From Phlegmacium glaucopus (lineage: Eukaryota; Basidiomycota; Agaricomycetes; Agaricales; Cortinariaceae): DNA of 64,000 nucleotides. A model generated the notes under the pieces. That model saw only the letters and a list, made by a program, of their open reading frames with translations, did no database searches and was not told the origin of the DNA. This document shows, piece by piece, positions 1-64,000 of this stretch. Position 1 is the first letter of the stretch; the number at the start of each line of letters is the position of its first letter. The position numbers and the translations under genes are program-made. Location: the NCBI GenBank assembly GCA_015039465.1, contig MU130240.1:121287-185286 (forward strand). The letters run 5' to 3'.

Positions 1-24
1 TAATGTTTCAAACAACCAACTCAC

Positions 25-1656
25 CGGCGTTGAAGTGTTGAATACAGCAGATCGCCAGGTCTTCGTGAACAAGGATCTGATCTAGAAAGTATCTTCCTGA
101 GCGGTACCGATCAGCAAGAAAATCAGTAAACGATGCATGAATGCCAAAATGATGATTATCATCTGAAGGAGCATCTAAAACAGAATGTAGATCACTGAGT
201 GCAAGGTAGACGTCACCCTTCTGGAGTGAAAGGAACTCTTCCATGAAGTGGGGACTCCTGATGACTTGGAAAAGATCGACGATCGGGATAGGTAGTTCTG
301 GGTATAGTAATAAGCCCAGGACTCGAGAGGTGAGGCCGAAATCCTGGACAGAAGATAAGATGTGCTTGTAGAGATTATCGAGTTCTGTGAATGGGGCTTC
401 ATCTTCGACGGATTTAAGACCCAATATCACGTTAAGCCGATCTGTAGGTCGATGTCGATGAGAGTCTACGTATTTGATAACTGTAGACGCATAGATGAAT
501 TGACCCGATGATATTTTAACCAATTCTTCGATCGCTTCGATCGAAGGCCACGGGTCTGGAATAGCAAGTTTCAACGGATGCTTATCGCGTATTTCCCTGA
601 ATCGGATGGAAAGAAATTCTCTGATGTCGGCGTCTGGACGATAGGTATCGTCCAAAGGGATACTAATCAAGCTACCTTTGAATTGGTCGTCCTGGAAAGC
701 GGCTCGAATGTGATATTCCGCACGACTAGCGAACAGGATGGCGAAAGGAAGTTTATAGTGTAAAATGAGTTGGGAAAAAACGTGAATGATTGAGGTTTGT
801 GCTCTGGAGTCTTGGCACTCGTCAAGTCCGTCAATCACGATTAGCCGTGGTCGGGTTTCAGAGGAAAGATTTGTAGATATCTTTGAGAATGGTTCAACGA
901 TTAAAGACTTTACTTGCATCTCAACAGAACGAGACAACAAAGATGGATCATCTTCGATGGCCTTCTCAATGTGAGGTTTTGCTTCAGGGAATGATACGGC
1001 AATCTGATATGCAATCGTCGCAACGAGGCGTTTGTCGTCGTTCCGGCCAGGTATCGATCTGGAGAAGAAAAATGTGCCTATGAGAAGGCCGAGTTCGAAG
1101 CATAGCTCTGCGATTGATTGGGCAATTGCTGACTTTCCTGCCCCCGCTGGGCCGTAAAGCCACATGAGATCAGGAGATGATGGATCTAGGTCTTTGATCC
1201 AATCCATTATCTTTTGGAGTATGATGAGGCGAGTGCTAGGGTGACATTTCGGTGGATCGAAGCGTTCAGCAGAGTTGTGAAAAGCGCCTTGAGCGACAGA
1301 CTCGAAGAGGAAATCGAAGCCTGAACGTTTGAACACAAATGAGTGGATTTTGACTTAGAATAGGAGAATATGGTAAAGTTCACCCACCAGAACGCTTCTG
1401 GCTATGAACATGATATCCTCCCTGGACGTCAAGGAACGTTCCTCCCTTAACACATACGCTAGACCGGGCGAACATGGGAGGGGATATGAGGACTTGTAAC
1501 GGTTGGTTGACAAACAAGGCGTGACGGGGAGATGCAGAGCCTCAGCGCCGATCGTGAGAAGGGGTACTCTGCATGTTTCGACAAGTTTGTTCGTACAGCC
1601 ACGATCCTGACCAAGGTCCATTCAGATTGTGCGCTATTTTTGGCCTTTCCAGTCAT
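25..1656 (-). CDS. NACHT P-loop NTPase (NLR-like), partial at window edge (copy N1)
   Basis: NACHT NTPases are STAND-type signalling switches; fungal members act in non-self recognition and programmed cell death. The main exon (25-1320) is open throughout and carries Walker A GPAGAGKS and a Walker B-like LIVIDGLDEC about 100 residues later. An upstream exon (1388-1458) joins in frame across a GTGGGT...TTCAG intron (1321-1387), and a plausible first ATG lies at 1656, although the exact first exon is uncertain. At the low end the coding frame meets a canonical GTGAGT donor at 24-19, so the gene very probably continues outside the window; the TGA at 8-10 is inside that intron. C-terminal repeats are therefore unseen. 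This is the only NACHT copy here with an uninterrupted NTPase domain. Family call is strong; biological role is inference. Confidence 0.85.
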
Positions 1657-2193
1657 TTCAAAGTTGTTCCCGAAAGTGGCGAAGATGGACGGATGGACGA
1701 ATGGATGACGTGAAAAGCCAAGTAAAGAGCCCACATCTCTGAATACAGAAGGAAAACCCGATATCAATAAAGGTATGCCCAGCGACAATGGAAGGGAAAA
1801 AATGCAAGTATTAACACAAACAAGGAGAAGCCACCGCATAGATGTTTTTTTTTGAGATTTCAGAAAAAGGAGAGTAAGTTATGATTAGCTTGTGAATGTT
1901 TAACGACTGGAGGGGTGGCCAATACCTGGCCAAGAAACCTATATTGACTGCGATTAAAATCTAAAAGGAAAACGGTTTTTATCAAAAATATGGCACTGTG
2001 TGTGTGTCAAGCACATACGAGTTTGTTAATCATAGTATCTGATCTAAATAAGAGGAAGAGTGATCAATATGATAAGAGCTGATTTTTTATTAAGCGACGG
2101 TGGAACTTGCCTGTGAAAGCCAGTGCGAGAGAGGTGTAGAATGATGCAAAGGGTAGCCGCAATAAGCACGTTGCCAGCTGCAGCCGGCGCCTG

Positions 2194-2324
2194 ATATAAA
2201 AACGCAACATCGGTCTCCGAACTCAAGGTGCCTTATTCACTTCTCCTCTACTATCTTCGGAGACCGATGTTGCGTTTTTATATTGGTCAAGGGTCTGTCC
2301 TGACAGGACAGACCCTTGACCAAT
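2194..2324. repeat. Two adjoining inverted repeats (27-bp arms, then 21-bp arms)
   Basis: 2194-2220 and 2257-2283 are perfect 27-bp inverted arms around a 36-bp loop. 2282-2324 is a 43-bp palindrome with perfect 21-bp arms around one central base. The 36-bp loop is in the opposite orientation in the homologous right arm (about 63188-63226), so this segment has flipped or was copied by template switching. Confidence 0.85.
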
Positions 2325-2384
2325 CATGACCTCGTCAATTAAAGTCAAGTCACGTCACACCCGGATCATGAACATGCCTCAATA

Positions 2385-2683
2385 GAACCACTGCGGACCA
2401 GTCTGGACCGTAACCGAACTGCGGTCCTGAGGTTACTATCAGGTCCGGTCTCGGGTTCTTTTCTAACCGGACTTTCAAAGACCATCTGTATCTGTTAACG
2501 GCTTCGAACGCGTTCTATATGGATGCAGACGTGCGAGTAGGGCTTGTAGAGCAATGGAAATACCTATATGACATTGACAGTAGTAGCTTTTGGGACCGTA
2601 TAAAAACTGTATAAAAGGGCTGACGGTACACGAAAGAATACTCATCTCCTCTCCTCTCCAAACCATCCTCAAAGCCAAATCAA
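2385..2683 (+). promoter_or_regulatory. Conserved promoter block of the 8-Cys peptide family
   Basis: A block beginning with ACCAGTCTGGACCGTAA and rich in GGTCCGGTCTCGG/AACCGGAC repeats, followed by TATATGACATTGACAGTA, a TATA box (TATAAAAG at 2610-2617) and the leader GGTACACGAAAG, recurs upstream of the other peptide genes (around 4440-4718, 7040-7363, 8960-9285, and reversed at 60119-60480 and 62800-63100). The TATA box is about 80 bp before the ATG. Conservation of this order in all six copies supports a shared core promoter; the upstream motifs as factor sites are inference. Confidence 0.65.
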
Positions 2684-2689
2684 ATGGTC

Positions 2690-2947
2690 ATGAAGCTCTC
2701 CTACTTCATATGTGTATTCACTATGATAATTGCATCTCATCAAGTAGCCGCGGTTTCGGTTCCATGCACAATCGACACCGACTGCTCGAAGGTGACCTGC
2801 ACAGGAAAACTTTGTGAGGCATCATTTTGCTGGACAAACGGGACCTGTAGTCCCCCCAGGTGCGTTGGCGTAACTCAGGATTGCCCGGTAAGTGGTATTC
2901 TTATGGTATTTAGATGAGCGAATTTACTAACAATCTGCTCTCAGTGA
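2690..2947 (+). CDS. Small secreted 8-cysteine peptide, copy A
   Basis: No named family recognised. Residues 1-21 of the product form a signal peptide (MKLSYF... ending VAA), followed by a mature part of about 45 residues with eight cysteines and no CC pair, ending Cys-Pro. Coding is 2690-2887 and then a 57-nt GTAAGT...CTCAG intron (2888-2944), after which the first codon is the stop TGA (2945-2947). An in-frame ATG six bases upstream (2684) exists only here and in copy F; the 2690 start is the one conserved in all copies. If the intron is retained the product gains a short tail. The 3' end faces a NACHT relic on the other strand. Probably disulfide-stabilised and secreted; function unknown. 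Confidence 0.8.
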
Positions 2948-3044
2948 ACACGAATTAAATGCCAGAAAGAAGAGAGATGAATGGACCGGAAGGAAAGAGG
3001 GAGTAAAGGCGACTGGAGGATGTTAAATGCAATAGTCGAATTCA

Positions 3045-4022
3045 TCAATTCTGTAGTGGAAAGTCTGGACCGAAGATAAGACGTGCTTGTAGACTCTAGA
3101 GATTATCGAGTTCCGTGAATGGGGCTTCATCGTCGACGCATTTAAGACACAGTATCGCGTTAAGCCAATCTGTAGGTCAATGCCGATGAGAGTTTACATA
3201 TATGAAAACAGTAGATGCATATATGGATTGACCCAATGATTTTTCGACAAATACTTCGATCACGTCGATTGAAGGCCTCTGGGATAAAAGGTTTCAAAGA
3301 ATGCTTATCGTGTATTTCCTGAATCGAATACAAAGAAATTGTCCGATGTCGGCATCTGGACAATAGCAATTGTCCAAAGGGGAACTAAGCAAATCATTTT
3401 GAATTGGTCGTCCTGGAAAGCGGCTTGAATGTGATATTCCGCACGAATAGCGAAGAAGATTACAGAAGGAAGTTTATAGTGTAGTGTTACAATGAGTTGG
3501 GAACAAAAAGTGGATGATACTCGCCGAACCCGTCGACCATGGATTAGCCGTGGTCGTGTTTCAAGGCATCGAGGAAAGACCTGTAAATATCTTTGAGAAT
3601 GGTTCAATGATTACGGCCTTTGCTTGCGCTTCAAGGGAACGAGCTAACAAAGATGGATCATTTTCCATGGCCTTCTCGATGTAAGGTTTTGCTTCAGGGA
3701 ACGAGATGGCAATCTGATATGCAATTGTCGTCGTTCAAGCCGGGTATCGAGCTGGAGAAGAAAAAATGGAAGGCCGAGTTTGAAGCACAACTCTGCGATT
3801 GATTGGGCAACTGTTGACTTTCCCGCCCCCGCTGGACCGTAAAGCTACATGAGATCTGGAGACGATGGGTCTAGATCTTTGATCTAAGCCATTATCTTTT
3901 GGAAGATGGCGAGGCGAGTGCTAGGAACACATTTTGCTATATAAAAGCGTTCAACAGAGTTGTGAAAAGCACCTTGAGCGACGAACTCGAAGAGAAAATC
4001 GAAGCCTGAACGTTTGAACACA
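3045..4022 (-). pseudogene. NACHT NTPase relic N2
   Basis: Reverse-strand matches to N1 run from the exon start (near 4016) down to the Leu-rich segment near 3050. Walker A GPAGAGKS is still readable near 3815-3840, but a TAG replaces a tryptophan codon just before it, several frameshifts follow, and part of the 3' end is deleted. No long frame survives. It lies tail to tail with peptide gene A, as in the other cassettes. Confidence 0.8.
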
Positions 4023-4718
4023 AACGCGCGGATTTCAATTCAGAACTGGATAATCACTCTGTATATGTATATAGTTAACAATAGGAGAAGTGAATAAGGC
4101 ATCTTTGAGTTCGACGAGTTGAGCGAAAGTTTTGAAATGAAGTCTTACAAAGTCAGTTTAGGAGCTAGTCGGTGACCAGTTGAAGTTCAAGTTGACTCGA
4201 GTCACTCGACAAGTTGGTCACGGAGTACCAATCCACACCACGTGATGATAAGCGCACATTGTATTACTATCACCCGAGCACAGGGTGGGATGGTAGGCAA
4301 AGAGGAAAAGCAATAGAAGGGTATTTTGGGCTATTTTTGGACCGCTCGGCTCAAGCCGAGCTCTGCCAACACGTCGGACGCAGGACAGAATCTCGTCAAT
4401 CAAACTTTCAAAGGTCAAGTCATGACAAACCTGCAGTCGGAACCAGTCTGTACCGTAAAATCGGTAACCGATTTTGAAAGACTATTTATAATCCATAAGC
4501 CCAGGCATTGACGGCTTTGATTCCATTTTTCCTGCGACCCATTACTTGCCGGCGCATTCTATATGAATGCAGACATGTGAGTGGGACTTGGAGAGCAAGT
4601 AGTAGTTTTTGTGGGACTGTGTTAAAACTGTATAAAAGGACCGAGGGTACACGAAAGAGCACTCATCCCCTCTACTAGTAAATCAAACCTAACACTGTCA
4701 AAGCCAAATCAAATCGTC

Positions 4719-4978
4719 ATGAAGCTCTCCTACTTCATATGCGTATTTTCCATGATAATTGCATCTCATAAAGTGGCTGCACTTTCATGCACAACCAACG
4801 CCGATTGCTCGAGGGTGCTCTGCCCAGGCCCGGTAGCCGAAAGACTTTGTGAGGAATCACGTTGCTTGAGTGGGACCTGTAGTGCCCCCACATGCGTTGG
4901 TTTAACTCAGGATTGCCCGGTAAGTGTTATTTTATGGTATTTAGATGAGCGAATTAATCAACAACCTGCTCTCAGTGA
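4719..4978 (+). CDS. Small secreted 8-cysteine peptide, copy B
   Basis: Signal peptide nearly identical to copy A (MKLSYFICVF...VAA), then a mature peptide with the eight conserved cysteines and a four-residue-longer loop between Cys3 and Cys4. Exon 4719-4919, intron 4920-4975 (GTAAGT...CTCAG, 56 nt), then the stop TGA at 4976-4978 with no coding in exon 2. TATA box and leader as in copy A. The stop lies one base from the reverse-strand stop of NACHT relic N3 (TCAGTGA, 4972-4978). Function unknown. Confidence 0.8.
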
Positions 4979-6120
4979 ACAAGAATGAAATACCAGAAAC
5001 AAGAGAGATGAACGGACAGGAAGGAAAGAGGGAGTAAAGGCGACAGGAGGATGCCAAATTCGATAGTCGAATTCAGTAATTCTGTAGTGAAAACAACAAA
5101 GTGGTGACTCCTGATGACTTTGAAAAGATCGACGATTGGGACATGTAGTCCTAGGTATAGTAGTAAGCCCAGAACTCGGAATGTGAGGCCGAAATTCTGG
5201 ACCGAAGGACAGATGCGGTTGTAGAGATTATCGAGTTTTGTGAATGGGGCTTCATCGTCGACCCATTTAAGACCCAGTATCACGTTAAGCCGATCTGTAG
5301 GTCGATGTGGATGAGAGTCTACATATTGGAAAATTATAGATGAATTGACCCGATGATTTTTCGACCAATTCTTCGATCGCTATCGAAGGCCACGGGTCTA
5401 GAATATAAAGTTTCAACGTGTGCTTATCGCGTATTTCCCTGAATCGGATAGAAATAAATTCTCTGATGTCGGCATCTGGACAGTAACTGTTGTCCAAAGG
5501 GATACTAAGCAAGACATTTTTAATTGGTCGTCCTGGAAAGCGGCTTTAATGTGATATTCCGCACGAATGGCGAGCAGGATGGCGAAAGGAAGTTTATAGT
5601 GTAACATGAGTTGAGAACAAAAAGTGGATGATTGACGCCCGTGCCTAGGCACTCGTCGAGCCCGTCAATCATGATTAGCCGTGGTCGTGTTTCAAGGCAT
5701 CGAGGAAAGACCTGTAGATATCTTTGAGAACGGTTCACGGTTCAACGATTACAGCCTTTGCTTGGGCCTCAAGGGAACGAGACAACAAAGATGGGATGTG
5801 GTTATGCTTCAGGGAACGAGATGGCAATTCGATATGCAATTGTCGCAACGACACGTTTGTCGTCAGGTATTTACCTGGAGAAGAAAAGCCGATTTTGAAG
5901 CATAATTCTGCGATTGATTGGGAACTGCTGACTTTCCTGGCCGCAAAGCCACATGAGATCAGGAGATGATGGGTCTACATCTTCGCTCCAAGGCATTATC
6001 TTTTTGAGGATGGCGAGGCGAGTGCTAGCATGACGTTTTGGTAGATCGAACTGTTCCAAAGAGTTGTGAAAGCGCCTTGAGCTTGGACTCGAGGAGAAAA
6101 TCGAAGCCTGAACATTTGAA
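4972..6120 (-). pseudogene. NACHT NTPase relic N3 with acquired hydrophobic tail
   Basis: Reverse-strand homologue of N1 broken by frameshifts: 5871-6125, 5413-5738, 5285-5512 and 4972-5283 carry successive parts. The Walker A motif is destroyed by a small deletion near 5930-5945. After the segment ending in RSHHF the sequence leaves the N1 path and reads a new hydrophobic tail (PLLPLSFLSV...FILVH) ending one base from the stop codon of peptide gene B. The same tail occurs in N5, N6 and N7. Confidence 0.8.
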
Positions 6121-6249
6121 CACAAACACGCGGATTTTGAGTCAGAATAGGAGAATGAGGTACAGTTTACTCACCAGGACACTTCTTCTGGCCATGAACC
6201 TCCCTGGACGTCAAAGATCGTTCATCCCTCAACACATACGCTAGACCGG

Positions 6250-7040
6250 GTAAACGATATGAGGACTTGCAATGGTTGGTTGACAAACAATGCGTGACTG
6301 CCTCAATGCCGCCACCAACTACCGCGAACGCCAATATTCCGAGTCCTCTTACCATAACTCGTGCAGTTGTTGAGCTCACCCCACGTTCCTAGACTACGGG
6401 GCTTGTCGAAGAACGCAATATTACCGCTTGGCGCTCTATCCAGACCAACTCATCGACAGAGGGTCCATCTTTGGCGAGGTTGTCTTGAGGGTCTTCGTTG
6501 TCATGGACTACGCCGTGAAATGTGTTGCTCAATACGATGTGGTGTATGAGGATAGTAGCATGGACGAAGTCCACGTTATTAACCCTGATACATTGCTAAT
6601 GGCCACTGGGGCAAGAGTCAATGATTACGAATAATGTAGCGCACGTTGCTCAAATGTTCAAATGTTGCTACCACTTCTTTATTCAAATGCTTTTTTTGAC
6701 TTTCAGTTTTTCACACAGTTCTGTTTATAATATAACGCCTGTCATCTTTTCTTCGTACGGTCTGCTTCAGGAGTTGCGTTTATGGTGCCAGCGCGAAGAG
6801 AGGGAATGGCAAGGGTTCTTGTAACCGTATTTCAATAAGCCACTTCACGGTTGTGATATCTTTTAATGCAAAACTCGTTATCCTGGACTTTTTTCGCTTA
6901 TGCTGATATTCGTTTTAGATTCCTCCAGAGCGTTTAAAATTTATGAATTAACGTGACAAATAGCTGATTTAATACTGAAATAAGTGAGCGAGGAGAATCC
7001 TTGGGAATGGATATGTCACATGACCTCAACCCCCATCGTG
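6250..7040. other. Intercassette spacer with an unidentified coding fragment
   Basis: An open frame at 6428-6634 (+) encodes about 68 residues beginning MALYPDQLID and ending with a stop; it resembles a piece of an ordinary enzyme-like sequence but I do not recognise the family, and no splice partners are evident. This fragment is absent from the other cassettes. 6640-7040 is AT-rich with no gene seen. Confidence 0.35.
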
Positions 7041-7363
7041 CTAGGAACCAGTCTGGACCGTAAAGAAGCTATAATTGAACTGCGGTCCTGACCGGTTACT
7101 GTTAGGTCCTCGGTTTTTTCTAACCGGAGGCGTTAACAGCTTCGATTTCATTTTTCCTGTGATCCATTACTTGCCGGCGCGTTCTATATGGACGCAGACG
7201 TGTGAGTGGGAGTGGGACTTGGAGAGCAATGTAGATACCTATATGACATTAAGAGGTTTGTGGGACTGCGTCAAAACTGTATAAAAAGGCTGATGGTACA
7301 CGAAAGAACACTCATATCCTCTCTAAATCCAACCTACTATTCTCAAAGCCAAATCAAATCGTC

Positions 7364-7612
7364 ATGAAGCTCTCCTACCTCATGAGCGTATTCATTATGT
7401 TAATTGCATCTCATCAAGTAGCTGCACTGGCATGCACAACCGACGCCGATTGCACGAGTTTGACCTGCACAGGAAGACTTTGTGAGCCGGCATTTTGCTT
7501 GAGTGGGACCTGTCGTCCCCCCAAATGCGTTGGCCTAAATCAGGCATGCCCGGTAAGTGGTGCTTTTATGGTATTTAGATGAGTGAATTTATTAACAATC
7601 TGGTCTCAGTGA
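7364..7612 (+). CDS. Small secreted 8-cysteine peptide, copy C
   Basis: Same architecture: signal peptide (MKLSYLMSVF...VAA), eight cysteines in about 42 mature residues, Cys-Pro end. Exon 7364-7552, intron 7553-7609 (GTAAGT...CTCAG, 57 nt), stop TGA 7610-7612. A TATAAAAA box lies about 80 bp upstream with the shared GGTACACGAAAG leader. Mature residues differ from A and B mainly between the cysteines. Function unknown. Confidence 0.8.
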
Positions 7613-8330
7613 ACAAGAATGAAATACCAGAAAGAAGAGAGACGGGCGGACAGGAAGAAAAGAGGGAGTTCGAGGCGACGGGAGGATGTCAAATTGGATA
7701 GTCGGATTTATCAATTCTGTAGTGAAAACAATAAAGTGGGGACTTGTGGTGACTTTGAAAAGATCGACGCTTGGGGCAGTTAGTTCTGGCTATAGTAGTA
7801 AGCCAGCACTCGAGATGTGAGGTCGAAATTCCGGACCGAAGATAAGATGTACTTGTAGAGATTAATGAGTTCTGCGAGTGGGGCTTCATCTTCGACGCAG
7901 TTAAGAACCAGCATCATGTTAGGCCAATCTGTAGGTCGATGCTGATGAGAGTCTACATATCTGATAATGGTAGATGATAGATGAATTGACTCGATGATTT
8001 TTGAACCAATCTTCGATCGCTTCCACGGGTTGAATATAAATGATGTCGGCGTCTGGACAAGGACTTCCCTATGTGAGGTTTTGCTTCAAGGAACGACGTG
8101 GCAATCTGATATGCAATCGTCACAACGAGGTTTGTTGTCGTTTAGGCCAGGTATCGAACTGAAGAAGACAATGAATCTAGGTCTTTGATTCAAGCCATTA
8201 TGTTTTGGAGGATGGCGAGGTGAGTGTTAGGGTGACAGTTTGGTGGATTGAGGCATTCAGCAGAGTTGTGAAGTGCGCCTTGAGCGACCGACTCGAAGAG
8301 AAAATCGAAACCTGAACGTTTGAACATAAA
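7613..8330 (-). pseudogene. NACHT NTPase relic N4
   Basis: Short reverse-strand fragments of N1: the exon start near 8310-8330, a small piece of the mid-domain near 8030-8160 and the 3' Leu-rich part at 7689-7900. The P-loop region is deleted. It is the most eroded of the longer relics. The spacer 8331-8960 repeats NACHT 5'-flank sequence and otherwise holds nothing recognisable. Confidence 0.7.
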
Positions 8331-9285
8331 CACGCAGGTTTTGATTCAGAAAAGGAGAATACGGTGAAGTTTACTCACCAGGACGCTTCTGGCCATTAAC
8401 GTGATATTCCTGACGTCAAAGAAAGTTCATCCCCTAAAATAACACATATGCTAGACTGGGCGAACATAGGAGGGGATATGAGGCCTTGCACGATGGTTGA
8501 CGAACAATGCGTGACTGCCTCAAGGCTGCCTGTGGTAGGGAGATCCAGAGAGATTTGACGCCTCTAAGTGTCAATCATGAAAAGGTATACCTGCACGTTC
8601 AGCAAGGTACAGCCAAGGTCCTGGCGTCCGAAGCGCCATCTTTAGCCTTTCCACCCATTCCAAGGTCGTTCCCGAAACTCACAGAACGACGTTCAATGCA
8701 GCAATTGTTTCGAGGGCATTACAGTAACTTGCAAATGGTTTTTTTTTGCACAACGAAATTCGCAGCGCAGCGTTTGATATGACTGTTGGCAAGTGACTAA
8801 GGGTGGACAGGAGTTCCAGCTCAGCTCAAAAATAGCTCGGCTGGTCGGCTCATCGGCTCCGAGCCGTTGGCGAGGACAAACGAAATAAATGATCATCATA
8901 AATTACAAGTCAAATTTTCCGTGATGAAGCTCGTTTTCTTTTGTAAACCCCTGGGTCAGAATAGAACCAGTCTGGTAACCGGACTGCGGTTCTGAACGGT
9001 TACAGTCAGGTCCGGTCTCGGTTTGTTTTCAGTTTTCTAACCGGACGTTCAAACATCATAGCAAGCGATCCAAAAGTGATCAGTATTTCTTGCCATGCCG
9101 GTGCGTTCGATATGAATGCAGACATGTGGGACTTGCAGAGCAATGTAAATACCTATATGACATTGACAGTAGGAGGTTTTGTGGGATTGTGTCAAAACTG
9201 TACAAAAGGGCCAAGGGTACACGAAAGAGCACTCATCCTCCTTCCTAAACCAAACATAACATTGTCAAAACCAAATCAACCCGTC

Positions 9286-9531
9286 ATGAAGCTCTCCTAC
9301 TTCATAAGCGCATTCACTATGGTAATTGCATCTCATCAAGTAGCTGCACTTTCATGCACAACCACCAGCGATTGCCCAGGCTGCATTACAGGAAGACTTT
9401 GTGAGTCACCGTTTTGCTCGAGTGGGACCTGTATTCCCGCGGTGTGCGTCCCCTTAAATCAGAAATGCCCGGCAAGTGGTATTTTTATGGTATTTATATG
9501 AGCGAATTTATTAACAATATGGTCTCAGTGA
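9286..9531 (+). CDS. Small secreted 8-cysteine peptide, copy D (GC donor)
   Basis: Signal peptide MKLSYFISAF...VAA and eight cysteines, with a shortened Cys2-Cys3 loop (CPGC). Exon 9286-9471; the intron 9472-9528 has a GCAAGT donor where the other five copies have GTAAGT; stop TGA 9529-9531. GC-AG introns are spliced in fungi, but if not, the frame would read on to a TGA at 9499-9501. The longer open frame beginning near 9076 is promoter DNA, not coding. Stop is one base from that of NACHT remnant N5. Confidence 0.75.
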
Positions 9532-9725
9532 ACAAGAATGAAATACCAGAAAGAAGAGGGATGAACGGACAGGAAGGAAGAAAGGAGTAAAGGGGACGGG
9601 AGGATGTCAAATTGGATAGTCGGCTTCATCAATTCTGTAGTGAAAACAACAAAATGGGGACTCGTGTAGACTTTGAAAAGATCGACGATTGGGACAGTTA
9701 GTTCTGGGTATAGTAAACTGTTTGG
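9525..9725 (-). pseudogene. NACHT 3' remnant N5
   Basis: Only the last part of the cassette NACHT (LLYPELTVPIVDLFKV plus the hydrophobic tail ending FILVH) remains. Homology stops abruptly near 9720, which marks the edge of the left array. 9726-10140 is the P450 5' flank with no gene seen. Confidence 0.75.
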
Positions 9726-10142
9726 TGTAAACACCTGTTTTTGGCGATCTGTCACATGTCTATGATGAGGCCCTTGAGGAGTGATGATGGCGATTGCCAT
9801 TTCAGCTCCACGCTCCCCTCTCCTCGCTCATCGAATACAATAACTATGTCATAGTAATATATACAGTGGTCAACGTCTGCAACCTCGGCAACCATGCTTG
9901 CAACAGTTTTCAGATCCTGAATCCTGATGGATTGCTCCACATTAATTGGCTCCAATTCGTCATATCTACTCCAAAAAGTGTATTTGCACCAAACAAAACG
10001 GTTTGAATCGTTTGACTCGGATGGGCATGGTATTCATTCATACTATATCGTGAGCCGTAAGTGCATCACATATATCCAAGTCTGTCAAGGAAAGAATAGA
10101 AGAAACCACGGCTTCTTGGTTCCGACACTGGGCGTTGGACGG

Positions 10143-10150
10143 TATAAAAT
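10143..10150 (+). promoter_or_regulatory. TATA box of the P450 gene
   Basis: TATAAAAT lies 42 bp before the chosen ATG at 10192. Confidence 0.5.
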
Positions 10151-10191
10151 AAAGTTCACCAGGGCCAAGGCCTTTCCTCCCTCCACTGACT

Positions 10192-12372
10192 ATGAATTGG
10201 TCCCTGATAGGTCTTCTGGGGACTCATCCCTACCACACGCTGGCTGCATTACTTTTCGGCTGCATATTAACAAGGCAGTTGAAGAGGAGTAGAAACCATA
10301 ATCCAAACGGTCTTCCCCTACCACCAGGGCCCAAAGGCTATCCGCTGATCGGTAACCTCTTTGATATGCCGATCGATAAGCCTTGGCTCGTCTACGAAGA
10401 ATGGTCTAAGACTTACGGTAAGCTTTTTATGATGTATGGCCCCCTGTTGTGGATATTATTTAGTAGCTGGATATTTTAGGTGATATAATGTACTTCAATG
10501 TTCTTGGCCAGCACTTTTTGGTTCTGGGCTCCAAGGAAAAGACCAACGACCTGTTTGATAAAAGGTCTTCAAATTACTCAGACAGAATGCATATGCCTAT
10601 GACGATGGACCTGTATGTATAATATTCATTTCACCTCGAAGGGATTTGTCAAAAATATCTATTGCAGAATGCGTTGGGATTTCGCCATGACCTTTCAGCG
10701 TTACGGCGCGCGGTGGCGAAAACACAGGAAAATATTTCACGAATATTTTCATCCTAACGTGGTGTCCAAATATCTACCTGTTCAAAGACAAGAGGTCCAT
10801 GCTTTTTTGCGCCGACTACTTGCCACACCCGAAGAGTTTCTCCACCATATTGAACAGTACGTATCATGCTTGGTCCATGACTTTGCTGCAGGGGAAGGGC
10901 GCTAATAGATGATCTGGAAAATAAGCACATTTTCTGCTACCATCATGAAAATCACATATGGAATTGATATTCAAGAGTCTCACGATCCCTACGTCTTGCT
11001 CGCCGAAGAAGCCATGAGTGGATTTAACCAAGCCTCGATCCCTGGAACCTTCTGGGTAGACTTATTTCCTCCCTTGAAGTATATACCAAGCTGGTTTCCA
11101 GGTGCAGGTTTCCAAAGGAAAGCTGCATACTGGAGAGGTGTTAACGCATCTATGGCCGAAAAACCTTTCAGTTATGTGAAAGAACAATTGGTACGAGATT
11201 ATTCTTTTCGAGAATTCATGAGCTTTTCAAACAATTATTCTGCAGAAAATTGGCAAAGCTCCACCATCCATGGTAGCAAACCTCATTGAACGTCTTCCTG
11301 GTGAGGACGATCCTCAACGGCCCACGGAGGAAGGGGTTGCGCGAAACGTGGCTATTCTGGCCTACATAGGTCAGTGGCAACACAAATGGACTCTAAATGG
11401 ATGACTCCCTTACTTCTTTATCACCTTTCTATCAGGCGGTGCTGATACCGTAAGTGGGAAAAAAAAAAAAAACACCAAATTGTTAATAACTTGTTAATTG
11501 GACACGCATAATTAGACAGTCTCAACAGTGAAAGCGCTATTCCTGGTGATGGCACTACATCCGGAAGTCCAGAAGAAAGCCCAAGCAGAACTCGACGCTG
11601 TGGTAGGCCCAAATCGCCTCCCAAATTTTGAAGATCGTCCTTCTCTGCCATATATCGATGCTATTCTCCAAGAATCGATGCGTTGGCATTTAGTAACGCC
11701 TCTTTGTAGGCCTTTTTATCATCATGGTTATGAATATCCTGAACGGTTTCCAAGGTGTTCCCCACATGGCTACTAACGACGATGAATATGACGGTTACTA
11801 TATTCCCAAAGGGACAGTCGTGTTCCCTAATGCATGGCCAGTACAAACGATTACTCTTATTTTCTGTCCTTACTTTGTTGTTTAGGTCCATGTTGCACAA
11901 CCCTGAAGTCTTTAGCGACCCCATGGAATATAGGCCTGAACGGTTTCTAAAGGATGGGAAACTCAATCCCGATGTGATGGACCCAAGATCTGTGGCATTT
12001 GGTTTTGGACGCCGGTCAGTAGATCCAACATATTCTGCGACGTACATCTCATAGAATATTTTCTCCCCCAGTATTTGTCCTGGAAGACACTTCAGTGACA
12101 ACGCCTTATACTCAATTATATCTTGCCTTCTTGCAGTCTATGACATCAAACCGCCAGTTAACGACCATGGCAATATCATCAAGCTCAAACCCGAGTTCAC
12201 CAGTGGAATACTGTCGTAAGTTGCTAAGAACGATTATATAAATACAAGTAACAGGTTAGCCTGAAACCTCTTTGCCCTTGATAGGTACCCCGTCCCCTTT
12301 AAGTGTATTATCAGCCCTCGATCGCCTGCGGCCGAAGCGCTAGTCGGGGACTCTGTTAATGAAGATGGTTGA
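10192..12372 (+). CDS. Cytochrome P450 monooxygenase (O-methylsterigmatocystin oxidoreductase-like)
   Basis: Haem-thiolate monooxygenase, probably ER-anchored and using NADPH-P450 reductase; substrate unknown. Exons that keep frame throughout: 10192-10417, 10480-10612, 10668-10856, 10926-11190, 11246-11369, 11436-11449, 11516-11705, 11755-11836, 11886-12014, 12072-12215, 12285-12372 (1584 nt, 527 residues, the usual length). The N-terminal anchor is followed by the proline hinge LPLPPGPKGYPLIGN. The I-helix GGADTT straddles a 14-nt micro-exon, the K-helix ESMRW corresponds to ExxR, and FGFGRRICPGR is the haem ligand loop. The eighth intron has a GC donor (GCCAGT, 11837). No stop or frameshift was found, so the gene looks functional. 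Family assignment is firm; the CYP subfamily is not assigned. Confidence 0.9.
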
Positions 12373-12454
12373 GGTCGATTTCCTGATTATTGTACTATCT
12401 TCGAAAGAGACTTTTCAGTCGAGATCAACATCATCTGGCTGTGATTTCCCAGTA

Positions 12455-12585
12455 TGCAATTTATAGGCTGCATTATTTTTCGGCTGGATGTTACTTAGAC
12501 AGTTGAGAAAGCCTGAGAGTAAGAGCAATAATCTGAACAGTCTTCTCTTACCACCAGGCCTCAAACACTACCCGCTGATTGGTTA
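12455..12585 (+). pseudogene. Relic of a second P450 first exon
   Basis: Translation contains LFFGWMLLRQLRKPES and LLLPPGLKHYPLIG, matching the anchor and hinge of the adjacent P450 without the rest of the gene. It suggests a former tandem copy. It ends at about 12585. Confidence 0.75.
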
Positions 12586-12599
12586 GTCTCTCGTAGACA

Positions 12600-14310
12600 G
12601 CTTCGATATATGTGATGTGACATGAGTTATGGATCACGATATATGAAGTATGGTTTCGACCGACCCAAGCGACGGTTTCCAATCACGCGTCACCAGCGTA
12701 GGTAAGCTGTGACGGTCCCAAGCCGCTCACGCTGCTCACTCCCATCCGGACGCACTCTGGCACCAGCTCGGCTCGCGCTCACACTCTCGACTCTCTGCTG
12801 CTGATCTCAGCCTGTCACTGTCCGTGCACACGCGACGCGACGTAAAGCCCAAAAGCAAGCTGGATCAGGTACATCCCTGGATCATCCAGGGATGTAACCT
12901 GGAACCGAACAAAAAAAGGAACCGAACAGGAATAGGGCTCGGGCTCAGATGCGATGCGACGAAAGATGTGGATTCGGACAGGGGACAAGACCATGTCACA
13001 CCTCCGTAAGTTGGATGACTTGGATTTGAATCGACTACTTATCCACAATTGACATAGAGCACTCAGAACAAAGCAAAAAAAAGTCGCTGCGCAATGGCAA
13101 CGGCACTCACGCAAGAGGAGCGAACCGATCCTCGGTTAAGTGGGAGGATGCCAAGAGTCCTCCTTCCTCGATCAAGGTCTTGACGTATGTCATCAAGCTG
13201 GCTCTGGCTAGTGGTAGTAGGTAGTAGTGAAGAGGATGGTGATCAGTAAAGGACTGGCATCAACAGGAGGGGCCAATTGAGAGCAGCAGTGAGTTCAATG
13301 CATAAACTTATATATTGCCTGCCACTGATAGTACACGAGGCAGAATTGCCAATCTCTCGAAAGTGAGGCGTCATTTAATTTTGAGTGCGTTACATACACC
13401 TGCCAAGGTATGAAGGTATGTTCCTGCCATTATTATATGTAGCCGAATGTACCGCCAAGTGGAACCTGATTCAAGAACTGACCCAGCTCTGTCACGTCCA
13501 TCTGACCCTGCCCAGAACGGGCATTTCGCCAACTCGCTCAAGCCCGATGCTCTGGGATTGCTAGCAAAAGGTTCGCCCATCAAAATATGAAGCTGTCACG
13601 AAGGCTAAAAATGACAGTTCTTAGCCCACCATGCCTGTTTTCTTGCGGAGGAATGACGGTTGACTGAGGAGAAGAGACGGTTTCTTTACAATTTCAGGCT
13701 GCCACAAATGCAGAACGGTAGTTCTCGCCTCTGTCCTGGCTCAGCAAGCTAGCTCCGTCAGGTAAGCCCCTTGATCATTCCACCCTTCACTACTAATACG
13801 TGTGCTTGTAGCTCCTTGCTTCCTGGTCTCAAGGAAGCTCTAGATCCCTCAACCACAAGTCTTTCCTCGCGCCCCAGGTCTTTCCCCACCTTATCACTGT
13901 CACCACTCTCCCACCTTCCTTGCCTGACTGGTTCCACCTGGCCCAGCAGCTCCGGGCCAGTTCCAAGTCGTCACAGCGCAGGTGAACCTCATCCAATGCC
14001 AGCCCCTGCAAATCCGAGGCTGTTTCCTAAATGCTTGCTGCGTCGACGAGCAATCCACCATTGGCAGTCACAAACCCATCAGAAGCCCCTGTGGCCGTGC
14101 CCGATCCTCATCGGCAACAGTCAGTTCATCAACAGGCTTCCTAGCTCTCTGAAGCGTGAGTTAGATGTCCTTGTGCACAAAAACCTATTAATTTAATAGC
14201 CGAATCATTTGTCTTTAGTCATATGAAACATGTATGAAAACGAACATAAGACGCGCATCGTCTTTCAGCTTCCTTTATTCACCTCTCTCTCTCTCTTTGC
14301 CCGACATCAC
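12600..14310. other. Spacer without a confident gene
   Basis: No homologous protein recognised. A perfect 12-bp-arm palindrome (ACATCCCTGGAT, c, ATCCAGGGATGT) sits at 12871-12895. Ser/Pro-rich open frames at 13771-14196 could be 5' leader of the recombinase element or chance. Confidence 0.4.
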
Positions 14311-14318
14311 ATCATCAC

Positions 14319-16105
14319 ATGCCTACCCAATGCCGTCAGCTCCCCGCTATCTCGCCGCTGGACTTGCCTGCGTTTGCAGGTATTCCCGGTTCTACGAAAA
14401 TTGACAGGATAGGCGAGATCGAGGACAGTGACATCGCTGTGGACATGGAAGACGAGCAAGGCACCGTTCCAGACCTTGCCGAAGAGGATTTAATTGAAGT
14501 TGATGATGGAGAAACACTTGTCGGCTTGCCATCGCAATGGTCTGACACAATTACGGGGGCCTCAAAAGCAGTATCAGAGCGTACTGAGAAGGGCTATCAG
14601 CGGTAAGCCCTAACCTTTGCTGGCTTCTTTCTCGGCCTTTCCGTTTTGATATTGATATTGATATTGATACCGATCTCACTCTGTAGCCTCGTGGATGCAT
14701 GCATGTCCTTCCTGATTTCAAAGAACTTAATCAAGACAAAGGAAGAATTCTTATGCAAGAGTCCACCTCAGGATTCTGCGCGATTCATTATTGCTTGGAT
14801 AATGAATGAGTGAGTTCTATACCTGTACCTGTAACCGCCTCATCGAGGAGTCGAGACTAACAACTTTTGAAGATGTGACAGTTGCAATCTTGATGGGAGC
14901 AACAAAAGTTCGTCTACAATCCGGAGCGGCTATACGCATGCCCAGAAAATGCGTGCCGCTATGACCTATGCATTCGGTAGGCTTTATGGCTGTGGCAACC
15001 GGTCCTGGCAAATGGATGAATCCCAGGGAGTGATGGTCGGAAATCCATCCATTTCTACTGAGGTTTCCAACTACATGCTTGCTTTACACCGCCGTAAGGT
15101 CAGGACCTTTTCTTGACTGTCTGACTTCATTTTACTGGTACTTAGGTTCAGGGAGGTGAAACCTCCACCAGCGCTCGTGCGATGACACCAGTGAGTAAGC
15201 TCAAGGTTCTTGCCTGTCCTTCATCTTTTCACACAGTGTTTAGGGAATGATGGAGAAGCTGTACGACTTCAACCATCAAGCTGAGCTTTGGGAGGTCGGA
15301 AAATGCGCACCAAACAGTCGGAACGCTGGTTCATGGGGGGGGCCGTTCCACCGTCGGCTGGTTCAGGCTGTCTATACGATTTCATACTTGTGTTTGCTTC
15401 GCATTGATGAGGTCCTGAAAATTCGCAGGGAACATATTAAATTAGAGGAGGAGGGTAAGGTCACTCTGACACTGCCCTTCCGTAAGACACATCAGTTTGG
15501 AGGTAAATATTTTATGTGAATTATATGTATATGGATAAGTTGCTTACTTATCTATCATCTTGTTGTAACGGTACAGATATCAAGCCATTTGTTCTGTACC
15601 CTCTCGGTCCAGAAGAAACTTATCTGTGCCCCGTTTGTGCCTTGGCTGACTGGATACACACCTCGAAGATCACCTCTGGCTTTCTGTTTCGCCAGCTGGC
15701 TGCTGGTAGACCTGCTGAGAGAGATAGCGCGGTGGTAGGTTTGCTTCTTTCATCCTCTTAAATTTGGTATGAGTCCTTATCTTTTCTTTTTTTTCGGAGA
15801 CATCTGCCCAGTTTCTAGAGATGTTCCGTCGCAACCTCACTGAGATCGAGGTCGACTTCACCCCTTACGGAACACATTCCTTTCGACGAGGAGGATGTCA
15901 GTACCTAGCATCAGTTCGACGCTGGCTTCTTCGGAGGATCTGTGAGTGGGGTGGCTGGAGTACAGAGTTCTCTAACATGACAATTGTAAAGTACCTGATT
16001 TCCTGGAGTGACGACCCAACGGAATCCCGGGATGAGTTCTTCAACCCAAAATGTATTGCTACAGTTAGGTGCCCTCACTGTGGAAGGTCTTGTTGTTGCT
16101 CATAG
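14319..16105 (+). CDS. Crypton-like tyrosine recombinase
   Basis: Predicted DNA breaking-rejoining enzyme that would mobilise its element through a phosphotyrosine intermediate. Several exons join in frame (introns near 14603, 14810, 15100, 15200, 15502 and 15736). After an acidic N-terminal region comes a helical core-binding part and then the catalytic domain: box I arginine in CLLRIDEVLKI, the HxxR motif in GTHSFRRGG, and a candidate nucleophile tyrosine in IVKYL about 60 residues later. All key residues are present and no internal stop was found. It ends in a Cys-rich tail (CPHCGRSCCCS). It is convergent with the SAP-like gene, 114 bp away, which suggests a two-gene mobile element. Family is a fair call from the catalytic pattern; activity is inference. 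Confidence 0.75.
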
Positions 16106-16219
16106 TTGCTTGTAGATTATATGAATTAGTATTATTTTCCATTAGAAAATGTATGTGGGTAATTAGAATAGCAAGCAAATGACTACCGTAATGAATGAAT
16201 GACTACTGCTCTCGCTCTC

Positions 16220-17863
16220 TCACTCAGCCTGTAATTTTTGATACATCCTCGCGATGTCGGCTGGCTTACACATGACGTGCACTTGCCCATTCTTCCTGTA
16301 GACGAAGGTGGATGCAAAGCTATCACCGTACTCTTTCTTTGCCTGCTCGGTAAGCCGACTGTTCTCTTCTACCCGCAGAGCTTTGAGCCGGTTGATGATT
16401 GCTGTGTAATTCATTCTGGTTCCTGTCGAATCACTGAACTCCTTCCAGAAATTGGCCTCAGATCCTTCACGCCATCGCTGGACAATGTACTGTATTTGTA
16501 GGCTCATCAGGAAAGTAGACTGGCGGGTGTTAAAAAATCATAAAGACAAACCTTCCATTCAGAATGACGTGATTTCAACACGTTCCACTGCCTTGACTTC
16601 CAAGGTCCGTCAACTTTTGAGCTTGCATAAACAAATGGCCAATACACGATGGCGATGGGAACATCCTTGATGTGCAAGGCTGACTGTCCATCCCAATTTG
16701 TCGATGTGTCGTCCCACATCCGGTTGAGTCGAGGCAGATCGTCAGCAAATGTTGGCGCAGGTGGAAATGGGACGTCATCCGGAGTGAATGTGAGAGTGGT
16801 GTTATTTCCGAGTGTAAGGGTGCGTGCTTCAGGTGAGGAGATCGTCATGGCTTGGGACTCCTCTTGAATGTTCTCAGGTGGTGATTCCGATTCGGGCTGA
16901 GGCTCGACAAATGTTGTGCTGGCAGCCGAAGAATATCGAGGGGTTGGGGTACTTGCAAGAAGCACTGGTAGAACACATTGATATGGTCCCTTGATGATGG
17001 CCTTTATCTCATCGAAACCACTGTTGATGGTGTCGTTGAGCGCAGATGTGTTCTGTTTTAAAAAAAGAAAGATAAGGTAAGAAAAAAAAAGAATACACGG
17101 TACTCACCACATGTCGGCCAGCTGCCTGGGCTCGATACGCATCACGGGCTGGCTTGTTCATGTGAGGGAACCTTTTCAGTATGTTGTTTGCCTGGGTTTA
17201 TTAACCGGTCAGTAAATGGGAGAAAGCAAGATATGTGTCATGCATAACTTACCCAATCGAGGTCAGCCTTGCCATTGACAACTTGCGATGCAGCAAGTTG
17301 TACGGCCTGCGTCGGGAGCATTGCTGGTGCACGAGGCACAGCCTGTTGTTGACCGGGGAAATGGCTCTCTGCAAGGGATGCAGACGGCTTCTTGGAAGTC
17401 CTCTTGCTGCCGATTCGGGGACCTCTGTGTGTGCGACGAGCTCCGGGAAGGATGCTATTATATATATATATATATATAGTAAGTAACGACAATATAACAA
17501 ACGACAAATGTAATGATTGTCAAAAGAAACACATGTACGCACCGATCCCATGCAGCCTGATTCCGACTAAACGTGCGCAGCTCGTTCTTGAGGGCTTTCT
17601 TGTTGCCAGAGTAGTGCAGGCCGAATCCACGGCACCAGTCTTTGAGGGTCGTCTTGTCCTGCTTGTTTCTGGGCAGAAAATCAAAATCAGCTGAAGTAAG
17701 TGGGCGGCATCGTCACGTCAGGATAAGGAAAAGGGACGACTCACATGTCCAGGAGCCAGGTCTCCATCTTGCCATCCACGACATGTGGGAACGGCATCGG
17801 CTCCTCCTTGATGTCTACGTCCATGGGATCATCACCACGGCCACCGTTGCAGCAGGAGTCCAT
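16220..17863 (-). CDS. SAP-like DNA-binding protein, companion of the recombinase
   Basis: Start at 17863 (MDSCCNGGRG...). Exons splice in frame through introns near 17700, 17500, 17230, 17080 and 16530. Near the N-terminus KDWCRGFGLHYSGNKKAL followed by LKNELRTFS resembles a SAP helix-extended-helix DNA-binding motif. A basic linker, a Ser/Pro-rich region and a conserved C-terminal part (DDTSTNWDGQS, FWKEFSDSTGTRMNYTAI, EYGDSFASTFVYRKNG) follow. I recognise this C-terminal pattern as recurrent in agaricomycete genomes but know no function. One intron contains the (TA)n run at 17458-17478. The convergent recombinase suggests a DNA-targeting or regulatory partner; that is inference. Confidence 0.65.
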
Positions 17864-18454
17864 TATGGAATTTATTGTGCCTGGCTGTTTGCGAACGAGG
17901 CAGAAGAAGCAGGAGATCGAGATTGATGTTATCGCGAGAAAACCGAGGGCAAGGACAAAGCCCAGGTGAAGGTGAAGGTGACGAGCCTGATCAGGATCAG
18001 GAGCTCGAGCGATGTCGACAGAGCTGCTGCTGTCGTCGGTGCTGGCCAGAATCGGGGTCGTAGTAGTCTTGGCCTCGATCCCGATCACACTCACCGCCGT
18101 CGAGGCGCCATGTTCCGTCCTGCTCTGGCAGTGATCTAATTGAAAGGGGACGGGGGGCATCAGCAAGCCGAACTGAGCCGACGGCGGACGAAGGCGTCCA
18201 AGGCAAACAGGGGCAAAAGCGCCCAAATTGGGCCAAGGCCCGTCCCCGGAACCGAACTACGGTTCTGCCGAGGCCTGAGCCAGTTCCGCATCCCACGTGA
18301 CTCGGCCAACCGTCAAGATCTCAACAGAAGTGTTGGGCGGTGCAGCATTATGTAAGGTTTACCTATGATGTATGCATTTTCCCACGGTTCATTGTCCCAA
18401 CCAACCGTTGCACTGCATGTAAAACCAGCGAGTCAGACACCAGCGCCATTCCTG

Positions 18455-21183
18455 ATGCCTGTGAAATCTCGCCGAAAACTGGTTGGACACCAACTACTCT
18501 ATGCCATCTCCGTGTTTGCGAGTTTGGGCGTATTTCTCGTGGGTCTTGCCACAAAACACGTTTTTACATATTTTCTGACGGTTTTACAGTTCGGATATGA
18601 TCAAGGGCATGTATCGTTTTGACCCCCTGGTATGCCAGCTAATAACCCAAACTGAACACGTAGTGTGATGTCTGGAATCATTACTGGTCCTCATTTCATC
18701 AGTTTTTTCAAAACTCCAACTGCTATCGAAGTTGGGAGTATTGTGGCCGTTTTAGAGATTGGCGCCTTTAGTAAGTCTTTAGATTTACTCCTGATTACTA
18801 ATTTTCACACATCCACTTCAAAGTTACTTCCATAGCGGCGGGAAGGATTGGCGATCTCGTGGGTCGGAAATGGACCTTACTTGGAGGCGCAGTTATATTC
18901 ACTGTTGGGGGACTCGTTCAAACATTTACAGTCGGCATCTGGACAATGATTCTGGGACGAATCATAAGCGGTTTTGGTGTTGGGCTACTTTCGTGAGTAT
19001 CATTTGATAGCTTGTTGCCGTCAACTGAGATATGTCGCCAAGAACTATCGTTCCCATATATCAGAGTGAGATATCTCCTCCAAACCATGTACGACAGGTC
19101 ATTCCCTCCCCTTGCCACCCCCATACTCATAGTCTTTAGAGAGGTGCATTGGCTTGCGCGGAATTTACTGGTAACATTGTTGGTTACTCCTTCTCAGTCG
19201 TAAGTCCAGTATCTGTTCTCGTCAACGAGAGTACCATCACCTAAACGTCACGTAGTGGATAGATTATTTCTGCTCTTTCATCGACTCGAATCTATCATGG
19301 CGTCTACCCCTTTTCATCCAATGTATCATCGGTGCTATACTCGCCGGAGGAACTTTCCTCATTCCCGAAAGCCCGCGGTACGTACAGATATTTTAGCCCA
19401 TCTGTCCATGCATCTTTACACTTGCGACTAGTTGGCTTATAGACAACGATAAAGACCAAGAAGGCTTACAAGTTCTTGCAGACCTTCATGGAGGCGACCT
19501 AAACAACTCAGTTGCACAAGCAGAATTCAAAGAAATTAGGGACAAAGTTATTTCAGAGGCACGTTCTACGCTAATGCTTTACGTTCAACAATCTGATCCA
19601 TGAATTTCTTAGCGTGAATCTGGGGAGGGTAGATCCTACAAAACAATGTGGGCCAAGTATAAAAGACGTGTTTTGTTAGCTATGTCCTCGCAGGCATTTG
19701 CTCAACTTGTAAGTAACATCATCTTTGAAGCAATTTGGACTCTATGCTGACCCCTCAAGATAGAATGGTATAAATGGTGACAAATCTTTCGTTATTACCT
19801 ATCTCACCGCCTCTAAGCTCACAGTTCATTGCGATAGTAATCTCTTATTATGCTCGTGAGTAAACTTCTCATCCAAATTCATGCTGATACCTAACCGATG
19901 TACGTACAGCCCGCGTGTTTGAAGGCAAGCCGTATTTAACTGATGTCATCCAATCTTTCTCTGACCGATTGAATGTGTAGAGGCCGGGTGGATAGGCCGT
20001 CAAGCAATTCTTATGACAGGCATTAACTCGCTGATCTATATTCTCAGTACTCTCCCACCGTAAGAATGTCTTTTCTCACCTCCTGAGATCGCGCATTAAA
20101 TTGTTTTCAGGTGGTATCTCGTTGATCGTTGGGGTCGTCGTCCCATATTGTTATCTGGAGCCGTTGTCGTGAGTGTATCTTAAATGACCCGTTGCTTGAT
20201 CATGCCTTCACTTTGTTTCTCTAGATGGCATTGGCACTTGCCGCTACGGGTTATTTTATTTACCTAGTTGAGCCATGGACACCTAATGCAGTAGTAGCAA
20301 GCGTTATCATATTTAATGCAGCGTTTGGGTATAGGTATGAGCTTTTTTACGGTAAATCTCTTCTCAACAGCCGTCTCATGTCTTACAGTTGGGGCCCGCT
20401 ACCTTGGTTGTACCCGCCAGAGGTGAGCTGTGCTTTAGTAGTTTTCAGTTGTCAGAAGTTAATCTTCTCCTTGGGATGTCGTAGATAATGCCTCTCACAT
20501 TCCGAGCAAAAGGGGTATCATTGTCCACAGCGACAAATTGGGCATTCAACTGGGTGGTTGGCCAAACGACTCCTTACCTGCAAGATTTGATTGAATGGCG
20601 GCTATACTTTATGCATTCTTTCTTTTGTGTTTGTAGTTTCATTCTTGGTCAGTCACGTTTTCTATTTCTTCTTCCTGCGCGTGCTAATTCCCTCTGATCT
20701 CATTTGTTCATTTGTTCGCCACCGATCTTGTGATATTGTAGTATACTTCAGTCCGTTTCAGCAGTTGTTCTCGTTATTCTCTACGCTAACTCCCCTTTGT
20801 TAAAAGTGTACCCCGAGACGAAAGGTGTACCTCTCGAGGAGATGGACTTGGTTTTCGGAGAAGGTAAATTTTCGTCTGAGTAGTGTTCATTATTCTGATG
20901 AAGGCGTTCTTCACATCGCCATTTCTCAGGAGGCGACAAGATTCCGAAGTATACTTCCGGTGGAGGACTCTCGCCATGGGTCAAACGTATTTTTACCAAC
21001 GGCGGTTGGCGCTCAGCCAATAATCGCATCCCCAATCGTACAGAACAGGGATCGTATACGCCACTTCGTGGTGATTACGACCACGACCACGGCTGTGATG
21101 AATATAGTGAAGTGCAAGATCCTGAAGAACATGTCGGTGGGGACTATGAGATGATAAACCGCAATCCTGGTCATGAAAGTTGA
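18455..21183 (+). CDS. MFS sugar transporter (hexose/polyol type)
   Basis: Twelve-helix plasma-membrane proton symporter of the sugar porter family. Start MPVKSRRKLV at 18455; about a dozen short introns join in frame. Diagnostic motifs: FGYDQG + VMSGIITG in helix 1, GRIGDLVGRK in loop 2-3, PESPRW after helix 6, AQLNGINVISYYA in helix 7, DRWGRRP in loop 8-9, and YPETKGVPLEEMD at the C-terminus. The first-helix intron uses a GCATGT donor (about 18609). It ends with an acidic cytoplasmic tail (NRNPGHES stop at 21181-21183). The last codons and 3' flank are duplicated downstream at 23695 and 25135. Substrate cannot be read from sequence. Confidence 0.88.
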
Positions 21184-23340
21184 CACACTTGGCATCCGAA
21201 TTAATGCGTACTTTTGGCATCGCCAGTAGACTTGGCCGTTGGAAAAGGAAAGTCCGAAAATCGATAAGATCGTCCTGTGTCGGGGATAACCCTCACGTGG
21301 TCGTTTGAAGGTGTTGGCTTGGTATCCATTGAAGCTGGAAATTTACGGAGAAGGATAGGAGGGGCCGGAAGAATAGAATAGTGGGCGTTGAACTCGTTGC
21401 TGCTTTTAAATTATTGGCACGTCACATTATTTAAAAAAGACTTGAGATTGTTATAATTTATTATTTTATTCGTCGTACAATGTTTTTCCCTTGTTCTTTA
21501 CTCTCGTGCTTTTTCTGACCAAGGTCTTACCCATCCGAACTTGTTCTACCCCTACAGATCCCTACTACTATATAATAAATAATGAATTTAAAATATTTTG
21601 GATATACTCAACCAGTACACATTTCTCTTATATTTCAGTTTATGTAAAACAATTGTCTTTTGTTATACGTTTGTGAAGGAAAAAGTTACTCAATCTTTTA
21701 AATACAAAGAATTTATACGATTGAGCTCACTTCGTATGCGTCATTTAACTCTCCTTGTTATTGATCTCTTCGTTGCGACTAGTGGTATTCTCCGGTTTTT
21801 TCGCGATTTAGACATTTGTCGAGGTTCCGGTTGGCTTCCGGTGACACGCACTAGCGGTGTCATTGATGCGTGCACCTGCATTGTAAGTGATCTATTATTA
21901 GGAAGAGATCACGCATGACGATTCTAAAATAGGAAATTTCGCGTGCATATACGTGATGCGTGCGTGCGTGCGCTTAGCTATTTTCTTTTGTTGGATCCCT
22001 TTCTCTTATCATGCGAATTCAACTCCTTAACAATTCCTATTGAAATTCTTTTATTTCTGGAAGCTAGTGCTTTTCTTATAATAGATTTGAAGCTCTGAAG
22101 GTTAATCCTGCATAAATTTCTAGTTAACAAAAACATCCCCTAAGTCTCTACGGAAAATAAATGGTCATAGTCAAGTGATAGCCATACAGGATACTAAGGA
22201 TTCACTTACGAAACAATCCAAGCATTTGCGGTCCCCCCAAATGAACCAATGCATTCAGGTAGTAGATTCGGACTACAGACTAGAGCATTCTCCAAACCAA
22301 TGGCCGCCTTTTCCCGCATCATCAGGCATGTAAGTTGTTGTTATTCGAACATAAAATGAAGGGGCTTACGAAGTCATCCCAGCAGAATTGTAAAGAATGA
22401 TCGATATTTACAACATTAGCGAAGAACTCACATCCCGGTCCAGAGACGCCAACTGAGGTGTCGGCTTGAACTGTGAACGTCCCAGCTAAAATAAGTTTGA
22501 GTTAATGAATAGGACAAGAATAAATGAGAAATTTGAAACCCTACACATTGTGGCGAGGATACTATTGCGTAGATTGGTACAGTCCGTAATATCAGGTACA
22601 AGAGGGTTGGTGAAACATTCAATGGTACCTTCCAAGGTAAATTCCAACCAACAAATGAGATTTATTTCGAAACATTCAATTGAGAAATAACCTACATGGT
22701 GATCCACAAACGCAATTAGTGGTGGTACACTCACTGGCAGATCTTCCATCTATCATAGAGCGAGTCTCCAACTGTGTAGCACGTTTTACAGGTGCAGAAT
22801 GGGAGTTACAAGTCGACCTTGTGATATTGAAATTGTACCCGGTTGGGGATATGATTTGTTCAACTGAGTTCACTGTGCGGTCAGTGCACACTGCCGCAAA
22901 AGTTGGTGCTATATGTTTCTAGTTAGAAAGTGTGAATGAAGGATGAGAGGCAATGCACTTATTAACAAAGCTTCAAAGAGGAGAACGAGCATATTAACGC
23001 AGTTGCAAGTGATACGAATAGTAGAGACCGAATGCAGGTTTATATAGGGCAACTCTAAGTGTGGCAGATCGACACCTACAAATAATCATTCTCACTGCGC
23101 AATGCCTGCGCAATGCCCCCATAATGTCTGAATCATCAAGTCCAAGAACAACTCTCCCGCCTCGAGGTGATTCACTTTGGGTACCTAGGTAAAATAATTT
23201 CTCATATCGTTCACCACCCAGAGAAAGGAAATCCAGTTCCGGACGACCGTGAGTACGCGAGATGATTACACTTTGTACCTGATTCAAATGCTTCCACACT
23301 GTTCAACCAGCCAGAGATAGGGGTAATTTACCCGGACGAA
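21161..23340. repeat. Tandem unit 1: transporter 3' end plus 12-Cys secreted gene
   Basis: This segment recurs as 25135-27240 (complete) and 23695-24170 (only the transporter 3' end and flank). Marker stretches are TCCTGGTCATGAAAGTTG, TTTATTCGTCG and ATTCTTTTATT-type AT-rich flank, followed by the reverse-strand secreted protein gene and its promoter. Confidence 0.8.
22120..22992 (-). CDS. Secreted 12-cysteine protein, copy 1
   Basis: Reconstructed from six exons: 22959-22992, 22696-22908, 22545-22628, 22370-22485, 22210-22307, 22120-22147 (573 nt, 190 residues, exact frame). The first exon plus the start of exon 2 give a signal peptide (MLVLLFEALLITPTFAA). The mature part has twelve cysteines, including ECTTTNCVCGSPC, and no CC pairs, so it is not a hydrophobin. 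Every intron is GT-AG and 50-90 nt. A TATATAAA box lies about 47 bp upstream (23039-23046). All splice sites are conserved in the second copy at 26017-26884, which supports the model. No known family recognised; probably a secreted effector-like or wall protein. Confidence 0.75.
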
Positions 23341-23694
23341 CGTGAAACAATAGATGCCTGAGTTGCAGATTATCAGATAGTGGTACTAATTCCAGCACTC
23401 GGATCTTGGAAATGTCAAGGATCTATTAAAATTTAGCAGGGACCTGGAATCCCGATACTGCCACATATGTGAGTTTTCCATGCATTCAATCAATCTTAGG
23501 ATCTGGGTAGTAGTCATGCATGCGATGTCACTGTTACTGATCAGATAGGGGTCTGGCCAAATATTCCTCAAAATATCCGGTTTGCAGTATGTCCCTATTA
23601 AGGAAGAATTTAAACGAGGTATACTTCTAAAAAATTTCAAACCTACTCACCTTCATAAAGTATTATATCGCAAAGAAAACAACCTTGTAATGAT

Positions 23695-24170
23695 AAAACG
23701 TAATCCTGGTCATAGAAAGTTGATATACTTGGGGTCCCAATCAGTGTGTATTTTTAACATCGCCGGTTGACTTGACTTGTTGGAAAAGGAAACTCCGAAA
23801 ATTGATGGCATCGTCTTGTGTCGGAGATAATCTTCATGGGGTCGTTTGAAGGTGGTGGCCATCTCGTGGTAGTATGCGTTGGAGCTGGAATTTTACAGAG
23901 AGGGATAGGAGGGGGGCGAAAGAATAGAATAGTGGGCTTTGAAATCGTCGCTGCTTTATTGGCGCCTCACATTTTAAAAAAAGATTTAGGCTGTTATAAT
24001 GTATGATTTTATTCGTCGTACAATATGATGTCCTTGCTCTTTGCTCTCGTCCTTTTTTGACCAGGTCTTACCACTCCGAACTTGTTCAGCCCTACAGATT
24101 CCTACTACATAATGGATTTAAAATGTTGAACAGTGTGAAAGTATTTGAATCAGGTACAAAGTGTAATCAC
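23695..24170 (+). repeat. Tandem unit 2 remnant: transporter 3' end only
   Basis: Homologous to 21161-21590 and 25135-25590. The secreted protein gene expected downstream is missing; instead an inverted piece follows. Confidence 0.75.
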
Positions 24171-24760
24171 CTCGCGTTCATATCCCGGTCTCCCGGTGCT
24201 CCGCGACTGGATGTCCTTTCTCTGGGTGGTGAACGATGTGAGAAAGTGTTTTGACCTAGGTATGCAAAGTGTGGTCACCTCGAGGCGGCGGGAGAACTGT
24301 TCTTGAATTTAATGATTCAGACATCATGCAGGTATTGCGTAGGCATTGCGCAGTGAGAATGATCATTTGTAAGTGTCGATCTGCCACACTTAGAGTTGTT
24401 TGAGGATGACTTGCTCTGGGAGTCTTGGGCCCTATATAAACCGCACGCACGCACGCATCACGCATACGCACACGAGGTCTCCTATTTTAAAATCGCTACG
24501 CGTGATCATTTCCTGCTTTGGAAACATTTACCCATATTCATCTCTAAAGATAGACTACTTATATGCACGAGGTGCAACAAAGAGAGCAATCACACGAAAA
24601 GTTATATGAGTATATGAAGTGGGCTCAACCGTATAAATTCTTTGCTTTAAAAATTTGATTAACTTTTCCTTCACAAACGTATAACAAAAGACGGTTGTTT
24701 TAAATATAAGAGAAATTTGTGCTGTAAAAGACTAGTTGAATATAGCCAGAGTAAGGAGGT
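24170..24760 (-). repeat. Inverted fragment of the secreted-gene promoter and 3' flank
   Basis: 24170-24420 is the reverse complement of the region upstream of the 12-Cys gene (about 23040-23270), and 24450-24760 is the reverse complement of the flank at about 21600-21980, including a CGTGCGTGCGTGCG-type run. It shows a deletion plus inversion in the middle tandem unit. Confidence 0.7.
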
Positions 24761-26016
24761 GATTTACCCGGACGACCGTGACACAATGGATCAACTCAGC
24801 CCTGATGCCGGAGTCTCAGATTATCAGATAGCTGTACTAATTCCAGCACTCGGATCTTGGAAATGTCAAGGAAATATTAGAATTTAGTAGGGACCTAGAA
24901 TTCCGATGCTGCCACATATGAGGGTTTTCCATGCATTCGATGAATATTGGGATCTGGGTAGTATTCCGTCATGCATAGTCATGAATGCGATGATCAGATA
25001 AGGGTCTGTCCTCAAATACCCGGTTTGCAATATATCCCTATTAAGTGAGAATTTGAACGAGGTTTACTTCCAAAAAATATCAAGCTTACTCACCCTCATA
25101 AAGCGTTATATGGCAAGGAAAAGAAATTTGCAGTGATAAAATGCAATCCTGGTCATGAAAGTTGGGATCGGAATCAACGTGTATTTTTAGCATCCGCCGG
25201 TTGACTTGACCGTTGGGAAAGGAAACTCCGAAAATTGATGGCATCGTCTTGTGTCGGAGATAATATTCATGGGGTCGTTTGAAGGTGGTGGCCATCTCGT
25301 CGCAGTATGCATTGGAGCTGGAATTTTACAGAGAGGGATAGGCGGGGGGGCAAAAGAATAGAATAGTGTGCTTTGAAATCGTCGCTGCTTTATTGGGGCG
25401 TCACCATTGGAAAGAAAGACTTGATATTGTTCAAATAATTTATAATTTTATTCGTCGCACAATGTTTTTCCTTTGTCGTTCTTTGCTCTCGTGCTTTTTT
25501 TGACCGAGGTCTTATCCATCCTAACTTGTTCAACCCCTACAAATTCCTACCACTATATAATAAATAATGAATTTAAAATATTTGGATATATTCAACTAGT
25601 TTTTTACAGTACAAATTTCTCTTATATTTAAAACAATTGTGTTTTGTTAAACGTTTGTGAAGAAAAAGTTAATCAAATTTTTAAAGCAAAGAATGAGCCC
25701 ACTTCATGTGCTCATGTAACTTTTCGTGTGATTGATCTCTTTCGTGCATGTAGGTGGTCTATGTTTAGAAGGCAAATGCTTCCAAAGCAGGAAAAGATCA
25801 CGAGTAAAATTTAAAATAGGGCATTTCATGTGCGTATGCATGGATGCGTGCGTGCGTGCGCTTAGCTATTTACTTTTATTGGATCCCTCCCTCTTATTAA
25901 TATCATACGAGTTCATTTCCTTAACAATTCCTATTGAAAAATTCTTTTGCTTCTGGGAGGCTACTGCTTTTCTGATGATAAATTTGAAGCTCTGAAAGTT
26001 AATTCTGCATTAATTT

Positions 26017-26884
26017 CTAGTTAACAAAAACATCCCCTGTGTCCCTATGGAAAATAAATAGTCATAGTCAAGTGATAGCAATACAGGTACGCTTATGATT
26101 CACTTACGAAACAACCCAAGCATTTGCAGTTCCCCCAAATGAACCAATGCATTCAGGTAGTAGATTCGGACTACAGACTAGAGCATTCTCCAAACCAATG
26201 GCCGCCTTTTCATCATCAGACATGTAAGTTGTTATTCGAACATAAAAAGGAAGGGGCGTACGAAATCATCCCAGCAGAATTGTAAAGAATGTCCGATATT
26301 TACAACATCAGCTTCGAACTCACATCCCGGTCCAGAGATGAGAACTGGGTTTCCGGGTGCAACTGTGAACGTCCCAGCTAAAATAAGTTTGAGTCAATGA
26401 ATAGGAAAAGAATGAATGAGAACTTTGAAACCCTACACATTGTGGCGAGGATACTATTGCGTAGATTGGTACAGTCCGTAATATCAGGTACAAGAGGGTT
26501 GGTGAAACATTCAATGGTACCTTCCAAGGCAAATTCCAACCAAAAAATGAGATTTATTTCGAAACATTCAATTGACGAAACACCTACATGGTGATCCACA
26601 AACGCAATTAGTGGTGGTACACTCACTGGCAGACCTTTCATCTACCACGGAGCGGGTCTCCAACTGTGTAGCACGTTTTACAGGTGCAGAATGGGAGTTA
26701 CAAGTCACCCTTGTGATATTGAAATTGTACCCGGTTGGGGATATGATTTGCTCAACTGAGTTCACTGTGCGGTCAGTGCACACTGCCGCAAAGGTAGGTG
26801 CTATACGTTTCTAGTTAGAAAGTATGAATGAAGGATGAGAGGCAATGCACTTATTAACAAAGCTGCAAAGAGGAGAACGAGCAT
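26017..26884 (-). CDS. Secreted 12-cysteine protein, copy 2
   Basis: Paralogue of the gene at 22120-22992 with the same six-exon structure, same splice positions and all twelve cysteines. Signal peptide MLVLLFAALLITPTFAA is a better consensus than copy 1 (Ala for Glu at residue 7). The stop is TAG at 26017-26019. TATA box TATATAAG at 26925-26932. Differences lie scattered in the mature part. Likely secreted; function unknown. Confidence 0.75.
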
Positions 26885-27249
26885 ATTAGTGCAGTTGAGA
26901 CGAAGAGTAGAGACCGAATGCAGGCTTATATACCTCCATGAGCAAGTTATCCTCAGGCAACTCTAAGTGTGGTAGATCGACACTTACAAATGATCATTCT
27001 CACTGCGCAATGCCTGCGCAATGCCGCCATAATGTCTGAATCATCAAACTCAAGAACAGTTCTCCCGCCTCGAGGTGATTACACTTTGCATACCTATGTC
27101 AAAACACTTTCTCACATCGTTCACCACCCAGAGAAAGGAAATCCAGTTCCGAAGAAAGGGGAGACCGGGATATGAACACGAAGTGATTACACTTTGTACC
27201 TGATTCCAATACTTTCACACTGTTCAACCAGCCAGAGAAAGGAGACGAT

Positions 27250-29040
27250 TTACCCGGACGACCGTGAAACAATATGGATCAACTCAGCGTTGATGCCCAA
27301 GGTTTCAAATAGTTGTACTAATTCCAGCCCTCGGATCTTGGAAATGTCAAGGAAATATTAGAATTTAGTAGTTTTCCATGCACTCGATGAATCTTGGGAC
27401 CTGGGTAGTATTCCATCCTACATAGTCATGGACGCGATGATCAGGTAGGGGTCCGTCCAAATGTTTCGCAAATAGTTAAACAAGCCTTTTACGCGTGGTC
27501 GAACTTCCTGGAATCGGAAATGAACCAGGCGAGACGATCGTTAAAAACGTACACCTCGATCATAGCATATGCATAAACTCCTTATCGCAGTCCAACTTCA
27601 GCCTTGAAATGTTCGAAAAAGTCCACAAGGGTGACGGTGTAACAATTGGGCGAGGAGTATTCAATAACCATAGAATGGGGTACTTGAAAGAAAACCAACT
27701 GTTAGTGAAAGCCACAGAACATAGCACAGGGAGGGTTAGGGTTAAAAACGAAGCACGTGCTATAACTTAGTTACAGTATAACACAGGGTCAACGTTTCAG
27801 CATGCAAGGTACGGGTGTACATTCTTCGTTATAAAACATATCTGAGTGAACGGCTGGAGTAAAATGCATTTAAAAGAACAAGTCTCTTCCTTACGTAAGG
27901 TTTGTAACATTTGTAACATAATGGCTCAGGCGCCCCCACCTGTCGCAAATCCTTGGCAATTTAATAAATACAAGTGCCAACGAACGTCATCCTATCCAAT
28001 CCGTTGGAAGCTCGAGGTCAATAATCTCGTCATCCGGCTTACCTATCTGAGAACTTACAACTCAGGAGTACATAGGCTTCGTCACTTTAAGATATATATT
28101 CCAACACGGATGTCGAGGCATGGATATTCCAACACGGATGTCAAGGCATGGACAGGACTGGCACATGTACATATGTCGGTCCTGGGTAATTGCGTGTGAA
28201 TATCGTTTGATGGATTGTTTCGATGGGAACAGATTGTATATACCCCGCCCCCCTTCTCCGGGAGTTCAAACGTTCATTGCTGAAACTCGTAGGCACCATA
28301 ACTTGAAGGGTCTTTGCAAAAACAATAACCATACTATACTAGACTATACTCTACTAGACTAGACTAGACTGTACTTATAGAATGATAGCGCTAATTTAAT
28401 TGTTCTTCAAATCATGACGCCTGTATCCGTACCTGACCGGATCATAAAGCATAAAAGCTCTAGTTCTTAGCGAAGGCAACTCGTTACCCCTTCGAGAAAG
28501 GAATGACGAAATCAGACCTCAAATGTAAATAGAATTGATAGAAGACAAAATATAGCTTTATGGAAGTGATAGGTGTGCCGCACCCACGGGTGAGTGCCTG
28601 TGAGAATTGTGAATTTTCGGACAGAGTGTATGATGTCAGATGTATGTATCTTAAACGGGTGGCATAACGAAATGAAAGAATTTTCGCAATTTTGGGAATG
28701 GTCATTGGGATCGTTCTGTAGGTTACATAGGGGACAGGGGTTGTATTCAGCGGTTGCTGAGTGCGGCGTGGGGCCTGGCTTGGAGCCACCTGAGTACTTT
28801 CAGAGAATAAAGTTGTGGAGTGGGAAGAGCATGTCTTGTCTCCTTTGAGCATAGCAACCCAATATCATCAACAACAATTTATTATGCGGACGAGTCTAAC
28901 CCTGATTCAATTTTTTCCCCGTCATTACCCACCCCTATGCCAGCACTGGTGGCCACCTGAATAATCTACCATCGTCTAGTAGACGCCCACATTCGTTTCT
29001 ACCCGTTTCTCTCCCGTAATTCTAGACGCGCTATTGCGCT
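27250..29040. other. Spacer with minor repeats
   Basis: No gene recognised; an open frame at 27495-27770 has no family resemblance. A 28-bp unit is tandemly duplicated at 28098-28125/28126-28153, and a TAGAC-type low-complexity run lies near 28336-28375. 28860-29040 is the 5' flank of the SH3 gene. Confidence 0.5.
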
Positions 29041-29047
29041 CGACAAT

Positions 29048-30922
29048 ATGCCCGTACGTCAAGTACGTCAATCTGGGATCCGACATACTGCGGTTGGTCG
29101 GGCTCTTATCCTAGATAAAACAATTCAAGGGCGACAGCTCTTAGGCGGCATTGTCGGTTCTCTACCCGTGCTTGGTCCTATTCTGACTGGAGGTAGTCAA
29201 TCGTCTCCCCCTCCCCCAGCGCCTCCAGCGCCTCCTGCGCAGAGTCCATCTCCCCCGAGCTCGACCAATGGTGGTTCTTCTCCTTCCCCCACGAAAGGTG
29301 GTAGTGGAGGCGGTGGTAATGGAGGCGGTAGTAGTGGAGGTGGTAGTAGTGGAGGTGGTAGTAGTGGCGGCGGCGGTAGTAGCGGGAACCCCTCCCCAGG
29401 CAATGGCGGTTCTTCGCCTGGCAATGGAAGTAGCGGGGGCTCGTCGTCAAGTAGTGGTACAAGCGTTGCTGGGGGTAGTGGGAATCCTCCCCCCTCGACT
29501 ACAGTAGGCACTCCTTCCTCTCCAATTACTCAGAGTGGAACGTCTATAGGAATCTCACAACCCAGTAATTCTGCCTCCAACACTGCTGGTTCCGTCTCGC
29601 TGGTCGGTGGCTCCTCCGGGTCGACAGCCCAAAATGGCAGTAGCCAATCCACTCCCTCTGCTGATGGCAAGACTCCCACGGTTGCGAACGGCCCTCTTTC
29701 AGATACAGTTCAGAGTGGCATATCCACTAGCCCTGGCTCTCCTTCCGGTGTCGCTGGAAACCAATCAAGCTCGACAAATGGGCCGCTTATAGGAAACGGC
29801 TCGTCTACCCTCTCAAACAACAGAAATGCACACCACATATCCTCTGGCGGAATCGCAGCCATCATTGTCGTCCTCATTTTACTTCTGACCCTATTCCTCG
29901 TCGTATTCTTTTTGCGTCGACGATCAAAGTTACAAAGGGCCGAACGTAAAAATAATTGGTGGTTCGCCGCTAATCGAACATCACAGACATACGGAGACAT
30001 CACGACCGCAGAAATCATGCCTGCAGGAACTCGGACAGCCCGTAGTAGCTTTGTCACTACTGTTGACCACTCCGAGTCAGCCCACGCCGACGTTACTTAT
30101 ATTATCCCACCGTTTCCTCCTGCCATGGCAGAAGTGGGACGAGAGAATGCCTCGCGTCCTACTCTCATCATTAATACTCACGACGACGACAATCAGCCTT
30201 TCAACGATGTCCGGTTCTCCATTGGAAGCGCCGGCTCTGATTACTCGCAATATCTCATCGTCCATAACCGCAATAGTGTCAACCCTGAGCTGCAAGGGGG
30301 AAATACCCCCATGTCTGTTCGTCCCTTCTCGCCTTCTGAATCGTTTGCATTTCCTAAACCGCCGGAACCTGCTGCTGGCTCGGCTGGGGGATCGAGGCCA
30401 TCGAGTAGTGCTATGAGTGCAAAGCCTTCCATGACATCGTTGAACGCGGGTATTTCCCCTCCTGGTCTTCCAGTTATTCCAACCCTCCCTTCGATGAGTC
30501 CTTTCGATCCCTCTGCCAAAGGCGACCCTCCTAGCCCTACGGCTACCATCATGGCTCGTCCTTTGGATCCTTTCGCTGACAACAACCCATTTGAAGACTC
30601 CAACCCCAGCCCAACCAGCATCTACCCCACAGTCACATTTTCCGACATCGAAGTAGTTCGTCGACCGTTCATACCTACTCTACCGGATGAACTCGCTGTT
30701 AATCCGGATGATTATGTGAGGGTGTTACATAGTTTCGATGATGGGTGGGCTTTGGTTGAGAAGGCTCCTCAAGGTTCTGACGGAAATGAGAGTCAGGATG
30801 GAGGAGGCAACGGGAAGGGGTTAATCCCAATTGATTGTCTGAGGGAACCTGGACAGGACTTGCCGGATTTTATTGCTTCAAAGAGGATTAGCAGTTATGG
30901 AGAATCTTTCGTTGCGTTTTGA
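29048..30922 (+). CDS. Single-pass membrane protein with C-terminal SH3 domain
   Basis: Single exon, 624 residues. Residues 50-265 are a Ser/Gly/Pro-rich, probably O-glycosylated outer region with GGGSS-type repeats. A transmembrane helix at about 268-290 (IAAIIVVLILLLTLFLVVFF) is followed by the RRRSK stop-transfer. The cytoplasmic part is Ser/Pro-rich and ends in an SH3 fold at about 545-605 (LAVNPDDYVRVLHSFDDGWA ... GLIPIDCL). The layout matches the fungal Fus1-like type (Ser-rich ectodomain, one helix, SH3), known in yeast for a role in cell fusion; that role is only an analogy here. No classical signal peptide is obvious, so the helix may act as signal anchor. Start chosen as the first ATG of the open frame. 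Confidence 0.75.
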   Translation: MPVRQVRQSGIRHTAVGRALILDKTIQGRQLLGGIVGSLPVLGPILTGGSQSSPPPPAPPAPPAQSPSPPSSTNGGSSPSPTKGGSGGGGNGGGSSGGGSSGGGSSGGGGSSGNPSPGNGGSSPGNGSSGGSSSSSGTSVAGGSGNPPPSTTVGTPSSPITQSGTSIGISQPSNSASNTAGSVSLVGGSSGSTAQNGSSQSTPSADGKTPTVANGPLSDTVQSGISTSPGSPSGVAGNQSSSTNGPLIGNGSSTLSNNRNAHHISSGGIAAIIVVLILLLTLFLVVFFLRRRSKLQRAERKNNWWFAANRTSQTYGDITTAEIMPAGTRTARSSFVTTVDHSESAHADVTYIIPPFPPAMAEVGRENASRPTLIINTHDDDNQPFNDVRFSIGSAGSDYSQYLIVHNRNSVNPELQGGNTPMSVRPFSPSESFAFPKPPEPAAGSAGGSRPSSSAMSAKPSMTSLNAGISPPGLPVIPTLPSMSPFDPSAKGDPPSPTATIMARPLDPFADNNPFEDSNPSPTSIYPTVTFSDIEVVRRPFIPTLPDELAVNPDDYVRVLHSFDDGWALVEKAPQGSDGNESQDGGGNGKGLIPIDCLREPGQDLPDFIASKRISSYGESFVAF

Positions 30923-30929
30923 AAAGTGA

Positions 30930-31960
30930 GTTTTTTTGGCGCTGTGCTTTCGGAATTTTTTTTGACTCTTTTCGACGAATAGATTTCCAACATAGAATAA
31001 ATGGGTTCTTTGTAGATGGCTTCACTGATGTTTTAAAATTGTGAAACTCTGACTTTATCGTATCTATCAGCCTATTTATTCGAAAAAACCGCCACATACC
31101 CATTCATCCGCTGGCGGCTTTTGGCCCCATCCATTCCATTGTGGTACCCTGATTTATACAGCGCTTCCTATCTCCGTATCATTCCTAACACACACATCCA
31201 CACACCTCACATCCACCCCCTACCTCTATCTCTCTAACGCTCCTACACAATTTGCTGCCGTTTGGATATCCTATCTACTTGCTTCGATCGTTGTTTTTCT
31301 ACCAGATTTATTTTTTTGATTCCGGCGCTGCCTGTTCCTTTCTTAAACTTTTTTTCTTTTCACTACGATATGTATAATTCTTTCTACATTGGGTGATTAC
31401 ATGACCTCTGTTCTTTTTTATTATTTCATTCACGACTTACTTTGCCCCCCTGTGTTTCCTAGTTCTCTTCTTCTTTCTCGCCTCAAATTCCTATTTAAAG
31501 ATTTTACTACTTATTTTGATCCTTTTGACCTTTTTTTTATATCTCAGTTATCCTGTTTCAGTATGCTTAAATACGACATTGTGTATGCCTCATATGTAGA
31601 GCTAAAAAATCGTATTTGATATTTCTAGAGTGTAAGAGCTCTATCAGATTCATTACGTGGTGTGGATTTTATATCTACTATCCCGTGAGGTGAGACGCGA
31701 GTATTATGCAAAGGCTGTAAGCTAAGTTGTCAATCAATACAAATGAAAAAAGACTTATTTATTAGTCTGACTATGATAGACTAGGCAAAGTGGGTGTGTC
31801 GAAAATGGATGATTTGACAATTTACTTGTTCGTTTTTTGGCCTCTTTCGGGTCCATTATGTACACGTGACAAGTTAGAAAGGTCAACTTTCACGCTTTCT
31901 TCCACTTGCACAAGCAAAAAAAGTGAATTGCGAAACTACCGATGGCATGGAACGCATAAA
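30930..31960. other. AT-rich intergenic stretch
   Basis: Pyrimidine-rich 3' flank of the SH3 gene; nothing recognisable on either strand. Confidence 0.5.
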
Positions 31961-31969
31961 GTTACATAT

Positions 31970-33032
31970 TGCAGTTTAGCCCTATCTCGGGCGCAGGCGA
32001 CCGTATGTATCTAGTCACCACTGGAGATGATGCCTTTATTAAAGTATGGAGACGACATCAGAGGGGATCGGACTCTGAGAGCGGTATGTTCAGTGGTGGC
32101 TTCTGAAGTTTTTGCTTTGTCTTACTTTCATCTTTCTTCAGATGTTTTGGTATCTTCTTCAACCTTCGCCTTGGGCTCAGAGAGGCAGGATCACTTTCAT
32201 GATCGCCTGATCCCTCCATTTTCGCTGTCGCTGTTGGACGTCACATTGCAGTATATGACCCCATCTTAAACTGCCTTCGTCAAACGCTGACATCTCCAGG
32301 GTGTCAAGCAAGTGAACATGCCTACTTCGTTGGTGCAAGCGGTCGTCATCTTGTGACTGGTGGAGGCTGGGGGGAAAACCATCGTCCTTTGCGACCTCGT
32401 CAAAAGCCAAGGTATGTTTCGTCATCCAAGATTTCCACCATGGCTAACTTTCAAAAGTTCTATGGCAAACTACTACATCGTTAGTGATCGATAGAATCAT
32501 CATCGCACATCCGAGAGAAAACTCTTTCGCCGTATTCCATTGCTCCACAGCCAACCAGGAAAGACGCACTGAAATGTCTATCTTCCGTGTCCCTTCGTGT
32601 CCGTCTGTGGCTTCGTTCTTGGTTCCGTTTGGCCTTCAAAATGTAATCTGGAACTCAATTGGGAAGGGTGTAAGATATAGCGTGGTTGGGATCACCCGGG
32701 ATAGGAAGGGTAGTGGTGTTTGGCGATACATGGCTTCCCTTTAGAGACGACATTCTTCCTACCCAAGGTCTCAATGTCCCTATTCATTCTGAAAAGCGAA
32801 CGTTGTTCGAGGACATTTTCGGCAGTACCGCTTTCTCTAATGACGACATCGACAAGTCAACATATCTAATGCCTGCCATTGACACTCTGTTCCATCCACT
32901 CGTAACATGGTTGTTGAGTACTCAGGGTGCTGATGTTGACCCCACAATACCGGAAGTGGACGAAGAAGACGAGGGTGTTACAATGATAGATGACGCGGTG
33001 GAGCAGCCAGTTTTTGCCACCCGTCCAACGTG
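31970..33032 (+). pseudogene. WD-repeat U3 snoRNP protein (Utp17/Nan1, WDR75-like) relic, copy 1
   Basis: Readable pieces in order: a WD repeat (YLVTTGDDAFIKVWRR), IFAVAVGRHIAVYDPILN, TIVLCDLVKSQ, then the C-terminal part (LFEDIFGSTAFSN, YLMPAIDTLF, acidic end). Intact family members are about 900 residues and work in the small-subunit processome; here only the C-terminal half remains. A TGA replaces a tryptophan codon near 32200, the frame shifts around 32370, and an extra G near 32710 shifts it again. The last shift is shared with copy 2 at 52575-53130, so the gene was dead before the segment duplicated. Assignment rests on recognised motif order. Confidence 0.65.
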
Positions 33033-33528
33033 AATATGAAATAAGGGTGAAATGGAACCATTCACGACGACTTCTATATCGAGTACCCATCCTTTTGACT
33101 CGATACTTTTAATTGTACTAAATTTTTTTTATCTTAGCAAACCATCTGATTCCTTCGAAGGTCAATGGGGTTGTGCACGGTCTCAAGCCTAATGGGATTT
33201 TATGGCATTCCATTGAGACTACCGTTTCTGCACCTGAATACTGGCAATGTATTATGTGAACCTCGCTCGACTCAAAGGATAACCAGTTCGGGAGAGGAGA
33301 ATTTAAATAACTCATATATGTAGAAGCATGCAAATCAGTGCGTGTAGTGAGTGCCTAAACGCTGGCAAAAGCTAGCGATTATGTAGATATAAATCAATTA
33401 TTACGAACCACCGCTCCAACGGATACTTCTTTCCACTTTTTTCCTTCAAAAATCTGGGGTAGGTGAAACGGAAGGCTCAAGAGCATGTGGGTTGATGTCT
33501 TCGGTTGGTAGCCTTCGTTTAGTGTTTT

Positions 33529-34896
33529 CTAATGAATATCTTCTCTATGTAAGTCCTCCTCCTCCACAGGCCTGTTACCGGGGGTCAGAACACAAATTAT
33601 GCCTACGCCGCCCGAAGCTCCTGCGAACTGCTTGGCTACGTCGGCTGACAGATAGATTTTTTGGAGGGGAGATCCAAGCTGTCTCCTAATGTGTGTCCAC
33701 CTGGCAATAACATCTGTCTGAGCCACGTCGACTTCAAGGAAAGCCAGTTTTGGACAGAGGATACATCTTGAGGGTTCCTGTGCTGGCTTCTTACCAATAT
33801 AAAGAAAGAATTCGAGAAATTGAGGTTTGACGTTTCCGATACGGAACAATGTAAGAAGAGGCATAGACTGTAACCAGCCGATAACGCTAATCGATGATCG
33901 AGGACCGGGGACAAAGCCAATGTTGTGTAGCCATAGGATTTTTATTTTGGGCATGTTTGACCTCAGGAGGTCATATAACATCGAGTAGTCTTCTCCAAAA
34001 AGGTTCCTCAGTCTAAGTTTCAGAACGTTCGGGGCGAATATCTGGGCACAAACATAAGTAGCGTACTGCTCACTGAAATTTGCTAAGCTGAGTAGTCTGA
34101 GTGAGGGAATAAGAACAGGCTTCAGCCCCGGGGTTGTTTTCTCTAACAATTCAGGACTAACTCCATCCAACCGTAATTTGTGTAAGGCCGGCGAGCCACC
34201 AAGCAACGCACGAAATTGGCTGAGAGTAGGAGACCTATCCAAAGGTAGTCTCCGTATGTCAAGAACGGTGATGTTGGTAAGGATAGGAGTCGTCCAATCG
34301 ATGTTTACGCCATTCAAGGTCAAACTTTTGAGGGAGGGCACAGTAGCGCCACCGAAGAGAGGTATTGGTTTGGGGTATTTGTAGCTGGTACCTATCTGTA
34401 CAGATGGCGATCCTGAGCTGTGCATCTCGAGTCGTTCCAATATCATAGGGCAGCCTTTCTTTTGCACGACACGGAAGGCATCAAGGACGACCAGAATAGG
34501 ATCCAACTCCTGAAAATTTATAGCGATCATACGGATGTTGGAGATTTTATTGAAAAGCCTTTCGAGCAGGTTTTGCAATGTCGAAACTGATATTGGTCTT
34601 TCCTTCGTATCGTTGATTAAAATGTCTAGGGGAGCATTGGAACTTCTTTTAAGCCAGGTGAGAGACCTTTCAAAGTTGGGAAGGTCGTCAACCCAGATGA
34701 AACTCCATAGCAGAGGATCCTTTAAGGCTATTTCTCGCCAATAAACACAAACCCCGGTCAACCACAGACGCCATTGGACAGCATGTTTTGTGCTCACTGC
34801 TGACCAAATGACATAGCGGAAGATGTTGGTCACAACCTCTGGTGGCAAACGATTGATCCTGAATATGAAGGGAGTTATTTTGCCTCTAGGAGCCAT
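33529..34896 (-). CDS. F-box/LRR-type protein, copy 1
   Basis: Single exon. FRINRLPPEVVTNIFRYVIW is the F-box-like helix near the N-terminus; the rest is a leucine-rich, irregular LRR-like solenoid (LRLDGVSPELL, LRLLSLANFS, ILWLHNIGF). F-box proteins recruit substrates to SCF ubiquitin ligases; agaricomycetes carry large, fast-evolving sets. The open frame extends upstream to 35025, but that part matches untranslated flank of copy 2 (about 55600-55710), so ATG 34896 (MAPRGKI) is preferred, giving 455 residues. The frame is intact beside a dead gene. Targets unknown. Confidence 0.8.
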   Translation of the reverse strand: MAPRGKITPFIFRINRLPPEVVTNIFRYVIWSAVSTKHAVQWRLWLTGVCVYWREIALKDPLLWSFIWVDDLPNFERSLTWLKRSSNAPLDILINDTKERPISVSTLQNLLERLFNKISNIRMIAINFQELDPILVVLDAFRVVQKKGCPMILERLEMHSSGSPSVQIGTSYKYPKPIPLFGGATVPSLKSLTLNGVNIDWTTPILTNITVLDIRRLPLDRSPTLSQFRALLGGSPALHKLRLDGVSPELLEKTTPGLKPVLIPSLRLLSLANFSEQYATYVCAQIFAPNVLKLRLRNLFGEDYSMLYDLLRSNMPKIKILWLHNIGFVPGPRSSISVIGWLQSMPLLTLFRIGNVKPQFLEFFLYIGKKPAQEPSRCILCPKLAFLEVDVAQTDVIARWTHIRRQLGSPLQKIYLSADVAKQFAGASGGVGIICVLTPGNRPVEEEDLHREDIH

Positions 34897-35399
34897 GAGA
34901 TTGTTCAAGCTGTAGTGACAATTATATACTGATGTGGAACGAGCAAGTGGCTTCTGAGGTAGGATGGGGATTGACTTGAGTGCGCACAGGGAGCATTCAA
35001 ATGACCTGAGTAGTGGTCTAACCAAGAAGGAACACGGATGTCTTTAGGGCTCTGTGAAGGCCCCGGGAAGCGCCTGATGGGTGGTGTCCACGAACTTGGC
35101 TATTTGAGGTTAGTTTTGGCGGGTCTCTTGTTCGAAAATTTGTCTATTTGGGGGCAGATTTTTGCTAAGTAATGATGACAGGGCCTCAGTACTCATTAGG
35201 TGATGCATGGTACTCATTAGGTGATGCATGAGGCCACAATATAAGGCGCAACGCTGACAGCTTGCTGTTGGATCCATCCAAGAGCAACCCAACGGGCCAA
35301 CGCGCAAACAATTACCTTTTTGGGCACGTGGCCACCTCTGTCCAAATTTGGCTATCCTAAGCCCAAGGGCGATATTTTGGCGATATTGGACAATTTCCT

Positions 35400-36066
35400 C
35401 AGTACATTTGGGAGTTGGAAACTCCGGCGTCAACTCCGGCGATCACAATTTCTGCCGTAGTCACGTAAAACGTCACAAGCCAGAGTTTACCTCAGATCTG
35501 TTTGGAACGCGAAGGCACTTTCTACTTAATCCTAAGCCAGGTATTTGAAATAAATAAAGAACTCTCTATTGTCCTTAAAGAAGTTGACTTCCAAGATTGA
35601 CATTGGGTTGTTCAATGAGAAAGGCATAAGAAACACATCACAGCCACAGTGATTTTAACTATTTAAATATTTATTGAGCAGTGGAAAATAATATTTGAAC
35701 ATGTATCGCGGCTGACACACTAACACAGTGACTTAGACTAACACTGCAGGTTGTGATGGAGATATTTATAGATAATGCAAGTTAATTTATTTATTTTGAG
35801 CGTTTGCTTGGATAAAAGGGCCTCAGGACATATAAATTATTGCTTCAATTATGGGCCATGTGTTTCTTGAAAAAATGCTCATACCAGTGTTGTGAAGGCG
35901 GGCAGGTCACAAGACTACGGCGGAAATTGCCGCCATAGTTTTGATGCTGTTGTGGCAGTGCCATCTGTACTCAGGAGTCAATGGATTATATTGATTAGAT
36001 ACCAAACAAGATAACTAGAGTCCAGTTACACTATCCCACCGTAGTTTCCAACTCACAAATGCCCTC
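35400..36066. mobile_element. hAT-like MITE (667 bp)
   Basis: Imperfect 24-bp terminal inverted repeats (CAGTACATTTGGGAGTTGG... versus GAGGGCATTTGTGAGTTGG..., 20 of 24 matching), flanked by an 8-bp direct repeat AATTTCCT (35392-35399 and 36067-36074). No coding capacity. The duplicate segment at about 56090 lacks the insertion. TSD length suggests hAT; a 9-bp reading (CAATTTCCT) is also possible. Confidence 0.75.
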
Positions 36067-37474
36067 AATTTCCTGGGCACCAATAATCAGGAGCTTCCTG
36101 AAGCGTTCAAATTATGGTGATAATCGAGGAATCCATGAAAGTGGTGCCGACTTTTCCTGACAATGGCAATTCCGAAAGACACACTTCCCTTTCAACAACA
36201 AAGTGGGTGCACTAATAATAATATGGGCACAAAGCAAGGGAAGAGGTATCACTGGCCCATTTAGATGACAGTAGACTTTCATGAGTGTTACACAAGGCTA
36301 TAGTCATCAGTAGTTTAGCAAATAGCTTTTTTCTGCTTGTACAAGGGAAAAAAGTGGCAAAAAGGGACAAAAGCGGCAGGTTCAAAAAGCCATGTGCCTA
36401 ATTCAAAAAAGCTGGCTACTTTTTATGTTGCTCAAGGGAAAGGAAAAGCAGAAAAGCTACAGAAAGTGACAGAAAGCTAGGAAAAGCGAAGTATGTATCT
36501 ATATAATTCTGCTGACTGTTAAGTTTAAAGCAAAGAAGTCATGTCGGAGCTACTCCGGAATGGACGGAACGGAACCGGAACAGTAAGCGGAAAGGACGTT
36601 GGCCTCAGCGTGTGTGCTGTGCCGCCCAGCTCCTAAGGTGTCCTGATTTCGGAACGGAAGAAGAAGTAATAAGACAGAAGACCTCAGTGACTTAGAGGAC
36701 GAACAAGAGGAGGAAACAAAGTTGATATTCGAACTGAGGGAAAACATACAAGTTTTGAGTACTTAAATAAATAAAGGAATAGCAACCGAAATATAAGAGA
36801 TAAATATAAGTGCTGCGTTCTGCTCCCGGAAAGGTTCTGCATTCTTGGGTGAATAATCCATGGCGGGGATGCTGACTGATGATGGGAAAGATGATGACAA
36901 AGAATAGTGGTAGTGGCGAAGAAGTGATAATGGATTTGGAGTATAGACGGAGGAACCGGAATGACACAGAGAAGTCTCGGAGTTGAACATAGGAAGAATA
37001 GTTCAGGATGTAAGGGAAGGCACTGTACGGAGTACGGACTACCAGAAACAGCTCCGACGGAGCCGGACCGGAGTAATGTATAACGGAATGTAACACTGAC
37101 AAGTATTATGAGTATTAAATGCAGGATCAAGCACAAGATTTGACTGGGCTACAAAAATTGAAGACACAAGCACAATCATTGTCCAAGATAGACAAATTGG
37201 CGTCAAGTGTATCATCATCGCTGTCCTCGGAATGTCCCAAACAGGCCGCCACCAATTCTTTCCAGCGAGTTTCTGGGACACCTTTCTTTCCTTTGAAACC
37301 GTCGTAGTATGTATCAACCTGTGATCCCCAAAATTCCTTTGAGAATTCCTTCACCTTAGTGGATGGCTTGGAAAGATGTTTGACAGCACACTCAAGCTGG
37401 AATACAAGCCTGTGAGAAACAGCCTATCATTACTTGGGCTGTACTTACTGCTCCCATGATCAACGCGACAAGAC

Positions 37475-38886
37475 TGTAAGAATGTAATCGTTCCGGAGTT
37501 CGAAACGGATGATTTTGAGAGGGTAAGCCGGAAAGTCGGTTTCCGATGTGCAAGCGCTTAAGTCACGAGACACGCAATTTCACTAACAATCACGAAGTCG
37601 TATAAGTGGTGTGTTTGTTATTTAGACGAGTAAATGCAGTAAAGAGATTATCAAAATCTCCTTTTGAGAATGAGTTATGAGTCTGAAGCTGGCTAGTAGG
37701 TGGGGACTTTTTCCACTGTCTTCTACAGTTATTATGTGCTACCTTTTATATGTGGAAAGAAAAGAAAATTTAAAATGAAATCTTCTTAGCGTATTGATCT
37801 TAAGAAAATTTATGTTGCTTTAATTAATTTTTAGAGCGTCCTAGCTCCCTTTTAGATATCTTCATTTTCATTTTCTCTTGCGCGAACCCGGTGATGTACC
37901 TGCGGTGGGATCAGACCGCAAGTAGTAACGTAGTTCGGAGGGATTAATGTAGGTTTCCTCGATAGAATTTAAAGGGAAGTTCACGGTATCGAAATACGCT
38001 AGACGAGTAGACCGCGAAGATAGCGAAGTCCGCGAATGATAACGCAGTACGCGAAGTAACTTAAAGGATGAGACTATTGACTTAGAACGTTGCTGCAAAG
38101 TTTATGGGATCAAAACTCTGGCCGTCTCTTGTTCACCTGGCCTCCTACTTGCTACAGGTACTTAATACAAGAGTAACAAGCTAGCCAGGTGCGGATATGC
38201 GAAACAGTAATGTAAAAATTGAGCTAGTGCGAAGTCACATGGGCCCAGTAGTTTGGTAACAAAGAAATAGGAGATAGAATAATAATAGAAGTGATGAGTA
38301 AAGAGGTCAGTTGAATGACCTCCTGTTTCGAAGGAGATGATACAATAATAATATATATGGAAAGTTAAAAGAAAGTAAGTTGAAAAGAACACGGACCATG
38401 ATCAAACCAGTGAAAGGGATGTGTATGCGAGCCGTGAAAGACCGCGAGATCAAAGGGAAGCTGTGGAAAGGTGTGGTTGCGAAGGAAAGAAATGGCTAAG
38501 TCCAGTATTGATAGAGAGAGTTGAAGGTATGTCTAAGTATGAAGCGCGAAGAGGAATGAGGGTGTGTTGGATAGTTAGAAAGGTCGTAGGAGTGATGTGC
38601 GAAGGTTATGCGAGGCCTATATCATGTTGTGTGATGTGCGAAGGATGTGCGACAACCGCGAATGAGAGTGCGAGTGAAGTTGGTACCCGCGAGGCATCCG
38701 CGTATACTGCAAAGTTGTTAAATCGCAAAAATAACCAGTTTACGAACCTAGAGGCTATATGGATCCTATCACCGGTCCTGCCCGTGCTTGTGCGTTACTT
38801 TTCCAAAACGGAAAGTCACGCGTGACTTGTTTCTAGAACAGGCAATGCTTGCGAAATACGCGTTCGAACGATTACCGTTCCTTACA
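37475..38886 (-). repeat. Ty3 3' LTR (left), split by an 880-bp insertion
   Basis: Removing 37892-38771 and one CCGG copy leaves 528 bp, the same length as the right LTR, and the two appear identical by eye. Confidence 0.85.
37892..38771. mobile_element. 880-bp TG...CA insertion, probable solo LTR
   Basis: Begins TGATGTACC and ends CCTATCA, flanked by CCGG (37888-37891, 38772-38775). It has no transposase or retrotransposon proteins and many CGCGAA/GCGAA repeats. Solo LTR of an unrelated element is the best reading. Confidence 0.65.
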
Positions 38887-39500
38887 CCTCCAGGGGACTA
38901 CAAATGTTGACTCCCTAGTCAACCAACTCTTCAGGAGCCTTTCTTTCAATTTCGGCCATTTGATGATTTTCGTTATGCCGCCGTAAATTCCGGGAAGTAC
39001 TGTACTGTTTCTTAAGACCCTTGGTACGTGCTCGATTGTTGGAATGACTGCCGGTTCGAAATATGTATCTGACAATTTTTCCTTTTCAGTCTCGCTCCAT
39101 GCGAATGTCGTCTCGTGAATTTTGATTAGGTGGTAGGCCAATTTTTCTTCTTCGGACTTTAAGAACTGATTTTTGTTGACTGGTATCTGTTCTTTTTGTT
39201 CTAGGGTGCGTCGAATTCCTGGCAAGATTTCCGGGGGTGATATCGGCAATATAGGCAGCTCGGATAATGGTTTACTAGGTGTGTTTCGTATGATTCTATC
39301 TTTCTCTGGTAGCGTCATTGCTACTGGCTTGACTCTGTCTGCTATCTTTTTGTAGACAAATAACTCTCGGCTTTCTTCTTGGCTTGGCTTGGCTGGCTCG
39401 TCGGTCTTGTTTCTGTGGTAGGTCGAAATGTTTTTACTTGTTTTATATGTCTGACTCGGTGTATCAGGGCTATCTCCTCTATTTCCGGATGAATCATCGA
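38887..39500 (-). pseudogene. Ty3 pol fragment upstream of reverse transcriptase
   Basis: The frame around 39318-38872 includes MTLPEKDRIIRN, KLAYHLIKIHETTFAW and PAVIPTIEHVPRVLRNS, the segment that precedes the RT fingers in fungal Ty3 elements. It then runs directly into 3' terminal sequence, which marks the internal deletion. Confidence 0.7.
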
Positions 39501-39503
39501 TGC

Positions 39504-40910
39504 CTAAAAACCCTGCGTTACGTTGGTGCGTTTTCGATTTCGGGGTCGAGTGGGGATGGTTATTAATTCCTGAGTATTAGGGTCCAATACCGTGAGCCGA
39601 GAATCGCCATTCGAGTAATGCTGGTGCGACGCTTGCGTGAGAGTGAAGAATGGTCGGCCTAGGAGTACTTCGTAGGGCGCGTCTTTGACGACTTGGGCCT
39701 GGACATAGAAATCGTACCCGCCAATCGTTAATTTGAGGTTCTTAATTAATCCCATCGTTTTATCTTTAGTCAAATTAGCTGACTCCATGATGATGGTCTC
39801 ATCTGCTCGTAACGGAAGGCCGGACCTTTGCCAAATGTCCTCTCGAATACTTAATATCTGCGAACCATCATCGATCGTCGCTTCCACTTCGCATCCCTCT
39901 ATTATGACATCAACCGCTCGTAATTCTTCAATTTCTTTTGCTACGATCAGGTTTTCCACTGCCAGACTAGCTAGCAGCATTTGATGTACATCTTCTCGGT
40001 CTGATGTCTCGACGAATGCTGCTGTGCCAACTCGCTTAGCTGTCAACTGCTCCTTGATGTGACGTCTGACATCGGGCGATACGGATAACAATTCTCGCGT
40101 AGTGATAGTGATAGGTACGTCTAGGGCTTGCTTTGCCACCTTTTCGACTAGCGAAGGTTCCTCGATCGGCATGCTGTAACGAAACTGGGGCTCCGGTGCT
40201 GAGCTCGTGTCGTTTGCTTTCTTTGGCGGTCCTTGCTGTGTTTGTGGTTTAGCTGTGCTGCCGTATTTCTTTTGGCGAGCATTGTCGATTTTCTTTTGTG
40301 TGGGGTTTTCGGCTCTCAGCTGGCTTTGTACCTCGGCTCTGAATGAGGGGTCCATCCCCTGCACAAAATACCCGCTGATCTCTCTGTCCGTCAACCGTGA
40401 TTTACTTTTAAGGAATGTGGCGATCGTTAGGAACGAGCGTCTATATGCTCCTAGTTCTTCGGCGTTCCGGATATTTCTTAAAGCTTGATCTTCGACTAGG
40501 GCTGTGAGGTTGGCTACCGAGTATTTTCGTTCGCCCGTAGATCCAGGGTACAAATCAAATAATTCCATTTTGAAATCAACCCATTTTGACGTTGCTACAG
40601 CGTCTTGCATCTGCCATAACTCTCTATCTTCGTTTGGCGCATATCTGATGGTCCATTCGATGGTTTGCCTTTCGTCTAGCCCGCATGCAGTGGCCAACTG
40701 TTCGACTTCATCTAGAAATATCGATAGCGATGCCGGCCTGCCATCAAATTTTGGCGCCGCGTGATGATTCCGGCCTGGCATAATTGATGTGGCTATTTCT
40801 GGCATTGTGTGGTGTATTCGCTCGGCTGGTAAGCTAGTTGTCCTGATGGATTCTGATCGGCGTGTTTCGGCTGATGTCCAAACAGCAGGGACTAGGCGAA
40901 GGCTTGGCAA
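39504..40910 (-). CDS. Ty3 Gag-protease polyprotein
   Basis: 468-residue open frame. The first half is a retrotransposon Gag capsid (FDGRPASLSIFLDEVEQLA, WVDFKMELFDLYPGST, GYFVQGMDPSFRAEVQ). The second half is a retropepsin-like protease with ATIDDGSQILSI in place of the DTGA/S catalytic loop and LLGRPFF near its end. The Gag would assemble particles and the protease mature them. The frame is intact although the pol region is deleted; a true start may be internal (MPEIATSIM, MPGRN). No CCHC zinc knuckle was seen. Confidence 0.8.
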   Translation of the reverse strand: MPSLRLVPAVWTSAETRRSESIRTTSLPAERIHHTMPEIATSIMPGRNHHAAPKFDGRPASLSIFLDEVEQLATACGLDERQTIEWTIRYAPNEDRELWQMQDAVATSKWVDFKMELFDLYPGSTGERKYSVANLTALVEDQALRNIRNAEELGAYRRSFLTIATFLKSKSRLTDREISGYFVQGMDPSFRAEVQSQLRAENPTQKKIDNARQKKYGSTAKPQTQQGPPKKANDTSSAPEPQFRYSMPIEEPSLVEKVAKQALDVPITITTRELLSVSPDVRRHIKEQLTAKRVGTAAFVETSDREDVHQMLLASLAVENLIVAKEIEELRAVDVIIEGCEVEATIDDGSQILSIREDIWQRSGLPLRADETIIMESANLTKDKTMGLIKNLKLTIGGYDFYVQAQVVKDAPYEVLLGRPFFTLTQASHQHYSNGDSRLTVLDPNTQELITIPTRPRNRKRTNVTQGF

Positions 40911-41164
40911 CGGGTTTTTTGTTTGGTTAGGGGTTGTTTCTTCTGATGATGATGATTCTTCCGTTGCTGTAGGACTATTCGGCGGTTCTGGGTATGCCGA
41001 ATCTGGGTATGGCAGACTTCCAAAGGGCTGATATTCGTTGTTCGTGTTTGTCTACTTTTGTATTGTTGGCTTTCCGAAGGTATCCGGCCTTCGAAATTGC
41101 CTTTAGAGAATATTGGTTTGATTTATTTTATAAGCTTGCACCTCCCTCGCGGTGGGCTCCAAGT

Positions 41165-41692
41165 TGTAAGAATGTAATCGTTCCGGAGTTCGAAACGGAT
41201 GATTTTGAGAGGGTAAGCCGGAAAGTCGGTTTCCGATGTGCAAGCGCTTAAGTCACGAGACACGCAATTTCACTAACAATCACGAAGTCGTATAAGTGGT
41301 GTGTTTGTTATTTAGACGAGTAAATGCAGTAAAGAGATTATCAAAATCTCCTTTTGAGAATGAGTTATGAGTCTGAAGCTGGCTAGTAGGTGGGGACTTT
41401 TTCCACTGTCTTCTACAGTTATTATGTGCTACCTTTTATATGTGGAAAGAAAAGAAAATTTAAAATGAAATCTTCTTAGCGTATTGATCTTAAGAAAATT
41501 TATGTTGCTTTAATTAATTTTTAGAGCGTCCTAGCTCCCTTTTAGATATCTTCATTTTCATTTTCTCTTGCGCGAACCCGGTCCTGCCCGTGCTTGTGCG
41601 TTACTTTTCCAAAACGGAAAGTCACGCGTGACTTGTTTCTAGAACAGGCAATGCTTGCGAAATACGCGTTCGAACGATTACCGTTCCTTACA
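41165..41692 (-). repeat. Ty3 5' LTR (right), intact
   Basis: 528 bp, TGTAAGAATG...CGTTCCTTACA; appears identical to the left LTR. Confidence 0.85.
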
Positions 41693-43929
41693 AGACCTTT
41701 TGGATATCCATTGTCCAAGACTGAGCCAGCCCTGAGGCTAAGAAGAGGGGTAGCAAGGTTGATGATGAAAGGGCTGAGCAAGCGACCTCCAGGAAACTGT
41801 ATCTATCAGCAGCTATACTTCTTTGGGGCGGAAATATTAGCTTACTTCATATGCCAGATCTTTCTGGTCAATTGGCGAACCCATTGGCGATGGCTCCTTG
41901 AAAAAAAGTGGACCATCTGTGACACGTAGAGCCCACCAAAGCCAGTCCTTGGCTGCTTGCTCATCTTTGAAAGTGTTGAGCTGCTTTTTCACAAGGTTGA
42001 TGGCATTGGAACCGATATTGGACCATTTCTCGTTGACACGATTATACGCCTAGACAGAAAAGAGAATCAAAATTGTGATGATAGAACAGAAAAAATGGCT
42101 CACCAATAAATAGATAGCATCTGACGAGGTAATTGTATACTCAACATTGGGGTAAACCTCTTCGATGATGACCTGCAGCAAGGCAACAAATTGATCACTT
42201 CCATGACAGAAGGCATCAAATGGCTTATCAGAGCTGAAGAATTTGTCATAAAGCGTTGGAAGGAAGCTGCCCCGCCACTCTGCTTCTGCAAATTCTGGGA
42301 GATGAGACATTTGGACATTATTCCCATTCAAGCATTGAGGCTTTGACTTCACGGCGACTGCGGTCTTGACTACAGAGCCTTTCTTGGACATTTGTGCTTT
42401 GACTGGCATGGAATCTTCCTTATGCTTCTCTGTCTTGACGCGAACCAAGGGTGGGATCTCCACTGCAACCATTTTTGCAGCTGCACGAGGAGCATACTCC
42501 TCCTCCTCAATAGACACAAGCTTGATTGACTCCATATCAGAAATTTTATAAATTTGTAGAGAAGGTACTTGCCTCATTTTGGCATGAGAGGTCTCGTTTG
42601 GCTTGCTGAGCACCCTTCGTCAGCTCTTCTTTGGTGAGTGTGTGAGGTCCAGGCTTTGATGAGGGAGGGAATGGATTGACACCTTCTGCATAAGAATCCT
42701 CGAGTCCACCGGCCAAAATCTGGACATGCATTTGCTTTTTGGCAGGTTCCTTGATCAAATCGGCCTCCAAGTTCCAATCTGGGAGGAGCCCGGATGTGAA
42801 AGTGACCTTTTGGGATGTCCTGTTATCTTATCAATCAGCATCATTTGTAAACACCAGGCTGTGACTCACTTCTTCCCACCTTTCCCTTTCTTCTTACCAC
42901 CGTCTACTTGCGCTTTGAGGGCTTTGATTTGCTGTTGAAGCGCTTTGTTGGTCTCCTGTTAGGCAAGGTGAGTACTTTGGTAGCCTGAATTCAACTTGGA
43001 AATCTGACCTTCAGTGTCAGTGCATCTTCAGCCCCACCATCCGATTCAGATTTGGAATCCTCGATGGCTGCGTACCCTATGAACTCCTCACCACTTTCAT
43101 CCTCAATCTCGGCAAAGGTCCTGATGGTTCAGATGGCAGTTTCAGCCCTATCAATGTCCTCGTCGATGTCCATCTTTGCCATTATGCGATGATTCTCTTT
43201 GGTAAGTTCTTCTTGTCGTTTCTTTTCCGCTTCTGCCTTAGCCTTATCAGTGGCTATCTCTTCCCTAGTTCGTCATTTCCGTTTCTGAGGCCCCACAGGC
43301 TTTATGATGTGAGCTCGATCTGAGTGTTGTACTTGAGCCTCAGGTTCGGGTTGCTTTGGCTCCTTCCTTGTCCTTGTCGTCCTGGTGGCAACCACTTGGT
43401 CAGGTTCACTGGTTGGTGGGTTGTTGGCTTTGACCTGCTGTTTAGACTTGCTGACAGCTGTCTTAGCTTTCTTGCCTGGTGGAGGCTGTGCCACCTCTAC
43501 AACATTGAGGGTATTCACCTCAAGAGACCGCTTGCCCTTTGTGGCACCAGCTTTCTGCATTGTGAGGGGAATGTCATGGGTACGAGCCATTTTTGTGGTT
43601 CAGGTTTGGATAGGATTGAAAATGGGGTTGACCTCAAAGTAAGCGCGGCTTAACTCTAAGATGTGGGTTGAGAAGCTAATTTGGATATTAGTTTTGAGAT
43701 GAAGTTGGAAGGCTTGTTGTGTTAGGGTGGAGACGTGTCAGTCTCTGTTCATTTGGTTGGGTAAGATGTGTTAGCTTGGGGCTGACACATTTTATTTGGT
43801 CAGGCATGGATCTTGGTCAAAATCCCCAAAGTTGTGTGTTTTCCCCGTTTGTTTGTAACCTTTAGACATATTGATATTTACCAAGTCAGACTCCCCACAA
43901 TACATCTCCCTTCTTGACCAATTTCTCCC

Positions 43930-46900
43930 ATGCCAGAAGATTTCCCTTGCACTCATCCTGGCTGCCATCGCACCTTTAAGCGACCCAGCAACCGAACACA
44001 ACATTATAACACTCATCATCGCCTGCTGTCCCCCGACTCTGAACCTGATGCAGCTCATGAATTCCACATCAAATATCACCCAAAGCTAAATGGTACGTAC
44101 CCATCCCATTTTGTGGAAGACTCTCTGCTGATTGCACTTTACAGCTTTGCCCTGCGACAAGGATGGGAATTTTCTACCTGCGCATACTCGACCACCACCT
44201 CTTGATGCACCCAATGCAACCAAAGACAATATGTACCACCCTTTTGAAGATCAACTTGCATTCAACTGGGCTTGCTACCACTTTGCAGAGCTTCAGTCAT
44301 CCGAGCGTGAAATCAACAAGGGCTTGAACCTTTGGCTTGCCCCAAGTTTAAAAGCGGGCGATGACACGCCACTACCTTGGTCTTCAGCAGAGGAAATGTA
44401 TCAAACAATTGATGCAATTCAAGAGGGAGATGCACCATTTGACACCATCTGCTTCAAATATGCAGGTCCAATTTGTCCCAACCCGCCAGCCTGGATGACA
44501 GAAACATATGAACTCTGTACATGAAATGCTCGAACCCTCTTGCACCACCAACTTGCCACAGCTGACTTCGCAAGTACCTTCACTCCCAGACCTTACCGTC
44601 AATTTGATCACACCGGTGATTGTGTGTGGTCTAATCTGATGTCTGGAGATTGGGTATGGAATGAAGCAGTGCGTATTCAACAAAACTTCTGTACATTGTA
44701 CTAACTCCAATCTCAGGATACAATTACTCAAGACAAACGTACACATGGGGCTATGCTTGTACCCATTATATCTGGCAGCGACAAAACAATGGTTTCCGTC
44801 GCAACTGGGCATCAAGAATATCACCCAGTTTATGAGTCACCTGGGATCATCACAAATACTGCTCGACGCACTCATGGGAATGCAGTCCTTCCAGTCACAT
44901 TCCTTCCTATCCCGAAAAGTTTGTCATGATTTTTTTTTTGCTTCAACATATTTCACTAACCTATTATATCACTGTAGCAAACAAACGTCAATGAAAACGA
45001 CCTGAATATCAGTGTTTTGTCCACCAGATGTACCACATGTGCCTTGCCCAAATTTTCACACCACTTTGATCAGAAATGACGGTCCCAGAGGTTGTCCGTT
45101 GCCCTGACGGTCATTTCAGAAGAGCGATCTACAGTCTTGGGCCATATATTGCCGATTATCCTGAACAGGTTTGGCTGGCAGGAATTGTTCAGGGTTGGTG
45201 TCCGAAGTATGTGTTTCAATCATAGTCTATGTTAACTCAGAGCTAATCGACATCTTAGATGCGAGGCAAAGCCAGATAATTTGTATGATAACCTCAATGA
45301 GACCCGCCGTCGTAAACATGAAAGGACTGACTTCATCATCAAATGCTTTGATCCCGGCACTGTCTGGGAAAATTATGGGATCCGGAGTGATGTCGTTGTA
45401 AGTCATTCCGATTTCAAACACTTATCTCGAATTAATCAAACTCTAAGCCATTTACTCATGGATTTCCACGTGCCGATATCCACACCCTTCTGTCACCCGA
45501 TCTCCTTCATCAACTCATCAAAGGTACCTTTAAGGACCACCTAGTGACATGGGTGAATGACTATCTCCACATCAAGTACGGTGAGGCTCGAGCACTTGAA
45601 ATAATACATGACATTGATCGACGGTAAGTAATAATGCCTAGTATACAATATATTGAACCTAAACTGACCCTCAATAGCATCTCTGCAGTTCCATCATATG
45701 CAGGGCTTCGCCGATTCAGCAAGGGTTGAGACTTCGCACAATGGACTGGAGATGACTCAAAGGCATTAATGAAGGTACTATTGAACCCTATCTATGCCCG
45801 AATGCAACAATACTCACATTGCAAATAGGTTTATATTGCTGCAATTGCTGGCCATGTACCATCAACAATGGTCCAGTGCATATCAACATTTATGGACCTC
45901 TGTTACATATTCTGGCAAAATGCAATTACTGCGAGTGCCCTTGCGACTGCCGAAGCACTCCTCAAGTGATTCCATGAACTCCGCTGCATCTTTATCACAG
46001 AAGGTGTTCACAAGTCGATTTCTTTGCCACGCCAGCATGCACTCCCTCATTATCTCACCTCAATTACCTTGTGTGGGTCCCCCAATGGCCTTTGTTTGTC
46101 AATCACAGAATCAAAGCATATCAAAGCCGTGAAAGAGCCTTGGTGCCAGTCAAGTCACTTCAGGGCGCTCATCCAAATGCTATGGACAATCATTTGGATG
46201 GAAAAGCTTGCTGCATTATGATGTAGATTATTAAGAGAAGGATTGCTCCGTGGCAGCACAGCAGCTCATTTTGCTTCAAATCAAGGTGAAGAAAGTGAGC
46301 TCAATGGTGATGAACCAGCTGGCAGCGACAGGGGTGGTGGATCAGATGATGATGAGGATGCAAACCAAGAGAAGCAAGGTGTTGAGGGGCGTCTGGACGA
46401 TGCAGGGCCTGAGAATGGACCACCATCTCTTTCATCAATCACGTTGGCGGCTACACCAGGTATTTCAAAAGTCTATGTTCAATATTGAATATATACTTAT
46501 CGTGTTTCTCAGTAAGACGGTATCCAAAAGACCTCCACAAGTTGGCACAGTACATCAATGAACCCAACCTCCCGTCTGCATTCAAGTCATTCCTCTATTC
46601 CATCCAACACCCTAACCGCCCAGTCCCAGATGATGTTGAAACCCGGGTCAATTTCAGCGGCAAGATCTACATTTTTCATTCTGCCATTACCCGCTTCTAT
46701 GCCCCCAGTGACCTTTGTGGCCCTTGTGGGATGTACCGCCAACGCATTCGATGCAATCCCTCATGGTATGGCCACCCCCAACATGATACTGCTTTTGTTG
46801 TCGAAGACGAGAATCAGCCTGGGATGCAAGGGATGCACATTGCACAAATTCGCCTCCTGTTTTTGTTCACAGATTACGAGACCAACGAAGTGTTGGAAGT

Positions 46901-47427
46901 GTCAAGTTCACTCCGGGTAGATAAGCTGATAAAGAGAACATTATGCCAGAGGTCAAAGATAAGAATACTATTTTTGTTATCATTCCTGTACTTGTATAAA
47001 TACTAGTTACGATTAGAGTAGTTCTTTAGTCGAATAACTAGTGTCTTATCTGGTTAACACCAACTTGAACCGTCCTAAGCCTCCATTCTATTGTCGCTCT
47101 TGATGTTATTACCCGTTATTTGCCTAAATTCAACACGAAGCAGGAAAACAAATTCAGTGTGCTCTTGTGAGCTGGTTTGTGCCTGCTTCTGAACAGCGTG
47201 ACCCCGATACTGGCATGTGGACCGTCAAACCTGAAGGGACACGAAGGCATCAGCCAGTCCAGGTGATACCGTTGAAGAGCATTGCAAGAGGAGCTCATCT
47301 ATTGCCTAAATATGGTGTTGGGATGTTGCCTGACTACGTTACGCATGTCAATGCCCTCGACACATTCCAAACTTACTTCGTGAACCCATACATAGACCAT
47401 CATTGCCACGAATTTCTGTCAGATTAG
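43930..47427 (+). pseudogene. Plavaka transposase, degraded
   Basis: The first exon encodes a C2H2 zinc finger (CTHPGCHRTFKRPSNRTQHYNTHH). Plavaka motifs follow: PFEDQLAFNWACYHF, YQTIDAIQEGDAPFD, LMSGDWVW, GHFRRAIYSLGPYIADYPEQ, GTFKDHLVTWVNDYL, LSITESKHIKAVKEPW, and the C-terminal LPKYGVGMLPDYVTHVNALD. Introns at about 44094, 44666 and 44920 are recognisable. An in-frame TGA at about 44521 (CGA to TGA) and another near 45067, plus a 245-bp LTR insertion at 46891, make it inactive. It would have acted in trans on the TIRs given above. Confidence 0.85.
46891..47135. mobile_element. Solo LTR (245 bp) in the Plavaka transposase
   Basis: TGTTGGAAGTG...AAATTCAACA with 5-bp TGTTG/CAACA inverted ends, flanked by a perfect CGAAG duplication (46886-46890, 47136-47140). 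The transposase frame is continuous across it when it and one CGAAG are ignored. Confidence 0.9.
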
Positions 47428-47565
47428 TAATTTTAAATTTAGTCTAGTTTGTTGACCAGTAGTTAGCTTCTTCACTTTTTAGCTTTTCACTTTTTGCGAA
47501 ACCCAGAAAAGGCTGAAAAGGGTTGAAAAGTGAAAAAGTAAAATGCTAACTTGCTGATGACTATA

Positions 47566-48040
47566 CACCCTTTACATAATCACATCCGTTGCAGATCTGA
47601 CTTTAGTCGCCGTGGGATTCGGAAACACCACCGTATCTCACCGGCGGCAACATCCGAAAGGACACGTGCTGTGTTTTTCTTCCCATCTCTCGAAGCTTGA
47701 CAGCGTTCTCCATGAGCTTCCCTTCTATGTGATACCTTTTTTAAATTGATCTTCTACACTCGCTTACTATAATGTATACCGTTTTATCACAATCTTTCAG
47801 CATCAAATTGTGCCATTGCTAGCAACTGCAATACCACTTTGTCATGATGTAAATGGGCCTTGTTCATGCGTAAAATGTGGAGGCCTTTTTGCGGTGTGTC
47901 TCTTCACTTCAATAAAAAGATTAAGCCCGTTTCATTCTTTCAAATGTCCTTTTTCCCTGACTCGATGCATCTGTTTTCGACCTATTACGACCCACACAGC
48001 TCATCTTAGACCTCTTTTTTGCTCCAATAGCTACTAACAA
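47566..48040. other. Spacer right of the Plavaka element
   Basis: 47595-47650 continues the segmental duplication (compare 56345-56400). No gene recognised in the rest. Confidence 0.5.
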
Positions 48041-48046
48041 ACTACT

Positions 48047-48109
48047 GAGATTTAGATGATCAATCAATCGTGTACGTAGCGTACACGATTGATTGATCAT
48101 CTAAATCTC
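48047..48109. repeat. 63-bp perfect palindrome (30-bp arms, 3-nt centre)
   Basis: 48047-48076 (GAGATTTAGATGATCAATCA...) is the exact reverse complement of 48080-48109 around TAG. It lies 370 bp upstream of the seven-helix protein gene. It could form a cruciform or be a dimeric protein site; a replication template switch is the simplest origin. Confidence 0.9.
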
Positions 48110-48479
48110 CCCGTCAGTCTGACTCTTTACTCTTACATAATATTCAATAACTTTTCGACTGCATAGGCCCGGATCAAACGTTCTACCTAGGACTTGCAGT
48201 AGATCAGGTTACGTTGTGTTTTGATTATCTAACAAAGCAGTGACACCGCAAATGATTTCCTGTTGCATCATGATAGACTTGTTCATAGTAGGCCATTTGG
48301 TGAGTACAAGGTGAGCAGCACGCGATTATATTATTGAAAGAAGGCTGATTTGCAAGAGTTTACTTATTTACGCCGATCAAGAACAATAGATTCTGAGGCA
48401 ATCCAGAAACGATGGCCGGGTCTGGAGTATATAGGATGATGTTCATGGGTTTGACTATGCGAAGCCCCATACTGCTACC

Positions 48480-49745
48480 ATGTCACGTCTCACCGTCCTC
48501 GAGGCCACTTTCATTGGAACCGTTCTGGAAGGCCTGACCTACGGTAAAAATCCATGATATACTACGATCTCCCTACACCCGTTCAATCTATTTAATCTGC
48601 AGGACTTTACTGCGTCTTATTTGTTCTGTATATCCAGGTTCATACACGGAGGAAGAGAGTTGACAGAACCCTCCTCATTTATCCCCTATCAACGCTGTTT
48701 GTGCTAAGTACTGCTTTTTTCGTTCTTGATTTTATTCAGGAATTTTTGACGATTGTGAGTGAGGCACCTATGACTGGCGCCTAGATCATGACTTAATTCA
48801 TATAAACTCATAGATGCGTGGACAAAGCGGACAATTTCTAGTATGGCGTATCAACATAATTAACAGCACCTTTTATGTTTTTATCGATTTCATCGCTCAA
48901 GGGGTCATGGTACGTTGTAATTTTTTATTTTTTTAAAAAAACCCTGAATTTTATTCATCCGTCGCACCTTAGATGTACCGTTGCTGGGTAGTGTGGAATC
49001 GCCAAGTGCTCGTTATAGTTGTTCCTTTCATTTTATCAATAATATCGCTCGGTATGTCAAGCTAAAACTCACTACAAACTCTAACGCTTGGCTTAACTCT
49101 ACGATGCAGCCACTTCATTAACATTAGTCGGCGAGTTGGTCATACTTGGAAAGACACAGCAATTCAGTCATCCGCCAGTCTGGTTTTTTCCTATCGGAAT
49201 ATTGTCTTTCTCTCTATCTCTAGTCGTGAACGCCATATTCACTGGCTTGCTAGTATTCAAAATCGTCAAGACATCTCTGGCATTTCGACGATCGTGTGCC
49301 CGTAATCCTGGGGGGAAAAACGACCTTCTACCCCTCTTATGCATCTTAATCGAATCAGGCGTAGTACTGTTCGTGGTTGAATTACTTTGGGTCGTATTAT
49401 TTAGCCTTAACTCCAACGAGTTCTATGTGTTCAGCGGACCGACCGCCATGACTTATGTGTGTGCCTATTCTCTCACGCACTCTTCTATCATTTAATATTT
49501 CTTTTTTTTCAACAGGGAATTATACCGACAATGATCGTGGTGCGGGTCGGAATGAGAAATGCCAACAATCATCAGACTTCATCTTTGAAAAGCAGTATTC
49601 AGTTTGCGTGATGAAAATTCACCTACACCAATCTCCGGGAACACAAATGAATGAGAGTTCTTCTCGCATAGGTCGGACATTGTATGACCCGAAGGATATC
49701 AGCAAACCCTGGGCCGCTCTCACGGATTCTGTAGTAACCCAGTAG
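48480..49745 (+). CDS. Seven-helix membrane protein (agaricomycete family, function unknown)
   Basis: Start ATG at 48480 (MSRLTVLEATFIGTVLEG). Short introns follow codons at about 48543, 48754, 48910, 49050 and 49460; the exons give about seven hydrophobic helices (YCVLFVLYIQV, LLIYPLSTLFVLSTAFFVLD, MYRCWVVWNRQVLVIVVPFI, IGILSFSLSLVVNAIFTGLL, VVLFVVELLWVVLF). The layout resembles a receptor-like family expanded in mushrooms; no named family or ligand is claimed. The C-terminal end is ambiguous: the main frame stops after SSIQFA at about 49610, while another frame continues to 49745 (IGRTLYDPKD ... PWAALTDSVV), so an extra splice or a recent frameshift is likely. Confidence 0.65.
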
Positions 49746-49900
49746 TAGCTACAGTTCGATAACTTACATAGCCATAGTATCATCATAGTGATCCATAGCT
49801 AGTCGTAGTCGCATTTCCCATTAAAATTCCTTTCGCAATTAAATAGACCGACCTTAAATAAAGCCCGTGCACACCAAGATTACTAAGTATCTAAGTTCGC

Positions 49901-50539
49901 ATGCGATGGCCTGTCCTTGTCTACATGGCTCTAGCTTCAATAGTATCCTCAATATGGCTTCTCATATGGAGCAGTCCTATAAGGCTTAAATTCTTATATT
50001 GTGAGTTTTTATGTCCTGGAGTCGTAATTTACTCACGACTTTCAACACAATTGGTTGGTGCTTTTTATATTGGACAGACAACCACACACCTTTGCGTAAG
50101 CTTATACTGGCAGCCACTCATAACTTTTCCCGATCGTATTTTTAATTCATTTCTAGATGGGCGAATCAGATGTTTGCCAATGATGATCAAGAACGTGCGG
50201 TCGTGCTTGCCTCCATGAAATATGATATATGATCTTTCAATTATCTACAATGATGCGGAGAATAAGCAAACGATTAATTATAGCATCTGCAACAATATCA
50301 TCAATGCTTGATGGTCGGTCGTGTTTTATCCGGCGACCGATGCACCCCGGTTCCCCAAGGGAATGATTGCTATGCTATGTACCATATGCGTAGCTACGCC
50401 CGGTATAACTTGGTTGGTCTATTATCTGGAACGCCGGGAATGGCGCTCCAGAGATAACTTCAACTTGTTGATGGAAGACGTATCTCAAAGTAAAAACTCG
50501 GATGATCTTGGCAATTTGGGCCCCTCTAATGCTAGGTGA
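49901..50539 (+). pseudogene. MFS anion permease (allantoate/pantothenate type) C-terminal relic
   Basis: Recognisable pieces: VGAFYIGQTTTHLC, FANDDQERAVVLASM, SVVFYPATDAPRFPKGMIAM and YYLERREWRSRDN, the last helices and tail of a Dal5-like permease. The N-terminal half is missing, an in-frame TGA replaces a tryptophan near 50312, and the linking exon is broken. It is not expected to be functional. Confidence 0.75.
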
Positions 50540-50804
50540 TGGGCAAAGACTTAAAGGAAGCGTTCATCATACAATACATATACATTTGATATTTGACATT
50601 TGACTGATTGTACAAATAACATTGTGAATTTTTACATAAAGCAACAAAAAGCGGGGACAAGGGGAGCGAGGATGAGGGTATAGCATAACTTGTCGACATC
50701 TGGAAGCAATAGGAATCTGTCGGAAATAACATCTGGTAAGTGAGGGTCGAGATCAGGGGGCCCGAGTTCGATGGATCGGATCAATTGAAAGGTGGGCCTA
50801 AATG

Positions 50805-51330
50805 TTAGTGCTGTGTAGGATATGGACGATATGGAGGGGGATCCGTTTCATAACTGCTAGGTCTTTGTTTCCTCATCGTATCGGTTTCGACCATAGGATC
50901 AAACCTCACTGCTGGCACGGCCTCCTCCGATAGTTTCTTCTTGCGTCTTCGCTTGATGACATGGCTTGCGATAACAATGAGAAATATGAGGCTAAGAACA
51001 CCGATTAAACCAAAAATAGGACCAGGCGGAGCCCTATCCTCCAGAGGGGCTTCTGCGGGGGCTGTGTTACTCGCAGATGCCTGTCCTCCTGCGGATACTG
51101 TCACGGTAACTTGGATAGTGTTCCCGGCGACTGTTGTTACCACAACAGGTGGAGAAGAATTTGTGGATGTAGAGGATGAGGAGTAGGAAGTTGTGGAATT
51201 CGATGTTCTTTGAGAAAGAAAAACGACACCGAAAAATTAGCCTTTTTTGTATCGTGTTGTAGAACGGAACCAGTGACTCACGATGAAGAGCTAGTAGTCG
51301 AAGGGATGGAGGTTGAAATTTTGAGTTAAT
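50805..51330 (-). CDS. Ser/Thr-rich single-pass membrane protein (5' end unresolved)
   Basis: The last exon (50805-51207) encodes a Ser/Thr-rich stretch (TSTNSSPPVVVTTVAGNT), a hydrophobic helix (FGLIGVLSLIFLIVIASHVI), a basic stop-transfer KRRRKKK and a proline/tyrosine-rich cytoplasmic tail (DPPPYRPYP, a PPxY-like motif that could bind WW domains). A preceding exon low end at 51282 fits a GTGAGT donor. Further 5' exons around 51340-51640 are plausible but their frames do not resolve by eye. Fungal wall-sensor-like layout; function unknown. Confidence 0.6.
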
Positions 51331-51649
51331 CAGTAGGGAGTGGCATATACTCAGAGGAACTCATCATACTGGGCAGATATGTTACCGGTTGAGTTGGCCT
51401 CTGTTGCTGACGTAGGCGTCATGCCGTTACCACTACCAGAACGACCAATCAATGACAGCTGGGATCACACACAAGTAGAAAACATACGGGAGATCTGCTA
51501 GTAAAAGTACAAAGTTTTGGTAAGATTAATGTGGCACGCGCAGAAAACACCAACTCACCTGTGGTCCCAGTGAATTGTCTCTCCTGGAGTAACTTCAAAT
51601 CCTGAGCCTGAACGCTCATCAAATACCAACAAAAGAAACAAGAGGAAAA

Positions 51650-52570
51650 ATCAGGGTGAGTTCAAAGAAGTGAAGGAAAAGGGTTCTGCAACCAGAGGAA
51701 ACGACTTGGCTTCCAGGCGCCTCGTTCCACCTTAGTCCCAAATAATTGTTCACATGTGAGGCATACCGTTACCGAGAAGGACATGGTCAACCTTCGACTT
51801 CTATTCCTTTTTCATCGGCCTGGGTCCTCGTAGTGAAGGTAGCCCATATAATGATGGAAGACAAATCGTGCCATCGAATCCTCGCCAACGGCCATCGGAT
51901 GTCACAATGTGACATTGTTGACCTTTATCAAATGTTATCTCACCAGTAGGCAAAGCGTCTGTAGAAGTCCAAGGCCACAAAACACGTATAACGTATAAAG
52001 GAAGTGATAGTATTTTTAGGTATGCAGAATCTCTCCACTTATGTCTTTGCAAAGGTGACTTCTATTCGAAAATCTCGTCTTTCTAGGAATTTGAACGGAC
52101 ATCTGGGCAGAAACGGTGGGTGATGGCTGTATGTAAACAGATGTTCTTTAAAGTTATTCTAAGTTTGTTGATGTTCCAAAATAACAAGATTCAAACGTTC
52201 ACCGTTCACCCCCGACGGTGTAATCACCCTCCCAATCACACTCAAGCTGTATGGTTTTCTTGTCTTCCCAGACCTTGCTCGGACAACAAAGGTGCTCTAT
52301 GTGTCAAATCAGGGATCCTTATATATCTGATCTTATCGGTAGGAACGCGTTTTGGTGTACGAACGGCTCAATGACCCCACTGTACAACGGTTAAAAAGGC
52401 GATTGGCGGATATTCCGTGAATCAAATAGGTGGACTTGACGCGCAGTTAGTGTTTTTCTTTGCTAAAAAAGAGTATAGCTTTATATCCCTCCGGATCGAC
52501 GACGCTCGCAATTGTGTCTACACTGGTTTGTGCTGCTTGAACGGATCACACCCGCGTGCGATGGCCTGTC
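51650..52570. other. Spacer without a confident gene
   Basis: Short unrelated open frames only. Homology to the WD-protein relic begins at about 52575. Confidence 0.5.
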
Positions 52571-52574
52571 CCTT

Positions 52575-53130
52575 TGGCCGTATCCCATTGTTCCACAGTC
52601 AACCAGGAAAGACGCACTAAAGTGTCTATCTGCCGTGTCCCTTCGTGTCCATCTGTGGCTTCGTTCTTGGTTCCGTTTGGCCTTCAAATTGTAATTTGGA
52701 ACTCAATTGGGAAGGGTGTAGGATATAGCCTGGTTGGGATCACCCAGGATTGGAAGGGTAGTGGTGCTTGGCGATACACGGCTTCCCTTTAGAGACGACA
52801 TTCTTCCTACCCAAGGTCTCAGTATCGTTGATAATTCTGAAAAGCGAATGTTGTTCGAGGACATTTTCGGCAGTTCCGCTTTCTTTAACAACGACTCTGA
52901 ATCATTAGTCAGCTTCCTCCGTGTCGTCACAAGTTCAAAAAGTAGAAGGCAGCCGACATCATGAATTGTTCGACAAACCAATATATCTAATGTCTGCCAT
53001 TGACACTCTGTTCGATCCACTCGTAACATTGTTGTTGAGTACTCAGGGTTCTGATGTTGACTTCAAAATACCGGAAGTAGATGAAGAAGAGAGGATGCTA
53101 CAATGATAGATGACACAGTGAAACGGCCAT
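52575..53130 (+). pseudogene. WD-repeat U3 snoRNP protein relic, copy 2
   Basis: Homologous to 32525-33032 and shorter at the 5' end. Carries the same extra G (GGAAGGGTAGTGG near 52750) as copy 1, with additional frame changes near 52890-53100. Retains LFEDIFGSSAF and YLMSAIDTLF. Non-functional. Confidence 0.65.
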
Positions 53131-53672
53131 GTTTTTGCCACCCGTCCAACACGAACCTCAATTCAGGGTGAAATGGAATTATTCACTCAGTGTTCAGGAC
53201 GACCTCTATATTAAGTACCCATCCTTTTGATTCAATACTTTTAATTGTACTAATTTTTTTTACCACTTAGCAAACCTTCTGGTTCCTTCGAAGGTCAATG
53301 AAAAAACGGATCTTGTGCACCGTCTCAAGCCTAATGGGATTTCATGGCATTCCATTCGGACTACCGTTTCTACACTTAATTTCCTTGGAATACCGGCAAT
53401 TTCTAATGTAAACCTCGCTCGACTTAAAAGATAACCAGTTCGGGAGAGGAGAATAACTTAAATATGTAAAAACATGCAAATTAGTGGGTGCAGTGAGTGC
53501 CTAAACGCTAGCAAAAGCTAGCGATTAAGTGGACAGAAATCAATCATTACGAACTACCGCTTCAACGGATACTTTTTTCCGCTTTTTTCCTTTATAAATC
53601 TGGGTAGGTGAAACAGAAGGCTCAAGAGCATGTGGGTTGATGTTTTCGGTGGTAGCCTTTGTTTAGTATTTT

Positions 53673-55079
53673 CTAATGAATATCTTCTCTAAGTACGCCC
53701 TCCATAGGCCTGTTACCGACGGGCACAACGCAAATTGCGTCCACGCTGCCCAAAGCTGCTGCGAGTTGTCGTCGTTGATATTGTCCCAACTGTTTGGCTA
53801 TGTCGGCTGACAGATAGAGGTTTTGGAGGGGATATCCAAGCTGTCTCCTGATGCATGCCCACCTGGCGATCACATCTATCCCATTCTGGGCACCGATCTC
53901 GACGACATCAAGGAAAGCCAGTTTTGGGCAGGGTATATGCTCTGAGGGTTCCTGTGGTTCGGCAAGTGAGCTCATGGTTTGACAATTATGAAGAAAGAGT
54001 TCGAGGAATTGAGATTTGACGGTTCCGATACGGAGGAATGTAAGAAGGGGCATAGACTGTAACCAGTTGAAAATGCTCATCGATAATCGAGGACCAGGGA
54101 CAAAGTCAAAGTTGTGTAGAGCCAGGACCTTGATTTTGGGCATGTTTGACCTCAGGCGGTCATATAACCTCCAGTAGTCTTCTCCAGCAAGATTCGTAAG
54201 CGTAAGGTACACAACGTTCGGGGCGAATATCTGGGCACAAACATCAGTAGCGTGCTGGACAGTGAAATTTTTTAAGCTGAGCATTCTGAGTGAGGGAATG
54301 TGAACAGGCTCCAACCCCCGAGTTATTATATTTGACCATCCATGACCAGCTCCATCCAAAAATAATATTTGTAAGGCCGGCGAGCGACCAAGCAACGCAG
54401 GGAATTGGACGAGAGTAGACGCTTTTTGCAGAGGTAGTTGACGTAGGTGAAGAGCGGTGAGGTTGGTAAGGACGGAAGTCGTCCAATCTATGTTTACCCT
54501 ATTCAAGGTCAAATTTTTGAGGGAGGGCACAGTGGCGCCACCGAAGAGAGGTATTGGTTTGTAACTGGGTTTGTAGCCGGTACCTAATCCAGAGCGGTGC
54601 ATCTCGAATTGTTCCAATATCATAGGGCAGCCTCTCTTTTGTACGACACGGAAAGCATCGAGAACGACCAGAATAGGGTCCCACTCCTGAAAAATTATCA
54701 CGATCTTACGGATGTTGGATATTTTATCAAAAAGCCTTTTGAGCAAGTTGTGCAATGTCGGAACCGATATGGGTCCTCCCTTCCTATCATTGATTCGAAC
54801 GTCTAGGGGAGCGTTGGCACTTCTTTCAAGCCAGGTGAGAGACCTTTCAAAGTTGGGTAGGTCCTCAAACCAGATGTCATTCCATAGCAGAGGATCGTTC
54901 AAGGTTATTTCTCGCCAATGTCCACAAACCCATGTCAACCACAGACGCCATCGAATACCAAGTTCCGGTCCCACCGCTGACCAAATTACATAGCGGAAGA
55001 TGTTGGTCAGAACCTCTGGTGGAAAATCATTGATCCTGAAGATGCGACCGAAGCGAATTCTGTAGTCCATACGCGCCAT
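53673..55079 (-). CDS. F-box/LRR-type protein, copy 2
   Basis: Single exon. FRINDFPPEVLTNIFRYVIW is the F-box-like start, followed by irregular leucine-rich repeats (LKNLTLNRVNIDW, LHLRQLPLQ, LRMLSLKNFT) and the same C-terminal end GNRPMEGVLREDIH. The open frame extends to 55313, but ATG 55079 (MARMDYR) aligns with the preferred start of copy 1; the 78 extra residues lie in DNA absent from copy 1. Intact frame, 468 residues. Probable SCF substrate adaptor; substrate unknown. Relative to copy 1 it has a longer middle insertion (SSLAEPQEP region). Confidence 0.8.
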   Translation of the reverse strand: MARMDYRIRFGRIFRINDFPPEVLTNIFRYVIWSAVGPELGIRWRLWLTWVCGHWREITLNDPLLWNDIWFEDLPNFERSLTWLERSANAPLDVRINDRKGGPISVPTLHNLLKRLFDKISNIRKIVIIFQEWDPILVVLDAFRVVQKRGCPMILEQFEMHRSGLGTGYKPSYKPIPLFGGATVPSLKNLTLNRVNIDWTTSVLTNLTALHLRQLPLQKASTLVQFPALLGRSPALQILFLDGAGHGWSNIITRGLEPVHIPSLRMLSLKNFTVQHATDVCAQIFAPNVVYLTLTNLAGEDYWRLYDRLRSNMPKIKVLALHNFDFVPGPRLSMSIFNWLQSMPLLTFLRIGTVKSQFLELFLHNCQTMSSLAEPQEPSEHIPCPKLAFLDVVEIGAQNGIDVIARWACIRRQLGYPLQNLYLSADIAKQLGQYQRRQLAAALGSVDAICVVPVGNRPMEGVLREDIH

Positions 55080-56517
55080 TGATAAAGATTGTTCAAGTTG
55101 TAGTGACCTTTTCGGCATCATTTGGAATTGCGTGGCCTCCAAATCACGGATGTTCCTTATCCCAAGGTGGGTATGTTCTCGAAAGTGTTGAATCTCAGTG
55201 GGCGATAGGACATGAGGTTTCCAATCTTTTATATAAAACATCAGAAATGTTTCTACCGCAATTGTTGGGTGGGCACACAAAGGCTGAGCGGTGGTAGAAC
55301 TGCGTGAGGCCATCTATCCGCCATGAAGACATTAGAAAGTTGTTAGGGGTTTGCATTAGTTAGTAGTATGTGCTAACCTCGGGCTATTCTGAACGAGGGA
55401 CAAGCAACTGAGATGGAGGAAAAAAGGTGGAGGAAAGGAAGAATGGGGGGCTGAGTTAGAAACCGTGTCGCTACTGTCCTGCTTCTGGTGTCAAAGGGTG
55501 TCATTTACCATATAAAAATCAGGGCTTGACTCACAAGTGAATATTGTAAGATAATCAGGAGATTGTAGCTGCAGTAGTCTGGATGATGGATATTGGGATA
55601 AATTGAGGTGGAACGAGCAAATAGCTTCTGGGATAGGGGGATGAGGATTGACTTGAGTGCATAGGGGAGTATTTAAATGATCTGAGCAGTATTCTAACAA
55701 GAAGGAACAAAGATGGGTTGGAACAATAGAAAAAAAATCTCCAGGCCTCTGCAAAGGCCGTAGGAAGCGCCTGATGGGTGTTGTCGGCGAATTTGGTTGT
55801 TGGGGCCACAAATTTGGCTAGTTTTGGCGGGTCTCTGTCCGAAAATTTGGCTATTTGGGGGCAAATTTTTGCTAAGTTAGAAAATTTAATGATGACAGGG
55901 CCTCCATGCTCATTAGGTGATATATGAGGCCATAATAGAGGGCGCAACGCTGACAGCTTGCTGTTGGATCCATCCAAGAGCAACCCAACGGGCCAATGCG
56001 CAAACAATTACCTTTTTGGACACGTGGCCACCTCTCCGAATTTGGCTATTTGAGGCCCAGAAATTTGGCTATTTGAGGGCGATTTTGGACGATTTCCCGG
56101 ATACCGATCATCAGGAGCTTCCCGGGGCCTCTCTGCGAGTTCCATGGTGATAATTGAGAAATCAAGACTCTGAAAGCAGTTCCGCCTTTTCCTGACAATG
56201 GGAAATTCCGAAAGACACGCTTCCCTTTCAACAACAAGGTGAGTGCACTAATATAGGCACAAGACAAGAGGTATCACTGGCCCATTTATATGACGGTAGA
56301 CTTTCATGAGCGTTACACGAGGCGAACATATACTGACTTTGGTTGCCGCAAGGGATCTGGAAACACCGCCGTACATGACCGGCCTGCCTTGGAAATTACC
56401 TTCGGAAGCCTTCGGACCGCCGTCACGACATCATAACATTACCTAATCTCAGTCACGCTTTATGTTTTTGCAACCTGAACCACCATCAGGCTTCGTATGC
56501 CTCATCTAGCTGACCCA

Positions 56518-57249
56518 GCTCTCCCCCACACTGACTTTCCCGAAAAAGAAATAAAACGCACGTGCAGCCTTCCAGAGCCTTTTATTTTATTAAAAATTAA
56601 ATTTTACATCGGCCATATTGCCTAATGGTTAGTGTTCATACATTGTGTAAGCTATGTCCACGTCCTTCTGCAGGTCGAATGTTCGATTCCCGGCTTCTGC
56701 ATTCTTTTGAATCTTTTCTGTACCTCCAATCTTTGCTCCTCCATACGTTTTTGGCTAATTTTGCTTCTCATTGGTAGTTAATTTTGTTTATATTCTATTT
56801 AATTTAATTTTAAGTCATTTTTATTTTTATTTTGACACCAAAGTTGAACCTCCTGTATGAGTAAGAATAGTATCAAATGGTCATTAAATTAGATAAAATT
56901 CGATAAAAATCCAGTATTTTAGTTTTATCACTGAATTGAAAGTGGTTAATTCACTCCAATTTTTTTAAACAGAGGTTGGGGTTACTTTTACTACGTTTAA
57001 GTGAAAAATTAGGCCAAAGAACTGCAAAAATCAGTGTTAAATTTGTTTATTCACATTTAAAAACCGGTATATATTCAGTTTAAGGCAATTTAAACTAATT
57101 TAAAATTTTCTAGCCCTAAAAACTTTTATATTTAACTATTACCCTTGGTGCTGTGAGGAACCTTCTCGATGAACAGAACATCAGTGTGGCTGTGTTAATT
57201 CCTTTAAAAGGGTTTCGGTGATGTCCGAAATGTCAGTGTGGGGGAGAGC
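56518..57249. mobile_element. AT-rich element with 18-bp terminal inverted repeats
   Basis: Perfect inverted ends GCTCTCCCCCACACTGAC (56518-56535) and its reverse complement (57232-57249). A 17-bp direct repeat CTTCGTATGCCTCATCT lies just outside both ends (56491-56507 and near 57260). Interior is very AT-rich and non-coding apart from a tRNA-like stretch. Non-autonomous transposon is the best reading; no clear target duplication abuts the TIRs. Confidence 0.55.
56611..56701 (+). other. tRNA-like A-box/B-box sequence, probably a pseudo-tRNA
   Basis: TTGCCTAATGGTTAG resembles an RNA polymerase III A box and TGTTCGATTCC a B box, 70 bp apart, with T runs following. The acceptor and T-arm do not pair, so it is not a functional tRNA; a tRNA-derived SINE head or decayed gene is possible. 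Confidence 0.35.
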
Positions 57250-57299
57250 AAGGGAACTTCTTCGTATGCCTCATCTTACTCAGTCTTGAGGATGGAAAT

Positions 57300-58480
57300 C
57301 AAATTTCCCTCGAAATTCCCATCGATATTACTAGTGCAGTCTGCCTAAACCCTCGAAAGTATCTTCGATATCTTGGTTGGTGCATCCTCGGTGTTGAGGG
57401 AGTTTTAGCCGACGAACAAGGGAATGAAATTCACTGAATGAGAAGCTGCACACATACATTGTGCCAGTTAATGATCCTCTCGCCCACGCTGTGGATATTG
57501 AGGTCATCAAGCAACGACCCCAAGTTCCGTCTGAAACTACTACGGCAACCTGCGAAGATTTTCGCGACAAGCTATGGCTGTTGCGTGTAGACAGGTCTAG
57601 ACGGAGGGATGCATATCATTCCTTACCAGAGGGGTGACGAGGTATGTTCACATTGCTCCTGTCTTGATCTGCTAATTATATGGATTGCGCCAGTGGTTGC
57701 AACTGATTATCGACAACCGCCCACATCTTGAAAATCTTGAATCACTCAGCATCAATGATATCCGTAACGGCGTTTATGCTGACGATGACCTTCATAATCA
57801 TTACTTTGACCCACGAGATGTCGTTGTTCTGAAGGTCATTTCCTCCTTTTCCCGCACCTCTCACCGGCTAACATCGCGACAGATGCCTAATCCCATTCCC
57901 GAGACCACCGACGTCCCAGATCGAGCCCAACGCCTTGATTTAGACCCAAGTTGCAGCTTCCCGGAAACATCTCGATACACACTTCAATGGATCGTTAGCC
58001 CGACACGGCCAGCTATTCGCAACATTTACCAAATAACAACGACGCCGCCTCCTTATACCACAATTTACCTGAGCCTGCCGACCTTCTGCTACATTATAAC
58101 TACGGCGCTGCAGCGGTAAAGCGATGGGGTATAAATATCGGTATTCCGACCAATCGTCCGGGCATACCCCGACCATCTGTCCACATACAGGGTCCAACAA
58201 GGCTCAAACACGATCGTAATGTTGCCGAAGCGGGCTGTAGATAGTACAAGTCAAAAAAGACAGCCAGCCGGTAAAGATAGGGGTTCTAGTGACGGTGCGG
58301 CAGTTGACTCAGAGATACAGGATAGTTGGCATGAGGATGATGTTATCTTATTTTTCTGGGGTAACTCAAAGGTGGCTCGGGAAAGGGTTGCTCACGAGGA
58401 GCAGGAGCGTAAAGGGTTCACGGAGGAATGGAGGGCTACAGTTACACAAAGTTCGGATCTATGCGTTGAGTCAATTCTAC
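57300..58480 (+). pseudogene. HNH endonuclease-type protein, degraded
   Basis: Pieces in family order: PRKYLRYLGWCILGVEGVLAD-like start near 57345, the HNH-region GGMHIIPYQRGDE near 57608, a GTATGT...CCAG intron, LIIDNRPHLENLESLSINDI, HNHYFDPRDVVVLK, YTLQWIV, LLLHYNYGAAAVKRWGI and FFWGNSKVARERV. A TAG before GGMHII, a shift near 57580 and another near 58028 break the frame. Fungal members are chromosomal HNH-domain proteins of unknown biological role. Non-functional here. Confidence 0.65.
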
Positions 58481-58499
58481 GCTCTATTTACAATTGCTG

Positions 58500-58849
58500 A
58501 TTTTTTTCAAGGCCGTCCACATTTTTCCAATATCCATGTGAGTGGTTCGAGGCCTCCGGAAACTTCGTCCACGGACTCTGGAGCCCCTGGGCAACTTCCG
58601 CCTTCAGTAGCTAATGGAATATGGAAGTCATCGTCAGCGCTCGGTGCCATGGTGGTGGGAAGCATCTTTGTTGTGGTGACAGTAGCCATTTGCATTGTTA
58701 TACTCGCTGCATTCGGCGGTGAATGGTTAGAAAGTAGGCGATGCGTCTCTGGCTCAAGGCCAGGGATTGACAAATGGTCACTTCAAACGCTGCGCTGGGG
58801 ATTACGTTGTGCAAAACATTTTGCAAGTCATGTAATCCCCTCGAAATGA
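58500..58849 (+). CDS. Short single-helix membrane protein fragment, unidentified
   Basis: The open frame carries a Ser/Pro-rich part and one hydrophobic helix (MVVGSIFVVVTVAICIVILAAF), ending at 58849. It may be the last exon of a membrane protein whose start is lost, or a chance frame. No family recognised. Confidence 0.3.
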
Positions 58850-59059
58850 TTGCTACATTGAACTTGGCCTTGCGAATTTCGGGAACGACTTTGGAATGAG
58901 TGGAAAGCCTAAAGCTAGCACTTCGGACACCAGAACCTGAAACACGCAGAGTAGGCGTTTTCATGATTGGCACTCAGAGGCGTGAAAATCTCTGGATTTT
59001 CCGATACAGGCAGCCTTGAGGTAGTCACGCCCTCATGTCCCTTCCTAGATTCGCCCAGT

Positions 59060-59877
59060 CTAGCATATGTGTTAAGGGAGAAGCGTTCTTTGACATCCAG
59101 GGAGGATATCACGTTCATGGCCAGAAGCGTCCTGGTGAGTAAACTTTACCGTATTATCTTATTCTGAATCAAAATCCGTGCGTTTGTGTTCAAATGTTCA
59201 GGCTTCGATTTTCTCTTCGAGTCCGTACCTCAAGGCGCTTTTCACAACTCTGCCGAACGCTTCGATCCACCAAAATGTCACCCTAGCACTCGCCTCGTCA
59301 TCCTGTTCGCTAGTCGTGCGGAACATCACATTCAAGCCTCTTTCCATGACGACCAAGTCCAAAACAGCTTGCTTAGTATCCCTTTGGACCATAGCTATTG
59401 TCTAGACGTCGACATTAGAGAATTTATTTCTATCCGATTCAGGGAAATACGCGATAAACATCCATTGAAACTTTATTTCAAGACCGTGGCCTTCGATCAA
59501 AGTGACAATCATCAGGTCAATCCATCTATGCGTTTACCGTTATCAAAGATGTAGACTCTCATCGACATCGACCTACAGATTGGCTTAACGCGAAACTGGA
59601 TCTTAAATCGCTGAAGACAGAACTCGATAATCTCTACAAACACATCTTATCTTCTGTCCAGAATTTCGGCATCACATTCCGAGTGCTGGGCTTACTACTA
59701 TACCCGGAACTAACTGTCCCAATCGTCGATTTTTTCAAAGTCATTACGAGTCCCCGCTTTGCTATTCTCGCTACAAAATTCATGAATCCGACTATCCAAT
59801 TTGACATACTCCCGTCGCCTTTACTCCCTCTTTCCTTCCTCTCCGTTCTTCTCTCTTATTTCATTCTTGTTCACTGA
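59060..59877 (+). pseudogene. NACHT relic N6 with in-frame loss of the P-loop
   Basis: The upstream exon (near 59080-59132) and main exon (from 59203) match N1, but RLVIL runs straight into FASRAEHH: the whole Walker A to Walker B segment, about 130 codons, is missing without shifting frame. The frame later breaks at 59554 and resumes at 59683-59877 with the hydrophobic tail, its TGA (59875-59877) one base from the stop of peptide gene E. Confidence 0.8.
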
Positions 59878-60118
59878 GAACAGATTGTTAATAAATTCGC
59901 TCATCTAATACCATAAAAACATCACTTACCGGGCAAGACTCAGCTCCGGTCACGCACTTGGGGGGACGACAGATCCCAGCCAAGCAAAGTGATGGCTCAC
60001 AAAGTCTTCCTGAGCAGGTCAAACTCGAGCAATCGGTGTCGGTTGTGCATGAAAGTGCAGCTACTTGATGAGATGCAATTATCATAGTGAATACGCTTAT
60101 GAAGTAGGAGAGCTTCAT
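59871..60118 (-). CDS. Small secreted 8-cysteine peptide, copy E
   Basis: Inverted copy. Signal peptide MKLSYFISVF...VAA, eight cysteines, Cys-Pro end (ESCP). Exon 59930-60118, intron 59874-59929 (GTAAGT...CTCAG, 56 nt), stop 59871-59873. The shared leader lies upstream, but the TATA position reads TACATAAAAG-like (near 60195), weaker than in the other copies. The open frame upstream of 60118 is leader DNA. Function unknown. Confidence 0.8.
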
Positions 60119-60552
60119 GACGATTTGATTTGGCTTTGAGAATATTGGGTTTGGTTTAGAGAGGAGGTGAGTGTTCTTTCGTGTACCCTCAGCCCTTTTA
60201 TGTAGTTTTGACACAGTCCCACAAAGCTACTACTGTCAATGTCATATAGATATTTCCATTATTGCTCTGCAAGTCCCACTCACGTCTGAATTCATGTGGA
60301 ACGCGCCGACATGTAAATAGATCCCAGGAAAAATGAAATGGAAGCCGTTAAGACCTTGGCCTACTGATCGCTTATGGATATAAATAGTGTCTGAATGTCC
60401 GGTTAGAAAACTGAAAACAAACCGAGATCGGGCCTAACTGTAACCGTTCAGGCCCACTGAGTGAAAATTGGTAGCAGAGAAATTGAGACTCATGGTGCAC
60501 CAGACTTCAATTTATCATCACGTGATGTGGATTCGTCACTGCGCTGCGAATA

Positions 60553-60910
60553 AGATAGGGCTCATGCACGTTCAACAAGCCTTCACGTGACAAAAGTGAC
60601 AAAAGTGACAAAATCAGAAATTTTGAATGATAGGTGTCTGTACAAAAGTAAATAAAAATATGGCCCCTAGGAACTGTACATAAATTCATTCCTAACAGTT
60701 CACAGGAAGCAAATTTTTTTAAAATGACCTGTAGAAGGATATCATTCAAAAGTTGACTTTTTATCGATTTTCACGTGACCGGTAATTGGCGTCAACGCGA
60801 TCACTTGAAGCTGAAATAATGTCCCCGTAAGGTCATTTCTGAGTCACGTGATATTGGTCACAGTATGTCACCTCACATGAAGGCTTGTTGAACGTGCATG
60901 AGCTCTATCT
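60553..60910. mobile_element. 358-bp MITE with about 33-bp TIRs and TA duplication
   Basis: AGATAGGGCTCATGCACGTT... at 60553 and its near-perfect reverse complement ending at 60910, flanked by TA (60551-60552, 60911-60912). No coding capacity; the interior is AT-rich with GTGACAAAA repeats. TA target suggests a Tc1/mariner-type parent. Confidence 0.8.
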
Positions 60911-61189
60911 TACATTGAACTTACGCCTTGTGAATTTCGGGAACGACTGTGGAATGAGTGGACAGCCTAAAAGTAGCGCTTCAGGTATACAAATTACAAT
61001 CTGAAGTGGACCTTGGATCTTGGGTGTACCAACGAGCTTGCCGAAACACGCGGAGCAGGCCTTTTCATGATTAGAGGTTCTGGATCTCCCTACCACAGGC
61101 AGCCTTGAGGACACTCACGTCTTGTTTGTCAACCACCATTGCAAGTCTTCATATCCCCTCATATGTTCACCCGGTCTAGGGTATGTGTT

Positions 61190-62545
61190 AAGGGAGGAGC
61201 GTTCTTTGATGTCCAGGGAGGATATCATGTTCATAGCCAGAAGCGTCCTGGTGAGTAAACTTTACCGTATTATCCTATTCTGAATTAAAAACCGCGTTTG
61301 TGTTCAAACGTTCAGGCTTCGATTTTCTCTTCGAGTCCGTCGCTCAAGGCGCTTTTCACAACTCTGCTGAACGCTTCGATCCACCAAAATGTCATCCTAG
61401 CACTCGCATCGTCATCCTCCAAAAGATAATGGCTTGGATCACGAGAAGCGTTCTTTGACATCCAGGGAGGATATCATGTTCATGGCCAGAAGCGTCCTGG
61501 TGAGTAAACTTTACCGTATTATCTTATTCTGAATCAAATCCGTGCGTTTGTGTTCAAACGTTCAGGCTTCGATTTTCTCTTCGAGTCCGTCGCTCAAGGC
61601 GCATTTTGGATCAATATCTAGATCCATTCTGATCTCATGTGGATTTACGGCCCAGCGAGGGCAAGAAAGTCAGCAATTGGCAGAGCTATGCTTCGAATTC
61701 GGCCTTCTCATTGGCACCCTTTTCTTCTCCAGCTCGATACCTGGAAAGGATGAAGACAAACCGCCTCGCTGCGACGATTGCGTGTCAGATTGCCATCTCG
61801 TTCCCGGTGAGACCACGGCTAATCATGATTCACGGGCTCGACAAATGCCAAGACGCCAGAGCACAAACCTCAATCATCCACTTCTTTTCCCAACTCATTT
61901 TACACCAAAAACTTCCTTTCGCCGTCCTGTTTGCTAGCTGTGTGGAATACCACCTTCAATCCGCCTTGCAGGACGACCAGTTCAAAAATAGCTTGCTTAG
62001 TATCCCTTTGGACAACGTCTATTGTCCAGATGCCGACATCAGAGAATTTATTGCTATCTAATTCAGGGAAATACGCGATAACCATCCGTTGAAACTTTAT
62101 ATTCCAGATCCGTAGCCTTCGATCGAAGCGATCGAGGAATTGGTCAAAAAATCATCGGGTCAATACATCTATGCATCTACTGGTATTAAATATGTAGACC
62201 CCCATCGCAATCGACCTCCAGATCGGCTTAACATGATACTGGGTCTTAAATGCGTCGAAGGTGAAGTCCCATTCACAGAGCTCCATAATTTCTACAAGTA
62301 CATCTTATCTTCGGTCCAGAATTTCGGCGTCACATCCCAGCAAGTGCTGGGCTTACTACTATACCCAGAACTGACTGTTCCAATCGTTGATATTTTCAAA
62401 GTCTACGAGTCCCCATTTTGTTGTTTTCACTACAGAATTGATGAATCCGACTATCCAATTTGACATCCTCCCGTCGCCTTTACTCCTTCTTTCCTTCCTG
62501 TCCGTTCATCTCTCTTGTTTCTGGTATTTCATTCTTGTTCACTGA
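61190..62545 (+). pseudogene. NACHT relic N7 with internal partial duplication
   Basis: The upstream exon, its intron and the first part of the main exon occur twice (about 61198-61360 and 61443-61602). The Walker A region reads GPARARKS, then frames shift several times (61639-62061, 62140-62463). It retains LIMIHGLDKC at the Walker B site and ends in the hydrophobic tail next to peptide gene F. A TAA in EFIAI and other breaks exclude a full product. Confidence 0.8.
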
Positions 62546-62792
62546 GAGCAGATTGTTAATAAATTCGCTCATCTAATACCATAAAAATACCACTTACCGG
62601 GCAATCCTGAGTTACGCCAACGCACCTGGGGGGACTACAGGTCCCACTCAAGCAAAATGATGCCTCACAAAGTTTTCCTGTGCAGGTCACCCTCGAGCAA
62701 TCGGTGTCGATTGTGCATGGAACCGAAACCGCGGCTACTTGATGAGATGCAATTATCATAGTGAATACACATATGAAGTAGGAGAGCTTCAT
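62539..62792 (-). CDS. Small secreted 8-cysteine peptide, copy F
   Basis: Nearly identical to copy A, of which it is the inverted-repeat counterpart: same signal peptide and cysteine spacing, differing mainly by LSG for WTNG before Cys6. Exon 62598-62792, intron 62542-62597 (GTAAGT...CTCAG, 56 nt), stop 62539-62541. An in-frame ATG at 62798 also exists. TATAAAAG box about 80 bp upstream. Function unknown. Confidence 0.8.
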
Positions 62793-64000
62793 GACCATTT
62801 GATTTGGCTTTGAGGATGGTTTGGAGAGGAGAGGAGATGAGTGTTCTTTCGTGTACCGTCAGCCCTTTTATACAGTTTTGATACGGTCCCAAAAGCTACT
62901 ACTGTCAATGTCATATAGGTATTTCCATTGCTCTACAAGCCCTACTCACACGTCTGCATCCATATAGAACGCGTTCGAAGCCGTTAACAGATACAAATGG
63001 ACTTTGAAAGTCTGGTTAGAAAAAAACCCGAGACCGGACTGACAGTAACCCTCAGGACCGCAGTTCGGTTACCAATTGTTACGGTCCAGACTGGTTCCAC
63101 AGTGGTTCTATTAAGGCATGTTTATGATCCGGGTCTGACGTGACTTGACGAGGTCATGATTGGTCAAGGGTCTGCCCCTGAGCCGAACTCAAGGTGCCTT
63201 ATTCACTTCTCCTCTACTATCTTCGGAGACCGATGTTATTATATCAGGCTCTCTCTATTCTCGTTAACGCGCCGGCTGCAGCTAGCGACGTTCTTATTGC
63301 GGTTACCCTTTGTATCATTCTACACCTTCCACCGTCGCTTAATAACGGATCACCTCTCATATTGATCACTCTTCCTTTTATTTAGATCAGATACTATGAT
63401 TAACAAACTAGTATGTGCTTGACACACACACAACGCCATATTTCTGATATAAACCTTTTCCTTTTAGATTTCAGTCGCAGTCAATATAAGTTTCTTGGCA
63501 AGGTGTTGGGCACCCCTCGAGTCGTTAAATATTCACAAGCTAATCATAACTTAGTCTCCTTTTTCTGAAATCTCAAAAACAAAAACATCTGTGCGGTGGC
63601 TTCTCTTGTTTCTGTTAGTACTTGTATTTTTTCCCTTCCATCGGACGTCGCATGTCGCTCAAATACGCATCTTAGATCGTCGTCGCTGGGCATACCTTTA
63701 TTGATATCGGGTTTTCCTTCTGTATTGGGAGATGTGAGCTCTATACTTGGCTTTTCACGTCATTCGTCCATCCGTCCATCCGTCCATCTTCGCCAATTTC
63801 GGGAACAACTTTGAAATGACTGGAAAGGCTAAAAATAGCACTTCAGGTACACAATCTGAATGGACCTGGGAGTTCGGACACCAGGATCGTGACTGTACGA
63901 ACAAACTTGTCGAAACACGCACAGTACGCTTGTCTGCATCTCCCCGTCACGCCTTGTTTGTCAACCAACCGTTACAAGTCCTCATATCCCCTCCTATGTT
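62541..64000. repeat. Right arm of the window-scale inverted duplication
   Basis: Reverse complement of 1471-2945; cut by the window end. The 36-bp segment at about 63188-63226 is in opposite orientation relative to its flanks compared with the left arm. Confidence 0.85.
63816..64000 (+). CDS. NACHT gene 5' end (copy N8), runs off the window
   Basis: ATG at 63816 (MTGKAKNS) and following DNA match the 5' part of N1 (start 1656). The NTPase exon would lie beyond 64000, so whether this copy is intact cannot be told. Confidence 0.5.
   Translation, partial: MTGKAKNSTSGTQSEWTWEFGHQDRDCTNKLVETRTVRLSASPRHALFVNQPLQVLISPPM

Follow-up and report, generated by a model that had tools for sequence, protein, structure and literature searches.

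At both ends of a 64,000-nucleotide stretch of the Phlegmacium glaucopus genome, NACHT-type sequences alternate with short genes for cysteine-rich peptides that carry signal-like N-terminal segments. This whole stretch is referred to here as the window. The initial annotation offered two readings of the arrangement: a recognition locus made up of an intracellular sensor and a secreted peptide, or an expanding peptide array in which the NACHT parts are passengers. The question is which of these the locus supports. P. glaucopus belongs to the Cortinariaceae, and we take Cortinarius glaucopus to be another name for the same species. The features discussed below are collected in Table 1.

Table 1. 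Features of the locus, in window coordinates unless a contig is named
Feature	Position	Strand	Details
Analysed window	C83:121287-185286		in the 60.5 Mb Phlegmacium glaucopus assembly
NACHT gene, open main exon	11..1336	-	442 codons; 100% match to annotated 466-aa P0002
Peptide gene 1	2690..2947	+	exon 2690-2887, 66 codons; intron 2888-2944; stop TGA 2945-2947
NACHT remnant	3059..4054	-	10 of 11 indels frame-breaking, 3 in-register stops; separate deletion at gene 1 junction
Peptide gene 2	4719..4978	+	exon 4719-4919, 67 codons; intron 4920-4975; stop 4976-4978
NACHT remnant	5095..6090	-	homology lost near codon 364; 13 of 15 indels frame-breaking (end gap counted), 2 stops
Peptide gene 3	7364..7612	+	exon 7364-7552, 63 codons; intron 7553-7609; stop 7610-7612
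NACHT remnant	7731..8350	-	large internal deletions, 2 in-register stops
Peptide gene 4	9286..9531	+	exon 9286-9471, 62 codons; GC-AG intron 9472-9528; stop 9529-9531; third Cys shifted
Short NACHT remnant	9615..9716	-	about codons 343-376 only
NACHT remnant	59165..59760	+	large internal deletion; remaining part without in-register stop
Peptide gene 5	59871..60118	-	exon 60118-59930, 63 codons; intron 59929-59874; stop 59873-59871
NACHT remnant	61280..62418	+	internal duplication, frame-breaking indels, 2 in-register stops; codon-position bias persists
Peptide gene 6	62539..62792	-	exon 62792-62598, 65 codons; intron 62597-62542; stop 62541-62539
Inverted repeat, right arm part	62424..64000	.	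arms about -1774..3062 and 62424..67261

Organization of the locus

The alternating convergent cassettes reported for positions 1-9725 were confirmed: four peptide genes on the forward strand face NACHT sequence on the reverse strand at a spacing of about 1.9-2.6 kb. The inverted cassette at the far end is also present, with two reverse-strand peptide genes (starting at 60118 and 62792) and forward-strand NACHT sequence, giving six peptide genes in total. The edge copy at 11-1336 is the only intact NACHT in the window, as had been claimed; the other six are remnants with frame-breaking indels, large deletions or both.

The array extends past the window. On the left an intact NACHT copy lies about 12 kb away, and on the right another sits immediately beyond the edge. 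The left arm (-1774 to 3062) recurs in inverted orientation as the right arm (67261 to 62424), with 87% and 92% identity in the two aligned parts, and peptides 1 and 6 are each other's nearest paralogue inside the array. The two intact NACHTs on the left are a direct duplication with 91% identity.

The peptide genes and their relatives

All six peptide genes have an intron of 56-57 nt at the same position, with a TGA stop directly after it. The splice sites are GT-AG in five genes and GC-AG in the 9286 copy. The precursors are 62-67 residues long. About 21 residues form the signal, and the mature part, 41-46 residues in length, contains eight cysteines in every copy and ends in Cys-Pro. In peptide gene 1 an alternative in-frame ATG at 2684 would add two residues. 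A TATAAAA motif lies no more than 130 bp upstream in four of the six genes. Each of the six is a short open gene with a signal-like N-terminal segment (hydrophobicity filter and alignment), as in fungal small secreted proteins (SSPs), with the signal segments judged by hydrophobicity only.

Searching all 60.5 Mb of the assembly with the peptides returned seven matches (E 9e-42 to 5e-11), six of them inside the window, and placed the family on contigs C83 and C148 only. The seventh copy, on C148, is without a start and part of the signal and sits amid NACHT remnants. The unit closest to it is that of the 60118 gene (87% identity). Among 5.8 billion database proteins the sole relative found was P0001, an annotated P. 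glaucopus protein. It was recovered by a single-sequence search (1 of 1 candidates) and by a seven-row profile (1 of 131 candidates), a profile search that requires shared 5-residue words and can miss distant or unannotated relatives. P0001 has the same C-terminal Cys-Pro as the array peptides, which supports the gene model of one intron position and a TGA stop in all six genes. The P0001 gene sits on a 2,791-base contig that carries BYT27DRAFT_6861458 and for which the peptide searches of the P. glaucopus assembly gave no matching place; therefore, this contig is probably absent from the 60.5 Mb assembly. The protein database is clustered at 90%, and the P0001 cluster has two members. The 62792 protein is identical to P0001 at 59 of 65 residues and could be the second member. 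The other five array proteins, with 36 to 57 identical residues of 65, fall below 90% and would appear as separate entries in this database, where none was found. As far as was searched, the family appears to be restricted to this species.

Membership in the late nodulin family of plant nodule peptides (PF07127) was considered and rejected, with a best score of 23.7 bits (best E 6e-5) against a curated cut-off of 30.4. The weak likeness lies in the signal and the early cysteine spacing, and three mature parts scanned alone gave E values of 1.3, 2.2 and 4. A search of solved structures by sequence returned four weak matches; the best, to an actin-complex subunit (E 0.045), was taken as chance. 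The structure model that included the signal had a pLDDT of 65.7 and three matches (best E 6.6). The mature-only model had 11 Foldseek matches, none reaching E 0.001, and nearly all of these were small disulfide-rich peptides, one of them antimicrobial. Neither structure model is strong enough to assign a fold, such as a small disulfide-rich toxin-like or defensin-like one.

Sequence variation among the peptides

The initial annotation described a nearly constant signal and a mature part that varies between fixed cysteines. The contrast stands, with a mean pairwise DNA identity of 90.8% in the signal and 80.0% in the mature part and eight cysteines in six of six copies, but the cysteines are not all fixed in place, the third being shifted in the 9286 copy. 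Calling the promoters nearly constant overstated the case: identity over the 120 bp upstream of the ATG is 84.6%, compared with 89.6% for the intron and 87.1% for the 3' flank.

A dN/dS check on the mature peptides had been proposed, and was run here between paralogues. Codon models on the six genes gave an omega of 0.45 for the signal and 1.73 for the mature part (p=0.033 for the mature part against 1), and the two differ (p=9e-6). With the cysteine columns treated apart, a split made post hoc with the alignment already seen, omega was 0.45 for the signal (p=0.037 against 1), near 0 for the cysteines and 2.30 for the non-cysteine mature part (p=0.001). Model M2a was preferred over M1a for the mature part on three topologies (p=0.004, 0.0004 and 0.006), and pooled pairwise counts gave 0.30 for the signal and 1.17 for the mature part. 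Across three phylogenetically independent pairs, replacement changes numbered 46.7 in 289.7 mature sites, compared with 62 changes in 518 intron and 3' sites, not a significant excess (p=0.11); the same test without the cysteine codons, again a post hoc split, gave p=0.003. All 22 pairwise coding gaps were multiples of three (the pairs are not independent), against 26 of 100 noncoding gaps (upstream 17 of 72, intron 0 of 9, 3' flank 9 of 19). The selection tests come from six short paralogues with possible gene conversion and from purpose-written codon-model code, and in them the mature peptides seem to be fast-evolving and under diversifying selection.

The NACHT sequences

The six window remnants and the remnant on C148 are all frameshifted or deleted. 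Each has 2-13 indels whose length is not a multiple of three, together with 0-3 in-register stops; in several cases the indel counts include an artificial end gap at the junction. In-register stops occur in five of the six window remnants. Codon-position substitution counts are flat in six of the seven remnants (p 0.18 to 0.96). The exception is 61280-62418, with counts of 48, 20 and 55 (p=0.0002). This bias counts against a NACHT passenger that was dead from the start, and a truncated NACHT may have stayed constrained for some time.

The ends of NACHT homology in the peptide 2-6 units and in the C148 copy cluster to within a few bases, near codon 364 of 442. In edge coordinates this breakpoint falls at 243-251, and it is common to five of the six window units and C148; the unit of peptide 1 has a separate deletion of its own at the NACHT junction. 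The lost part is usual in the family, since codon 400 or beyond is reached by 118 of the best 120 NACHT homologues (of 2690 in total; two of the 120 are from this locus). Because the breakpoint is shared and the missing part is otherwise usual, the likeliest order of events is that truncation and joining to the peptide came first and copying came after.

Three NACHT main exons are intact: 11-1336, the copy about 12 kb to the left and the copy just past the right edge. All three retain codons 365-442, and the whole-assembly peptide search found no peptide gene on their 3' side. The sequence at 11-1336 passes NACHT (PF05729) with 35.2 bits against a cut-off of 26.7, scores 90.9 bits against NPHP3_N (cut-off 24.8) and has the P-loop GPAGAGKS. 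Compared with the edge copy, the other two show an excess of third-position changes (6, 5, 21 and 27, 12, 51) and no frame-breaking indels; by these counts the intact flanking NACHTs look constrained. The array subfamily stands apart, the next best NACHT in the genome being only 50% identical to it.

All seven assembled peptide copies adjoin this one private NACHT subfamily. The genome has at least 87 NACHT matches (277 candidates, 87 scored), and none of 20 other NACHT neighbourhoods sampled from these 87 contained a small, cysteine-rich, signal-like open reading frame. The scanned neighbourhoods were 6.4-7.0 kb each, with about 5 kb on the 3' side of the domain, and comprised 130,451 bases in total. 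The filter recovers all six array genes and gave one match in 94,000 control bases from C83 and C148; it detects single-exon frames only and would miss genes with a split signal. A sensor-peptide pair as a general rule was rejected on the 0 of 20 neighbourhoods and the whole-assembly peptide searches.

Interpretation of the array

The array probably arose when a peptide gene and a truncated NACHT were joined once, after which tandem and inverted copying took place and selection acted on the peptides, with the NACHT pieces as passengers. The passenger reading of the initial annotation is favoured because of the common breakpoint, the decay of all six peptide-linked NACHTs in the window, the intact copies without a 3' peptide and the empty neighbourhoods. 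A peptide gene would have come to adjoin a NACHT cut off at about codon 364, and the compound unit would then have been copied by tandem and inverted duplication. If the genes are expressed, the conserved signal would direct each paralogue out of the cell, and the eight cysteines would hold a small disulfide scaffold. Selection may have diversified the stretches between the cysteines, allowing the peptides to engage changing targets outside the cell, most likely molecules of the host root or of competing microbes. An effector-like or antimicrobial function would fit such peptides. That they are weapons against microbes or fungi rather than plant-directed effectors is a tentative variant of this reading, somewhat the less likely of the two; it is consistent with the small, cysteine-rich mature part and with the disulfide-rich peptides among the weak structural matches.

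It is highly improbable that the locus is a two-part system for recognition or allorecognition, with a NACHT receptor that would sense the secreted peptide linked to it or control it. The link of every peptide copy to a private subfamily and the constrained look of the flanking intact copies are in favour of this reading, and in fungi there are known cases of a NACHT/STAND gene with a partner gene next to it (PMC3321046). However, the partners given in the available part of that source are effector-domain proteins (HeLo, sesA, sesB, Goodbye, NAD, UDP-phosphorylase), not signal-bearing peptides. A STAND/effector pair also calls for an intact adjacent NLR, and it was rejected here with every peptide-linked NACHT in the window broken, five of six at one point. 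The pairing was seen at no more than two loci, and the second of these, C148, most likely arose as a copy of the array cassette. We likewise give very little weight to a once working pair in which the truncated NACHT was constrained, as the bias in 61280-62418 hints, while the peptide diversified, and whose intact flanking NACHTs still act with the array in allorecognition or partner recognition. A further reading, also unlikely though less so, takes the peptides for neutral copies or copies in decay, and the apparent surplus of mature-part changes for noise. The small sample, the independent-pair result with cysteines kept and the lost start of the C148 copy agree with such noise. Against it, frame, splice sites, stop and eight cysteines were kept in all six genes while the NACHT half of the units decayed, and omega is low in the signal and near 0 at the cysteines.

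The locus can be compared with several known systems. STAND/effector pairs such as NWD2/HET-S, as described in the available text of PMC3321046, share with it a NACHT-type gene adjoining a small gene; in the array, the small gene is signal-bearing and its NACHT neighbour is a truncated, broken copy. The accessible part of PMC4986451 gives 72 NLR hits per species in 22 agaricomycetes. The intact NACHTs of the array belong to such a big family, present here in ordinary number, but their subfamily is set apart and most of its copies at this locus are broken. A search of the open-licence literature found nothing on tandem clusters joining NACHT and secreted genes in Agaricales, and nothing under the name Phlegmacium glaucopus.

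Conclusions

Cortinarius glaucopus is treated as ectomycorrhizal in the available part of PMC7550596, where many species-specific SSPs and symbiosis-induced MiSSPs are reported for ectomycorrhizal fungi. The array peptides resemble these in being short, signal-bearing and lineage-restricted; they differ from those described there in their arrangement as tandem and inverted copies whose mature part is diversifying. Such peptides are easily missed by protein searches because the coding exon is short and the stop lies behind an intron. The locus also shows that an immune-receptor-like gene may seem paired with a secreted gene through mere co-copying, which is a caution against taking gene neighbourhoods as systems. 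For the biology of this ectomycorrhizal fungus, the six fast-evolving, predicted secreted peptides provide a compact, testable set.

Repeated elements and other features

The 5.7 kb element is present in three copies, one pair of which is inverted with 99.4% identity. By motif, its frames look like those of a putative tyrosine-recombinase type mobile element; a Pfam scan of three of its frames gave no tyrosine-recombinase match. The 1.2 kb repeat has an inverted copy with 92% identity. The match of the retroelement frame is to a gag-type aspartyl protease. The two F-box-like frames are related to each other, and their F-box-like matches are weak and below the cut-off. The array of secreted peptide genes and NACHT sequences adjoins pieces of a cytochrome P450 gene. 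Within one of its cassettes (a peptide gene with a convergent NACHT remnant), short stretches recur close to the seventh peptide copy, which lies on another contig (C148).

Coordinates of the features (window positions; values above 64000 lie past the right edge)
Feature	Window	Further copies	Basis
5.7 kb element	12644-18331	within 67918-79307	sequence comparison
1.2 kb inverted repeat	48382-49590	~80.3-81.5 kb	
Retroelement frame	39504-40910		
F-box-like frames	33529-35025; 53673-55313		
Cytochrome P450 pieces	10153-12054		
Recurring cassette stretches	6347-6817
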